Position numbers and translations under genes: made by a program. From Candidatus Staskawiczbacteria bacterium (GTDB lineage: Bacteria; Patescibacteriota; Minisyncoccia; Minisyncoccales; Staskawiczbacteraceae), in the NCBI GenBank assembly GCA_903835075.1, contig CAILLM010000005.1, positions 1-54,449 on the forward strand: a DNA stretch of 54,449 bases, given 5' to 3'. Below are positions 1-54,449 of the stretch, in pieces (within the stretch, counting starts at the first letter, position 1; each line of letters starts with the position of its first letter). Under the pieces are notes generated by a model, which worked only from the letters and a program-made list of their open reading frames with translations, was not told the origin of the DNA and did not search any database.

Positions 1-28
1 ATAAAATAATATAATTAAAATAAAAAAT

Positions 29-316
29 ATGTCAGAAATACCAAATAGAGACCCCGAGCAACAACCACGGGGCGATCAACCTACTGGGGAGAATCTATGG
101 CCAAAAACACCGCAAGAAATACAAACTGAAAAATTGATAGCGGGGCTTGAAGCAAAAAATCAGCGCTCAGAACTAGAGAACATGCAGTTACAGATATATA
201 AAGATACATTGAGAGATTTGGAAGAAATCCGAGGATTAGACCCTCATAAATTAGGACAAGAGGCAATGGATCGCGTGGACGAAGACATTAAAAGACTTAG
301 TGGCAACAAACAATAG
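29..316 (+). CDS. small hypothetical charged protein
   Basis: 95-aa ORF followed directly by a terminator-like hairpin; no recognised domain. Confidence 0.6.
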   Translation: MSEIPNRDPEQQPRGDQPTGENLWPKTPQEIQTEKLIAGLEAKNQRSELENMQLQIYKDTLRDLEEIRGLDPHKLGQEAMDRVDEDIKRLSGNKQ

Positions 317-330
317 TTCAAAACAAATTT

Positions 331-358
331 AAAACCACCCCAAAAGGGGCGGTTTTTT
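331..358 (+). terminator. rho-independent terminator
   Basis: AAAACCACCCC-AAAA-GGGGCGGTTTTTT. Confidence 0.8.
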
Positions 359-372
359 AATATATTTATAAG

Positions 373-532
373 TGAGGCAGTGAATTCGTAGCGAGAAAAT
401 AGATTTTAAAGGCATCTTCGGAGGCAGTTTAGCATGGTTTCGCAACAGCGAATAAACTGCCGAGAATAAGGCGCGTCCCGCCGCTGGGCGGGGCGACGCC
501 GGTGCCGACTAAAATCCATTTCCGAGCGAAAA
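373..532. repeat. nested palindromic/structured repeat element (GAGGCAGTGAATTCGTAGCG ... CCGAGCGAAA)
   Basis: Contains GAGGCAGTTTA...TAAACTGCCGAG inside AATAGATTTTA...TAAAATCCATT; start and end motifs shared with 9172-9307. Confidence 0.6.
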
Positions 533-2062
533 CTAGCGGGCGTATTCAATTACGCGGTTTTCGCGAATAACTACAACTTTAATTTCTCCTGGGTATTTTA
601 ATTCTTCTTCAATTTCTGCGGCAATTGCTTTGGCAATTTTAGCAGCTTGCAAGTCATCTACCCTATCAGATTTTACAAACACTCTGATTTCGCGACCTGC
701 TTGAATAGCATAAGTTTTTTCAACGCCTTCAAATTTGTTAGCAATGTCTTCAAGTTCTTTTAATCTTTGCAAATAATTTTCTAAGGTATCTTTTCTAGCG
801 CCTGGCCTTGAGCTTGAAATTGCGTCAGCCACTGTAACAATAGCTGCCTCTAAGGACTCTGTAGGGTAATCTCCATGGTGAGACTTCATTGCATCTATTA
901 TTGCTTTTGACTCACCAAATTTCTCTAAAATTTTAATTCCAATTTCAATGTGTGAGCCTTGAATTTGCTGATCAATGGCTTTTCCAATGTCGTGCAACAA
1001 GCCTCCGCGTTTTGCAACCTGGCTGTTGGCGCCCAACTCCTCAGCTATTGTTTCGGCAATTAAAGCAACTTCCATTGAATGCAACAATACATTTTGACCA
1101 TAACTGGTTCTGTAATATAGTCTTCCTAATATTTGAACCAACTTTTCATTTAGCCCAATTACCCCAACGTCATAAGCGGCTTTATCTCCAGCTTCTTTTA
1201 TTTTAACTGTAATTTCATTCTTGGCTTCTTCATATTTTTCTTCAATTTTTGCCGGCTGAATTCTTCCATCAGCAATCAACTTATCTAAGGTAAGTTTAGC
1301 GATCTGCCTTCTAATTGGGTTAAAACCAGAAATAACCACTGATTCTGGGGTTTCATCTACAATAAGCTCAACTCCCGTTAATTTCTCAAAAGCCCTTATG
1401 TTTCTGCCCTCTTTTCCAATAATTCTACCCTTTAACTCTTCGTTGGTTAGTATAAGGGTTGTTGTTGTCATTTCTTGAGTTTGAGGAACTGCACACTTTT
1501 GGATTGCCAAAGCAACAATGTCTCTAGCTCTGTTCTGCAATTTCTCTTGATTGCCCTCTTCAAGCCTTTTCATTCTGTCTAAAATTTCTTTTTCATTTTC
1601 CAATTCCACTAATGCTAACAATTCTTTTTTTGCATCTTCTCTCGATAAAGAAGCAACTTTTTCAAGTTTGCCTTCTGCCTCTTGTCTTAATGTTTCTAAA
1701 TTTTCTTTTATAGCTTTCAATTTTTCTACTTTGTCTTGCAACTCTTTCTCTTTTGTTTCAAAAGAAACTATTCTTTCATTAAGCAAAGTTTCTCGGCCCA
1801 ATAAAAGTTGCTGGGCTGCTAAAAATTCTTTTCTTCTTTCATCTATTTCTTTTTGAGTTTTTTCTAAAAGCTCCGAAGATTTTTTCTCAGCATCCTTAAC
1901 TAATTTTGCTGTTTCTTCTTTTACGTCAATGACTCTTTTCTGCAATTTAGCCTCTAAAGAACCTGCTCTTTTTTTAGCTAAATTCTGTCTTATGTAATAT
2001 CCAATAACACCTCCCAAAATAAGAGATATTATGAATACAACTATTGTTAAAATTGTGTCCAT
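533..2062 (-). CDS. rny: ribonuclease Y (TM anchor, KH and HD domains)
   Basis: N-terminal TM plus coiled coil, KH GRIIGKEGRNIRAFE, HD motif LLHDIGKAID, C-term IKVVVIREN. Confidence 0.97.
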   Translation of the reverse strand: MDTILTIVVFIISLILGGVIGYYIRQNLAKKRAGSLEAKLQKRVIDVKEETAKLVKDAEKKSSELLEKTQKEIDERRKEFLAAQQLLLGRETLLNERIVSFETKEKELQDKVEKLKAIKENLETLRQEAEGKLEKVASLSREDAKKELLALVELENEKEILDRMKRLEEGNQEKLQNRARDIVALAIQKCAVPQTQEMTTTTLILTNEELKGRIIGKEGRNIRAFEKLTGVELIVDETPESVVISGFNPIRRQIAKLTLDKLIADGRIQPAKIEEKYEEAKNEITVKIKEAGDKAAYDVGVIGLNEKLVQILGRLYYRTSYGQNVLLHSMEVALIAETIAEELGANSQVAKRGGLLHDIGKAIDQQIQGSHIEIGIKILEKFGESKAIIDAMKSHHGDYPTESLEAAIVTVADAISSSRPGARKDTLENYLQRLKELEDIANKFEGVEKTYAIQAGREIRVFVKSDRVDDLQAAKIAKAIAAEIEEELKYPGEIKVVVIRENRVIEYAR

Positions 2063-2141
2063 ATTTTTTATTTTTTATAATAATAAAACTCACTTGCTCA
2101 GTGAGTGTGCATAGAATATATTTAAATTTAGTTACAAGCCC

Positions 2142-2723
2142 CTACTTTCCGCCTATGACTTCGTCAATTAATCCGTAAGTCTTAGCTTCTTCGGAAGTTA
2201 AATAAAAATCTCTTTCTGTATCTTTTGTCACCTTAGACAAGCTCTGTCCTGTGTGTGAAGACAATATTTTATTTAATTTTCCTTTCATCATTACAATTTG
2301 TTTGGCAGTAATTTCTATGTCTGTTGCCTGACCTTGCATGCCTCCTGCAACTTGGTGCAATAAAATTTCAGCATTAGGCAAGGCAAATCTCTTTCCCTTT
2401 GTACCTGCTGCTAAAATAACTGCTGCCATAGAAGCTGTAAGTCCTATGCAAATGGTAGAAACTGGGCATTTTAAAAACTGCATTGTGTCGTAAATAGCTA
2501 ATCCTGCTGTAACTGAACCTCCTGGGCTGTTTATATAAAGCTTAATGTCTCTTTTTGAGTCTTTAGATGCCAAATAAAGCATCTGGGCAATAACCACATT
2601 TGCATTCATGTCAGTTACTGGGCCAGCCAAAAAAATTATACGCTCTTCTAAAAGCCTTGAAAATATATCGTATGCGCGCTCACCGCGCTGTGTTCTTTCT
2701 ACAATAGTTGGTACTATTGGCAT
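2142..2723 (-). CDS. clpP: ATP-dependent Clp protease proteolytic subunit
   Basis: 193 aa; [14 protein letters not shown] active Ser context, LLHQ active His, INSPGG motif. Confidence 0.97.
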
Positions 2724-2746
2724 TTATTATTCTTTTTTTTAATTTA

Positions 2747-4015
2747 TTATTTGGCTAAATTTTCGAGAATATTAAAGATTTTCTCATTGTTTAGCACACC
2801 CTTAGTATACTCTTTTAGCTCGTTTATGTCAATTTGACCTAATTCTTCTTTAGAATATCTTTGTATTGATTTTGCCATCTCTTCTTCTACTTCTTTGTCA
2901 GTTACATCCACCCCCTCTTTTTTGCCAAGTTCGCGCAAAACCAAAAATCCTTTTAATCTTTTTTCTGCTTCTTTTTTGTAAGTATCTTTTATTTCTTCTT
3001 CAGTTTTTTTGATGCTTGTTAAATAGTCTTCAAAAGAAATTTTAATACTGCTGGTGATTCTATTTTTTAAATCTTCAAGCAATCTTTGTTGTTCATATTC
3101 AACCATTGCAACGGGCATTTCAAATTTAGCTTTCTCGGCAATTTTTTCTAAAATTTCTCCACGCAATCTCTGTTTTTCAGCTTCTGTTTTTTCCATGGTT
3201 ATACCCTCTTTCATACTTGTTTGCAAAGAAACTAAGCCATCAAACGCTCCCAATTGTTTTGCAAACTCGTCGTTAATTTCTGGCAATTCCATTTTTTGCA
3301 CCGAAACAACTTTTACCTTAAACACCCCTTCTTTGCCTGCCAAATTTTTAACAGGTGAATTTTCTGGGAAAGTAGCTGTAATTTCTTTTTCTTCACCTGC
3401 CTTCATTCCCTCTATTCCCTCCTCAAAACCTTTCATAAATCCACCTTCGCCTAAAATAAATTTATCGTCCACTTCTTTACCTTCATTAATTTCTTTGTTT
3501 GAATATTTTATTTCAACAAAATCTTTTTTTTCAGCAGGATTATTGTGAGCTGTAAATTTTGCACGAGTTTTTTGCATATAGGCAATCGCATCTTGAATTT
3601 CCTGTTCAGTAACTTCAATTTTTTGCCCCTTAGCTTTTTTTGCAATTTCTTTGTAATCTGGCAATTCAACTTCTGGCAAAACAGTAACAACTGCCTTAAA
3701 AACAAAGGGATTTCCTTTTGCAATTTTAACTATTTGAATTTCTGGATGACCCACTACTTCTAGCTTGCTTTCAATAATGTAATCGGTGTAAACATGTTGA
3801 ACAGCATGGTCGCCTGCTTCCATTAAAACAACTTCTGGTTTTAATTTTTCTTCAACCATTGCTGTTGGGGCTTTGCCTTCACGAAATCCATCAACTTTTA
3901 CATGATGTTTTAAATGCTCTATTGTGTGAGCTGTATGCTCGGCAAACTCTTCTGCTGTTATTTCAAACTCTAATTCTACTTGCGAATTTGGTAACTTTTT
4001 TTGTTTAACTTCCAT
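2747..4015 (-). CDS. tig: trigger factor
   Basis: N-term VKVDGFREGKAP signature, central FKBP-like domain, C-terminal helices. Confidence 0.95.
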   Translation of the reverse strand: MEVKQKKLPNSQVELEFEITAEEFAEHTAHTIEHLKHHVKVDGFREGKAPTAMVEEKLKPEVVLMEAGDHAVQHVYTDYIIESKLEVVGHPEIQIVKIAKGNPFVFKAVVTVLPEVELPDYKEIAKKAKGQKIEVTEQEIQDAIAYMQKTRAKFTAHNNPAEKKDFVEIKYSNKEINEGKEVDDKFILGEGGFMKGFEEGIEGMKAGEEKEITATFPENSPVKNLAGKEGVFKVKVVSVQKMELPEINDEFAKQLGAFDGLVSLQTSMKEGITMEKTEAEKQRLRGEILEKIAEKAKFEMPVAMVEYEQQRLLEDLKNRITSSIKISFEDYLTSIKKTEEEIKDTYKKEAEKRLKGFLVLRELGKKEGVDVTDKEVEEEMAKSIQRYSKEELGQIDINELKEYTKGVLNNEKIFNILENLAK

Positions 4016-4149
4016 ATTTAAATTTTAATTTTTATGAATAATATGGTCTAATTTAACACTTTTTTAGTTAAAAATCAATACTTCGGCAAGCTCAGTACAG
4101 GCTCTTCGAGCAAGCAAAAAGCATCCTCTTGGACGCTTAAACTTATTTT

Positions 4150-4446
4150 CTAATGTGTCACCGGACACCCTCCTGCCTTTATATCGCCCAAACTATTCCA
4201 ACTTCCTCCATTATATATTTTTTCAAATCCATTATTTTTTAAAATTTCCAGCGCTTGAGCGCTCCTGCTTCCAGATGCACAAACTAAAACTGTTGGCACC
4301 TCTTTTTGCAACCACGACAATGAATCTTCAATTTCATTTAACGGAATACTTAAAGAGCCTTGTATATGCCCCTCTTTGTATTCTTCTGGCGTGCGAACAT
4401 CAATAATTAACGCACCCTTTTCAATAATTTGTTTTATTTCTTCCAT
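4150..4446 (-). CDS. rhodanese-like domain protein
   Basis: LIDVRTPEEYKEGHI, active-site loop VCASGSRS. Confidence 0.93.
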   Translation of the reverse strand: MEEIKQIIEKGALIIDVRTPEEYKEGHIQGSLSIPLNEIEDSLSWLQKEVPTVLVCASGSRSAQALEILKNNGFEKIYNGGSWNSLGDIKAGGCPVTH

Positions 4447-4451
4447 ATGTA

Positions 4452-4706
4452 CTATATACGTTTCTCAACCACAATTGTGCAGTTTGCAACCAAAGCAGCT
4501 ACCGCTCCAATTGCCGCCCAAACCGGCAAAAGTGCAGCTCCAATAACCCCAAAGGTCAAAGGAAATTCAAGCAAAGTTTTGCCCTCTTCGTTTTTAATTA
4601 TAATGCGACGAACATTCCCCTCTTTCACCAATTCTTTAATTTTTTTCAAAACCTCGTCCCCCGACATTTTAAATTCTTCTTTTTTAAAATTTTTATCTTC
4701 TTCCAT
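4452..4706 (-). CDS. DUF4342-like small membrane protein
   Basis: VLKKIKELVKEGNVRRIIIKNEEGKTLLEFPLTFGVIGAALLPVWAAIGAVAAL. Confidence 0.75.
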   Translation of the reverse strand: MEEDKNFKKEEFKMSGDEVLKKIKELVKEGNVRRIIIKNEEGKTLLEFPLTFGVIGAALLPVWAAIGAVAALVANCTIVVEKRI

Positions 4707-4777
4707 AATATTATATACGTTTTATTTTAACTAAATGATTACTATTTTTCAGGTTGCCCTAGGGCATCCTACGCGGT

Positions 4778-5392
4778 TTAATTTTTTTCTGCGATTATTC
4801 TAATCCAATTAATGTTTTTTCTACCTGCGTCATCTGGCACAATTTTAGAATAAATAATTTTAAACCCTGCTTTTTCTATAAAACTTTTAATTTGTTTCTC
4901 AGTAAATAAAACCATTAGTCTTTTTTGTCGCGAAAGTTTATCCGTGGCGTAAGTTGTTCCCTCCCCCAATTTCACGCCAACAAAAAATTTACCGCCAAGC
5001 TTCAAAACTTTGTTAAAATTTTTAAATACATTTGAAATGTCTTTTTTATTGACATGAAGCAAAACAGCGCTAGCCCAAATTCCATCAAAATAATCATTGG
5101 GAAATTTTAATTTCAATAAATCCATTTTTAAAAATTTAGCTTTTGGTACGTCTGTTTTAGCAATCTTCAAAAATTCATCAACTAAATCTATGCCCACAAC
5201 TTCAAATCCTTTCTTAACAAGCTTTTTTGCATCGCGGCCACCGGCACACCCAACATCTAAAACCTTCCCTTTTGGCGAAACTTTTTTTACAAAGATTTCA
5301 AACTGCGAAGGAGTTAAGTCCTTTATGCTCTCTACATATGTCTCACCTAGCTTCTTATAAGATTTTATTGTATTTTTGTATTTATCTGCCAT
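4778..5392 (-). CDS. SAM-dependent class I methyltransferase
   Basis: VLDVGCAGGRDAKKLVKKGFEVVGIDLV motif I. Confidence 0.92.
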   Translation of the reverse strand: MADKYKNTIKSYKKLGETYVESIKDLTPSQFEIFVKKVSPKGKVLDVGCAGGRDAKKLVKKGFEVVGIDLVDEFLKIAKTDVPKAKFLKMDLLKLKFPNDYFDGIWASAVLLHVNKKDISNVFKNFNKVLKLGGKFFVGVKLGEGTTYATDKLSRQKRLMVLFTEKQIKSFIEKAGFKIIYSKIVPDDAGRKNINWIRIIAEKN

Positions 5393-5450
5393 AAAATTAT
5401 CTTAATAATTATTATTTTAAGTCTATCGCTAATTAACCGAAATATCAAAC

Positions 5451-5475
5451 AAAAACCGCCTTGCGGCGGTTTTTT
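5451..5475. terminator. bidirectional rho-independent terminator
   Basis: AAAAACCGCC-TTGC-GGCGGTTTTTT. Confidence 0.8.
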
Positions 5476-5498
5476 AATTAGTCTGCGAATTGTTATTG

Positions 5499-7478
5499 TT
5501 AGACCAAGAATGCAACAATAAGCAAAGCTACAATATTCAACACCTTAATCATTGGGTTAATAGCTGGCCCTGCTGTATCTTTGTAAGGATCACCAACTGT
5601 GTCGCCGGTAACGGCGGCTTGGTGAGCAAAACTTCCTTTGCCTCCGTGAGCTCCTGTTTCAATATATTTTTTTGCATTGTCCCAAGCAGCTCCTCCTGTT
5701 GTCATTGAAATTCCAATAAATAATCCTGTAACAATTGCTCCAATTAACATTCCGCCCAATGCCTGAACTCCCAAGAAAAATCCAACCAAAATTGGGGCGG
5801 CAACAGGAATTAATGCAGGAATTAACATTTCTTTAATGGCTGCAGCTGTAACAATGTCTACGCATTTTCCATATTCTGGTTTGGCTGTTCCTTCCATTAA
5901 ACCTGCAATATTTTTAAATTGTCTTCTTACTTCTTCTACAACTTTTCCTGCTGTTTTTCCAACAGCTCCCATTAAGAATGAAGCAAACAAATATGGAAGC
6001 AATCCTCCAATTAATAATCCTGCAATAACTTGAGGATTTGTTAAAGAAAATGTTGCTCCGCTTCCTGAAACTTTTTCAACATATGCTGAAAACAAAACCA
6101 ACGCGGCTAAACCGGCACTAGCTATTGCATAACCTTTTGTAACTGCTTTTGTGGTATTTCCAACGGCATCCAATTCATCTGTAATTACCCTAACACTTTC
6201 TGGCATCCCCGACATTTCTGCAATTCCACCAGCGTTATCGGTAATTGGGCCATAAGCATCAACTCCAACTACAATTCCAGAAATTGAAAGCATTGCCATA
6301 ACAGCAAGTGCTACTCCATAGATTCCTGCTAACCAGAAAGAAATAATTGTTCCAAAGGCAATTAACAAAACAGGGTAAGCTGTTGATTGCATTCCTAAAC
6401 CCAAACCACGGATAATGTTTGTGGCGTGTCCTGTCTCCCCTGCTTTAGCAATTGATTTTACGGGGCTGTATTTTGTTGAAGTGTAATATTCTGTAATTAC
6501 AAACATTCCTGCGGCGATTACCAAACCAACAATTGTTGAAAGATATAATTTATTTACCGAGATTGCTTGTCCTGCCATTAATTTGGCAATTACAGGATAA
6601 AAAGCAATTGCTGTTAAAATAATTGTTGCAGCAACACCTTTATACATAGAACCCATTATGCTTTGTTTTTTTCCTAATCTCACAAAGAAACTTCCAATAA
6701 TTGAAGTTAAAATTGCCACGCTTCCCAAAATTAAAGGCAACATAACAAATTGTGGTGCGCTTGGGAAAAGCAAACTTCCCAAAATCATTGTAGCTACTGT
6801 TGTAACAGCATAAGTTTCAAAAATATCAGCAGCCATACCTGCGCAGTCTCCAACGTTGTCACCAACTTGGTCAGCAATAACTGCAGGGTTTCTTGGGTCA
6901 TCTTCGGGAATTCCTTTTTCAACTTTACCAACTAAGTCAGCTCCCACGTCAGCGGCTTTTGTATAAATACCTCCTCCAACTCTAGCAAAAACTGAAATTA
7001 ATGAAGCCCCAAATCCCAAGCCAATTAAAGCTTGAATGTCTTTTGTCCAGGCATAAAATCCTGCAACAGCCAACAAGCCTAAAGAAACAACCATTAAACC
7101 TGTGATTAAACCTCCTTTAAATGAAATGTCCAATGCACGTGCCAAACCCTTTTTAGCGGCTTCGGCAACTCTTGTGTTAGCTTGTGTAGAAACTATCATT
7201 CCAATAAAACCAGAAACTCCGCTTAAAACTGCTCCTATTAAAAATCCTATAGCAATTTTCCAACCCATAAACAAAAGTGCTACAAATAAAACTAACCCTA
7301 CAATTGCAATTGTTTTATATTGTCTTTTTAAGTAAGACATTGCTCCCTCTTGAACAGCTGCTGTTATTGCCAAAGCCTTGTCTCCAGCAACTGGAGCTTT
7401 TCTGATTTGCGAAACCAAGTAATATACAAAGGCAATCGCAAATAATGAAACGATTATTGGATAAAATATTAGACTCAT
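5499..7478 (-). CDS. hppA: membrane-bound proton-pumping pyrophosphatase
   Basis: 659 aa multi-[47 protein letters not shown] (Lys/Thr signature of the K+-independent class). Confidence 0.96.
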
Positions 7479-7613
7479 TTACTAATTTTAGGTTTGCTGT
7501 CCCCCAGCCTTCGTTCCGCTTTGCGTTACTACGGCGAGGCAAGCAAGCCCGATTAATTATTTAATTTATTTTATAATTCCGCAGAATTACAGCTATGTAA
7601 TAAGCGGTTCTTT

Positions 7614-8978
7614 TTATTCTTCTGTTATGCCTTCAACTGGCTGTGGCATTTCTTCATCAGCTGCATCTACTTGGTCAACACTTTCTTCGTCAGCCTCATC
7701 ATTCTCAGCTTCTTCGTCTTCAATTACTGTTTTAGCTTTTTTGGTGATTTTTGCTTTTTTTACTTTCTTAGGTTTCGCGTCAGCAGACTCGCCCGCCTGA
7801 TTGTCCGCAGGACTTTCGGCGGGTTCACCTTCAACTTCCTCTGGTGCAACTTCTGTTGGCTTAATATCAACTTTCCAACCGGTTAATTGTGCAGCCAATC
7901 TTACGTTTCTACCATCTTTTCCAATTGCCAATGAAAGCTGATCTTCTGGCACAAAAACTGTTGCAGTATTTTTGTCTTCCACTTTTACTCCAATAATTTT
8001 AGCAGGAGACAATGCACTAGCAATAAATTTTTCTGGTTTTTCTTCCCACATAATTACGTCAATTTTTTCTCCACCTAATTCATTTATAACTGCCATAATT
8101 CTTGTACCTCTTTGGCCCACGCAAGCTCCAATTGGGTCAACACCTTCTTCATTTGAAGTAACAGCTATTTTTGTTCTAAACCCAGGTTCTCTGGCAATTG
8201 CTTTTATAACAACTGTTCCAGCTGCAACCTCGGGAACTTCCAATTCAAACAATCTTGAAACCAATTTTGGGTAAGCCCTTGAAAGCATAACCACGCTACC
8301 TTTGGGAGTTTCTTCAACTTTTAGAATATAAAGTTTTAAGCGTTGGCCTGGTCTGTAGAATTCTCCAGGAATTTGTTCTTCTCTATTTAATAAACCTAAT
8401 GTTTTTCCAATATCAATAAAAACCGTATGCCCCTCAATTCTTTGCACAATGCCCGAAATTATTTCTCCTTCTTTTGATCTGTATTCTGCTGAAACTGTTT
8501 CTTTTTCAGCTTCTCTTATTTTTTGTAAAATAACTTGCTTAGCAGTTTGAGCTGCAATTCTTCCATAATCTTGCTTAGAAGCCAAAGGAATCTCAATTTC
8601 TTCACCAACTTTAATTTTTGGGTAATCTTTTTTTGCCTCATCTAACATAATATGTTTTTCAGGATTAAAAACATATTTTTTGGGTGGCTCCTCGCCTGCC
8701 CTTGCTTCATCTTGAGGTATTTCTTTTCTTTCTTGCATTTCTTCTAGCTCTTCATCAGTGTAAAGCATGCCATTGTCTACCACCAATTTTATTTGCCAAA
8801 ACTCAACATCACCTGATGTTGGGCTAAATTTGGCTTTAATTTTTTGGCCTTTTTGGCCATAGTCTTTTTTGTAGGCAGTGGCAATTGCAGCTTCAATTGT
8901 TTCTATCACCCTTTCTGGTGATATTCCCCTTTCTTCTGCAATTTGAGCTAAAGCTCCTTTGAAATTTTTTATATCCAT
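7614..8978 (-). CDS. nusA: transcription termination/antitermination factor NusA
   Basis: N-term NusA domain, S1 and KH domains (GACVGQRGTRIMAVINELGGEKIDVI), acidic C-tail. Confidence 0.96.
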   Translation of the reverse strand: MDIKNFKGALAQIAEERGISPERVIETIEAAIATAYKKDYGQKGQKIKAKFSPTSGDVEFWQIKLVVDNGMLYTDEELEEMQERKEIPQDEARAGEEPPKKYVFNPEKHIMLDEAKKDYPKIKVGEEIEIPLASKQDYGRIAAQTAKQVILQKIREAEKETVSAEYRSKEGEIISGIVQRIEGHTVFIDIGKTLGLLNREEQIPGEFYRPGQRLKLYILKVEETPKGSVVMLSRAYPKLVSRLFELEVPEVAAGTVVIKAIAREPGFRTKIAVTSNEEGVDPIGACVGQRGTRIMAVINELGGEKIDVIMWEEKPEKFIASALSPAKIIGVKVEDKNTATVFVPEDQLSLAIGKDGRNVRLAAQLTGWKVDIKPTEVAPEEVEGEPAESPADNQAGESADAKPKKVKKAKITKKAKTVIEDEEAENDEADEESVDQVDAADEEMPQPVEGITEE

Positions 8979-9003
8979 AACTTTTATTTTATAAAAGAAA
9001 CTC

Positions 9004-9073
9004 GAAATTAGAAATTAGAAATTAGAAACTTTTTTAATTTGTTTCGGATTTCGGATTTCGTACTTCGGATTTC
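9004..9073. repeat. heptad tandem repeats in inverted orientation, upstream of nusA
   Basis: (GAAATTA)x3 GAAAC followed by the reverse complement of (GAAATCC)(GAAGTAC)(GAAATCC)x2 GAAAC. Confidence 0.7.
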
Positions 9074-9171
9074 TCTTTTTATTTTATAAAAAGAGCCCGT
9101 GGTCAGACGGACAAATAATCTTTCTTATCTTTATATAAGTTTAGCAAGAGAAACAATCTATGTCAAGGCTA

Positions 9172-9307
9172 GAGAGCGAGGCAGTGAATTCGTAGCGTAC
9201 CCTGCAGGCAATTTTGCAAGGTCCCCGCTTTGCGGGGAAAATTGCCGAAGCCTGAGTGAGTTGCATGCTGGCGCAACGAGCGCTAGCGGAGAATTCACTG
9301 CCGAGCG
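9172..9307. repeat. nested palindromic/structured repeat element, second copy
   Basis: CGAGGCAGTGAATTCGTAGCG ... CGCTAGCGGAGAATTCACTGCCGAGCG; inner GGCAATTTT...AAAATTGCC, CCCCGC-TTT-GCGGGG and GTTGC...GCAAC hairpins. Confidence 0.7.
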
Positions 9308-9310
9308 AAA

Positions 9311-9700
9311 TCATGAAATAATGTTTTCGTGATGGGTTAAGCGACCTACCGAGAAGTCGGGCTTAAGCACAATACAAACTGCATCAATTCTACACGGCCC
9401 TTGCCACTTGCTAAATGCCGTATAACTTTTTGCATTTTGCAAAACCTTCCACAACTTATCCTTGTTTATTGTATCTTCGGGACTACCAAAATTTTCTCCA
9501 ACTTTTGTTCGAACTTCCACAAACACTAGTGTCTTATTTTTTTTACCGAAGAGCAATCCGCCTTGGGCGGACTCACAAACCAAATCAATCTCTGCATATT
9601 TTGTTTTGTAGTTTTGTTCTAAGGTTTTATAGCCCTCTTTCTCTAAATATTTGCGGGCTAAATCCTCACCAATTTTTCCTATTTCATTATGTTCTGCCAT
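9311..9700 (-). CDS. YraN/UPF0102 family endonuclease-like protein
   Basis: GEDLARKYLEKEGYKTLEQNYKTKYAEIDLV; start chosen at internal Met (MAEHNEIG). Confidence 0.9.
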   Translation of the reverse strand: MAEHNEIGKIGEDLARKYLEKEGYKTLEQNYKTKYAEIDLVCESAQGGLLFGKKNKTLVFVEVRTKVGENFGSPEDTINKDKLWKVLQNAKSYTAFSKWQGPCRIDAVCIVLKPDFSVGRLTHHENIIS

Positions 9701-9705
9701 AAAAA

Positions 9706-11424
9706 TTATCCTACTTCGTTTTGGTAACAAGTTTTACAATAAACAATTTCCGGGCGGTCTGGCGAATAGCTAGTTTCAAATTCATTAGTGCAACCTTCTT
9801 TCATGCAATGTCTGTGCCACAACTTAATTGGCGTACGTTGAGCCAACCTGGCAAAGTGACGACAATTTGGACAAAGATTTGGAATTGGTATTCCCATTTT
9901 TTTATAAAAATTTAGATCACTCGAAGTAATTTTAAAAGCTTCGGTGCATTGGTGATTGCATTTTCCTGCATGAGCGCAACCCACAACTTCTTTTAAAATT
10001 TCCTCTCCCACCCCCTCAATAGAATCGGGCACATCTTCTGCTTTTAATGTAATTGTATAATTTTTAGCAGAAAATTCTGCCCACCTATAGCCTTGTTTGG
10101 TTGCTTCTTCTTTTGTAATTGGAAAAAGTTCTTGCGCAATTGATTCGTTATATGCAAACCCATGAATCTCTAATGGAAAAGTTGAGCCATACCTCCATTC
10201 CCTACCCAAAGAATCAACATAGGGCATTTTATCCATGTGTTCAATAATTTTTGATACAAGTTCTTCGTATTCTTCTTTTGTGTATTGTTTGTTTAAGATG
10301 CAATATTGTTTTTTACGCAAACCAACGCAACCAAACAAATCTGATGAGCTATGACAATTTATACAATATTGTGCACGAATTAGTTGGTCCCAGCATTCGT
10401 TGGAAAAAGCAACAGAAGCACATTGTCTTCCAATGCTAGAACATTCATAAATAAGTTCTGAATTTTGCCCCCAATATGTATAATCCATTACATCTTTTCC
10501 ATCGGTAATTCCAAAAAGATATTTACCATCTTCAGCTTTTTCACAGTTAAACCCAAATTTTACATTTTTGCACTGTTCCAACCAATTACCAGAAATGTCT
10601 GTGCCGTGATTTTCAACCATCCAAGGAACAACATGCTTTAAAGAAAATTCTGTCATTTTCTTATGCATTTCTTCAACGCCTGCACGCGTTTTTGGCCAAA
10701 GAGTTTTAATTTTTTCTTTATATTCTTCTTTGGTATATTGCTCGTTAAAAATACAATAGTTTTTATTACGTAAATTTACGCATCCAAAACAATCTGTGCA
10801 GTTTTTGCAATTTAATAAAAACGCTGAATTTAAACAAGTATTGCATTCTCTTGAATAAATTAATCTGTTACAGCCGAAACAATCAACACAATCAAAACAT
10901 AATTCGCTAGAACGCAGGTTGTAGTTATCCATGCTATCTTTTGAATTCCATAGCGCTGTCCCATAAGAACAATTTTCATTTTTGTTAGCAGCAAACACCA
11001 AATAACAATCTTTATTATCACTAGCCCTATTAGTATATTCGCTGTTTACATTCGTCCCCTGCTGAATAATTCCCATTCTTGGTACTTTAAGAAATAAATC
11101 TTTAAACTGTTCAAAAAATGGTTTTGAAAAGTTATAATCTTTTTCATAAGATTGCCCATCCCACTTTTCAGACCACCAACAAGAATAACAATAAACAGTA
11201 TAGGGGCTATCAGGTGAGTATAATAAAATTTTGTCATTTCCACAAAGATTGCATTTTCTTTTGAAAAGTGACCGCTCGCCTCTCCACGCTAAACGTTTAA
11301 CCAACCTACATTCGGGACACCACGTTGGAGTAGGCACCTTCATTTTTTCGTAAAAGGCAAAGTCATCAACTTCAATTAAAAAGTCTTTCTTACAATTTTG
11401 ACATTCTTTACTTGCTTGTTCCAT
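9706..11424 (-). CDS. Cys-rich zinc-ribbon repeat protein, paralog A
   Basis: CQNCKKDF, CPECR, CNLCG, CTDCFGCVNLRNKNYCIFNEQYTKEEY; homologous along its length to 14392-16101. Confidence 0.85.
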   Translation of the reverse strand: MEQASKECQNCKKDFLIEVDDFAFYEKMKVPTPTWCPECRLVKRLAWRGERSLFKRKCNLCGNDKILLYSPDSPYTVYCYSCWWSEKWDGQSYEKDYNFSKPFFEQFKDLFLKVPRMGIIQQGTNVNSEYTNRASDNKDCYLVFAANKNENCSYGTALWNSKDSMDNYNLRSSELCFDCVDCFGCNRLIYSRECNTCLNSAFLLNCKNCTDCFGCVNLRNKNYCIFNEQYTKEEYKEKIKTLWPKTRAGVEEMHKKMTEFSLKHVVPWMVENHGTDISGNWLEQCKNVKFGFNCEKAEDGKYLFGITDGKDVMDYTYWGQNSELIYECSSIGRQCASVAFSNECWDQLIRAQYCINCHSSSDLFGCVGLRKKQYCILNKQYTKEEYEELVSKIIEHMDKMPYVDSLGREWRYGSTFPLEIHGFAYNESIAQELFPITKEEATKQGYRWAEFSAKNYTITLKAEDVPDSIEGVGEEILKEVVGCAHAGKCNHQCTEAFKITSSDLNFYKKMGIPIPNLCPNCRHFARLAQRTPIKLWHRHCMKEGCTNEFETSYSPDRPEIVYCKTCYQNEVG

Positions 11425-11535
11425 ATTGTTTAATTCAATTATTTAATCCTACATCGTCTCGCCGAAGCTTTCAAGCGGAGGTGAGCGGCGCTAGGTTGAC
11501 ATCACTTCTCTGCGTTGATAGAATTAGGTAATTAG

Positions 11536-11608
11536 ACCGCTTAAGCGCTACCGCTTAAGCGGTCACCGAAAAGCGCTTAAGCGGTAGTCAAAAGCGCTTA
11601 AGCGGTCC
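11536..11608. repeat. cluster of ACCGCTTAAGCGGT-type palindromes
   Basis: GACCGCTTAAGCGCTACCGCTTAAGCGGTC then two AAAAGCGCTTAAGCGGT units. Confidence 0.9.
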
Positions 11609-11647
11609 TTAAAATAAACGGATTTTCTAAAAAAAAATAACAAAAAA

Positions 11648-12358
11648 ATGAATAATAACGACTTTTTAACAATACAAGAATTTATTCAAAAATATGACGT
11701 TGCTGACATTAGAATCAGACGAAGAATTAGAAAGTACAAACTAGTTGACCCTCAAAAACTAGAGGGAAATTTAAGCGAAAGGCACGACAAAGGGGTCGGA
11801 AATATTATTCTTTTGAAAGAAAGTTTTTGGGTAAAAGAATTAGAAGCTGTAGCCAAAGAGACCGCTTATGCGCAACCGCTTAAGCGGTCAGACGAAAATG
11901 ACCAAAACCGCTTAAGCGGTACCCCCAACCGCAGAAGCGCCGAGTCTACCGACTATGCGGTCCCGCCAGAAACACCCGTACAAGCCGAACTTAACCGCTT
12001 AAGTGAAGCGGCATTGGCAGACAATCAAGTGGCTATTGATAAAGAATTTTTGGAGATATTGAAAGAAGACCGTGCTGAAAAAAAAGACTGGATTAAAAAA
12101 TATGATACCCTGCTGGTTGATTATAAAGCCAAAGATAATGAACTGGTGGAAAGAGAAAAGTTCTTGCAAGGTTTAATAGAAAAAGTAATTTCAGACGCCA
12201 GACACACAAAACAATTACTAGTGTCACAAATTCAGCACTTACAAAAACAACTTCACGCACCCAAAGAAGACCAGCCTTTCGGCGAAGCAGGAGAGGGGAC
12301 TGAATTTGAAAACGGCAACTTCACCGAAGCCGAAGAAAACAAGTCAATAAACGAATAA
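11648..12358 (+). CDS. hypothetical protein, possible N-terminal HTH and C-terminal coiled coil
   Basis: FLTIQEFIQKYDVADIRIRRRIRKY; helical C-terminal part; two perfect palindrome copies inside the ORF (11875-11888, 11907-11920). Confidence 0.75.
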   Translation: MNNNDFLTIQEFIQKYDVADIRIRRRIRKYKLVDPQKLEGNLSERHDKGVGNIILLKESFWVKELEAVAKETAYAQPLKRSDENDQNRLSGTPNRRSAESTDYAVPPETPVQAELNRLSEAALADNQVAIDKEFLEILKEDRAEKKDWIKKYDTLLVDYKAKDNELVEREKFLQGLIEKVISDARHTKQLLVSQIQHLQKQLHAPKEDQPFGEAGEGTEFENGNFTEAEENKSINE

Positions 12359-12370
12359 ATATTTATCCAA

Positions 12371-12400
12371 ACAAAAAAAGGGGACTAGCCCTTTTTTTGT
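12371..12400 (+). terminator. rho-independent terminator
   Basis: AAAAAAAGGGGACTAGCCCTTTTTTT. Confidence 0.75.
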
Positions 12401-12425
12401 TATATACACACATTTAATCTATTTT

Positions 12426-12445
12426 AGGTTAACCATGGTTAACCT
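12426..12445. promoter_or_regulatory. perfect 20-bp palindrome AGGTTAACCATGGTTAACCT
   Basis: Exact self-complement; core shared with 12679-12700. Confidence 0.75.
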
Positions 12446-12454
12446 GAGAAGTCC

Positions 12455-12640
12455 TTAATGTTTTATTATGGTTTTTAGTTTTTCTAAATCTATATCCTTT
12501 TTATAAATGATATAATCTCGTCCAATTTTTTGACCCAAAATTGAGCCCTGCCTTACTCTCTTAAAAACAGATATTCTACTGATGCCTAAAACTTTAGCCA
12601 GCTCCATTGTTGTATAATAATCTTTTTCTTTTATCTTCAT
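12455..12640 (-). CDS. small HTH/excisionase-like DNA-binding protein
   Basis: YYTTMELAKVLGISRISVFKRVRQGSILGQKIGRDYIIYKKDID. Confidence 0.88.
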   Translation of the reverse strand: MKIKEKDYYTTMELAKVLGISRISVFKRVRQGSILGQKIGRDYIIYKKDIDLEKLKTIIKH

Positions 12641-12678
12641 TCTTTTAACCTTTAATATATTTATATTCTCTCACGCTT

Positions 12679-12700
12679 CAAGTTAACCATGGTTAACTTG
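12679..12700. promoter_or_regulatory. perfect 22-bp palindrome CAAGTTAACCATGGTTAACTTG, putative operator
   Basis: Just downstream of a minus-strand TTGTTA-17 bp-TATAAT promoter. Confidence 0.75.
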
Positions 12701-12705
12701 AGTTT

Positions 12706-12734
12706 ATTATACTATATTTTATCTATTTTAACAA
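12706..12734 (-). promoter_or_regulatory. sigma70-like promoter of the HTH gene
   Basis: Minus strand TTGTTA (12734-12729), 17-bp spacer, TATAAT (12711-12706). Confidence 0.65.
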
Positions 12735-12768
12735 AAAGACCTACTGATTAGCAGGCCTTTTATATAAT

Positions 12769-12793
12769 GCTTAAGCGCTACCGCTTAAGCGGT
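12769..12793. repeat. GCTTAAGCGCTACCGCTTAAGCGGT palindrome unit overlapping the comM stop codon
   Basis: Same 25 nt as 11539-11563; the TAA of comM lies in the palindrome. Confidence 0.85.
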
Positions 12794-14320
12794 TTCAAAG
12801 TTTTTTGGAGAATATTGTAAGGCTTCGGCCATGTGGGGGACTGCAATTTCATCGACGCCATCTAAATCAGCAATTGTGCGCGCCACTTTTATCATTTTCA
12901 TATAGCTTCTTGCAGACAAGTTAAATTTTAAACTAGCTTGCCGTAATATTGCCTCAACATCTTTGGCCAGTTTGCAATATTTTTTAATGTGGCTATTTTT
13001 CATTTGGCTGTTTGAGCAAATGGTTTCTGTTGCAAAACGTGCTTCTTGTTTTTGTCTGGCCTGCATTACTCTTTTTCTTATTTTATCAGAAGCCTCTAAA
13101 AATTCAGAATTTTTTTGGTTATCCTCAAACTCAGTTGCGTCAACTGGCATAACAGAAATGTGTAAATCAATTCTATCTAAAATTGGCCCTGAAATTCTTT
13201 TTTGATATTTTTGAATTTGGTTTTGGCTACAGTTACAACTCTTTTTTGGGTGAAGTGCATATCCGCAAGGGCAGGGGTTGGCACTAGCTACCAACATAAA
13301 ATCAGCAGGGTAGGTGATGCGTTGCCTACTTCGCGATATTGTTAAATAACCATCTTCTAATGGTTGGCGAAGTGCTTCCATAATTGTACGGGGAAATTCA
13401 TTGAACTCATCTAAAAATAAAACTCCTCTGTGTGCCAAACTTATTTCACCAGGTTGTGGCTTTGAGCCACCGCCAACTAACCCAGCCAAAGAAGCTGTGT
13501 GATGTGGCGCACGAAACTGTCTGTTTGTGATTAGGCTTCCACCAGGTGGGATTCCACCAGAAGCTGAATAAATTTTTGTTACTTCCAAACTTTCTACATC
13601 ATTTAGTGGTGGCAAAATGCCTGGTAGGGCACGCGCCAACATCGTTTTTCCAGAACCAGGAGAGCCAATCATAATTATATTATGCCCACCAGCTGCTGCA
13701 ATTTCCATTGCTCTTTTTGCTTGCTCTTGCCCCAAGACTTCTTTCATATCAAATTCAACAATAGATTTTTTATCATCTTTAACGGCCTTATAAATAATGG
13801 GAAAAATTTCTTCTTGTCCCAAAAAATGTCTACACAATTGCCCAATGTCTTCAACTGGAAAAACTTTTACTCCTTTTATGGCGGCAGCCTCATTTGCGGA
13901 GTCTTTGGGTACATACAAATTTGTGTACCCAGATTCTTTTGCAAAAAGTGCCATTAAAAAAGCGCCCTTGGTGTGACGCAAACTTCCATCGAAAGATAAT
14001 TCTCCTAAAAATAATGACTTTTGTGGAATGGGAAATTCTAACACACTACTTAAAATTCCCAGGGCAATTGGTAAATCATACATTGAGCCCTCTTTTGGCA
14101 CATCAGCTGGCGCCATGTTTACAGTAATTTTTTTAGCAGGAAAATCAACATCACTGCTTTGTATGGCTGTGCGCACCCTTTCTTTGCTTTCATCAACTGC
14201 TTTACCAGCCAATCCCACAATTTCAAACCCTGGCAAACCTTTGTTAGCTAAATTAATTTCAATATCAACCTTTATTGTTTCCAACCCCAAGTTAACTATT
14301 GATGGCACTTTAATAAGCAT
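12785..14320 (-). CDS. comM: YifB/ComM family Mg-chelatase-like AAA ATPase
   Basis: GSPGSGKTMLARALPGILPPL, LAHRGVLFLDEFNEFPR, NPCPCGY zinc motif. Confidence 0.96.
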   Translation of the reverse strand: MLIKVPSIVNLGLETIKVDIEINLANKGLPGFEIVGLAGKAVDESKERVRTAIQSSDVDFPAKKITVNMAPADVPKEGSMYDLPIALGILSSVLEFPIPQKSLFLGELSFDGSLRHTKGAFLMALFAKESGYTNLYVPKDSANEAAAIKGVKVFPVEDIGQLCRHFLGQEEIFPIIYKAVKDDKKSIVEFDMKEVLGQEQAKRAMEIAAAGGHNIIMIGSPGSGKTMLARALPGILPPLNDVESLEVTKIYSASGGIPPGGSLITNRQFRAPHHTASLAGLVGGGSKPQPGEISLAHRGVLFLDEFNEFPRTIMEALRQPLEDGYLTISRSRQRITYPADFMLVASANPCPCGYALHPKKSCNCSQNQIQKYQKRISGPILDRIDLHISVMPVDATEFEDNQKNSEFLEASDKIRKRVMQARQKQEARFATETICSNSQMKNSHIKKYCKLAKDVEAILRQASLKFNLSARSYMKMIKVARTIADLDGVDEIAVPHMAEALQYSPKNFETA

Positions 14321-14333
14321 ATTTTTTATACTT

Positions 14334-14361
14334 ACCGCTTAAGCGCTACCGCCTATGCGGT
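14334..14361. repeat. variant ACCGCTTAAGCGCTACCGCCTATGCGGT upstream of comM
   Basis: Same repeat family. Confidence 0.8.
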
Positions 14362-14391
14362 TATTTATTAATTTTATTTTTAAATAAATTT

Positions 14392-16101
14392 TTATGCAAC
14401 TTCTGCGTTATAACATTGCTCGCAATAAATAATTTCTGGCCTGGTGGGGGAGTAAGAAGATTGAATTTCTTTTGAACATTTTGCACATTGGCGATTCCAC
14501 AATTTGAATGGCGTACGTTGATGCAATCTGTTGTAGTGTCTGCAATTTGAGCATAGTCTTGGCAATGGCAAATTCATTGCACGGTAAAAAGCAAGTTCTG
14601 ATGGAATAATTTTAAAAGCTCCTGTGCATTGTTCGTTGCAATTACCCGCATGCTCGCAGGCTATAACTTGATTTAAAATGTCATCAGAAACATCTTTTAT
14701 ATGGTCGGGTAAATCAGCCGACTGAATTGTAATTTTATACTGCTTAACATCGGGCTCACGCCAATTAAATCCTTCTTCTAAAATTTCTTGTTTTGTTTTT
14801 GTGTAATATTCTTGCGCTATTGTTTCATTGTAGGCAAAGGGCGAAAGATCAGCAGGAAAAAATTCTCCATATTTGTATGTTCTTCCTTTTTTATCTACAT
14901 ACGGCATTTCATTCATTTGCTCAATAATTTTTGCTCTTAAAATTTCGTATTCTTCTTTTGTATATTGCTTGTTTAAAATACAATACTGTTTACTTCGCAA
15001 CCCCACACATCCAAATAAATCTTTTGAATTTTTGCAGGCATAAGTGTAATCAGTATTTTGGCAAGAATGAGTAAAAATAGAAAAAAGATTACGGGTGGCA
15101 TTGTCTCCCGTGTCTACAACCTCGTAAGAATTATTAAAATTTGCGCCGGCACCATAAGCATCATAAATATTGTTCATTTCCGCCGCATGAATGACATATT
15201 TACAATCTTCAACATCATTAAATATGTCAAAACCCATAAATATATTTTTAGAGTTCATAACGTTACCTCCTATAACATTTGCAGATTTATGGATAAATCC
15301 ATATCGTCTCGGATACTGTTTTATAAATTCAGCGAACCTTTTTCTAAAATCGCAAAGAACCTTATAACTACCAAAATCATATTTTGCCCTCTCTTTTGCA
15401 TAATCTTCTTTGGTATATTGTTCATTAAAAATGCAGTTTGATTTATTACGTAAATTTATGCAACCCAAAGAATCCATCATATTTTTGCAAGCATGAAGAA
15501 ACGAGCAGTTAACACTTTCGTCGCTGTCATAAGAGAAAAAAACATGATTTAAGCTTGAGCACAAGGTATTGTTATAACAATGAGTTTGATTAATCGCTTT
15601 ATAGAGGTCAAGGGAATTTTTACATTCCATAGCTCCAGCACAATATGACAAATCTTCACTTCTTAAGCTGGCATAAAAAAGATAACAATCCTTCATATCG
15701 AGGCTGTGGTTGCCGTACTCAGAATTTATACAATTAGAATTTGCCAAATTGGGTAAGGGTGCTTCTTCAAATAGTTCACGAAACTGCTGGAAGAAAGTTT
15801 TTGAAAAATCATACTCACGCTCAACCGCAAGTTGATCCCATTTGTCTGACCACCAATAATCTCTTTCATAAACAACTAGCGGTTGTTCGGGCGCAAACAT
15901 TGTAATAATATCTTTGCCAGTTGCATCACATTTTCTTTTATATAATGTGCGCTCATTTCTCCAATTCATTCGCCTAATTATTCTGCAGTCTGGGCAAAAG
16001 GTTGGTGCGGGCACCTTCATTTTTTCATAAAAATCAAAATCCTCGGCCTCTATTACAAAGTCTTTTTTACAATTTTGGCACACTTTATTTTCTTGTTCCA
16101 T
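14392..16101 (-). CDS. Cys-rich zinc-ribbon repeat protein, paralog B
   Basis: CQNCKKDFVIEAEDFDFYEKMKVPAPTFCPDCR; GCINLRNKSNCIFNEQYTKEDY; C-term CAKCSKEIQSSYSPTRPEIIYCEQCY. Confidence 0.85.
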   Translation of the reverse strand: MEQENKVCQNCKKDFVIEAEDFDFYEKMKVPAPTFCPDCRIIRRMNWRNERTLYKRKCDATGKDIITMFAPEQPLVVYERDYWWSDKWDQLAVEREYDFSKTFFQQFRELFEEAPLPNLANSNCINSEYGNHSLDMKDCYLFYASLRSEDLSYCAGAMECKNSLDLYKAINQTHCYNNTLCSSLNHVFFSYDSDESVNCSFLHACKNMMDSLGCINLRNKSNCIFNEQYTKEDYAKERAKYDFGSYKVLCDFRKRFAEFIKQYPRRYGFIHKSANVIGGNVMNSKNIFMGFDIFNDVEDCKYVIHAAEMNNIYDAYGAGANFNNSYEVVDTGDNATRNLFSIFTHSCQNTDYTYACKNSKDLFGCVGLRSKQYCILNKQYTKEEYEILRAKIIEQMNEMPYVDKKGRTYKYGEFFPADLSPFAYNETIAQEYYTKTKQEILEEGFNWREPDVKQYKITIQSADLPDHIKDVSDDILNQVIACEHAGNCNEQCTGAFKIIPSELAFYRAMNLPLPRLCSNCRHYNRLHQRTPFKLWNRQCAKCSKEIQSSYSPTRPEIIYCEQCYNAEVA

Positions 16102-16137
16102 AATTTAAATTTATTTTTGAATTATAGCACAGTTAAA

Positions 16138-17031
16138 TTAGTTGAGGTAATATTTCCCATTATCTAAATTTATAAAACCCTTCAATTGCATAAGCGATAG
16201 GGAAGTGCCCAACTTGGCAACGGGAACCGAAAACAACCGCGCCATTTCGTCGGCTTTTAATGGCTCACGTTTTAATTGCTCAATAATTTTTTGTTCTAAA
16301 TTATCACCAGTATTTGCTGTAACTTTAGACTTGGCAGGTATCAATGTTTTTTGAGCTCCTGGTAAAACTTTAAAAAAATCTAAAATATCTTTTGCTTCGG
16401 TCACTGGGTATGCGCCCTCTTTAATAAGTTTAATTGTTCCTTTTGAAACTTCGCTTGTAATAGGTCCAGGAAGTGCAAAAATCTTTTTGCCAAATTTTGT
16501 GGCGTAACTAGCTGTAATTAAAGAGCCGGACTCTAAGGCAGCTTCTGTAACTAAAACTGCTTTTGATAATCCGGCTACAATTCTGTCCCTTTGAACATAG
16601 GTAAAAATTTGTGGTTGGGTTTTGCCCTCGTACTCAGAAATAATCAAGCCACCTGTGTCTAAAATTTCTTCATAAAGTTTTTTCTGGCTTGCTGGGTGAA
16701 TTAAATCAATTCCGCAAGGCATTACAGCAATAGTTTTTCCGCCACACTTAACTGCTGCAGAATGAGCTGCTTCATCGCCCCCATACATAAACCCCGAAAC
16801 AATTGTAACTCCTGCTGCAGCAACTTCTGTTACTAGCTGTTCGGTGGCTTTTCGGCCGTAATATGTTAAGTGGCGCGACCCAACAACAGACAAACAGTTT
16901 CTGAAAATATCTGGACTCCAATTACCTTTGTAATATAATTTTTTAGGCCCCAAACTTGCGCCAATTTTTTTCAATGCTTCTTTTAAAACTTTAGGATATT
17001 TATCACTATTGACCTCAACGACTTCTGCCAT
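16138..17031 (-). CDS. dprA: DNA processing protein DprA
   Basis: VVGSRHLTYYGRKATEQL, GFMYGGDEAAHSAAV, C-terminal winged-helix-like part. Confidence 0.94.
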   Translation of the reverse strand: MAEVVEVNSDKYPKVLKEALKKIGASLGPKKLYYKGNWSPDIFRNCLSVVGSRHLTYYGRKATEQLVTEVAAAGVTIVSGFMYGGDEAAHSAAVKCGGKTIAVMPCGIDLIHPASQKKLYEEILDTGGLIISEYEGKTQPQIFTYVQRDRIVAGLSKAVLVTEAALESGSLITASYATKFGKKIFALPGPITSEVSKGTIKLIKEGAYPVTEAKDILDFFKVLPGAQKTLIPAKSKVTANTGDNLEQKIIEQLKREPLKADEMARLFSVPVAKLGTSLSLMQLKGFINLDNGKYYLN

Positions 17032-17067
17032 TGTTATTTACATAGTTACTACACACTTTTAAACAAC

Positions 17068-17076
17068 TTATCCACA
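17068..17076 (+). promoter_or_regulatory. consensus DnaA box TTATCCACA upstream of dprA
   Basis: Exact 9-mer in the intergenic region. Confidence 0.5.
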
Positions 17077-17082
17077 ATACAA

Positions 17083-18036
17083 CTATTTTGTAGGAACTGA
17101 CAAATTTACATTATTGTAAATTTGGTAGAGTTGTTTGTCGATAGTTCTTTCAAAACAAATTCTACCAATTGCATGTGTCCAATTTTGATCTGTGCCAGGG
17201 ACAATAGGGTAGGCAACACTTGGTAAATTCTTTGGAGTTATTTTATTAAATGTGGCACACAATTCAAAAGATAATATTTTAGCGTCTTTTACGTTATATT
17301 CATAGGATGCTTTTGTTTGAGGATCAACCGGCACCGCATAGCTAGAGATAGGATCACTTAAATCTGATAATGTATTTGGTAAAACTCCCTTCCTTTGGTA
17401 ATAATTTACTACTTGTCCTTGGATACCCTGCAAATCAGAAACCTTTTGTTGATCAAATTGAATTAATCTTGCTGAGCTTGGTGAGCCCACAACAATAAAT
17501 GCACCAACAATAACTGCTAAAACCAAGATGCTTGTTACCCATGCAAAATATTTTCCAGCATTAGTTGGAGTTTCGCGCCTAACATCATCTAAATAATAAC
17601 CAAAAATAATTCCTGCAACTAAAATTATTGATAACGCTTTTAAGATAAATCTTGTTGTTACTTCTCCGCCCAAAAGGCTGTTAATAACAAAAATTAAGTC
17701 TCCAATAATTACTAAAGAAGCAACAAAAAGAGTTAAATAAATTAACCACTTTCTTATTTTTGATTCTCTAACCTCTGACTCTCTTCTATATATTTTGTTT
17801 AAATACCACGACACCACAATAAAAACAGGGAAGACAATTATAATTGCCGACACTGAAAATCTTATCAAAGACAAAGAAGCATTAGCTGAATAATAATTTA
17901 GTGCATCGGGAAACCAATTGTTTATAAGTTGCCAAATTAAAGTGACAAAACTTATTGCTGACCAATAAAGAGTAACAATTGCCAAAAGATGTAAAAACAA
18001 ATCTCTTGGAATGTTTCGTTTAATTTCTTGTTCCAT
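17083..18036 (-). CDS. DUF5671-like multi-TM membrane protein
   Basis: IPRDLFLHLLAIVTLYWSAISFVTLIWQLIN; four to five TM helices and a pseudopilin-like soluble C-term. Confidence 0.7.
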   Translation of the reverse strand: MEQEIKRNIPRDLFLHLLAIVTLYWSAISFVTLIWQLINNWFPDALNYYSANASLSLIRFSVSAIIIVFPVFIVVSWYLNKIYRRESEVRESKIRKWLIYLTLFVASLVIIGDLIFVINSLLGGEVTTRFILKALSIILVAGIIFGYYLDDVRRETPTNAGKYFAWVTSILVLAVIVGAFIVVGSPSSARLIQFDQQKVSDLQGIQGQVVNYYQRKGVLPNTLSDLSDPISSYAVPVDPQTKASYEYNVKDAKILSFELCATFNKITPKNLPSVAYPIVPGTDQNWTHAIGRICFERTIDKQLYQIYNNVNLSVPTK

Positions 18037-18064
18037 ATTTTAAAAATTTTTAATTGTAAATTTT

Positions 18065-18514
18065 TTATCCTTGGTCCTTTATATAAAATTTCTCCTTTAG
18101 ATAATTTTCTATAACAAGAAAACTTGGAAAATACCTTGGATAGGGCAGGTCTTTTATATCAAACCATTCCCATTTGATAATTTCGTCCGGCTCCATAACT
18201 TCTGCTTCGCCTTCCCATTCTTGTGCAATAACGCCAGCCGTTAAAAAATGCGCATGTTCATTTTTGCAATTATGCATTGAAATCACTTCGGGATTTTTTA
18301 TAACAATTCCTGTTTCTTCAAGAACTTCGCGTGCTGCACATTCTTCGAGAGTTTCACCAAAATCAAGCTTACCACCAGGCAAGCACCATTCGCCAGCGCT
18401 CCTAAAAGCTGAATCTGCTTTATCGGGGTCGGGATGTCTCATGCCCAATAAAATTTTCCCATCTTTTTCTAATATTACACCCAAGCCCGCACCAACTCTC
18501 TTTTTTTCTTCCAT
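18065..18514 (-). CDS. NUDIX hydrolase
   Basis: GGKLDFGETLEECAAREVLEETGI Nudix box. Confidence 0.95.
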   Translation of the reverse strand: MEEKKRVGAGLGVILEKDGKILLGMRHPDPDKADSAFRSAGEWCLPGGKLDFGETLEECAAREVLEETGIVIKNPEVISMHNCKNEHAHFLTAGVIAQEWEGEAEVMEPDEIIKWEWFDIKDLPYPRYFPSFLVIENYLKEKFYIKDQG

Positions 18515-18542
18515 AATTTTATTTTTTAATTTTACTACTATT

Positions 18543-20444
18543 TTAATAATTAATCATTTTAGCTTCAGTGGCATGGCCCTCTTCATCTTCCGAGTCATCA
18601 GATTCGTCCTGAGTTGCATCGAAGGATTCATCTATTTCTGATTTTAAAAATCCGCCGGCCTGCAGTTCCCAAAGTTTTTTATATAAACTCTTTTTATTTT
18701 TTAACAATTCATTGTGACTTCCTTGCTCAATTATTTTTCCATCATCAATAACAATTATCCTGTCCATTTTTTGAATAGTGCTAAGGCGGTGGGCGATTAT
18801 GATTGTAGTTTTATTTTTCATTAAAGTATTCAAGGCATCTTGAATTAAATGCTCAGAATTTGAATCTAAACTAGAGGTTGCTTCATCTAAAACTAATATT
18901 GGGGAATTTTTCAAAATTGCTCTTGCTATGGCAACGCGTTGCCTTTCTCCACCAGATAGTTTTATTCCACGCTCTCCAACAAAAGTTTCCAAACCATTTG
19001 GTAATTCTTTTATAAATTCGTCACAGTGAGCCAATTGAGCAGCTTTTTCAATTTGCTCTTTTGTTACACTCCTATTACCATAGGCAATATTTTCAGCTAA
19101 GGTTCTATGAAATAATATTGGGTCTTGAGGAACCATTGAAATATGTTTTCTTAAACTTTCTTGTGTTGTTTGTGAAATAGCTTGCCCATCAATTAAAATT
19201 TCTCCAGAAGAAGATGAATATAACCTTAAAAGCAATCTTACGAATGTTGTTTTCCCTGCACCCGATGGCCCAATTAAAGCAATTTTTTCACCAGCATTAA
19301 TTTTTAAATTTATGCCTTCTAAAACCTTCCTCCCTTGATTAAAACTAAAAGTAACATCTTTAAATTCTATTTCGCCTTTATCTGACACAATATCTTTTGC
19401 ACCAGGTATGTCCCTAATGTCGTGGGGGAGTAGCATAATCTCAACCATTTCTTTTGAATCAGCATAACCTTGATATAAATCTCTTACTAACCTAGTAAAA
19501 CCCCACAACTGGTTGATTATACTTAAAACATATGTTTGCAATAAAACAAATACACCGATTGTAATTAACCCTTGATCCCAATATTTGATTGCATAAAAAA
19601 ATAAAACAAATTCTATGGCAAAACTTAAAAAAGATTGGCCAGCCTCTACAACAGAGTCTAAATTCCATGCAAAGGTAATTATTTTTACCTGGTCATTGGT
19701 AACTTTTTTATAGCCATTAGATTCAAATTTATAACCATTAAAAAGCTGAACTGTATTTTGGTTTCCAATTGTATCAGCCAAAAATCCCGTAGCAACAGAG
19801 TCCATTGCAGCTGCTTTTATGTCATATTTTAATTTCCATCTTGAAAAGAAAATATTAAAAGATAAAAAAATCGCTGTCCAAACCAAAATAATTAATGCAA
19901 TCCATTTATTTACAAAAAAAACAACAATAAGTATTCCAACAACCCTTACTAATAGGGGCATTAAATTCCATAACAAGTCATCTGTCATCCTCTCAAAAGC
20001 CCTAGCAAATCTGTTTACTTTCTGAACAAGTGAGCCAGCAAAATTATTAACAAAAAATGAATATGAATGTTGCATCAAGTGGTCATAAGATTGCTGTTTC
20101 AAATTTGCCATTACTACGGGCTGATAATAATTATTATTAAAACTAGCAATACGATAAAAAGACCAATACAAAACATTAAAAAATAATACCCAAAAAACTA
20201 TGGCAAGTAGTTGGGGAGCTATTATCGACCTGCTTAGGTTAGATGAAATAATATCGAAAAACTGTTTGTAAAAAATTGGGATAATTATAGAAACAACATT
20301 CGCTAAAATAATACTGATAATTACGATAAATAGTTTCCATTTTTTAGGCTTTATTCCATTCCAAAAAGCACTGATTACTTCTTTCAACCCCACCTTTGGA
20401 TAAATAATGCCTCCTTGCACTTTTTGTTTTTTTTCTTTTTCCAT
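18543..20444 (-). CDS. ABC exporter (fused TM and ATPase domains)
   Basis: GPSGAGKTT, LSGGERQRVAIARAI, LVLDEATSSLD. Confidence 0.96.
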   Translation of the reverse strand: MEKEKKQKVQGGIIYPKVGLKEVISAFWNGIKPKKWKLFIVIISIILANVVSIIIPIFYKQFFDIISSNLSRSIIAPQLLAIVFWVLFFNVLYWSFYRIASFNNNYYQPVVMANLKQQSYDHLMQHSYSFFVNNFAGSLVQKVNRFARAFERMTDDLLWNLMPLLVRVVGILIVVFFVNKWIALIILVWTAIFLSFNIFFSRWKLKYDIKAAAMDSVATGFLADTIGNQNTVQLFNGYKFESNGYKKVTNDQVKIITFAWNLDSVVEAGQSFLSFAIEFVLFFYAIKYWDQGLITIGVFVLLQTYVLSIINQLWGFTRLVRDLYQGYADSKEMVEIMLLPHDIRDIPGAKDIVSDKGEIEFKDVTFSFNQGRKVLEGINLKINAGEKIALIGPSGAGKTTFVRLLLRLYSSSSGEILIDGQAISQTTQESLRKHISMVPQDPILFHRTLAENIAYGNRSVTKEQIEKAAQLAHCDEFIKELPNGLETFVGERGIKLSGGERQRVAIARAILKNSPILVLDEATSSLDSNSEHLIQDALNTLMKNKTTIIIAHRLSTIQKMDRIIVIDDGKIIEQGSHNELLKNKKSLYKKLWELQAGGFLKSEIDESFDATQDESDDSEDEEGHATEAKMINY

Positions 20445-20461
20445 TATTTTTAATTTTTAAT

Positions 20462-22351
20462 TTACCAACCACCTCCGCCACCTCCGCCACCTCCGCCACC
20501 AGACATACCCCCGCCACTAAAACCAGATGAAGAGGAAGGAGAAGATGTAATTTCAGATATATTTGAACTGATACTGTCTAACTGACTTGTGAAACTATCA
20601 ATACTGAAGTTGGTTGGCATTGTACCCGCAAACCAAATTGGATGATAACTCTTAAAATAGTCCTCTCCATAAATTAATTGCATCTTCTTTGCCCATAGCT
20701 CGGCAATTCCAAAAACAATTGCATAGGGTAAAAATTTATCAAAGATATTTTCTTTTTCATAAAATTGCTGGCGATAGTTTTCTGCTGTTTTCATATATAG
20801 CTCAAAACCTTTTATCTTAAACAACAAATCTACCCCCGCTTGTGTACGCTTAGGCATAAAAATAGCAAACAAAATCAAAATTATTCCCGATAATATAACG
20901 CTAAAAAACATCTGCCAAGACTGAAAAAAAGCGCCCGCCCAAACAGAAGCCCAAATAAAAATAGCTCCTGTAGACATAAAACTAACTGCGTATTTATTTC
21001 CTGCTTTTATAACCCACCCCTTGCTTGAAGCTTCTTCGGTTGCTGATTCTATTATTCCTGATAATTTCAAGCTAAAACTATTTTTTAGGCTAGATAGTTT
21101 TACTGTATCTTTTTCCTTGGTGACTTCTTCCTCTGAGAGCATTCCCGATTTTGCTATAATCTTTTTGAAAGATTTACCGAATATTCCGCTCGATAAATTT
21201 TTCATAACTTGTTTGGCTGTATTAAAATCCATTTCTTGAAATAAAGCATCTAATATGGCTTTTTCTGTTGGTGTCACCTTATTTAAGTCATAATTTTCTG
21301 TATTTTTTTTCAATACAATATCTTTGCCTCCAAGAATTATCCCTTTATTTTCTGTTTGTTCAATAGTAATGAACTTTCTTACCGCTAAATCTACAATTGT
21401 AGCTGTTAAAAAAGTATTTTTCCATTTCCCATGACCTAAAACCATACCCATTTGTATTGGCGTTATATTGTCGGGTATTCCAAACTCAGGCGGTATTGGT
21501 TTTTTCATTTTTGGATCTTTGCCATATTTTCTCCATTTGTTGAATGCAAAAATAAAAATTGCAAAAGGGATTAAAAAAAATACATAGCTAAAATAATCTG
21601 CATATTTTTCTAAAAATGTAGGCACATATGGCACAAAAATATTTTTAGGAAATGCCACAGAAACAGTAAGCCCTTGCCCTGGCGTAAAAATAGGTGACTG
21701 GTAATCAACGGGGGAGACAAAATTTAAGGCATTGTTAGAATCCCAAGAATATGTTGCCAAATATTTATCTTTTGATCCCACCATACCAGTGTAATAATCC
21801 ACTGTTGAATTGCTACTGTTTACTTCAGGTGGAAATGTTATATGTGCTGAAAAATTATCTATATCAATGTCCCAAAAATTTCCCGAAAAATTCCAATAAA
21901 GTTCATCAAAGTCCTTGTTGCCAAATCTAATTGCGTTTTTAACTTTGTAAGTAATTTTGTAATTATTAACACCTGTTACAACAATATCTGGGTCACCAAT
22001 TTTCCAAGTAACAGTATGGTTGGAGTTATTATTTATAATCTCATACTTATACGGTTTCCCATTAAAATCTGTGATACTTACCAAATCAATTGGACTTTTA
22101 AATATTCCTTTGTCTGTATTTATTTGTGTTGGCAAAACTCTAAAGATCCCGTGTTTATTCAGCAAATCTCCACAATCAGCAGTAATATTCTCTGTGATAA
22201 CCAAAGAAGAGTCTTTGTTAACCACAACATTTGTTTCAAAATTTTGTATATACCAATCTGTAATGTTTTGGACATCTCTTGCTTTTGCAATTTGTCCAAA
22301 AAATAAAAATGCTACCACTAACAAAAATGCACATAAATACTTTTTACTCAT
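20462..22351 (-). CDS. DUF2207 family membrane protein with Gly-rich C-terminus
   Basis: Signal peptide, IQNFETNVVVNKDSSLVITENITADCGD, C-term SGGGMSGGGGGGGGGGGW. Confidence 0.9.
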   Translation of the reverse strand: MSKKYLCAFLLVVAFLFFGQIAKARDVQNITDWYIQNFETNVVVNKDSSLVITENITADCGDLLNKHGIFRVLPTQINTDKGIFKSPIDLVSITDFNGKPYKYEIINNNSNHTVTWKIGDPDIVVTGVNNYKITYKVKNAIRFGNKDFDELYWNFSGNFWDIDIDNFSAHITFPPEVNSSNSTVDYYTGMVGSKDKYLATYSWDSNNALNFVSPVDYQSPIFTPGQGLTVSVAFPKNIFVPYVPTFLEKYADYFSYVFFLIPFAIFIFAFNKWRKYGKDPKMKKPIPPEFGIPDNITPIQMGMVLGHGKWKNTFLTATIVDLAVRKFITIEQTENKGIILGGKDIVLKKNTENYDLNKVTPTEKAILDALFQEMDFNTAKQVMKNLSSGIFGKSFKKIIAKSGMLSEEEVTKEKDTVKLSSLKNSFSLKLSGIIESATEEASSKGWVIKAGNKYAVSFMSTGAIFIWASVWAGAFFQSWQMFFSVILSGIILILFAIFMPKRTQAGVDLLFKIKGFELYMKTAENYRQQFYEKENIFDKFLPYAIVFGIAELWAKKMQLIYGEDYFKSYHPIWFAGTMPTNFSIDSFTSQLDSISSNISEITSSPSSSSGFSGGGMSGGGGGGGGGGGW

Positions 22352-22391
22352 ATTAATTTAAAATTTAGTTATTTTTGTCATTTGAATTTTG

Positions 22392-22462
22392 TGGACCCAG
22401 CGAGAGTCGAACTCGCGTTTCAGCAATGCGAATGCCGCGTCTTACCACTGGACCATGGGCCC
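22392..22462 (-). tRNA. tRNA-Ala(CGC)
   Basis: GGGCCCA...TGGGTCCA acceptor; CGGCA-TTCGCAT-TGCTG anticodon arm; GTTCGAC T loop; no encoded CCA. Confidence 0.93.
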
Positions 22463-22466
22463 TAAT

Positions 22467-23186
22467 TTATTTTTTAAAATCTTGTGCAGCCATTTTATCT
22501 AATATAACAATAACATTTTTATGCCTTTGCAAAATAGAAGCTGGAACTTTTGTAGATACTGAACCAAAAAGAGCATCATAAACTATTTTACTTTTATTCT
22601 CGCCGTTGATTATCAAAATAATCTGCCTAGCCTCCATAATTGTTTTAATCCCCATTGTCACAGCTTTTTTAGGGACACTTTCTGTATCCTTGAAGAATCT
22701 GGCATTATATTCTATTGTAGTCTTTGCTAGAAATATTTCTCTGGTTCTAGAAGAGAATTTTGCGTTTGGCTCATTAAATGCAATATGCCCGTTTCTACCA
22801 ATTCCCAAAATCTGCAAATCTATTCCTCCAAATAATTTTATTTTTTTATCATAATTTTTATAATTGGGCTTAAAATCCGTGGGGAAAAAAGTATTTTTGA
22901 CATCTATGTCTATTTTGGAAAATAAATTTTTCCACATAAAATAGCGATAGCTATTTTCGTCAGTGGGGGACAGGCTTAAATATTCATCCAAATTAAAAGT
23001 TTTTATTTTTTTGAAACTTATTTCTTTTTTCTTAAATTTACCCACCAAATTATTATATAATTTCAGCGGAGTTGAGCCAGTTGACAGCCCAAGTATGGCT
23101 GTTGGCCTTTTCTTTAGTAGCGTAGTTATAATATCAGAAGCACGTTTTGAAACATCATTATAATTTTTTTCAATATATATTTCCAT
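22467..23186 (-). CDS. nagB: glucosamine-6-phosphate deaminase
   Basis: LGLSTGSTPLKLY, NLDEYLSLSPTDENSYRYFM, GIGRNGHIAFNEP. Confidence 0.95.
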   Translation of the reverse strand: MEIYIEKNYNDVSKRASDIITTLLKKRPTAILGLSTGSTPLKLYNNLVGKFKKKEISFKKIKTFNLDEYLSLSPTDENSYRYFMWKNLFSKIDIDVKNTFFPTDFKPNYKNYDKKIKLFGGIDLQILGIGRNGHIAFNEPNAKFSSRTREIFLAKTTIEYNARFFKDTESVPKKAVTMGIKTIMEARQIILIINGENKSKIVYDALFGSVSTKVPASILQRHKNVIVILDKMAAQDFKK

Positions 23187-23629
23187 TATTTACGTAACAT
23201 GAAAAATATTTTCATTATGCGAGTTACCACAAAAATTACCAACACCTCTATTGTAGTGTATGCCACGTCTGACAACGTGCTTACATGATATCCTTCTTTT
23301 GAAAAACTAAAATAATCATGCCCAAAAAAATTGACCGCATATAAAATTGTCGTTAAAACTATCCAGGCATAAACAAAGAATTCGCCTTGGTGTATGCTTT
23401 TCTTTTCGCCCAGCCATCGTACAAACTCTTTATGCAAAGAATAAATAATAACAACTGTTAAATAAAAAAACCCAATTTCTGTGGGCAAAAAACTTCCACG
23501 AGAAATAAAGTTTGTAACCATTAGGGCCATAGTTACTACTGTGACAATTGAACTAATAATAAAAAGATTTTGGCTTATAATAGCTTCCACCTTTCTAACC
23601 TCTTTTACTTTTTTATCATTTGTATCCAT
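23186..23629 (-). CDS. small integral membrane protein
   Basis: About four hydrophobic segments, no recognised family. Confidence 0.75.
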   Translation of the reverse strand: MDTNDKKVKEVRKVEAIISQNLFIISSIVTVVTMALMVTNFISRGSFLPTEIGFFYLTVVIIYSLHKEFVRWLGEKKSIHQGEFFVYAWIVLTTILYAVNFFGHDYFSFSKEGYHVSTLSDVAYTTIEVLVIFVVTRIMKIFFMLRK

Positions 23630-23658
23630 AAATTTAAAAACTTTTAATTTTAAATATG

Positions 23659-23729
23659 TCGGGGAACCGGGACTCGAACCCGGGCTAAATCGTCCCGAAC
23701 GACTCGTGCGACCACTACACTATTCCCCG
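23659..23729 (-). tRNA. tRNA-Pro(CGG)
   Basis: CGGGGAA...TTCCCCGA acceptor; AGTCG-TTCGGGA-CGATT anticodon arm; no encoded CCA. Confidence 0.93.
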
Positions 23730-23733
23730 GATT

Positions 23734-25182
23734 TTACCTAACCCAATATTTTTGTTTTGCAGATTCATCTTCTTTGTTTTGAACTTCAAATTTTTCTTCT
23801 TTAGATTTTTCAGCCAAAGTTTGCAATTCCTTTTCGCTCAATTCAGCCAATTTTTTAGATTCTTTTTCCAAAAATTCTTTTGTATTTTTCTTGGGGTCAT
23901 CCAAAACATAACTCAAGAGAATATCTAAAATTTGTCCAATTTTTGGCCCTGGTCTTACGCCCAAAACAGACATCAAATTATTTCCATTTATTTTTAGCAT
24001 CTTAACAGAAATAGGGTCTTTTGAAACCTTCTCAACTAAATATTTTAAATGGCGCAATTTATATGGTTCAGCTTTTGGAACCCCAGAACCAATTCTATCT
24101 GCCTGCCTTACTTGCAACAATTCTTCCATATTTTCTGGGCCAACATTTTTAACCAGCCTTCGTACCGAAGCCTCTCCAACCTCATCTACATTATAATAGA
24201 AGAGATGATATCTTACTAACTTTGTAATTTTTTCAATTTCTTTTTTTGAAAACTTTAAATTATTTAAAATTTGGAAACACATTCTTGCCCCAATCATTTC
24301 ATGATTATAAAAAGTTGCACCTTCTCCTTCACCAACTTTTGATCTTGGCTTACCAATGTCGTGCAACAGGGAAGCGATTCTCACATACATATTTAATTTT
24401 TTCTTTGCAGTAAATTCTAATGCCTTTATTGCATGCATATAACAATCATAAATATGGTGTTTATTTTGTGCCACCCCATAATTTTCCAATAACTCAGGAA
24501 TTATATATTTCAGCAATTCCAATTCGCGCAACAACTCAACACCCTCGGCCGCTTTATCAGCCATAATTATTTTTATAAATTCATCACGAATTCTTTCTTT
24601 TGAAACAGCCTCTAGCCAAATGCTATTTTTTTTAATTGCTTCTGCAGTTTTTTCTTCAATTGTAAAATCTAAAGTTGTAGCAAACCTTACGGCCCTTAAC
24701 ATTCTTAAAGCATCTTCATTAAACCTTTCGTTAGGATTACCAACAGTTCTAATAATTTTATTTTTTAAATCTTCTTGTCCTTCAAACAAATCAACTATTT
24801 TCTTTTTGCCATCCATAGCAACTGCGTTAACCGTAAAATCCCGACGAGATAAGTCATCTTCAATGTTCTGGGCATATTGTACTTCGTCGGGATGCCTTTT
24901 GTCAGAATATTCTGCTTCAAATCTATAGGTAGTAATTTCTATTTCAGCTAATTTTTCGTTTTTACTACCAGTTTTGGCGGTTACAGTTAAAAAGTTGTTT
25001 TCATAAAAACTATCGGGAAATATTTCCTGTATTTCTTCGGGCTTGGCATTAGTTGTTACATCCCAGTCTTTAGGCTCTGCCCCAAGCAAAAAATCACGTA
25101 CGCATCCGCCCACAATATATGCTTCAAAACCAGCTTTTTCAAGCTTTCCAATTATATTTTTAACTTCTTTAGGAATAATCAT
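23734..25182 (-). CDS. cca: CCA tRNA nucleotidyltransferase / poly(A) polymerase with HD domain
   Basis: GGCVRDFLLGAEPKDWDVTT, RRDFTVNAVAMD, HDIGKP. Confidence 0.95.
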   Translation of the reverse strand: MIIPKEVKNIIGKLEKAGFEAYIVGGCVRDFLLGAEPKDWDVTTNAKPEEIQEIFPDSFYENNFLTVTAKTGSKNEKLAEIEITTYRFEAEYSDKRHPDEVQYAQNIEDDLSRRDFTVNAVAMDGKKKIVDLFEGQEDLKNKIIRTVGNPNERFNEDALRMLRAVRFATTLDFTIEEKTAEAIKKNSIWLEAVSKERIRDEFIKIIMADKAAEGVELLRELELLKYIIPELLENYGVAQNKHHIYDCYMHAIKALEFTAKKKLNMYVRIASLLHDIGKPRSKVGEGEGATFYNHEMIGARMCFQILNNLKFSKKEIEKITKLVRYHLFYYNVDEVGEASVRRLVKNVGPENMEELLQVRQADRIGSGVPKAEPYKLRHLKYLVEKVSKDPISVKMLKINGNNLMSVLGVRPGPKIGQILDILLSYVLDDPKKNTKEFLEKESKKLAELSEKELQTLAEKSKEEKFEVQNKEDESAKQKYWVR

Positions 25183-25282
25183 CTCTATATATATGTATTT
25201 AGATATATTAGCTCAAATCTTGTGTTTTTTCAATTTTTTATGTAAAATATGCTAAACAATAATATAATTATCATTTGCAAAA

Positions 25283-25621
25283 ATGTCATCAGAAATAAGC
25301 AAAAAAGAGGTAAAAGCCTCTGGAGTAAAGTTTTTTATTGAAAAAGAGGGCAAAGAAGTTGCCCGCGCTTTTTTATATATAATGAGCAATGATTTAAAAA
25401 AAGAGCCGTTTGGGCTATTAGAGGATTTATTTGTTGATGAAAGCTTGAGGGGTCAAGGAATTGGCACAGAACTTTTAAATATAGTTATTTCTGAAGCAAA
25501 AAATCTTAACTGTTATAAACTTATTGCCACCAGTCGGCATGAAAGGGAAGGAGTACACAGAATGTATGAAAAAGCTGGTTTTGAAAAATTTGGAATAGAA
25601 TTTAAAATGTATTTTAAATAA
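25283..25621 (+). CDS. GNAT family N-acetyltransferase
   Basis: LFVDESLRGQGIGTELLNIVISEAKNL. Confidence 0.93.
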   Translation: MSSEISKKEVKASGVKFFIEKEGKEVARAFLYIMSNDLKKEPFGLLEDLFVDESLRGQGIGTELLNIVISEAKNLNCYKLIATSRHEREGVHRMYEKAGFEKFGIEFKMYFK

Positions 25622-25625
25622 CAAT

Positions 25626-26624
25626 ATGACAGATAAAAAACAAAAAATTGTTACTATTGGCGGAGGCTCGGGAAGCTTTGTGGTTTTAACGGGTTTAAAG
25701 AAATATCCCGTTGATTTAGCGGCCGTGGTTACTATGTCTGACGATGGTGGTTCTACTGGCGCCCTAAGAGATGAGCTTGGTGTTTTGCCACCAGGTGATG
25801 TAAGGCAATGCTTGGTTGCACTTTCATATTCTAGTAAAACTTTAAGAGAGTTGTTTAATTATAGATATGGTGCTGGCGGCTTGATGGGACATAGTTTTGG
25901 TAACATTTTTATATCTACATTAGAAAAAATCACGGGTGGGTTTGACACTGCGCTAATAGAGGCTAGCAGAATTCTAAGAATTAAAGGATATGTTTTGCCA
26001 GTTACATTAAAAAGTACACGACTTATAGCATCACTAAAAAATGGGGAAAAGCTTGTTGGCGAAAAAAATATTGATTGTTGTGAAAGTAATTTTCACGATA
26101 TAAAAAAACTATATTTAAAACCTCAAGCAAGATTAAATCCTAAAATTTTCCAATTTATAAAAGAAGCAGATAAAATAATTATCAACCCAGGGAGCTTATA
26201 CTCAAGCTTACTGCCAAACTTTTTGGTTCAAGGATTGCCCGAAGCTCTTGCAAGGTCTAAAGCAAAAATTATATGTGTTGCTAATTTAATGAATAAAGAC
26301 TGCCAAACTAATAACTTTACTTTAAATGAATATATTTCTGCATTAGAAAAATACCTAGGGAAAAACATCATTAAATATGTTATTTACAATACAGAAATCC
26401 CAGAAAAAAGATTAATAAAAAAATATGCCGAGAAGGGGGAAAAGCTTATGAGAATTGAGGAGCATCCAGGAGACTTAGAAAAAATGACAAACATTAAATT
26501 TTTAGGTCACAAGTTGTTAAGTCACAAAGTCATCAAAGCCGACAAAAATGACGCTGTGGCAAAAGAAAGGTCTTTAGTTAGACACGACTCAGCAAAATTA
26601 GCCAAAATAATCTATAATATATAG
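25626..26624 (+). CDS. yvcK: YvcK/CofD-like gluconeogenesis factor
   Basis: VTIGGGSGSFVVLTGLKKYPVDLAAVVTMSDDGGSTGALRDELGVLPPGDVRQCLVALS. Confidence 0.95.
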   Translation: MTDKKQKIVTIGGGSGSFVVLTGLKKYPVDLAAVVTMSDDGGSTGALRDELGVLPPGDVRQCLVALSYSSKTLRELFNYRYGAGGLMGHSFGNIFISTLEKITGGFDTALIEASRILRIKGYVLPVTLKSTRLIASLKNGEKLVGEKNIDCCESNFHDIKKLYLKPQARLNPKIFQFIKEADKIIINPGSLYSSLLPNFLVQGLPEALARSKAKIICVANLMNKDCQTNNFTLNEYISALEKYLGKNIIKYVIYNTEIPEKRLIKKYAEKGEKLMRIEEHPGDLEKMTNIKFLGHKLLSHKVIKADKNDAVAKERSLVRHDSAKLAKIIYNI

Positions 26625-26630
26625 AAGCAC

Positions 26631-27248
26631 ATGATTTTACTTTTTGATTTAGACCACGTTTTGTTAGATATTGAACGCTTTAAAAAAGATAAAAGTGAAA
26701 TTTTTGGCTTAACCAAAGAAGAAAATGAAAGGCAGGGCTATGAGCTTTTTAAAAAACATGGCGTTGGATATAACCCATATAAGCACATAAAATTTTTAAA
26801 AGAATCTGGCCATATAAAAACCGACGAGGAAGAAAAATATATTACAGAAAAATTTCAAGAAATAGTAAAAAATACCGATGACTATTTATTTTCTGGAGCA
26901 GAAGACACTTTAGCCTATTTAAAAAACAAAGGTTACAAAATGATATTAATGACTTTTGGAGACCCCCAAATGCAACAACCAAAAGTTGATAATTCTCGAA
27001 TAAAAAAATATTTTGAAAAAATAATATACGAAGAAAAGGGGAAGGCTCAAAGTGATTTTCTTAAAAGTTTAACAGATTCAAAAGAAGAGGTGATGATTAT
27101 AGAAGATAGGGGAGAGCAGTCTGTGGCAATGCAAAAAGCCGTTGGCAACCACGCTAAAATATTCTTAGTTGAAGGGCCATTTTCAAGTGACACAGAACAC
27201 GGCGAAGAAATACATAAAAGCGTAAATGAGCTCAAAGACATTCTGTAA
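26631..27248 (+). CDS. HAD-like hydrolase
   Basis: LLFDLDHVLLD motif I. Confidence 0.85.
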   Translation: MILLFDLDHVLLDIERFKKDKSEIFGLTKEENERQGYELFKKHGVGYNPYKHIKFLKESGHIKTDEEEKYITEKFQEIVKNTDDYLFSGAEDTLAYLKNKGYKMILMTFGDPQMQQPKVDNSRIKKYFEKIIYEEKGKAQSDFLKSLTDSKEEVMIIEDRGEQSVAMQKAVGNHAKIFLVEGPFSSDTEHGEEIHKSVNELKDIL

Positions 27249-27296
27249 AATTGTTTTTTTAGGCTTTTTAGGTTAAAATAACAATAAGTTAATTTT

Positions 27297-27369
27297 GCCC
27301 TCGTGGTGAAATCGGATATCACACTTGGCTTCGAACCAAGAATTCCGGGTTCGAGTCCTGGCGAGGGCA
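27297..27369 (+). tRNA. tRNA-Arg(TCG)
   Basis: GCCCTCG...CGAGGGCA acceptor; CTTGG-CTTCGAA-CCAAG anticodon arm; no encoded CCA. Confidence 0.93.
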
Positions 27370-27410
27370 CACTTCGACAAGTTCAGTGCAAGCCTAAATT
27401 TAAAAAATTT

Positions 27411-27791
27411 ATGAAAAAAATACTATCATCTCTGGCTATATTATTTTTATTATCAATAATCTTTGTGCCCACCTCAATTTATGCAGCAGACCAAGGATGG
27501 GTGACTTGTGGTAATGGAGACAACCCAACCCCCTGCACTTTGACTGATTTTCTAGATATGACTAAGAAAATTTTAGATTTTCTTGTAAACACGATAGCAG
27601 CACCACTAGCAGGAGTAGCAATTATAGTTGGGGGTATTCTTATGATGACTTCAGCTGGTAACCCAAATTTAATGGGCTTGGGAAAGAAAATTTTTTGGTC
27701 TGCAATTATAGGGCTAATATTAGCATTTGCTGCTAAGGCAATAATAAACTTTGTTCTAATTGCAATTGGTTGGCAAGGAGCCAAACTATAA
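27411..27791 (+). CDS. TrbC/VirB2-like pilin-family small membrane protein
   Basis: Signal peptide plus two TM helices (IAAPLAGVAIIVGGILMMTSAGNP...IFWSAIIGLILAFAAKAIINFVL); track start lies in the tRNA so ATG 27411 preferred. Confidence 0.8.
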   Translation: MKKILSSLAILFLLSIIFVPTSIYAADQGWVTCGNGDNPTPCTLTDFLDMTKKILDFLVNTIAAPLAGVAIIVGGILMMTSAGNPNLMGLGKKIFWSAIIGLILAFAAKAIINFVLIAIGWQGAKL

Positions 27792-27796
27792 AACTA

Positions 27797-27869
27797 GCCC
27801 CTATAGCTCAGCTGGTAGAGCAGTTGCCTCTTAAGCAATTGGTCACAGGTTCGAATCCTGTTGGGGGCA
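27797..27869 (+). tRNA. tRNA-Lys(CTT)
   Basis: GCCCCTA...TGGGGGCA acceptor; GTTGC-CTCTTAA-GCAAT anticodon arm. Confidence 0.93.
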
Positions 27870-27940
27870 CACTTTGATAAGCTCAATGCAAAGCTTTACA
27901 AAACACTAAAAATAGAGTAAAATATACCTATTAATTAACT

Positions 27941-27960
27941 TAGACGCCGGAAGCGTTTAA
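27941..27960 (+). promoter_or_regulatory. short hairpin in the rpsO leader
   Basis: AGACGC-CGGAA-GCGTTT with one G-U pair. Confidence 0.5.
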
Positions 27961-27970
27961 ACAAAGAAAA

Positions 27971-28240
27971 ATGGCATTAAACACCAAAGAAAAATCAAAA
28001 ATAATAAAAGACGTAGCAGTAAATGAAAAAGACACTGGGTCTTCAGAGGTTCAAATTGGCTTATTATCAAAAGCAATAGATAAGCTTGTTTTGCATTTAA
28101 AAAAACACCCACAAGATGTTCACTCCAAAAAAGGCTTGTTAACAATGGTTATTAAAAGAAAAAAATTACTAGCTTATTTAAAAAAGACTTCAGAAAAAAG
28201 ATACGCAGTTATAATCAAAAAAATAGGACTTAAAAAATAG
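27971..28240 (+). CDS. rpsO: 30S ribosomal protein S15
   Basis: 89 aa; DTGSSEVQIGLLSKAIDKLVLHLKKHPQDVHSKKGLLTMVIKRKKLLAYLKK. Confidence 0.97.
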   Translation: MALNTKEKSKIIKDVAVNEKDTGSSEVQIGLLSKAIDKLVLHLKKHPQDVHSKKGLLTMVIKRKKLLAYLKKTSEKRYAVIIKKIGLKK

Positions 28241-28241
28241 A

Positions 28242-28745
28242 ATGCAGCCAAAACCAAAAGAGCAGAGGGTAGAAGTGCTAATAGATGTTCAAAACTTATA
28301 TTATTCAGCAAAAAATCTTTACCACTCAAAAGTTAATTTTCAGGAAGTTTTAAAACAAGCAGTAGCGGGCAGAAAGTTTATTAGAGCTTTTGGTTATGTT
28401 GTGCGCACAAAAACTGGCGAAGAAGCGCCATTTTTTGATGCTTTGAGTAAAATTGGAATTGAAACAAGAGTAAAAGATTTGCAGGAATTTTATGGCGGAG
28501 CTAAGAAAGCTGACTGGGATGTTGGAATTGTTATTGATGCAATTAGAACAGCTCCCGGGATTGACGTAGTAGTTTTAGTTTCTGGTGATGGTGACTTTAT
28601 TGCATTAGTAGAATATTTAAAAAATATGGGAAAGAGGGTAGAGGTGGCGGCTTTCGGCAGATCCACTTCTGGCAAACTAAAAGAATCCGCCGATGAATTT
28701 ATTGATTTAGACACTGGCGTTGAAAAATTCTTACTAAAGAAATAA
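28242..28745 (+). CDS. NYN domain (LabA/DUF88-like) putative ribonuclease
   Basis: EVLIDVQNLYYSAK, DWDVGIVIDAI, VVLVSGDGDFIALVEYLKNMGKRVEVAAF. Confidence 0.93.
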   Translation: MQPKPKEQRVEVLIDVQNLYYSAKNLYHSKVNFQEVLKQAVAGRKFIRAFGYVVRTKTGEEAPFFDALSKIGIETRVKDLQEFYGGAKKADWDVGIVIDAIRTAPGIDVVVLVSGDGDFIALVEYLKNMGKRVEVAAFGRSTSGKLKESADEFIDLDTGVEKFLLKK

Positions 28746-28762
28746 TGAAAATAAAATAAATA

Positions 28763-28847
28763 GCAGGGGGAAGGAAGGTGTGTGCGGCTATATGAAAGTG
28801 TTGAAATTCAACTTTTTCACATATTCGTACAACTCATCTTCCACTGC
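28763..28847 (+). promoter_or_regulatory. 85-nt imperfect hairpin leader of pnp
   Basis: GCAG..GGAAG..GTGTGCGG(CT)ATATG...GTTGAA / TTCAAC...CATAT TCGTACAAC..CTTCC..CTGC; ends 8 nt before the ATG. Confidence 0.7.
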
Positions 28848-28855
28848 AAAATTAA

Positions 28856-31018
28856 ATGGCAGTAAAAGATACGTTTGAGATTCAAGTGGGCGAGCAAAAG
28901 CCCATTATAATTAAAACTACAAATTGGACCGAGCAAGCATCGGGCAGTTGTTTAATTTCTCAAGGAGAAACAGAAGTTTTGGTAACCGCAACTTTGTCAC
29001 CTCACACAAGAGAAGGAATGGATTATTTCCCATTAACAGTTGAATATGAGGAAAGGTTTTATGCAGCAGGAAAAATTTTAGGTTCACGTTTTATGAAAAG
29101 AGAGGGCAGGGCAAGCGATGAAGCAACATTAAATGCCAGAATGATTGATCGCGCAATTAGGCCTTTATTCCCAACAGACTTTATGAAAGAAGTTCAGGTT
29201 ATTGCAACCTGCTTGTCTTGGGATGGTGAAAACGATCCAGATATTTTGGGAATGATTGGATCCTCATTTGCTTTAGCTGTTTCTGAAATTCCTTGGAACG
29301 GACCCCTGGGAGCTATAAGAGTTAGCCGAGTTGCAGGCAAATTTGTTTTTAACCCAACCTACGAACAGAAAAAAGAAAGCGACATGGATTTAACTTTGTC
29401 AGCTATTTGGCAACCTGCCCTGAGCGGAGTCGAAGGGGGTGATGACATTTTAGTTAACATGATTGAAATGGGAGCTAAAGAAGTTTTGGAAAAAGATGTT
29501 TTAGAAGCTTATGAAGCGGCCAAAAAAGAATTAAAGAAAATTATTGACCTGCAAATTTCAGCTGTTAAAAAAATTGGGAAAACAAAAGATGAATTTTTGC
29601 CAGCAGTTGAATTAGACATTGCAAACGAAATAAAGGAATGGCTAGGAAATAAATTGGTTGATGCAATCACAAATGCGCCAAAAGGTGAAAAAAATCTTGG
29701 GGCTGCTGAAGATTTAAAAAAAGAATTAGTAAAATATTTGGCAGAAAAGCATCCGGGGGAGGGGAAGGAAAAACAAGTATTGGCTTTTTTTGAAAAAGAA
29801 ATTGAAAGAATAATTATCAAAAATATAATTGAAAAAGATTACCGCCCAGACGGCAGAAATTCTTTAGAAATACGACCACTGTCTTGCGAGGTTAAAGTTT
29901 TGCCAAGAGCCCATGGAAGCGCAGTATTTTTTAGGGGCTTAACAAGGGTGCTTTCTGTTTTAACTTTAGGCGGACCTGGTGATTCACAAATCTTAGAAAG
30001 CATGGAAACTACCGGAAAGAAAAGGTTTATGCACCACTATAATTTTCCTCCATTTTCTTCAGGAGAAACAGCTCCAATGCGTGGGCCAAAAAGAAGAGAA
30101 ATTGGACATGGCTCTTTAGCAGAAAAAGCATTGTTACCAGTTTTGCCAGACATAGAAACTTTTCCATACACAATTAGAATTGTTTCTGAGTGTGTTTCTT
30201 CGAATGGGTCAACTTCAATGGCTTCAACTTGTGCAGCTTGCATTGCTTTAATGGATGCAGGCGTACCAATTAAAGAACCTGTGGCTGGAATTTCTGTTGG
30301 GTTGGCCAAAGATGAAGAAACAGGAAAATATAAAGTGCTAACAGACATACAAGGACCAGAAGATCATTATGGTGATATGGATTTTAAAGTGGCTGGAACA
30401 AAAAATGGAATTACCGCAATTCAAATGGATATTAAAATAGATGGTATTAACAAAAACATAATGGAAGAGGCCTTAGCTCGCGCAAAAGATGCAAGATTTA
30501 AAATACTTGATATAATAAAAGAACAAATAGCAGAACCAAGAAAAGAATTGTCTCCTTATGCTCCAAAGATATTTACTCTTAAAATTAATCCTGCCAAAAT
30601 TGGTGAGGTTATTGGGCCAAAGGGAAGTGTAATAAATAAAATAATTGAAGAATGTGGAGTGGCAATTGATATCGATGATTCTGGCTTAGTGTTCATTACA
30701 GGAACCGATGCCGAAGGGGTTGAAAAAGCTGCCACATGGGTTAAGGGGATTGTGCGCGAAGTGGAAGTTGGCGAAGTGTTTCAAGGTAAGGTTGTAAAAA
30801 TTATGGACTTTGGTGCATTTGTTGAAATTTTGCCAGGAACCGATGGCATGGTGCATATTTCAAAATTTGTAAAAGAGAGGATACAAAGCGTATCTGAAGT
30901 TGCAAAAGAAGGGGACACTATTCCTGTTAAGGTTATGTCTGTCGACGAACTAGGCAGAATAAATCTTTCAGCAATTGATGCAGGCTTTAAGCCCGCGCTA
31001 AAAAATTCTAAACAATAA
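28856..31018 (+). CDS. pnp: polyribonucleotide nucleotidyltransferase
   Basis: RNase PH repeats, KH IGEVIGPKGSVINKIIEECGV, S1 domain. Confidence 0.97.
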   Translation: MAVKDTFEIQVGEQKPIIIKTTNWTEQASGSCLISQGETEVLVTATLSPHTREGMDYFPLTVEYEERFYAAGKILGSRFMKREGRASDEATLNARMIDRAIRPLFPTDFMKEVQVIATCLSWDGENDPDILGMIGSSFALAVSEIPWNGPLGAIRVSRVAGKFVFNPTYEQKKESDMDLTLSAIWQPALSGVEGGDDILVNMIEMGAKEVLEKDVLEAYEAAKKELKKIIDLQISAVKKIGKTKDEFLPAVELDIANEIKEWLGNKLVDAITNAPKGEKNLGAAEDLKKELVKYLAEKHPGEGKEKQVLAFFEKEIERIIIKNIIEKDYRPDGRNSLEIRPLSCEVKVLPRAHGSAVFFRGLTRVLSVLTLGGPGDSQILESMETTGKKRFMHHYNFPPFSSGETAPMRGPKRREIGHGSLAEKALLPVLPDIETFPYTIRIVSECVSSNGSTSMASTCAACIALMDAGVPIKEPVAGISVGLAKDEETGKYKVLTDIQGPEDHYGDMDFKVAGTKNGITAIQMDIKIDGINKNIMEEALARAKDARFKILDIIKEQIAEPRKELSPYAPKIFTLKINPAKIGEVIGPKGSVINKIIEECGVAIDIDDSGLVFITGTDAEGVEKAATWVKGIVREVEVGEVFQGKVVKIMDFGAFVEILPGTDGMVHISKFVKERIQSVSEVAKEGDTIPVKVMSVDELGRINLSAIDAGFKPALKNSKQ
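29418..29437. repeat. dispersed 20-nt palindrome CCCTGAGCGGAGTCGAAGGG inside pnp
   Basis: Exact reverse complement of 36191-36210. Confidence 0.85.
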
Positions 31019-31035
31019 ATAATTTATCTTTTCAT

Positions 31036-31064
31036 AAAAAGTCCTGCTCAAGCGGGACTTTTTT
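31036..31064 (+). terminator. rho-independent terminator after pnp
   Basis: AAAAAGTCCTGCTCAAGCGGGACTTTTTT. Confidence 0.85.
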
Positions 31065-31139
31065 GTTTATGACCACTCACGCGCCTCTCCACTTTTAAAT
31101 TTACTAAATAGGGTTTAAAATAAAGTATACAAAAAAATT

Positions 31140-32165
31140 ATGCCAACACAAGCAGAAGAAACACAAGCAAAAGAGTTTTTAAAAAGGGCCGAGATACGAA
31201 CAATGAAAAAGGACTTAATGGCCCTAAGGGAAACTGATGCTTTGAAAGAAAGAGACAAAATTATTAAATTAAAAACTTTAGAAGAACAATTAACTGAAAA
31301 GCAAAAATCTGACGAGTTGGCAAGCGCCAAAACCATTGCTGAAAAAATTGGCAGGAATGAAGTTCTCACAAAAAATGAGGGTCAAGAAAAAATAGCTGAG
31401 AAAGATTTAAAAAACTATGCAACAGAAGAAGAAAAACAACAAATATTTTTGTTGGAATCTCAACGTCTTGGGTTTGAACAACAAATTGATGACATTGATA
31501 AAACAAAAGATCCTGCTTTAAAATTAGATAAAAATAGATTATTATTGCAAAAGCGCGAACAGCAAGAAAAATTAAATGTAATTTTAGCTGAAGAAAAAAA
31601 GTTTGAAGATGAGCAGAAGTTTATTGTTGAAAAAGAAAAAGCTACCACCATTGATACAGAAAGAAAAAGCTTAGAGCAATCGCGCTGGGACTTAGAAGAA
31701 AAAATTAAAGACGTGGAAAAAAGAAGGTGGGCAGTGGAAACTGAGATAAAAAATAATGACGACAAGGTGGCAGTCATAGACAAATCTTCCGAACAATTTG
31801 TTATTGATAAGAATAGGCTACGTGATAAGATTTTGGGGGCTGATAAATCATTAAGAGATATTTATTCTGTGATAATGGCAAGAGAAGAAGAAAAAAGAAA
31901 GGGGCTGGCAGCTGAACAAATAGCTAAAAGAGAAGCTTTGGAAAAAATACGTGCAAATGAGAATGAAAAAGCTCAAAGACAACAATGGCACGGCTCAGCG
32001 ACAACAACACCAAAAATACCACTTGCAATTCCCGTACCTGTACCCACAAGGAAAAAAATAGCAAAATCTTTTGAGAATGAAGAAGAAGCAAGAAAAAAGT
32101 TTTTGAAAGATGTAGAACAAGGCGTTGCAACTGGTAGCCAGCAACAACAAAGCAATATTAAATAA
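31140..32165 (+). CDS. coiled-coil hypothetical protein
   Basis: Long Glu/Lys/Gln-rich helical sequence, no recognised domain. Confidence 0.7.
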   Translation: MPTQAEETQAKEFLKRAEIRTMKKDLMALRETDALKERDKIIKLKTLEEQLTEKQKSDELASAKTIAEKIGRNEVLTKNEGQEKIAEKDLKNYATEEEKQQIFLLESQRLGFEQQIDDIDKTKDPALKLDKNRLLLQKREQQEKLNVILAEEKKFEDEQKFIVEKEKATTIDTERKSLEQSRWDLEEKIKDVEKRRWAVETEIKNNDDKVAVIDKSSEQFVIDKNRLRDKILGADKSLRDIYSVIMAREEEKRKGLAAEQIAKREALEKIRANENEKAQRQQWHGSATTTPKIPLAIPVPVPTRKKIAKSFENEEEARKKFLKDVEQGVATGSQQQQSNIK

Positions 32166-32176
32166 TAAAAAATTCA

Positions 32177-32536
32177 ATGGAAAAAGAACTACTAGAAAAA
32201 TTAAAAAATATTTTGGAAGAGCAAAAAAAATCTTTGCAAACTGAATTAGAAAGTTTTGCTATAAAAGATCCAAATTTAAAACACAACTGGGACGCAAGGT
32301 TCCCAAATAGGGAAGATGGTGACAAAGAGGAAGAAGCTGATGAAGTTCAAGAATATAATAACAAATTATCTTTAGAATATAGTTTGGAATCAAAATTAAA
32401 AGATGTGAACAACGCGTTAGATAAAATTGCCGAAGGAACTTATGGATTTTGTGAAGGTTGCGGTAAAAAAATAGACGATGAAAGATTATTAGCTTGCCCA
32501 GAAGCAAAAACTTGTTTGAAATGCAATGAAAGATAA
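32177..32536 (+). CDS. TraR/DksA family zinc-finger protein
   Basis: ALDKIAEGTYGFCEGCGKKIDDERLLACPEAKTCLKC. Confidence 0.93.
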   Translation: MEKELLEKLKNILEEQKKSLQTELESFAIKDPNLKHNWDARFPNREDGDKEEEADEVQEYNNKLSLEYSLESKLKDVNNALDKIAEGTYGFCEGCGKKIDDERLLACPEAKTCLKCNER

Positions 32537-32550
32537 AATTGTTTTCTAAC

Positions 32551-32582
32551 AAAAAAAGCCTCAACGTAATGTTGAGGCTTTT
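32551..32582. terminator. bidirectional terminator
   Basis: AAAAAAAGCCTCAACGTAATGTTGAGGCTTTT. Confidence 0.8.
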
Positions 32583-32589
32583 GTATTTA

Positions 32590-33750
32590 TTAATAATTTA
32601 TTTTTGTTCCAACTCTATACCTTGATAGGGGATTTGTAGCTCCAACAACCTGGAAGTGAACGTGACATCCCGTTGCATGACCAGTTCTACCCATTAAACC
32701 TATTTGTTGGCCAACGCTAACTTTATCTCCTGGTTGTACTCCAACAAATTCAAAGTGACCATAATAAGTAACTGTGCCATTTGGATGCAAAATAGTAACA
32801 TAGTTTCCCATACCCAAATTCCATGAATTGTTAAATACTGCTCTTTGTACTGTACCAGAAGCTGCTGCATAAACTGGTGTTCCACATTTATTAGCCAAAT
32901 CAATAGCATTAAAATAATGCAAACCTTGGGTAATTATTCCTTGCGCTGGAATAATAAAATAATTATTAGGTAAAGGAGTTTGTTTTTTTGTTGTTGGATT
33001 GGTGATGGGGTTGGTGATTGGGTTTTTGGCAGGGGCTGCAACTTTTGGCATTACTCCACCTGGTATTATTAAAATATCTCCAACATAAATATCGTCTTGG
33101 TTGGCCAAATCATTAAAAGAAATTATGTCTTCTGCATTTGCATTATATTTAGAAGCAATAGCTGCCATTGTGTCTCCAGACTGCACAACATGTAAAACCC
33201 CATCTACTGGTAAAATAGTTAAACTTTCACCAACTTTAATTTTTGAAGAAGTAGATAAATCATTTGCCCAAAGTATAGTATTAACAGAAATGTTGTAGGA
33301 ATCTGCAATAGATTGAAATGTATCGCCAGGTTGTACGGTGTAGTCAGTAACGTCTTTATTGTTTTGATTGCTTGCACCAAATACATCTCCCAAAACTTTT
33401 CCCGAAACTACACAGGGCGTCGACATTGCACAAAGTGTATTATCTTGCATTATTTTTAAATCTGGTGTTTCTAACGGGCCAGCATCTGACTGGCTAGAAA
33501 ATAAACTACTGGCATCTAGAGCTCCTACTTTACTAAAAAAAGAATTTAAAGACACTGTGCGTTCTTGACCAAAAACATTAGAACCGTCACAAGACAAATA
33601 TATTCCGCCAAACAACACAACTGAAATCACGCCGAAAAAAAATAAAGGATTTTTAAATAATCCCCCAAAATCAGCCCTCTTGTTGCTATGCTTTGCAGAG
33701 AGCCAAACCCTTTTTATCTTTATTAAAATTGTGTTAATTATCTTTAACAA
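32590..33750 (-). CDS. M23 peptidase with two LysM domains
   Basis: YTVQPGDTFQSIADSYNIS and HVVQSGDTMAAIASKYNA LysM repeats; HPNGTVTYYGH...GRTGHATGCHVHFQV. Confidence 0.93.
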   Translation of the reverse strand: MLKIINTILIKIKRVWLSAKHSNKRADFGGLFKNPLFFFGVISVVLFGGIYLSCDGSNVFGQERTVSLNSFFSKVGALDASSLFSSQSDAGPLETPDLKIMQDNTLCAMSTPCVVSGKVLGDVFGASNQNNKDVTDYTVQPGDTFQSIADSYNISVNTILWANDLSTSSKIKVGESLTILPVDGVLHVVQSGDTMAAIASKYNANAEDIISFNDLANQDDIYVGDILIIPGGVMPKVAAPAKNPITNPITNPTTKKQTPLPNNYFIIPAQGIITQGLHYFNAIDLANKCGTPVYAAASGTVQRAVFNNSWNLGMGNYVTILHPNGTVTYYGHFEFVGVQPGDKVSVGQQIGLMGRTGHATGCHVHFQVVGATNPLSRYRVGTKINY

Positions 33751-33813
33751 CTTAATTCAAACTTACCATATTCAAGGCATTAGGTCAACCAGTTATGCAC
33801 AGTTATTTTTTTG

Positions 33814-33845
33814 CTTGTGCTGAGTTTATCGAAGTATAAAAAAAT
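33814..33845. repeat. dispersed palindrome, 32-nt copy CTTGTGCTGAGTTTATCGAAGTATAAAAAAAT
   Basis: Near identical (2 mismatches) to 40498-40529. Confidence 0.8.
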
Positions 33846-33846
33846 G

Positions 33847-33882
33847 GCGCTCGCACAGTTTCCGAAGAAACCGTTTGAGCGC
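33847..33882 (-). terminator. terminator of the beta-propeller gene
   Basis: Minus strand GCGCTC..CGGTTTC-TTCG-GAAACTG..GAGCGC then T tract. Confidence 0.7.
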
Positions 33883-33894
33883 ATAATCATAAAA

Positions 33895-35403
33895 TCAATT
33901 TCCAACCATGATTGGTGGCAGGCTTGGATTGACGGGGGGCGTTGTTGGCGTAGCAGGGGTTGGAGTGTTAGGATTGGGATCCTTGAACCCAGTTCCGCTG
34001 TAAACAACTTTTTGTGCCCAGTTTTTGCCGTAGTCATACGACATATAAACCGCGCCACCTGAAACAGTAGCCGCCTGAATTTGGCCGTCATAAGAAACCT
34101 TAACTGACGACCAACTGCGACTGCTATCTGCTGTTTTCCAGCTATATCCGCCGTCATCACTGGTGTACAAATAACCACCGGCAACTGTTGCCGTGATGTA
34201 TCTGCCATCAGACGAAGTGGCCACTCCAGACCAATCCCTAACCCCCTCATTAATCTGGGGCGTCCAAGTTTGGCACGAGTCCCTAGAGATATACAAATAT
34301 CCGCCTGTGGCCGAGGCCACGGCAGTATTACCTGCCAACTCTACAGCTGACCAATTCCGGACATTGTCCGTTGCCGTTGAAGTCCACGTTCTGCCATAGT
34401 CAGCAGAGGTGTAAATATACCCGCCCGAAACCGTTGCTGCAATAAGATTGCTAGATGCAGAAACTGCCGACCAGTTGTTGGCACCACCAATGGGGTTCCA
34501 TGTTGAACCAAGGTCGGCAGAAGCATAAATGTAACCTCCAGCAGCGGTTGCAACCAAGTAATTACTCGCCTCACAAATGGCCGACCAGTTCTGAACACTG
34601 GCAGTAGGACTCCACGTTGCACCACCATCTTTTGAATCATAAATGTATCCTCCATTAACCGTGGCAAACTGACGTGGTACTCCTTGACCAAGCATGGTCA
34701 CAGCTGACCAATTTCCCGTAACTCCCGCAGGATTCCACGTTACGCCATAATCGGCAGAGGAAGATATACGACCAGCCTTGTCTACGGCTGTTAGGTATTG
34801 GCCATCGTCTGATAGTGAAATGGCCGACCAATAACTGGTGTTTGTACCACCTCCGCCATAGCCCCCACCTCCGCCCCAACCTGGGTTGGAATTGTTATTC
34901 CCGGGGTCACTAGGACTACCGTAATAACCTCCACCGTTGGGATAACCCGAGTTGTCTCTATTGCCGTAGCCGTAGCCGTAGCCACCGCCGCCAATTAACA
35001 TTGCGCCCAAGCCATAGACTCCCGCGTTGGGAGCCTGACCGTTAGAGGACAAGCTGAGACTTGGGGTTGAGACATTGTTGCGCGACGTAGAATTTTTTGC
35101 CAAATAATTATTGGCCGATGAATCGGCTTTCTTGACAATGGTTCCGCCAGAAGCAACGCTGTTAACACCGCTAGCAAATGGCAGTGGATTTGTTGTCCTG
35201 TTGCCCTTATTGAATTTGGGCGTGAAAAGACTTGTGTGGAAGTTTGGTTTAACCGACACACGAGATTGCGTTGGCTCCGAAGGGGAGCTACACAGTTTGA
35301 GAAAGCTTGCTGACAGCAAGCACAGCGTGACAACAAAGGCCTTTTTCAGACCAATTTTCTTAGTGATGGTCGCGGCTACCGCGACGAATGGTGCGATGTT
35401 CAT
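33895..35403 (-). CDS. secreted/lipoprotein-like BNR/Ycf48-type beta-propeller with Gly/Tyr-rich linker
   Basis: Repeats of NWSAV...ATVSGGYIYTSADYGRTW; GGGYGYGYGNRDN linker; start chosen at the ATG behind AAGGAAGG. Confidence 0.82.
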   Translation of the reverse strand: MNIAPFVAVAATITKKIGLKKAFVVTLCLLSASFLKLCSSPSEPTQSRVSVKPNFHTSLFTPKFNKGNRTTNPLPFASGVNSVASGGTIVKKADSSANNYLAKNSTSRNNVSTPSLSLSSNGQAPNAGVYGLGAMLIGGGGYGYGYGNRDNSGYPNGGGYYGSPSDPGNNNSNPGWGGGGGYGGGGTNTSYWSAISLSDDGQYLTAVDKAGRISSSADYGVTWNPAGVTGNWSAVTMLGQGVPRQFATVNGGYIYDSKDGGATWSPTASVQNWSAICEASNYLVATAAGGYIYASADLGSTWNPIGGANNWSAVSASSNLIAATVSGGYIYTSADYGRTWTSTATDNVRNWSAVELAGNTAVASATGGYLYISRDSCQTWTPQINEGVRDWSGVATSSDGRYITATVAGGYLYTSDDGGYSWKTADSSRSWSSVKVSYDGQIQAATVSGGAVYMSYDYGKNWAQKVVYSGTGFKDPNPNTPTPATPTTPPVNPSLPPIMVGN

Positions 35404-35584
35404 GATGCGTCCTTCCTTGTGGTTATTGTATTGTTTGGTTGTTGGAAATATGAAATTTTCAATGCTAGAAACATTTGACAAAATATTATTAATGTCCCTA
35501 ACGCTAGTTTACATTTATAATGCTATAACAACGGGGGTTTTGTCAAGCTTTTTTATCTTAATTCTGTTGTGCTATAATAATTTA

Positions 35585-36457
35585 ATGAATTTAACTTCTC
35601 CAACAATAATAAAAGAACTTCTTGCAAAATATGAAACCTACGCGTCAAAAGGACTTGGGCAAAATTTTTTAATAGACAAAAATGTTTTAAGAAAAATTGT
35701 TTTGGCAGGGGACATAGCACCAACAGACATAATATTGGAAGTTGGCCCTGGGCTTGGAGTACTAACACAAGAATTGGCACCTTTAGCAAAAAAAATTATT
35801 GCTGTTGAAAAAAGTGCCAGCATGCAAAATATTTTAAAAGAAACTTTGGCAGATTATAAAAACATAGAAATTATTGATGCCGACATTTTAACCCTAAACC
35901 CTGAATCCTATATCCTAAATCCTTACAAGGTAATTGCTAATATTCCATATTATTTAACTTCACCATTAATTAGAAAATTTTTAGAAATAGAAACACCTCC
36001 ACAAGAAATAGTTTTAATGATTCAAAAAGAGGTGGCACAAAGAATTTGTGCGCCAGTTGGCAAAATGAGCTTACTGGCAGTTTCTGTACAATTTTATGCA
36101 GATGTAAAAATTGTAAGCTATGTTTCAAAAAATTGTTTTTGGCCTGCACCAAAAATTGATTCAGCAATTATAAAAATAATTCCTCACAAACCCTTCGACT
36201 CCGCTCAGGGCAAAAAACAAATCTCGCATGATTTGTTTTTTGAAATTGTAAAAGCAGGATTTTCACAACCACGCAAACAACTTGGCGGAAATTTTTCTAA
36301 ATTCTTTCCGCCCAAGGCGGACCAGCCTGGGGCTGAAAAACTAAAAAAAGAGGGGATAGAGTCTTGGCTTTTAAAAAATAATATTAAACCCACTCAACGC
36401 GCCCAAACTTTATCAATCCAAGACTGGATCAATTTAACGCAAACTTTTTACATATAA
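35585..36457 (+). CDS. rsmA: 16S rRNA dimethyladenosine transferase
   Basis: YASKGLGQNFLIDKNVLRKIV, LEVGPGLGVLTQEL, VIANIPYYLTSPLI; ATG 35585 preferred over track start 35111. Confidence 0.95.
   Translation: MNLTSPTIIKELLAKYETYASKGLGQNFLIDKNVLRKIVLAGDIAPTDIILEVGPGLGVLTQELAPLAKKIIAVEKSASMQNILKETLADYKNIEIIDADILTLNPESYILNPYKVIANIPYYLTSPLIRKFLEIETPPQEIVLMIQKEVAQRICAPVGKMSLLAVSVQFYADVKIVSYVSKNCFWPAPKIDSAIIKIIPHKPFDSAQGKKQISHDLFFEIVKAGFSQPRKQLGGNFSKFFPPKADQPGAEKLKKEGIESWLLKNNIKPTQRAQTLSIQDWINLTQTFYI
36191..36210. repeat. dispersed 20-nt palindrome CCCTTCGACTCCGCTCAGGG inside rsmA
   Basis: Exact reverse complement of 29418-29437. Confidence 0.85.
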
Positions 36458-36481
36458 AGTGTCCGACCGCTCACTTTATAT
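36452..36481. repeat. 30-nt palindromic repeat ATATAAAGTGTCCGACCGCTCACTTTATAT, copy 1
   Basis: 10-bp perfect arms, 10-nt loop; identical to 37057-37086; contains the rsmA stop. Confidence 0.95.
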
Positions 36482-36491
36482 AAATACGGTA

Positions 36492-37052
36492 ATGAAAAAA
36501 GTTAAAAAAATAAAAGTTAATTTCCCAACTAAAATTGTATTGGATTATTTGAAAGAAACATCTAAAGATTTATTAAATTTAAGTTTTGATATACTTTTTG
36601 ACCAAGATAAATTAATATCGCAAATAGGTTTCAAAGTAAACTATCCTTCTGTATCGTCTATGATTTGTAGGTGGGCGGATAATTTAGATAAAAATACTTC
36701 TTTTAAAAAACTAAATGGGAAAGTCTATTTAACAGAAAAGGGGCGAATAAAAATTATCAAAAATGTAATTAAAGAAAAAAGTGCTAGCGAAAAATGGGAC
36801 GGGGAGTGGCGAGCGATATGCTTCGACATACCAGAGCTTAATAAAAAAGAAAGAAGATTTTTAAGAACAGAATTAAAATGGATGAAATTCAAGGAACTGC
36901 AACACAGTGTTTGGATTACCCCTTTTAACATAGAAAAAGAACTGCTGACTTTGTTGAAACTTTGGAAGACAGATTTTAAGGGGGATATAAGATTCTTAAA
37001 AATTAAAACTATCACCGATGATAAAGATATTAAAAAATATTTTAAGTTGTAG
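36492..37052 (+). CDS. PaaX-like / Cas2-like-fold regulator
   Basis: EWRAICFDIPELNKKERRFLRTELKWMKFKELQHSVWITPFNIEKE resembles the PaaX central (Cas2-like) domain. Confidence 0.7.
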   Translation: MKKVKKIKVNFPTKIVLDYLKETSKDLLNLSFDILFDQDKLISQIGFKVNYPSVSSMICRWADNLDKNTSFKKLNGKVYLTEKGRIKIIKNVIKEKSASEKWDGEWRAICFDIPELNKKERRFLRTELKWMKFKELQHSVWITPFNIEKELLTLLKLWKTDFKGDIRFLKIKTITDDKDIKKYFKL

Positions 37053-37056
37053 TTTT

Positions 37057-37086
37057 ATATAAAGTGTCCGACCGCTCACTTTATAT
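37057..37086. repeat. 30-nt palindromic repeat, copy 2
   Basis: Identical to 36452-36481. Confidence 0.95.
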
Positions 37087-37122
37087 AATTGCTCAGTACC
37101 CATTGTTGTCTGGGCAATCTAG

Positions 37123-37144
37123 CTACCTTAAAATTTTTAGATGG
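37123..37144. repeat. 22-nt repeat CTACCTTAAAATTTTTAGATGG, copy 1
   Basis: 21/22 match to 37904-37925. Confidence 0.8.
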
Positions 37145-37826
37145 AGTGTGCGATTAAGCCCAGCACAAATATGTGAAGGGGATAGAATGTATAAAATATA
37201 TATTTAGAATAATAACCCCTTTGGCCATTATAATATTTAAGTAAACACAGCGGTATTAAATATCCAAACTGAATTGCAAACCATATAATTGGCAAAGCTA
37301 TATTTATAGAAGAATATGCAAATTTCATTTGACCTATAAAAAGTACAAGCAATATAAGTTGGATAAAAAACAATTTATAAAAATCCTTTTTTATATCAAA
37401 CAAGTAAAAAGAGAAAATTAGTAAAATACCAAAAAAACCAAAACCAAGACCTATATAATTACAAAAAATAGCAACCATAAAAACTACGGCAAGGGCATCT
37501 TTTTTGTTAGCTATGTGGTCATATAAATATAAGGCTAGCAACCCAAAAAATAAGTCTGCAAAAATATTTAGCTTTTCTATGCGTGGATTAAAAGTATATT
37601 GATAAATTGGCTGGGAAATAACAAAAAAAATAAAAATACGAAATAAATATTTTTTGATATTTTTTGTATGACGATACCCCTCTACTGCCAAAAATGCAAA
37701 TATTGGGAATGCTAACCTGCCAGCTATTCTTAAAATAATTAATTTTGGAAAAAAAAGATAGCAAACATGGTCAGCCAACATTGATAAACAAGCTATAACC
37801 TTTAAATGAAAAGAGTTTATGTTCAT
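37137..37826 (-). CDS. TraX family membrane protein
   Basis: HLKVIACLSMLADHVCYLFFP, RIAGRLAFPIFAFLAVEGYRHT. Confidence 0.88.
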   Translation of the reverse strand: MNINSFHLKVIACLSMLADHVCYLFFPKLIILRIAGRLAFPIFAFLAVEGYRHTKNIKKYLFRIFIFFVISQPIYQYTFNPRIEKLNIFADLFFGLLALYLYDHIANKKDALAVVFMVAIFCNYIGLGFGFFGILLIFSFYLFDIKKDFYKLFFIQLILLVLFIGQMKFAYSSINIALPIIWFAIQFGYLIPLCLLKYYNGQRGYYSKYIFYTFYPLHIFVLGLIAHSI

Positions 37827-37867
37827 TTAATTATGTTAAACTAAAAAAGAAAAAAAAGCACCCCACC

Positions 37868-37891
37868 CATAAAATGAAAAAACATTTTATG
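37868..37891. repeat. palindromic hairpin CATAAAATG-AAAAAA-CATTTTATG
   Basis: 9-bp perfect arms in a divergent intergenic region. Confidence 0.7.
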
Positions 37892-37903
37892 TGGATAACT
37901 TGA

Positions 37904-37925
37904 CTACCTTAAAAATTTTAGATGG
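37904..37925. repeat. 22-nt repeat CTACCTTAAAAATTTTAGATGG, copy 2
   Basis: Flanks the TraX-like gene together with 37123-37144. Confidence 0.8.
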
Positions 37926-37963
37926 TGTAAAATAGAACAATTATAGAAAATTAACTGAAAATT

Positions 37964-39937
37964 ATGCAAAAATTTTTCTCTTTTTTAAAACAAAATAAAA
38001 TATTGTTTTTTGTGCTATTGGGATTATTTGTGTGGACAGGGTTACTATGCGTCCCAAGCTACGCAAAAGGGTTTGCAGGGTCTCCTCCTAGCTCCGCAGA
38101 CACTCTGATGAATTCTGTACCAGCAGTGCCATCAGACCTTGCAGAAGACCTAACTTTAGATTGGAAAGAAGTTCTTAATCCATTAAACCTTATGGCTGCT
38201 GCGGGAATGGCTGTTGTAGATGGGTCTTATAGAATTTCACAATATTGTGCTTATGCCCTTGATTACACACTTAAAAATATTTTACGTGCACCAATCACCA
38301 CAAAAGATGCTGGATTTTTAGATGCATGGGCGCAAATAAGAAATTTGGGCAATATGCTAATTGTATTGGGGTTTGTTGTTGTAGGTATTGCAACAGCGCT
38401 AAGAATTCAAACCTATGCTGCAACAAAACTTTTGTGGCCATTAATCTTGGTGGCTATTTTAGTTAATTTTTCGGGATTATTTTGTGGGTTAATAATTGAT
38501 GCATCAAACTTAGTAACCACAGGGCTGATGCAAACTAAGTTAGATACAAATGTTAACCAAAGCCAAGCTCCCGTGCAAATTGGTGGGGCTACTCACAAAG
38601 GCACGCTAGATACAATTTCTACAACACTAGTAAAAGAAATTAAATACACTTCTGTAAAAATCCTTAATCATGATTTATTTGATAAAGGGTTAGCAATGTT
38701 TTTTGTGGGATGCTGTTTATTTGGATTTGTATATTTAGGAATGGCTTTTACTTTCCTTTATTTAACAGTTTTACTTATAGCTAGATATGTTGTGCTAATA
38801 ATGTTATTTATACTTTCACCGTTAGCTTTTACTTTTTGGGTTTTTCCTGCCTCTCAACATTTATGGAAAGAATGGTGGAATCATTTTGTAAAATGGTCAT
38901 TTGTGGGAGTGTTTGGAGCATTTGTCCTTTTCCTCACAAATATAATATTGAGCCAACAAGCCCTTTTAAAAAGTGGAGCAACAAACATGACAGATTTTGC
39001 TCAAATGGGTCCGCTGTTTATTCAAATTATTATTGTTTTAGGATTTATGGCCATTGGATTTAAAATGACAGCTAAGAGTTCGGGCATTGCGTCTATGGCC
39101 ACTGGCGCTGTTTTGGGACTAGCAACTGGCGGAGCAGCTTTAGCAGCTGGATCAGTTGGAAAAGGAGCTAGCTTCTTATCAAATAAAACAGGGTTATCAA
39201 GGGTTGGCAGTAGAATAGGCAATAGCACTGGTAGGCTTGCAGAAAGATTTGGTCTCCGTCAAGAAGGAACTACCGCAGCCGCAGCAGCCAAACAAATGAA
39301 GTCCAAACAAGATTCTATTGGTAATTTAGACCTTGATAGGCAAGCTACATTGGCTGGAGGAAGTGCAATGAGTCATAATGCAGCTCAAGACAAAGTTGCA
39401 GCCATACAAAATTTAGCCAAAACTGGAAATATGCATAGGCTTGGTACTATAGATCAACAAAGAAATGCACTTTCCTATGCCCAAAGCTATATGAGAAGCA
39501 GGGGCGTAGACACGTCTGGATTTATGAGTGATGCAGAAAAATCAGATCCTAGGTTAAGAGCAGCCAACAATGTAAGAATTGAAAATGAAATGAGAGATAA
39601 CTTGCCTGCAATTCCTGCCAATGTTACTGGCGCCGCCAGAACAGTGGCAATAGAACAAAGGAGAAGCGCTGCTCAACACAATATCATAGCCCAAGGATTT
39701 GCTGATGCCAAAACCCCTGATATAAGAGGTTTCCATCCAAATGTATTACGATCAGACGAGTTTATAGAGAACACAAGCGCCAATAAAATTGAAAGGGCAG
39801 CAGCAGGAATGTCCACATCACAAGTTAATGCCCTTAGAGATCATTTAGCTGCTAATAGCCACTTAAACAATCTAATAACCAATAACCCGGGGAACCAAGA
39901 ATTAGCGCAAACACACGCGACCATCGCGGGATTATAA
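37964..39937 (+). CDS. TrbL/VirB6-like T4SS membrane protein
   Basis: Multi-TM N-terminal two thirds, LLIARYVVLIMLFILSPLAFTFWVFP, soluble Ala-rich C-terminus. Confidence 0.8.
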   Translation: MQKFFSFLKQNKILFFVLLGLFVWTGLLCVPSYAKGFAGSPPSSADTLMNSVPAVPSDLAEDLTLDWKEVLNPLNLMAAAGMAVVDGSYRISQYCAYALDYTLKNILRAPITTKDAGFLDAWAQIRNLGNMLIVLGFVVVGIATALRIQTYAATKLLWPLILVAILVNFSGLFCGLIIDASNLVTTGLMQTKLDTNVNQSQAPVQIGGATHKGTLDTISTTLVKEIKYTSVKILNHDLFDKGLAMFFVGCCLFGFVYLGMAFTFLYLTVLLIARYVVLIMLFILSPLAFTFWVFPASQHLWKEWWNHFVKWSFVGVFGAFVLFLTNIILSQQALLKSGATNMTDFAQMGPLFIQIIIVLGFMAIGFKMTAKSSGIASMATGAVLGLATGGAALAAGSVGKGASFLSNKTGLSRVGSRIGNSTGRLAERFGLRQEGTTAAAAAKQMKSKQDSIGNLDLDRQATLAGGSAMSHNAAQDKVAAIQNLAKTGNMHRLGTIDQQRNALSYAQSYMRSRGVDTSGFMSDAEKSDPRLRAANNVRIENEMRDNLPAIPANVTGAARTVAIEQRRSAAQHNIIAQGFADAKTPDIRGFHPNVLRSDEFIENTSANKIERAAAGMSTSQVNALRDHLAANSHLNNLITNNPGNQELAQTHATIAGL

Positions 39938-39953
39938 TTTAATTTAAACTTAC

Positions 39954-40490
39954 ATGGAAAACACAAATCAAAGAATAATTTTTGAGGTGCCAGAAGATAC
40001 AACTTCAGCAAAAATAATTTATGATATTTTAAAAGAAAACAACATTACAGAAAAAACTGCTCAAGATCTTTTCAATAAAGCAGCCGTTATTATTAAGGCC
40101 ACAAAAGATGTTTTTGACAAAAAAATAACAGAAGATAAAATGTCTGAACTTTTGCAAAATGAGTTAAAAATTTCTAAAGATGTGGCTGGCGCTATAATAA
40201 AAGAAATAAAAGAAAAATTATTGCCTTTGGCAAAAAAAGTAAATATTCCAAGCGACAAGGTGGAAACAAACACGCCAAGTTTTTTTAATGCAGATGAAAC
40301 AAAAATAGAGCTTCCACCAGAAATTGAAAAAAATATTGCAGAACGTCCATCTGTTACAGAATCAGAAAATAGTGTTATTAATACTGTTGTAAAAAAAACT
40401 CCAAGAATTAAAAAAATTCCACCAACAGTTTCTGTGCCACCAACAACGCAACCAAGCAAACCAGATAATTATCGTGAACCAATAGAATAA
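39954..40490 (+). CDS. hypothetical protein, T4SS-locus associated
   Basis: Helical N-terminal half, Pro-rich tail. Confidence 0.65.
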   Translation: MENTNQRIIFEVPEDTTSAKIIYDILKENNITEKTAQDLFNKAAVIIKATKDVFDKKITEDKMSELLQNELKISKDVAGAIIKEIKEKLLPLAKKVNIPSDKVETNTPSFFNADETKIELPPEIEKNIAERPSVTESENSVINTVVKKTPRIKKIPPTVSVPPTTQPSKPDNYREPIE

Positions 40491-40497
40491 AAAAATA

Positions 40498-40529
40498 CTT
40501 GTGCTGATTTTATCAAAGTATAAAAAAAT
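40498..40529. repeat. dispersed palindrome, 32-nt copy CTTGTGCTGATTTTATCAAAGTATAAAAAAAT
   Basis: 30/32 match to 33814-33845. Confidence 0.8.
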
Positions 40530-40530
40530 A

Positions 40531-40556
40531 GGGAAGCGTGATTGCTTCCCTTTTTT
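40531..40556. terminator. bidirectional terminator
   Basis: GGGAAGC-GTGATT-GCTTCCC-TTTTTT. Confidence 0.85.
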
Positions 40557-40636
40557 GATGCTCTGTCTTTATTAAAGACAGCTTCTGGCTTTCATCTAGC
40601 CCTTTGATTTTTTTGTTGATTGTTTTGAGAGGTTTC

Positions 40637-40671
40637 CCTGTTCTGCGGAAGTTGTGCTCCCGCAGAACAGG
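40637..40671. repeat. 12-bp perfect stem hairpin downstream of the SPFH gene
   Basis: CCTGTTCTGCGG - 11 nt - CCGCAGAACAGG. Confidence 0.85.
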
Positions 40672-40683
40672 ATTGGCACCCGA

Positions 40684-41892
40684 TTAGTCGTAGCGATTTA
40701 TCGGGCGGTCTGGCTCGGGTTCGGGGTCGGGCGTTGGCGGCAGTCCATCGTCGTCGTCGTCATCTGGTGGCAAGGTCACGCGCGGGTTGCGCGGATTTTG
40801 CTGGTTGGCGTTGCGTGGGGGCCTTGGCCCGCCACGTCCCGCACCAGCAAATACACCTGCTCCACCACCACCAAGCGACAACACACTGATACCATCGGGG
40901 AGCGGGCCACCACCGCTTGATATGTCGGTTTCAACCCGAGAGAAGTTACTTGCCAAAGCTTTGGTCCGCAGGTCTTCCAACGCTCTTTCTTTGCGTTGGT
41001 ATTCACCGCTGGTTTTCAGCTCGGCAACAACTTCTTCCTCGGGTTTACCGCCAGAGTGGGCAACGTGTCGAGCAACCCATTTTTCCATCATCAAGTCAAT
41101 GGGGTCACCAATACGGGCGGCCTCACCTTGAGCAATGAGTTCTTGCTGGCTTCGGGCTTTTTTGGCCGCCTGATAGGCGGGGTCCAATTCGACGGATTTG
41201 ACAACAATAGAATTTGGAACAATTTCCAAACCCCAGTCATCTCGTGCTTCGTCAAAAGACCCCGTGAGTTTCAATTTCTTGAGCTCCTTCCACATGGCAA
41301 CACCATTACCCTTGGCCGACTGGACGTGGTTGACATCCCCGCTGAATACCCATGCGCGCAAGGCGCCATCTTGGCGGTCTTCCACCGCTTCCCTGACGAC
41401 ATTACGGGGAGAGACAAATAGGAATTTCCGAGGGTTGATGACCCTCATTTTGGAAGTGAATTTTACATCCACCCCAACACTCCCTGGTTGTTCTCCTGGG
41501 ACAGCAGGTGGCTCGGTGGTTTCAGCCTCAGAGGTAAAGGGGTTTGACGCCACATCACCTAAGCGGATATAAACACCTTCTCCAAATCCGTCTATCTCAT
41601 TATAATCAAGGTATTTAGCCGGCTTTACAAATGGCCAGAAGTAGACAATCCAACCGCCGAAGCGGAGGATGTGGAAACAACTGCCATAACTGTTAGGGCC
41701 AGGGCCAGCAACAATGTCGCCGTCAGCGTTGAAATGATGCTCAGCAAACTCCATTGCACAAAGCACAAACCTGCCACGGCTTTTAAATATTACCGCATAC
41801 CCCTCTTGAACTGTCAGAAATCTGACAATAAAGAATGGGGATGCAATAACACATAGGCCGATAAACCAAATCAAAATATACAATAAGAACAT
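40684..41892 (-). CDS. SPFH/band-7-like membrane-anchored protein with Gly/Pro/Asp-rich C-terminus
   Basis: TM, VQEGYAVIFKSRGRF, VKFTSKMRVINPRKF, WGLEIVPNSIVVKSVELDPAYQAAKKARSQQELIAQGEAAR. Confidence 0.75.
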   Translation of the reverse strand: MFLLYILIWFIGLCVIASPFFIVRFLTVQEGYAVIFKSRGRFVLCAMEFAEHHFNADGDIVAGPGPNSYGSCFHILRFGGWIVYFWPFVKPAKYLDYNEIDGFGEGVYIRLGDVASNPFTSEAETTEPPAVPGEQPGSVGVDVKFTSKMRVINPRKFLFVSPRNVVREAVEDRQDGALRAWVFSGDVNHVQSAKGNGVAMWKELKKLKLTGSFDEARDDWGLEIVPNSIVVKSVELDPAYQAAKKARSQQELIAQGEAARIGDPIDLMMEKWVARHVAHSGGKPEEEVVAELKTSGEYQRKERALEDLRTKALASNFSRVETDISSGGGPLPDGISVLSLGGGGAGVFAGAGRGGPRPPRNANQQNPRNPRVTLPPDDDDDDGLPPTPDPEPEPDRPINRYD

Positions 41893-41995
41893 GGTTGACT
41901 CTCGCTTTCTTTTAGTTTCTCAAACAATCAAATAAGCACTTCGCACGGGACCGCCCCGCACAGAAACACTATTTGACAAGGTTCTCGAATGCTTT

Positions 41996-42024
41996 ACTAT
42001 ATCATATTAACACAACACTGTCAA
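41996..42024 (-). promoter_or_regulatory. sigma70 promoter of the SPFH gene
   Basis: Minus strand TTGACA (42024-42019), 17-bp spacer, TATAGT (42001-41996). Confidence 0.75.
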
Positions 42025-42101
42025 GGTGTTGAGAAACCATTGTTGCTCTTGTCTTTTTATACATGTTATAATAGAAGAATTTAAAATTATAGATTAATTT
42101 T

Positions 42102-42509
42102 ATGGAACAATATCCTATACCACAATTTATTGAACAAGAAAGTAGAATTGCTTTCTTTATTTCATTTAGACAGTTTTTCTACTTGGTGGGGGCGGGGGTT
42201 CTTTGCTTTTTTCTATATTTTACTTTGCCTCGCATTATTTTTTATATCGCTTCGGCAGTTATTGCTGTTGCCTCGGTAATTCTTGCATTTGGAACAATAA
42301 ATGGCACGCCCATTTTGAATGTAATTTTAGGGTCAATTGGTTTTTCATTTGGTGGTAAAAATTACACTTGGAGTAAAAAAGAATCGCCATATCCTTTCAA
42401 GCCAATTCAACGAACCCAAATTAAAAAAATAGATTCAGGGCCAGTTTTAAAAGCACAAAACAGCCAACTAAAAAGAACAAAAACTTTAATTGATTTAAAA
42501 ACAAAATAA
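42102..42509 (+). CDS. PrgI family protein (VirB3-like)
   Basis: YPIPQFIEQESRIAFFISFRQFFYLVGAGVLCFFLYFTLP; two TM; next to VirB4-like genes. Confidence 0.85.
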   Translation: MEQYPIPQFIEQESRIAFFISFRQFFYLVGAGVLCFFLYFTLPRIIFYIASAVIAVASVILAFGTINGTPILNVILGSIGFSFGGKNYTWSKKESPYPFKPIQRTQIKKIDSGPVLKAQNSQLKRTKTLIDLKTK

Positions 42510-42510
42510 T

Positions 42511-43167
42511 ATGGCAGAATCAGCAACGCAAGCATTTTTAGAAATACAAGATATTAGAGAGGGAGTTTTACTTTTGAAAAATAATTCTATTAGAGGAATT
42601 TTGATGACCTCTTCAATAAACTTTGCTTTAAAATCTGAAGAAGAGCAAACAGCAACAATATTTGCTTTTCAAAACTTTTTAAATTCCTTAGACTTTTTTT
42701 GCCAAATTGTTATTCAATCAAGAAATATAAATATCACTCCATATTTAGACAGTTTAAAAGATTTGGAAGAAAAACAAACCAACGAATTACTAAAAAAACA
42801 AACTTCTTCTTATCGAGAATTTATAAAAGAAATGGTGGTGGGGGACGTGGTTATGACTAAAAGTTTTTACATTGTGGTGCCATATAATTTGATGGAAATC
42901 TTTGGAGTAAAGGGCGCTCAGAAAAATTTTGGCATGGTAGCTGGAAGTAGTGCAAACAGCAAACCAATGTCTGATGATGATTTCCAAAGATGTAAATCAC
43001 AACTATGGCAAAGAATGGAATATATTTCTATGGGACTAAGAAGATGTGGGCTAGAAGCTGTTCCGTTAACAACTCCAGAACTTATAGAGTTGTTTTGGTC
43101 TATTCATCATCCTGACCAAGCAGAAATTGGATATTACCCAGAAATATTACCAGAGTTACTTAAGTAA
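42511..43167 (+). CDS. VirB4/TraC N-terminal-domain-like protein, apparently split from the ATPase
   Basis: IQDIREGVLLLKNNSIRGILMTSSINFALKSEEEQTATIFAFQNFLNSLDFFCQIVIQSR. Confidence 0.75.
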   Translation: MAESATQAFLEIQDIREGVLLLKNNSIRGILMTSSINFALKSEEEQTATIFAFQNFLNSLDFFCQIVIQSRNINITPYLDSLKDLEEKQTNELLKKQTSSYREFIKEMVVGDVVMTKSFYIVVPYNLMEIFGVKGAQKNFGMVAGSSANSKPMSDDDFQRCKSQLWQRMEYISMGLRRCGLEAVPLTTPELIELFWSIHHPDQAEIGYYPEILPELLK

Positions 43168-43178
43168 TACAAAAAACT

Positions 43179-44984
43179 ATGAAATTTTTAGATAATCTTT
43201 TAGGTAAAAAAGAGCAAGACCTTACTGAGCAAATTTTTCAAGAAGAAGCTTTTGATGTAAAAGATATTATTGCTCCGCCATATATTGGGGTTTTGCAAGA
43301 CCACATAAAATTGGGCGAGCGTTTGGCAAAATCTTTTTTTGTTTTTTCTTATCCCCGTTATTTAAACACTGGATGGTTTTCACCTGTTATAGATTTAAAC
43401 ACTCCAATGGACATTTCATTTTTTATACATCCTGTAAGTTCAGAATTAATTTTAAAAAAATTAAGAAAAAAAGTTACGGAAGTTTCTTCAGAATTGTTGG
43501 AAAGGGAAGAGAAGGGCTTGATTAGAGATCCTGCTTTGGAAACCGCTTACAAAGACATTGAAACATTAAGAGATAACTTAATGACTGCTCAAGAAAAAAT
43601 GTTTCGGCTGGGTTTATATATTACAATTTATGAAACTTCTGAAAAAGAATTACGCGACACTGAGCTTACTTTAAGATCAATTTTTGAATCTAGATTAATT
43701 TATATTAAGCCTGCATTGTTTAAACAAAAAGAAGGATTTATTTCTTGCAACCCATATGGAATGGATTTAATTAATGTTCACACTCCAATGGATACGGCCC
43801 CACTTTCAACTTGTTTCCCATTTATTTGTTTTGACCTAAGTTCTAATGAAGGAATTTTATATGGCATAAATAGACATAATAATTCTTTAGTTTTATTTGA
43901 TAGATTTAGTTTGGAAAATGCTAACATGGTTGTTTTTGCTAAAGCTGGTTCTGGAAAGTCTTATGCAATTAAACTAGAAATTTTAAGATATTTAATGCAA
44001 GGCGTGGACGTAATTATTATTGACCCAGAAAATGAATATGAAGTTTTGGCTGATTCTGTTGGCGGTTCATTTTTAAAAATTTCTTTAACTTCTGCAAATC
44101 ACTTAAACCCTTTTGATTTACCCGTGCCTGGGCCAGATGATAATCCTCAAGATATTTTAAGATCTAATGTTATCAACTTGGTTGGACTTTTGCGAATTAT
44201 GTTGGGCGGGCTAACGCCAGAAGAAGACAGTATTTTAGATGAAGCTTTAACACAAACATATGCTGTGCGTGATATTACTGCTGAATCAGATCCAAAAACC
44301 TGGGCAAACAATACTCCGCTCATGTCTGACTTCCAAGAAATTTTAGAAAGTATGACTGGTACAGAATCTTTGGTAAAACGTATTGGTAAATTTACTAAAG
44401 GAACTTTTGCTGATTTCTTTAACCAACAATCTAATATTTCTTTAGACAAAAACTTTGTTGTTTTTGGAATAAGAGACATGGAAGAATCTTTAAGGCCAAT
44501 TGCTTTATACATTGTTATGAGATATATTTGGAACATTGTAAGATCAAAATTGAAAAAAAGAATTTTAGTTATTGATGAAGCTTGGTGGCTTATGCAATCA
44601 GCTGACGGAGCATCATTTCTTTTTGGTCTTGTAAAAAGAGGAAGAAAATATTGGCTGGGAGTTACAACAATTACTCAGGATGTGTCTGACTTTATGAAGT
44701 CTGATTATGGCAAGGCAATTATTACAAACTCTTCATTACAACTTTTAATGAAACAATCTACTGCTGACATTGATACTGTGCAAAAAGTTTTTAATTTAAC
44801 AGAACAGGAAAAATATTTATTGTTGGGAGCATCAATTGGAGAAGGATTATTTTTCGCAGGTAAAAAACATGTGTTTCTTTCTGTTGTTGCCAGCCAAACA
44901 GAAAACCAAATAATCACAACTAACCCACAAGAAGTTTTAGCAAATAGGGAAGCGAAGAAAAATCTGGAATCATCAAAAAATTAA
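43179..44984 (+). CDS. VirB4/TraC-like T4SS ATPase
   Basis: Walker A AKAGSGKSYAIK, DPENEYEVLADSVGGSFLKIS, Walker B RILVIDEAWWLM. Confidence 0.93.
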   Translation: MKFLDNLLGKKEQDLTEQIFQEEAFDVKDIIAPPYIGVLQDHIKLGERLAKSFFVFSYPRYLNTGWFSPVIDLNTPMDISFFIHPVSSELILKKLRKKVTEVSSELLEREEKGLIRDPALETAYKDIETLRDNLMTAQEKMFRLGLYITIYETSEKELRDTELTLRSIFESRLIYIKPALFKQKEGFISCNPYGMDLINVHTPMDTAPLSTCFPFICFDLSSNEGILYGINRHNNSLVLFDRFSLENANMVVFAKAGSGKSYAIKLEILRYLMQGVDVIIIDPENEYEVLADSVGGSFLKISLTSANHLNPFDLPVPGPDDNPQDILRSNVINLVGLLRIMLGGLTPEEDSILDEALTQTYAVRDITAESDPKTWANNTPLMSDFQEILESMTGTESLVKRIGKFTKGTFADFFNQQSNISLDKNFVVFGIRDMEESLRPIALYIVMRYIWNIVRSKLKKRILVIDEAWWLMQSADGASFLFGLVKRGRKYWLGVTTITQDVSDFMKSDYGKAIITNSSLQLLMKQSTADIDTVQKVFNLTEQEKYLLLGASIGEGLFFAGKKHVFLSVVASQTENQIITTNPQEVLANREAKKNLESSKN

Positions 44985-45002
44985 ATTTTAAAAATACAAT
45001 AC

Positions 45003-48000
45003 GTGGCAAATTTTCTTAAAAATTTTTTTTCTTTTTGTTGCTTATGCAGTGTTTTTTTGTTAAAAGCAGAATTGGTTTTTGCACTAGAAGTTAAGTACCC
45101 AGATATTTTAGGGAAGTCTTTAGATGACAGCTCCACATTAGGAAATTTTGTTTGCTATTTATTTAATGCAGGAGTTTCTTTGGCAATCACAATTGCTGTT
45201 TGTACAATAGTCTATGGAGCAATTTATTATATAATTTCTTATGGGCGGGGGAGTTTTACTAGTGAAGCCAAGGACTGGATAAAGTCAGGGATTTTGGGAA
45301 TGCTGATAATTGTATGCGCTTCTCTAATTCTTTACACCATAAACCCAGATGTAAAAACTTGTAAAATTTCTTTATTGGCCAATGCCACTCTTCCAAATAT
45401 TTTTGGCACTATTCCTGCATCATCAACACCCGTGTCTGCTGCTACTTATAATGAAATTCCTGTTGGAACTTTAGTTGAAAATCTTTTAACAAGAACCTCT
45501 ATTTTTGCTTCTTATGATAAATATGGAGATATTGTTATGCCAGATCCCAGCCAATCAACAGGGGGTAATAGCCAGCCTAGTAATCCCTATGTAAATGAAG
45601 ACCGAGTAACAGGCTTGAGACAAATGATAGAAGGAGCGCAAAGAAAAGCCCGCGTAGCTGCTGAGTTGTCAGATGAAATAACCAAGTTAATGAACACCTG
45701 CTCTTGCAGAATAAAAGATGCAAACGGAAAAGATACTGGCAAAAGTAAGTGTGACCCAACCTGCGACCCTGCCAATGGGGGATGCCCAGTAAAAGGCTCT
45801 TGTCCTGGCGGTTCTTGTGATGCCAAGGGTGCTTGTTTTGGTGGATCATGCAAGCCGTCATATTCTTCGCCCGATTGTTGCCCTACGGGTGTCAAAGAAA
45901 AAATTGAGCATGGTCCCATATATGTACATATTGATGTTAACAAAGACCCAGATAACAATACACAAGTTACCTGTGATGTTCCATGTACAGAAGATTCTGA
46001 CTGCCAGTCGGCAGGATCAAAAGAATTGAATAGAACTAATACCAAAGAAACAATGGGGCCATCTTGCGACCCCGATACCCATACCTGCGGGGTAAAATAT
46101 AAAGGACTAGATGAGTTTAGGTGCCCGCTATCTTCTCAAGACAAAAAAATGCAAAAGTGTGAAGACATAATGCCCATAATTTCTACAGCAGCCACAAGTG
46201 CGGGCAATATTGGTGTTGTGCAAATATATCCTGATAAATGGTATAAGTTAACTTTGTGGCAACAATTAAAATGGTTTCAAGAATATATTTTAGCCTGGTC
46301 AGACACTTTTGGTTTGCATGCAGATATACAAAATTTACAATCTGCAAGACAAAAAATAAGCCAATGTCATCGCTTAGTAGCTGCCACAGACATGTTAAAA
46401 AGTAATGAGGTTTTAAGTCTACAAAAACAAGTTATAATTAAAAGCCCAACCCAACTTGTTGATTTTTCAAGTGGAAAAACAATAAATTCTTCACAATATT
46501 GTACGGGCTTTAATTATGACAAGTCTGATTGTTTAGGAAATTGTAACAAACAATGCCCAGATTCTGGCGCTACAAGTGCTTATGCAGAATGCAAAGATGC
46601 CTCTTGTTTAACAAATGCTTTCAAAACAAAAAAGTGCAATGACGGGACTGATTTTAACAGTTGTTTAAAAACCTGCCAAGATGATTGCGCGAAAGATTGT
46701 GTATCACACTATCCGGGTTGCTCTCCAGAAAGAAGCGCTTGCGAACAACAATGTGAAAGTAGTGGTCAATGTGCCATAGATAATGCTGACAAATGCTTAT
46801 TTGCTTCTGTTGGGGGAGTCACAGCTTGTGCAAAAAATAATGCCGACGATTCTTCTGCTTTTAACGCTTGTATTTATAAAAGTAACACTTGTATAAATGG
46901 CTCCAAACAACATTCTGGTTATCCAGATTGTATAAGCAATTTTAATGATTTAGATAAAAAATGCTCAACACTTAAAGACTTAACCAGTTGCATAGCCGAG
47001 AAACAAAATGGTGTCTGTATGTGGCTTGGAGATTCTTGCGGAGGATTTTCTAAATCTGTAAAAACTACTGATCCTCTTTATTGTTCGAATCTTACAGGAA
47101 AAAACACTTGTGAAGGGGCAGGATGTATTTGGTCACCTGCGCATTGCCTTGTAGGAAACTTATTTCCAGATAGCCAAGTATATTCTGCTACATATCTTTA
47201 TGAAAACCCCAATAATCAAAAGTGCCCAATAGGTCAAACCAAAAATCCTCAAACAAATGTCAACGGCCTTGTATCTTCTTTGTGTGTAAATATATATCCA
47301 GAAACCGCTAAATGTCCAGCCAGTGCATCTTCTGGATGCCCAACTTGTCCATGCGGTAAAATAGATGAGCCTTTTGGATTTCTTGTGCCAAATAGAAGCA
47401 CGGCCGTTGCCTATAAAAAATGCACAAACAGTGGCCAATGCGCAAAAGATCAAATTTGTATACAAAAGGTGTGCATGAGTAATGGAAAAGAAAATATTCC
47501 TTGCAAAACCGACGCTCAATGTTGTAAAACAGGAGAAACTTGCTCAACCACAAAACATGTTTGCGTAACTAACGCAGGTGACGAAGGCTATGTTGTTAAA
47601 ACTCCAAATATTACTGTTTACCAAATGGTAAGCCCTCAGTGTAACGGATATGCTTATAATGATGACCCCCTAACTTATTATTGTGAAGATAATTGGTGGA
47701 ATGATTTCTATAAAGAAAAAAGTGATCCATCAACTCCAATAGGAAAAGAAAAAAATTGCAGTAAGAAAGAAGTTATTCCTATTGGTCAAACAATTGATAA
47801 CTCTTTGGCTTGGACTAAAACAATTTTAAAAGTACCAGAGACAACATCAAAATTAATCCAACCACTACTTGACCAGATGAAAAAAATGGGAAATGCAATA
47901 GAAACAGATGAGTCAAAAAATCCCTACCCGCAAGTAGCAAATTATTGTAAGTGCGGAGCACAATTTGAAGATAATACACCCATGTGCACGAGCGGTTGCC

Positions 48001-48626
48001 AATATCATCAACAACAAGTGATGGTAGATGTAAATACAGCTGATGCCAACGGTAACCCAATAACTATTCAACAATTACAATGGCAATGCAGTTGCGACCT
48101 TGACCCATGCAAGGGTAGTCCATGCCAACAAATGGTAGATTACCATTCACAGCTTTGGAATGCTTACATAAAATTTATGAATGATGCCGATAGCCCAGAC
48201 CATCCAACAGATAACACCTGCAACAAAAAACCTAGCTCAGGGACTACAAAATTTGGATATACTGTTAAGCCAGACTATATAAGTACTTATACCTGGTTTA
48301 TTGAAGAACCTAGAAGTGATATTTTAAAACAATTAACTTATTCTAGGCAACAAACAGATTATTGCAGTACAAACAGCACAGCCTACGGCCAAAGCCAAGT
48401 TAGGTTACTAAACTGTTCTAGGGCTGAAAATGAACTTTTGCCGCCAATTAACCAAGATAAAATACAGCTAAATGGCAAGGCCTACCCAGGAAAATGTTAT
48501 GGTGAAAAATTAGGTAAAGCAGCAGGGGCAGATTTAACCGATGACTGGATGTGCTGCACACAATGGAGCGACACGCAATCAAAAAATAAAGATCCGTTAT
48601 ATGAATTAAAAAATAATAATCTTTAA
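45003..48626 (+). CDS. 1207-aa Cys-rich secreted/membrane protein with N-terminal VirB2/TrbC-like TM module
   Basis: GTG start; signal peptide; TM pair ending ILYTINPDVKTC; many CxxxC-type Cys motifs. Confidence 0.8.
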   Translation: MANFLKNFFSFCCLCSVFLLKAELVFALEVKYPDILGKSLDDSSTLGNFVCYLFNAGVSLAITIAVCTIVYGAIYYIISYGRGSFTSEAKDWIKSGILGMLIIVCASLILYTINPDVKTCKISLLANATLPNIFGTIPASSTPVSAATYNEIPVGTLVENLLTRTSIFASYDKYGDIVMPDPSQSTGGNSQPSNPYVNEDRVTGLRQMIEGAQRKARVAAELSDEITKLMNTCSCRIKDANGKDTGKSKCDPTCDPANGGCPVKGSCPGGSCDAKGACFGGSCKPSYSSPDCCPTGVKEKIEHGPIYVHIDVNKDPDNNTQVTCDVPCTEDSDCQSAGSKELNRTNTKETMGPSCDPDTHTCGVKYKGLDEFRCPLSSQDKKMQKCEDIMPIISTAATSAGNIGVVQIYPDKWYKLTLWQQLKWFQEYILAWSDTFGLHADIQNLQSARQKISQCHRLVAATDMLKSNEVLSLQKQVIIKSPTQLVDFSSGKTINSSQYCTGFNYDKSDCLGNCNKQCPDSGATSAYAECKDASCLTNAFKTKKCNDGTDFNSCLKTCQDDCAKDCVSHYPGCSPERSACEQQCESSGQCAIDNADKCLFASVGGVTACAKNNADDSSAFNACIYKSNTCINGSKQHSGYPDCISNFNDLDKKCSTLKDLTSCIAEKQNGVCMWLGDSCGGFSKSVKTTDPLYCSNLTGKNTCEGAGCIWSPAHCLVGNLFPDSQVYSATYLYENPNNQKCPIGQTKNPQTNVNGLVSSLCVNIYPETAKCPASASSGCPTCPCGKIDEPFGFLVPNRSTAVAYKKCTNSGQCAKDQICIQKVCMSNGKENIPCKTDAQCCKTGETCSTTKHVCVTNAGDEGYVVKTPNITVYQMVSPQCNGYAYNDDPLTYYCEDNWWNDFYKEKSDPSTPIGKEKNCSKKEVIPIGQTIDNSLAWTKTILKVPETTSKLIQPLLDQMKKMGNAIETDESKNPYPQVANYCKCGAQFEDNTPMCTSGCQYHQQQVMVDVNTADANGNPITIQQLQWQCSCDLDPCKGSPCQQMVDYHSQLWNAYIKFMNDADSPDHPTDNTCNKKPSSGTTKFGYTVKPDYISTYTWFIEEPRSDILKQLTYSRQQTDYCSTNSTAYGQSQVRLLNCSRAENELLPPINQDKIQLNGKAYPGKCYGEKLGKAAGADLTDDWMCCTQWSDTQSKNKDPLYELKNNNL

Positions 48627-48637
48627 TATACTTTTGT

Positions 48638-49702
48638 ATGACAAAAAAAATATTGTTTTTTCTATTTTTAACTTTAATTTTTTTAGGAACCGCAAATTTG
48701 GTTTTTGCAGTAGAGGTAACAGATGGACCTTGTGCAAACTCAGCTAATTTGGGCGCATGCACAGTAAGCCTTTTTAAGTGGGGGATAGGCATTGCCGCTG
48801 TTTTGGCTGCCTTATCTTTTGCCGTAGGAGCAATTACGCTTACAATTTCTGGTGATAATAGTGGATTAGCGGGTAGTGGAAAAGATCGCATGAAGGGTTC
48901 TGTTTATGGCTTAGTTTTAGTGGGGGCTTCTTATTTAATTATGAATACTATTAACTTCGCATTAGTAACTCCTGGCTCTAAACCTTTAACTGAAACAGCT
49001 TTGCCAACTGTCCCTGTTGCACCTGGCGTATATTTTTATGCAGATGCTGGTTGTGGCAAAGACGCTAGTTATAGTACCGTTGTTAGCGAAGAAAGTATTG
49101 GAGCAAACATTAATGGCATTAAGGTTGTTAATGACACAGCCAATGGCGCTAATACTAAATATGGTTATGTTTTACATAAAATAGATGGCCTTGCAAATGG
49201 TGGCCCCTGTGGCAAACCAGTGACCAGCTCATCTGGGTGCCAAGGGGTTAATGGCATGCATGGAGCAATAGATGTCTTCCAAATAAACAGTCAAGATTCT
49301 TCTACTTCTGGAGATGGCGTAACTTTTTATAGTAGACCCTATGGTTTAGACAGGGGCTCACGAGCTGGATATTATGCTGTGGAATCTGGTTCTATAAATG
49401 ATCACACCTCTCCGACTGCCGATAGTATGACTTTTAAATGGGATGGGGTAGATGCTTCACAACAAGAACAAAATGACTGCTCAACATTTAAAAAGTGTCC
49501 TGGTTCAATAGACTTAAAGGGTGATTATTTGGTGGCTGTTTATTCTAACAAATCAACATCTGGAGGCTCTGGGGGTTCTGGAGATTATTGCCAAACATTC
49601 ACAGATAATGTTAACGACTTAGATGCAGAACCAGTAGTGGGCTCAGGAAGTAGAGACATACAAAATATTTATATAATACCAACTGGCGGTGCTGCAAGAT
49701 AA
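48638..49702 (+). CDS. TM-anchored surface protein, paralog 1 (possible beta-gamma-crystallin-like exterior)
   Basis: Signal peptide plus TMs then PGVYFYADAGC... SIDLKGDYLVAVYSN ... DIQNIYIIPTGG. Confidence 0.75.
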   Translation: MTKKILFFLFLTLIFLGTANLVFAVEVTDGPCANSANLGACTVSLFKWGIGIAAVLAALSFAVGAITLTISGDNSGLAGSGKDRMKGSVYGLVLVGASYLIMNTINFALVTPGSKPLTETALPTVPVAPGVYFYADAGCGKDASYSTVVSEESIGANINGIKVVNDTANGANTKYGYVLHKIDGLANGGPCGKPVTSSSGCQGVNGMHGAIDVFQINSQDSSTSGDGVTFYSRPYGLDRGSRAGYYAVESGSINDHTSPTADSMTFKWDGVDASQQEQNDCSTFKKCPGSIDLKGDYLVAVYSNKSTSGGSGGSGDYCQTFTDNVNDLDAEPVVGSGSRDIQNIYIIPTGGAAR

Positions 49703-49705
49703 TAC

Positions 49706-50923
49706 ATGGATAAAAAATTAACAAATTTAATTAAAACATTCTTCGGTTTTTTAATTGTTAATTTTTTTTATTTGCCAATAAGCAAGGCTTTTGCAGACAC
49801 TCCTCTAGAAATACAATATCCTACTGATTTTAAAACAATAACTGGACAAACAGTCTCAGCTGTTACAGACCTGCCCAGTTATATGAAGTATATGTTTAGC
49901 GCAGGAATGACAATTGGATTTTCTATTGTTATAATTTCTCTAACTATTGGAGGCATATTATATTTTTTAGCACCCATAAGCGCTGATGCAAAAAAAGAGG
50001 CAAAAGACAGGATAGCAGGGGCAATTTCGGGATTACTTATTTTGGTTTTAACATATTTGATTATAACAACCATAAATCCTCAGTTAAACATATTTAGTAG
50101 CACCAAACTTCAAGAAACGCCCCTGCCTACCGTGCAAGTCCAAAAAGACCCCGGGGTTTATTTCTATAAAGAATCGGGTTGCCCTGAAAATGGAGAAACT
50201 GCACGCAAGTCCAATATTGTAGACCTAGCAGACCTCAAAAAAAAGTTAAAATCTATTAATATTGTTCAAGACACTACTGGCAATCATTCTTATATATCAA
50301 TTTTATATGAAAATCCAAATCTATGGGGATCATGCCAATATGTTGACCCCAACAAAGGATGCCAAACCGTAGACCCATTTGCGTCATCAGCCTCTATCCA
50401 CGAATATGATTCTAGCTCTAGCGCAAACGGAGGAGTATATTTTTTCCATAAATCTTGTGTTAGCACTGACATAAGCAATTCCAATGATATAGATAAACTA
50501 ATAGAACAATGTAAAAAAGATGGATATTATATGGCATCCAAGGGTGTTTACCAATTAAAAGATTTGAAATTTCAGCAAGTCCCAGATGAGGAAAAGGAGT
50601 GCGAAAAATATGATAAAAACTCTACTTGCACCAGCAAAAAGGATCCAACATTGGCTGGAGATAATATTTCTTCCGTAATAATAAAGGGTAATTATATGGT
50701 TTTGTTTTTTTATTTTGGGCCAAACAATGAATCACAAGGTAAGTGGGCTTCTTGCCAAGAGTTTCCTAATATATATGACGTGAATAACGCGGGCCCCAGA
50801 CAAATGAAATGGGAAATTGTTAGAAATACCAAGGGATTATTTCCCAATTATATTTCAATTATTCCCATAAAGGGTCCTACACCAACAGCACCTGCTTCGA
50901 GCTTAATACCAATAATACCATAA
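49706..50923 (+). CDS. TM-anchored surface protein, paralog 2 (possible beta-gamma-crystallin-like exterior)
   Basis: Same architecture: PGVYFYKESGC ... ISSVIIKGNYMVLFFYFG ... YISIIPIKG. Confidence 0.75.
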   Translation: MDKKLTNLIKTFFGFLIVNFFYLPISKAFADTPLEIQYPTDFKTITGQTVSAVTDLPSYMKYMFSAGMTIGFSIVIISLTIGGILYFLAPISADAKKEAKDRIAGAISGLLILVLTYLIITTINPQLNIFSSTKLQETPLPTVQVQKDPGVYFYKESGCPENGETARKSNIVDLADLKKKLKSINIVQDTTGNHSYISILYENPNLWGSCQYVDPNKGCQTVDPFASSASIHEYDSSSSANGGVYFFHKSCVSTDISNSNDIDKLIEQCKKDGYYMASKGVYQLKDLKFQQVPDEEKECEKYDKNSTCTSKKDPTLAGDNISSVIIKGNYMVLFFYFGPNNESQGKWASCQEFPNIYDVNNAGPRQMKWEIVRNTKGLFPNYISIIPIKGPTPTAPASSLIPIIP

Positions 50924-50959
50924 TAAAAAAACCGTCCTTTTATTGAGGGGCGGTTTTTT
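50924..50959. terminator. rho-independent terminator
   Basis: AAAAAACCGTCC...GGGGCGGTTTTTT. Confidence 0.8.
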
Positions 50960-50971
50960 AATGTTTATTAT

Positions 50972-51469
50972 TTATTTTGGTTTTATAACAATATGTCTTT
51001 CTACATTATCTCCACTGCTTTCCGTTACAACATCTGTCCTCTGAGATAATTCTGCATGAATGATTCTTCTCTCATAAGAAGACATCGGCAAAAGAGATTT
51101 TTCTTGCCCTGTAGATGATACATAATCAGCGGAATCTTTAGCTAAATATTTTAAATATTCTATTTTATTTTTTTTATAATCATTAATATCTAGATTAACA
51201 TATAAATTATTTTTTAACTTTTTGGTTAAAACAGCCCTTAAAATACGTTGAATTTCAAAAAGTGTCTGACCTTGTTGCCCAATAATAATTTGCGGTTCCT
51301 CTATTTTAACATCCAAATCAACAACATCTAAGCTTTCATTTATCCCTTCTTTTGAATTTCTTTCCATCAACGATATGCTCGCTTGAACATCCAAAACAAC
51401 TATGGTCATTTTTTTAAAGAATTCCCGTGTCCATTCCTTGATTTGATTTATTTGATCTTGATCTATCAT
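50972..51469 (-). CDS. jag: Jag/SpoIIIJ-associated RNA-binding protein (KH and R3H)
   Basis: LIGQQGQTLFEIQRILRAVL-like KH core; R3H-like SYERRIIHAEL; adjacent to yidC. Confidence 0.9.
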   Translation of the reverse strand: MIDQDQINQIKEWTREFFKKMTIVVLDVQASISLMERNSKEGINESLDVVDLDVKIEEPQIIIGQQGQTLFEIQRILRAVLTKKLKNNLYVNLDINDYKKNKIEYLKYLAKDSADYVSSTGQEKSLLPMSSYERRIIHAELSQRTDVVTESSGDNVERHIVIKPK

Positions 51470-52203
51470 ATTTTTGGTGTTTCCAATTTTTTCTGTTTAA
51501 AAATATAATATTGTTGAATTATAGAAAATAGCCCACTAGCCACCCAATACAATCCTAAGGCAGATGGTAAATTTATAAGAATTATCACCGTGAATATTGG
51601 AAAAAAATAGACCATTTGCTTTTGCATCATTTGAGAAATGTCCGGAGTCTTATCTTTTATATTGGCGCTATCAACTGGAGGCAATAACATTTTTGTCTGG
51701 AAATATTGGGTTAACCCAGCTAAAATAGCAAATATTATATTTGGTTTTGATAAATTTATTATGTGCAAAAATAATGGATTTATTTGCCCTGGATTGGTTA
51801 TAAAACTATATAGAACAGATAATTTAGACTGATTAAGTCCGTCCCAAAAAACTCTATAAAGCGCTATTAATATTGGCACCTGAATTAGCGCCAGAAATAA
51901 TCCCGAGAAAGGATTTATTTTTTCTATTTTATATAGAGCAAAAATTTCTTTAGCTTGTTTTTCTTTGTCGTCTTTATATTTTTTCTGTAATTCTAATATT
52001 TTTGGTTGTAATTTTTGAAGACTTCTTTGCGATTTAACAGCTTTCACAGAAGTGGGGAAGAGGATAACTCTAATAATTATTGTTAAAATTATTATAGCTA
52101 TTCCAAAATCATGTCCTGGCACAGAATTATACAACCACACAAGAGAATTGAATAGTGGCTGATATAATATTACATAAAAAAAATTTGCTATAGATTGAAA
52201 CAT
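51466..52203 (-). CDS. yidC: membrane protein insertase YidC
   Basis: FGIAIIILTIIIRVILFPTSVKAVKSQRSLQKLQPKILELQKKYKDD. Confidence 0.96.
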   Translation of the reverse strand: MFQSIANFFYVILYQPLFNSLVWLYNSVPGHDFGIAIIILTIIIRVILFPTSVKAVKSQRSLQKLQPKILELQKKYKDDKEKQAKEIFALYKIEKINPFSGLFLALIQVPILIALYRVFWDGLNQSKLSVLYSFITNPGQINPLFLHIINLSKPNIIFAILAGLTQYFQTKMLLPPVDSANIKDKTPDISQMMQKQMVYFFPIFTVIILINLPSALGLYWVASGLFSIIQQYYIFKQKKLETPKI

Positions 52204-52204
52204 T

Positions 52205-52558
52205 TTATGTTTTGTTTTTTAAAATTAATCCCGATCTTTCTATGGCACCACCTACTAAATCTTTTATTTCAGAAAATTCCTTTTTCTCTATGCCAGGTAG
52301 AGCGATTACAATTAAGTCTATTCCTGTTTTCATTTTTTCTGATTCAACTTTCATTAACTCAGCTAACCTTCTCCTAACCTTATTACGCACAACCGCTCTT
52401 TTGGAAACCTTTTGGCTAACAACGAATCCAAACCTGTTAATATCTAGTTTATTTTTTGATATTTTAAAAATAAAAAAATTAGTTCTTGTGGTTTTAGAAT
52501 TTTTAAAAATTGCCTCAAAGTCCTTTTTTTTCTTGATTCTATTTATTTTGGGCAACAT
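52205..52558 (-). CDS. rnpA: ribonuclease P protein component
   Basis: NRFGFVVSQKVSKRAVVRNKVRRRLAE. Confidence 0.95.
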   Translation of the reverse strand: MLPKINRIKKKKDFEAIFKNSKTTRTNFFIFKISKNKLDINRFGFVVSQKVSKRAVVRNKVRRRLAELMKVESEKMKTGIDLIVIALPGIEKKEFSEIKDLVGGAIERSGLILKNKT

Positions 52559-52565
52559 TATAAGC

Positions 52566-52700
52566 CTAGACAGTTATTTTTGCTCTGCCCTTTCTCCTCC
52601 TCCTTTGCATCACTTGTTTGCCGGTTTTTGTTTTTTGCCTTCTCAAAAAGCCGTGAGTGTTTGCCCTTTTTTTCTTTTTTGGTTGATATGTCTTACTCAT
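52566..52700 (-). CDS. rpmH: 50S ribosomal protein L34 (not in the ORF track)
   Basis: Own translation of the minus strand: MSKTYQPKKKKRANTHGFLRRQKTKTGKQVMQRRRRKGRAKITV*. Confidence 0.95.
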   Translation of the reverse strand: MSKTYQPKKKKRANTHGFLRRQKTKTGKQVMQRRRRKGRAKITV

Positions 52701-52811
52701 TGTATCTTTTTTTAGTTAATATATAATATAGCCAGTATATCTTAAAAAGCTAATTTTTACAAGATTATAAAATATCTATTGTGCGTCTGTATAAGAAAGC
52801 CCCAGCACAAG

Positions 52812-52820
52812 TTATCCACA
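52812..52820 (+). promoter_or_regulatory. consensus DnaA box TTATCCACA (rpmH-dnaA intergenic)
   Basis: Exact 9-mer in the origin context. Confidence 0.8.
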
Positions 52821-52923
52821 GCTTAATAACACCTCCTTTTATTTTCCCTATGGTTGACAAAGCCTCAATAAAAAGGAAAAATATAAAATACATAATAATA
52901 ATATTTTCTATAAGTCGTATAAT

Positions 52924-54279
52924 ATGAACAATATAGAACTCTGGCAATCAGTCCTATCACAAATGCAGTTCCACATCTCTAGAGCGAATTTTGCTACTTG
53001 GTTTCAAAACACAGAAATTATTTCTAAAGACAATGAAAAAATAATAATTTCTGTCCCAAATGCTTTTTCTAAAGAGTGGTTAAGCAATAAATATAATAAG
53101 TTAATTTTAAAGACTCTTCACGATATAGACGACTCTATAAGAGAGTTGGAATTTGTAATAAAACCACAGCCAATCAAAAATACACCAATAAAGAATACAT
53201 CTGGAATAGAGGAGCAGGAAGAAATCCAATTAAAATTTGAAGAATTTAAAATAAATAAGGAAACCAACCTTAATCCACGATATACATTTAATAGTTTTGT
53301 AGTTGGCTCATTTAATGAATTGGCGCATGCAGCGGCACTAGCAGTAGCAGACAACCCTGGTTTTACTTATAACCCTTTATTTATTTATGGTGGTACGGGC
53401 TTAGGAAAAACACACTTAATACAAGCTATTGGAAATAAAATAAATGACGAACTAAAAAAGAAAAAAATAAAGTATATTTCTTCTGAAAAATTTGTTTCTA
53501 GCATTGTTTCTGCTATTAGAACAAACACAATGGAAACATTTAAGGCTAGTTTGGCGCCTATTGATGTTTTGATTTTAGATGACATACAATTTATTGCTGG
53601 AAAAAATAAAAGCCAAGAAGAGTTTTTTCATATTTTTAATTCTTTATATGAAAAAAATAAACAAATAATTCTTTCCTCAGATAGACCGCCTAATGCTATC
53701 GCCGAACTTGAAGACAGATTAAGGTCTAGGTTTGAAGGGGGGATGATAGCTGACGTCAGCTTACCAGACTATGAAACAAGATTAGTTATTTTAAAAACAA
53801 AATTGCAAGAAAAAAATGCCGACTTGCCAGAAGATGTTTTAGACTATATTGCTGCTAATGTTAAAAAAAATATTCGGGAGCTAGAGGGCGCTTTAAATAA
53901 AATTTTAATTCATAATAAAATAAACCCTGGATTAAATCTAGAAATGGTTAAAAAACTACTTAGAGGTTTTGTTTTTTCTCCATTCGATGTAGCAAATTAC
54001 AAAAAAATAATTGAAACAGTGGCCAAATTTTACAACTTAGAAGAAAAAAATTTATTTGATCCAACAAGAAGAAAGGAAATTGTAAAACCAAGACAAGTTG
54101 CTATGTTCTTATTAAGGAAAGAATTAAAATATTCTTTTCCAGCTATTGCTAGAAAGTTTGGCGGGAAAGACCACACAACAGCAATTTACGCTTTTAAAAA
54201 GATTGAAGCGGAAAATGAAGAAAACAACAAATTAACAGAAGAATTAAACCTAATAAAACAGAGAATATACAGTGGATAA
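52924..54279 (+). CDS. dnaA: chromosomal replication initiator DnaA
   Basis: FIYGGTGLGKTHLIQAIGN, VLILDDIQFIAGK, C-term GGKDHTTAIYAFKKIE. Confidence 0.98.
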   Translation: MNNIELWQSVLSQMQFHISRANFATWFQNTEIISKDNEKIIISVPNAFSKEWLSNKYNKLILKTLHDIDDSIRELEFVIKPQPIKNTPIKNTSGIEEQEEIQLKFEEFKINKETNLNPRYTFNSFVVGSFNELAHAAALAVADNPGFTYNPLFIYGGTGLGKTHLIQAIGNKINDELKKKKIKYISSEKFVSSIVSAIRTNTMETFKASLAPIDVLILDDIQFIAGKNKSQEEFFHIFNSLYEKNKQIILSSDRPPNAIAELEDRLRSRFEGGMIADVSLPDYETRLVILKTKLQEKNADLPEDVLDYIAANVKKNIRELEGALNKILIHNKINPGLNLEMVKKLLRGFVFSPFDVANYKKIIETVAKFYNLEEKNLFDPTRRKEIVKPRQVAMFLLRKELKYSFPAIARKFGGKDHTTAIYAFKKIEAENEENNKLTEELNLIKQRIYSG

Positions 54280-54449
54280 GTGGTGTTATAAAATAGAACA
54301 AAAATTAAACACTAAAAACTTCTTCATATTTTACACATTTCTTTTATTAATTTATCCACACTCTTTTCACAAAAAAATTTAAGACTAAACAAGAAAAATT
54401 TAAGACTAAATATTATTTTAAAAAAGCAAAATATTGAATCACTAATAAT
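54280..54449. other. putative oriC segment downstream of dnaA
   Basis: DnaA box TTATCCACA at 54352-54360, AT-rich sequence, two 21-nt direct repeats AAAAATTTAAGACTAAACAAG-like (54373-54410). Confidence 0.65.

Follow-up and report, generated by a model that had tools for sequence, protein, structure and literature searches.

The stretch analysed here (the window) comprises 54,449 nucleotides of a Candidatus Staskawiczbacteria bacterium, whose genome of 794,466 bases is 97.9% complete and belongs to the Paceibacteria. It holds a type IV secretion system (T4SS) locus in which genes for PrgI and a TrsD-like protein precede VirB4, and three long open reading frames follow in the order p1, p2 and p3. 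Opposite-strand genes of jag, YidC and rnpA type lie 3' of p3, and then dnaA. A first-pass annotation had singled out the three frames between 45003 and 50923 as proteins with a signal peptide and membrane segments, and we found all three in place with these elements in each. The genes considered are:

27303 to 27791, forward strand: small VirB2/TrbC-like pilin of the structural pilin type (PF18895, 8.2e-9; TrbC, 2.3e-8)
37964 to 39937, forward strand: VirB6-like polytopic membrane protein, assigned by position and hydrophobicity only
42102 to 42509, forward strand: PrgI (VirB3-like; PF12666, 2.9e-7)
42511 to 43167, forward strand: TrsD-like protein, similar to the VirB4 N-terminus (NCBIfam TrsD NF041427, 5e-5; VirB4_plasma NF045975, 6.5e-9; both below cut-off)
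43179 to 44984, forward strand: VirB4 ATPase (NF045971 conju_CD1110, E 2.7e-105, above cut-off)
45003 to 48626, forward strand: p1, 1207 residues, start codon GTG; signal peptide, pilin module and a Cys-rich ectodomain of 1.1 thousand residues
48638 to 49702, forward strand: p2, 354 residues; signal peptide, pilin module and beta-gamma-crystallin-like ectodomain
49706 to 50923, forward strand: p3, 405 residues; signal peptide, pilin module and two-domain ectodomain
from 50972, opposite strand: jag (R3H/KH)
from 51466, opposite strand: YidC-type protein
from 52205, opposite strand: rnpA-type frame, assigned by position
52924 to 54279: dnaA

VirB4, PrgI and TrsD occur together near dnaA, as in a Patescibacteria-type (MPF-FATA-related) T4SS locus. 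The survey by Quinonero-Coronel et al. (2025, PMC12102498) gives a T4SS beside dnaA as a known Patescibacteria arrangement and describes systems with arrays of VirB2-like pilins, which our locus resembles in VirB4, TrsD, PrgI, VirB2-like pilins and the position near dnaA/rnpA. The VirB4 protein shares 75-90% identity with VirB4 of relatives, and its relatives point to Candidatus Staskawiczbacteria as the group of the genome. For the VirB6-like frame there was no significant Pfam match, and TraJ TIGR03782 matched weakly (E 0.14). A defence-system or phage origin was rejected, with no PADLOC or PHROG match. Near the T4SS genes, the minus strand also encodes a LysM and Peptidase_M23 protein (32590-33750), possibly a VirB1-type wall enzyme, and a TraX protein (37137-37826). 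GC content reaches 0.446 and 0.449 at 34001-36000 and 40001-42000, against about 0.30-0.39 elsewhere in the window; the second stretch contains a minus-strand frame (40684-41892) without a Pfam match.

The N-termini of p1, p2 and p3 each consist of a hydrophobic signal sequence and two more hydrophobic segments. That these form VirB2/TrbC-like anchors had been proposed from the DNA alone and is borne out by matches to T4SS_pilin PF18895 (cut-off 26.6 bits in the genome scan), by a pilin profile and by a tree of the modules:

45084 to 45356, forward strand: p1 VirB2/T4SS_pilin-like two-helix module, residues 28-118 (PF18895 19.5 bits, below cut-off; pilin profile 78 bits; tree)
48710 to 48967, forward strand: p2 pilin module, residues 25-110 (PF18895 27.6 bits, above cut-off)
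49802 to 50095, forward strand: p3 pilin module, residues 33-130 (PF18895 weak, E 0.048, 14.2 bits, below cut-off; pilin profile 115 bits)

With ortholog matches counted at E up to 1, PF18895 was found in 15 of 15 p2 orthologs (best E 8.7e-10) and 6 of 13 p3 orthologs (best E 5e-4). A suspected kinship with the small pilin gene of the window also held, since its product, a T4SS_pilin/TrbC protein, is detectably related to p2 (E 1.4e-4). The similar sequence context noticed at the end of the membrane segments is real as well: an exact TINP marks the exit of helix 2 in 48 of 75 large pilin-module frames from the surveyed VirB4 loci, and most of the others carry a near variant. The possibility that the segments were unrelated to the VirB2, TrbC or VirB6 families was tested and not borne out. 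The likeness between p1 and p2 is confined to the pilin module (32% over residues 4-125). In all three proteins the hairpin is followed by 244 to 1089 further residues; p1-p3 are pilin-module proteins, not plain pilins. With the PF18895 and TrbC-VirB2 (PF04956) pilins they share the signal peptide and two-helix hairpin, to which they add an ectodomain at the C-terminus (about 240 to 1090 residues), and their modules form a tree group of their own. The loop between the helices is rich in Lys and Arg in each protein, which by the positive-inside rule would turn the C-terminal part outward.

Beyond the membrane part, p2 and p3 are paralogous, as first read from shared motifs: the identity is 33% across query residues 43-233 (E 1.7e-19). 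Their ectodomains divide into two domains each:

49016 to 49294, forward strand: p2 beta-gamma-crystallin-like domain 1, residues 127-219 (member of the A6 alignment; model pLDDT about 77-87)
49307 to 49687, forward strand: p2 domain 2, probable divergent Greek-key domain, about residues 224-350 (model pLDDT about 90 for most)
50141 to 50419, forward strand: p3 beta-gamma-crystallin-like domain 1, residues 146-238 (profile and Foldseek matches)
50426 to 50872, forward strand: p3 domain 2, probable divergent Greek-key domain, residues 241-389 (pLDDT 80-92 over residues 261-330, lower after)

The sequences of domain 1 from 38 relatives, collected for their homology to p2/p3 and without regard to any resemblance to crystallins, were aligned without the membrane part (A6). 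Searched against the PDB (177,635 distinct sequences; matches accepted to E 10), the A6 profile gave 14 matches, 13 of them beta-gamma-crystallins, including Flavollin (3hzb, 1.7e-5), Protein S (1prr, 0.0018), Clostrillin (about 0.04) and beta-B2 crystallin (0.22); the sole exception was a phage tail sheath (0.019). Flavollin was likewise the single PDB match of the full p3 profile (E 0.025) and of the p3-ectodomain profile (E 0.018), and the full-length p2 profile retrieved from the PDB only weak cytochrome oxidase matches to its membrane part. Pfam matches in single relatives were weak (Crystall PF00030, 3.7e-4; Crystall_3, 8.9e-4; Inhibitor_I36, 0.003), none above cut-off where one is shown. 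Profile similarity thus supports domain 1 of p2 and p3 as beta-gamma-crystallin-type. AlphaFold2 models of moderate confidence (mean pLDDT 76.9 for p2 and 66.0 for p3) and Foldseek agree on the superfamily of the putative paired Greek-key fold, and this comparison did not refute the proposed Greek-key exterior. With the p3 model, 34 of the best 41 Foldseek matches are beta-gamma-crystallins (Hahellin, probability 0.91; 3hzb, TM 0.60), which supports a crystallin-type p3 ectodomain; with the p2 model the most probable match is the crystallin IPSE (probability 0.66). No Foldseek match of either model has an E below 0.001.

Domain 2 is probably a divergent Greek-key domain, judging from the models: Foldseek matches of the p3 model to two-domain gammaS crystallins cover 216-246 columns. 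Its own profile (A8) found no crystallin in the PDB, which gives a crystallin assignment no support from sequence, and the profiles of the two domains are weakly similar (hhalign E 0.0015, probability 17). The crystallin-like exterior proposed for two of the proteins therefore stands for domain 1 and has structural support only for domain 2; the combination of pilin module and domain 1 is well supported. Many p2 orthologs have an extra domain of about 100 residues between domain 1 and the pilin module, and three carry Cys-rich insertions within domain 2 (L079:11013-12581, L074:14993-16348 and L076:9259-10749).

The canonical Ca2+ motif of beta-gamma-crystallins is N/D-N/D-x-x-S/T-S (PMC3551895). 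It occurs nowhere in p1, p2 or p3, and its counts of 1, 0 and 2 in aligned relatives show no excess over shuffled means of 0.8, 0.6 and 1.1, so that the suggestion of Ca-binding domains had to be given up and calcium binding was rejected. Six Cys of p3 are invariant in 13 orthologs, and two Cys of domain 1 reach 90% conservation or more in the 38 aligned sequences. Together with the missing motif, this makes disulphides the likelier stabiliser of the ectodomains. The genome encodes a DsbA-type Thioredoxin_4 protein but has no match to VKOR, which leaves the oxidative route for p1 disulphides putative.

These observations bear on what the displayed domains might otherwise be. Calcium-binding structural domains could form a coat like those of Protein S and spherulin 3a, and Protein S is indeed the second-best PDB match of the A6 profile; as p1-p3 lack the motif, relatives show no enrichment of it and p3 has six invariant Cys instead, we regard such a coat as very unlikely. 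The beta-gamma superfamily also includes protease inhibitors (I36) and killer-toxin-like proteins, and sub-threshold Inhibitor_I36 matches occur in three relatives (0.003-0.008). An inhibitor or toxin-like domain is nonetheless hard to reconcile with a permanent two-helix anchor in which no release site was seen, and the I36 and Crystall matches may reflect the shared fold only, which leaves this role highly improbable. Even less credence goes to the idea that the ectodomain is another beta-sandwich matched to crystallins by chance: single-sequence scores and Foldseek E values are weak, but nearly all PDB profile matches fall into one superfamily, to which structure comparison leads as well.

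The ectodomain of p1 is of a different kind. The protein contains 86 Cys in all, dozens of which are invariant among its orthologs in 12 aligned loci (31-41% identity), and the displayed region is probably disulphide-bonded. No known domain was found in it with Pfam and none credible in the PDB. One part next to the membrane can be delimited:

45420 to 45902, forward strand: p1 juxtamembrane domain, residues 140-300, with a conserved EIPxGTLxENLL (profile matches in L108, 65 bits, and L101, 32 bits)

This domain is common to shorter pilin-module proteins of other families, in the two loci just named. In other families, the pilin part of p1 and a secreted protein rich in Cys seem to have a gene each, the Cys-rich link to p1 being an 18-bit match.

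The distribution of these proteins was followed with the same profiles. Within the order, the p3-ectodomain profile has matches in 49 of the 247 genomes, spread over 27 of the 148 genera; for A6, 20 of 387 genomes of the class match, 18 of them in the same order. An N-terminal pilin module is present in 37 of the 40 A6-matching frames from the class genomes, a count in which some genes appear more than once; of the remaining three frames, two are truncated at the edge of the locus. Synteny was counted over the 57 VirB4 loci whose sequence continues for 5 kb or more beyond VirB4. Large pilin-module frames follow VirB4 in all 19 loci of the p1-p2-p3 family, 18 with a crystallin-like domain, which upholds the proposed T4SS linkage; outside the family, such frames occur in 14 of 38 loci and the crystallin-like domain in six. 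By these counts, p1-p3-type proteins are lineage-specific additions and not universal parts of this T4SS. Nor are they its obligatory neighbours, as 24 of the 57 loci have no large pilin-module frame downstream.

In the tree of pilin modules (94 rows and few columns, with deeper forks unresolved), eight small structural pilins are split from the other 86 rows with support of 99/96, and the small pilin at 27303-27791 falls outside the large-protein group. The modules of p1 (99/93) and p3 (99/100) each form one side of a branch; those of p2 do not resolve in this way. The 86 also include seven rows that are labelled small: in four of them the frame is truncated by the end of a contig or locus, and the rows L100, L122 and L123 look like genuine short forms. 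The large proteins diverge fast: median identity among orthologs is 31% (p2), 36% (p1) and 44% (p3 ectodomain), compared with 83% for VirB4. This divergence fits a contact surface, and also simple relaxed constraint.

Tree and synteny also serve to weigh two further explanations of the hairpin. As minor pilins, the large proteins would be built into a VirB2-type pilus and decorate its tip or shaft rather than sit at the membrane. They do belong to the same module family as the small pilins, of which the genome has an array adjoining a gyrA-like gene; their well-supported separation from the structural pilins and the difficulty that a p1 ectodomain of 1.1 thousand residues would probably have in packing along a VirB2-type helix make us doubt this arrangement. 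Alternatively, the hairpin might be a mere anchor with no T4SS tie, the synteny reflecting a highly expressed origin-proximal slot. The content of the slot differs between families, down to loci that lack such frames altogether, yet the tight p1-p2-p3 order directly after VirB4 within the family, the similar proteins after VirB4 in other loci and the membership of the module in a T4SS pilin family render an unconnected anchor unlikely.

We favour the reading, with a probability of about 0.6, that p1, p2 and p3 make up a dedicated, T4SS-linked family of surface proteins, likely for host contact or recognition. Signal peptide and VirB2-like hairpin would put the C-terminus outside the membrane, and the hairpin may dock the protein to or into the translocon or pilus formed by PrgI, VirB4, the VirB6-like protein and the small VirB2-like pilins. 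The part thus exposed at the cell surface would be a crystallin-type Greek-key module in p2/p3 and the Cys-rich region in p1, with putative ligand binding at the host cell. In this role the proteins would stand in for VirB5 tip proteins or adhesins of the PrgB type, neither of which appears to be known from this T4SS class; VirB5 was not found among Gram-positive systems (PMC12857230), and PMC12102498 reports VirB2-like pilins in Patescibacteria and no PrgB-type adhesin. We derive the role, which is probably host-contact or pilus-tip-like, from the gene position, the predicted topology, the divergence and the fact that no adhesins are known for this T4SS class. More tentatively, at slightly under even odds, p1-p3 may represent an undescribed class of T4SS component, derived from VirB2 and no longer pilus-building, whose large ectodomains, including a disulphide-stabilised crystallin-fold recognition module, form a host-contact layer replacing VirB5/PrgB.

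The likeness of p1-p3 to VirB5 and PrgB lies in the proposed role only, as outward contact elements of a T4SS; the anchor of p1-p3 is a VirB2-like hairpin, in place of LPxTG or of pilus-tip assembly on VirB6. To the microbial beta-gamma-crystallins Flavollin (3hzb), Protein S (1prr), Clostrillin (3i9h) and Hahellin (2kp5), domain 1 is related by profile and structure, the difference being that p2/p3 have conserved Cys in place of the canonical motif and are fused to a T4SS pilin anchor. In its consulted parts, the Patescibacteria survey presents the pilin as small and mentions neither large ectodomains nor a crystallin fold, unlike what is seen in p1-p3. The literature searched contained no description of a pilin module combined with a crystallin ectodomain, and nothing relevant on crystallins with Patescibacteria or secretion systems.

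A T4SS was reported to be essential for epibiotic growth in one Patescibacterium tested (PMC12102498). In this context, p1-p3 offer concrete, sequence-defined candidates for host-contact parts of the Patescibacteria T4SS, and good candidates for the contact surface that an ultra-small, episymbiont-type bacterium uses on its hosts. They illustrate the reuse of a VirB2-like module as a display anchor for a crystallin fold, and a pilin module with ectodomain directly after VirB4 provides a marker for finding such proteins elsewhere.

Some further variants came up among the loci. The VirB4 of L201 (G017:C7:36300-40200; frame 42-3839, minus strand) carries an intein in its Walker A motif (GSGKS/YAIK), recognized by Intein_splicing PF14890 (8e-19) and LAGLIDADG_3 (1e-16), and the VirB4 of G056 has an insert at the same place. 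The small VirB2-like pilin array beside the gyrA-like gene (L203, G000:C8:91500-97500) spans 1566-3650 on the minus strand, and its last frame (184 residues) contains a tandem pair of pilin modules. In L188 (G379), which lies outside the order, one frame has two such modules and, after them, a weak crystallin-like domain.
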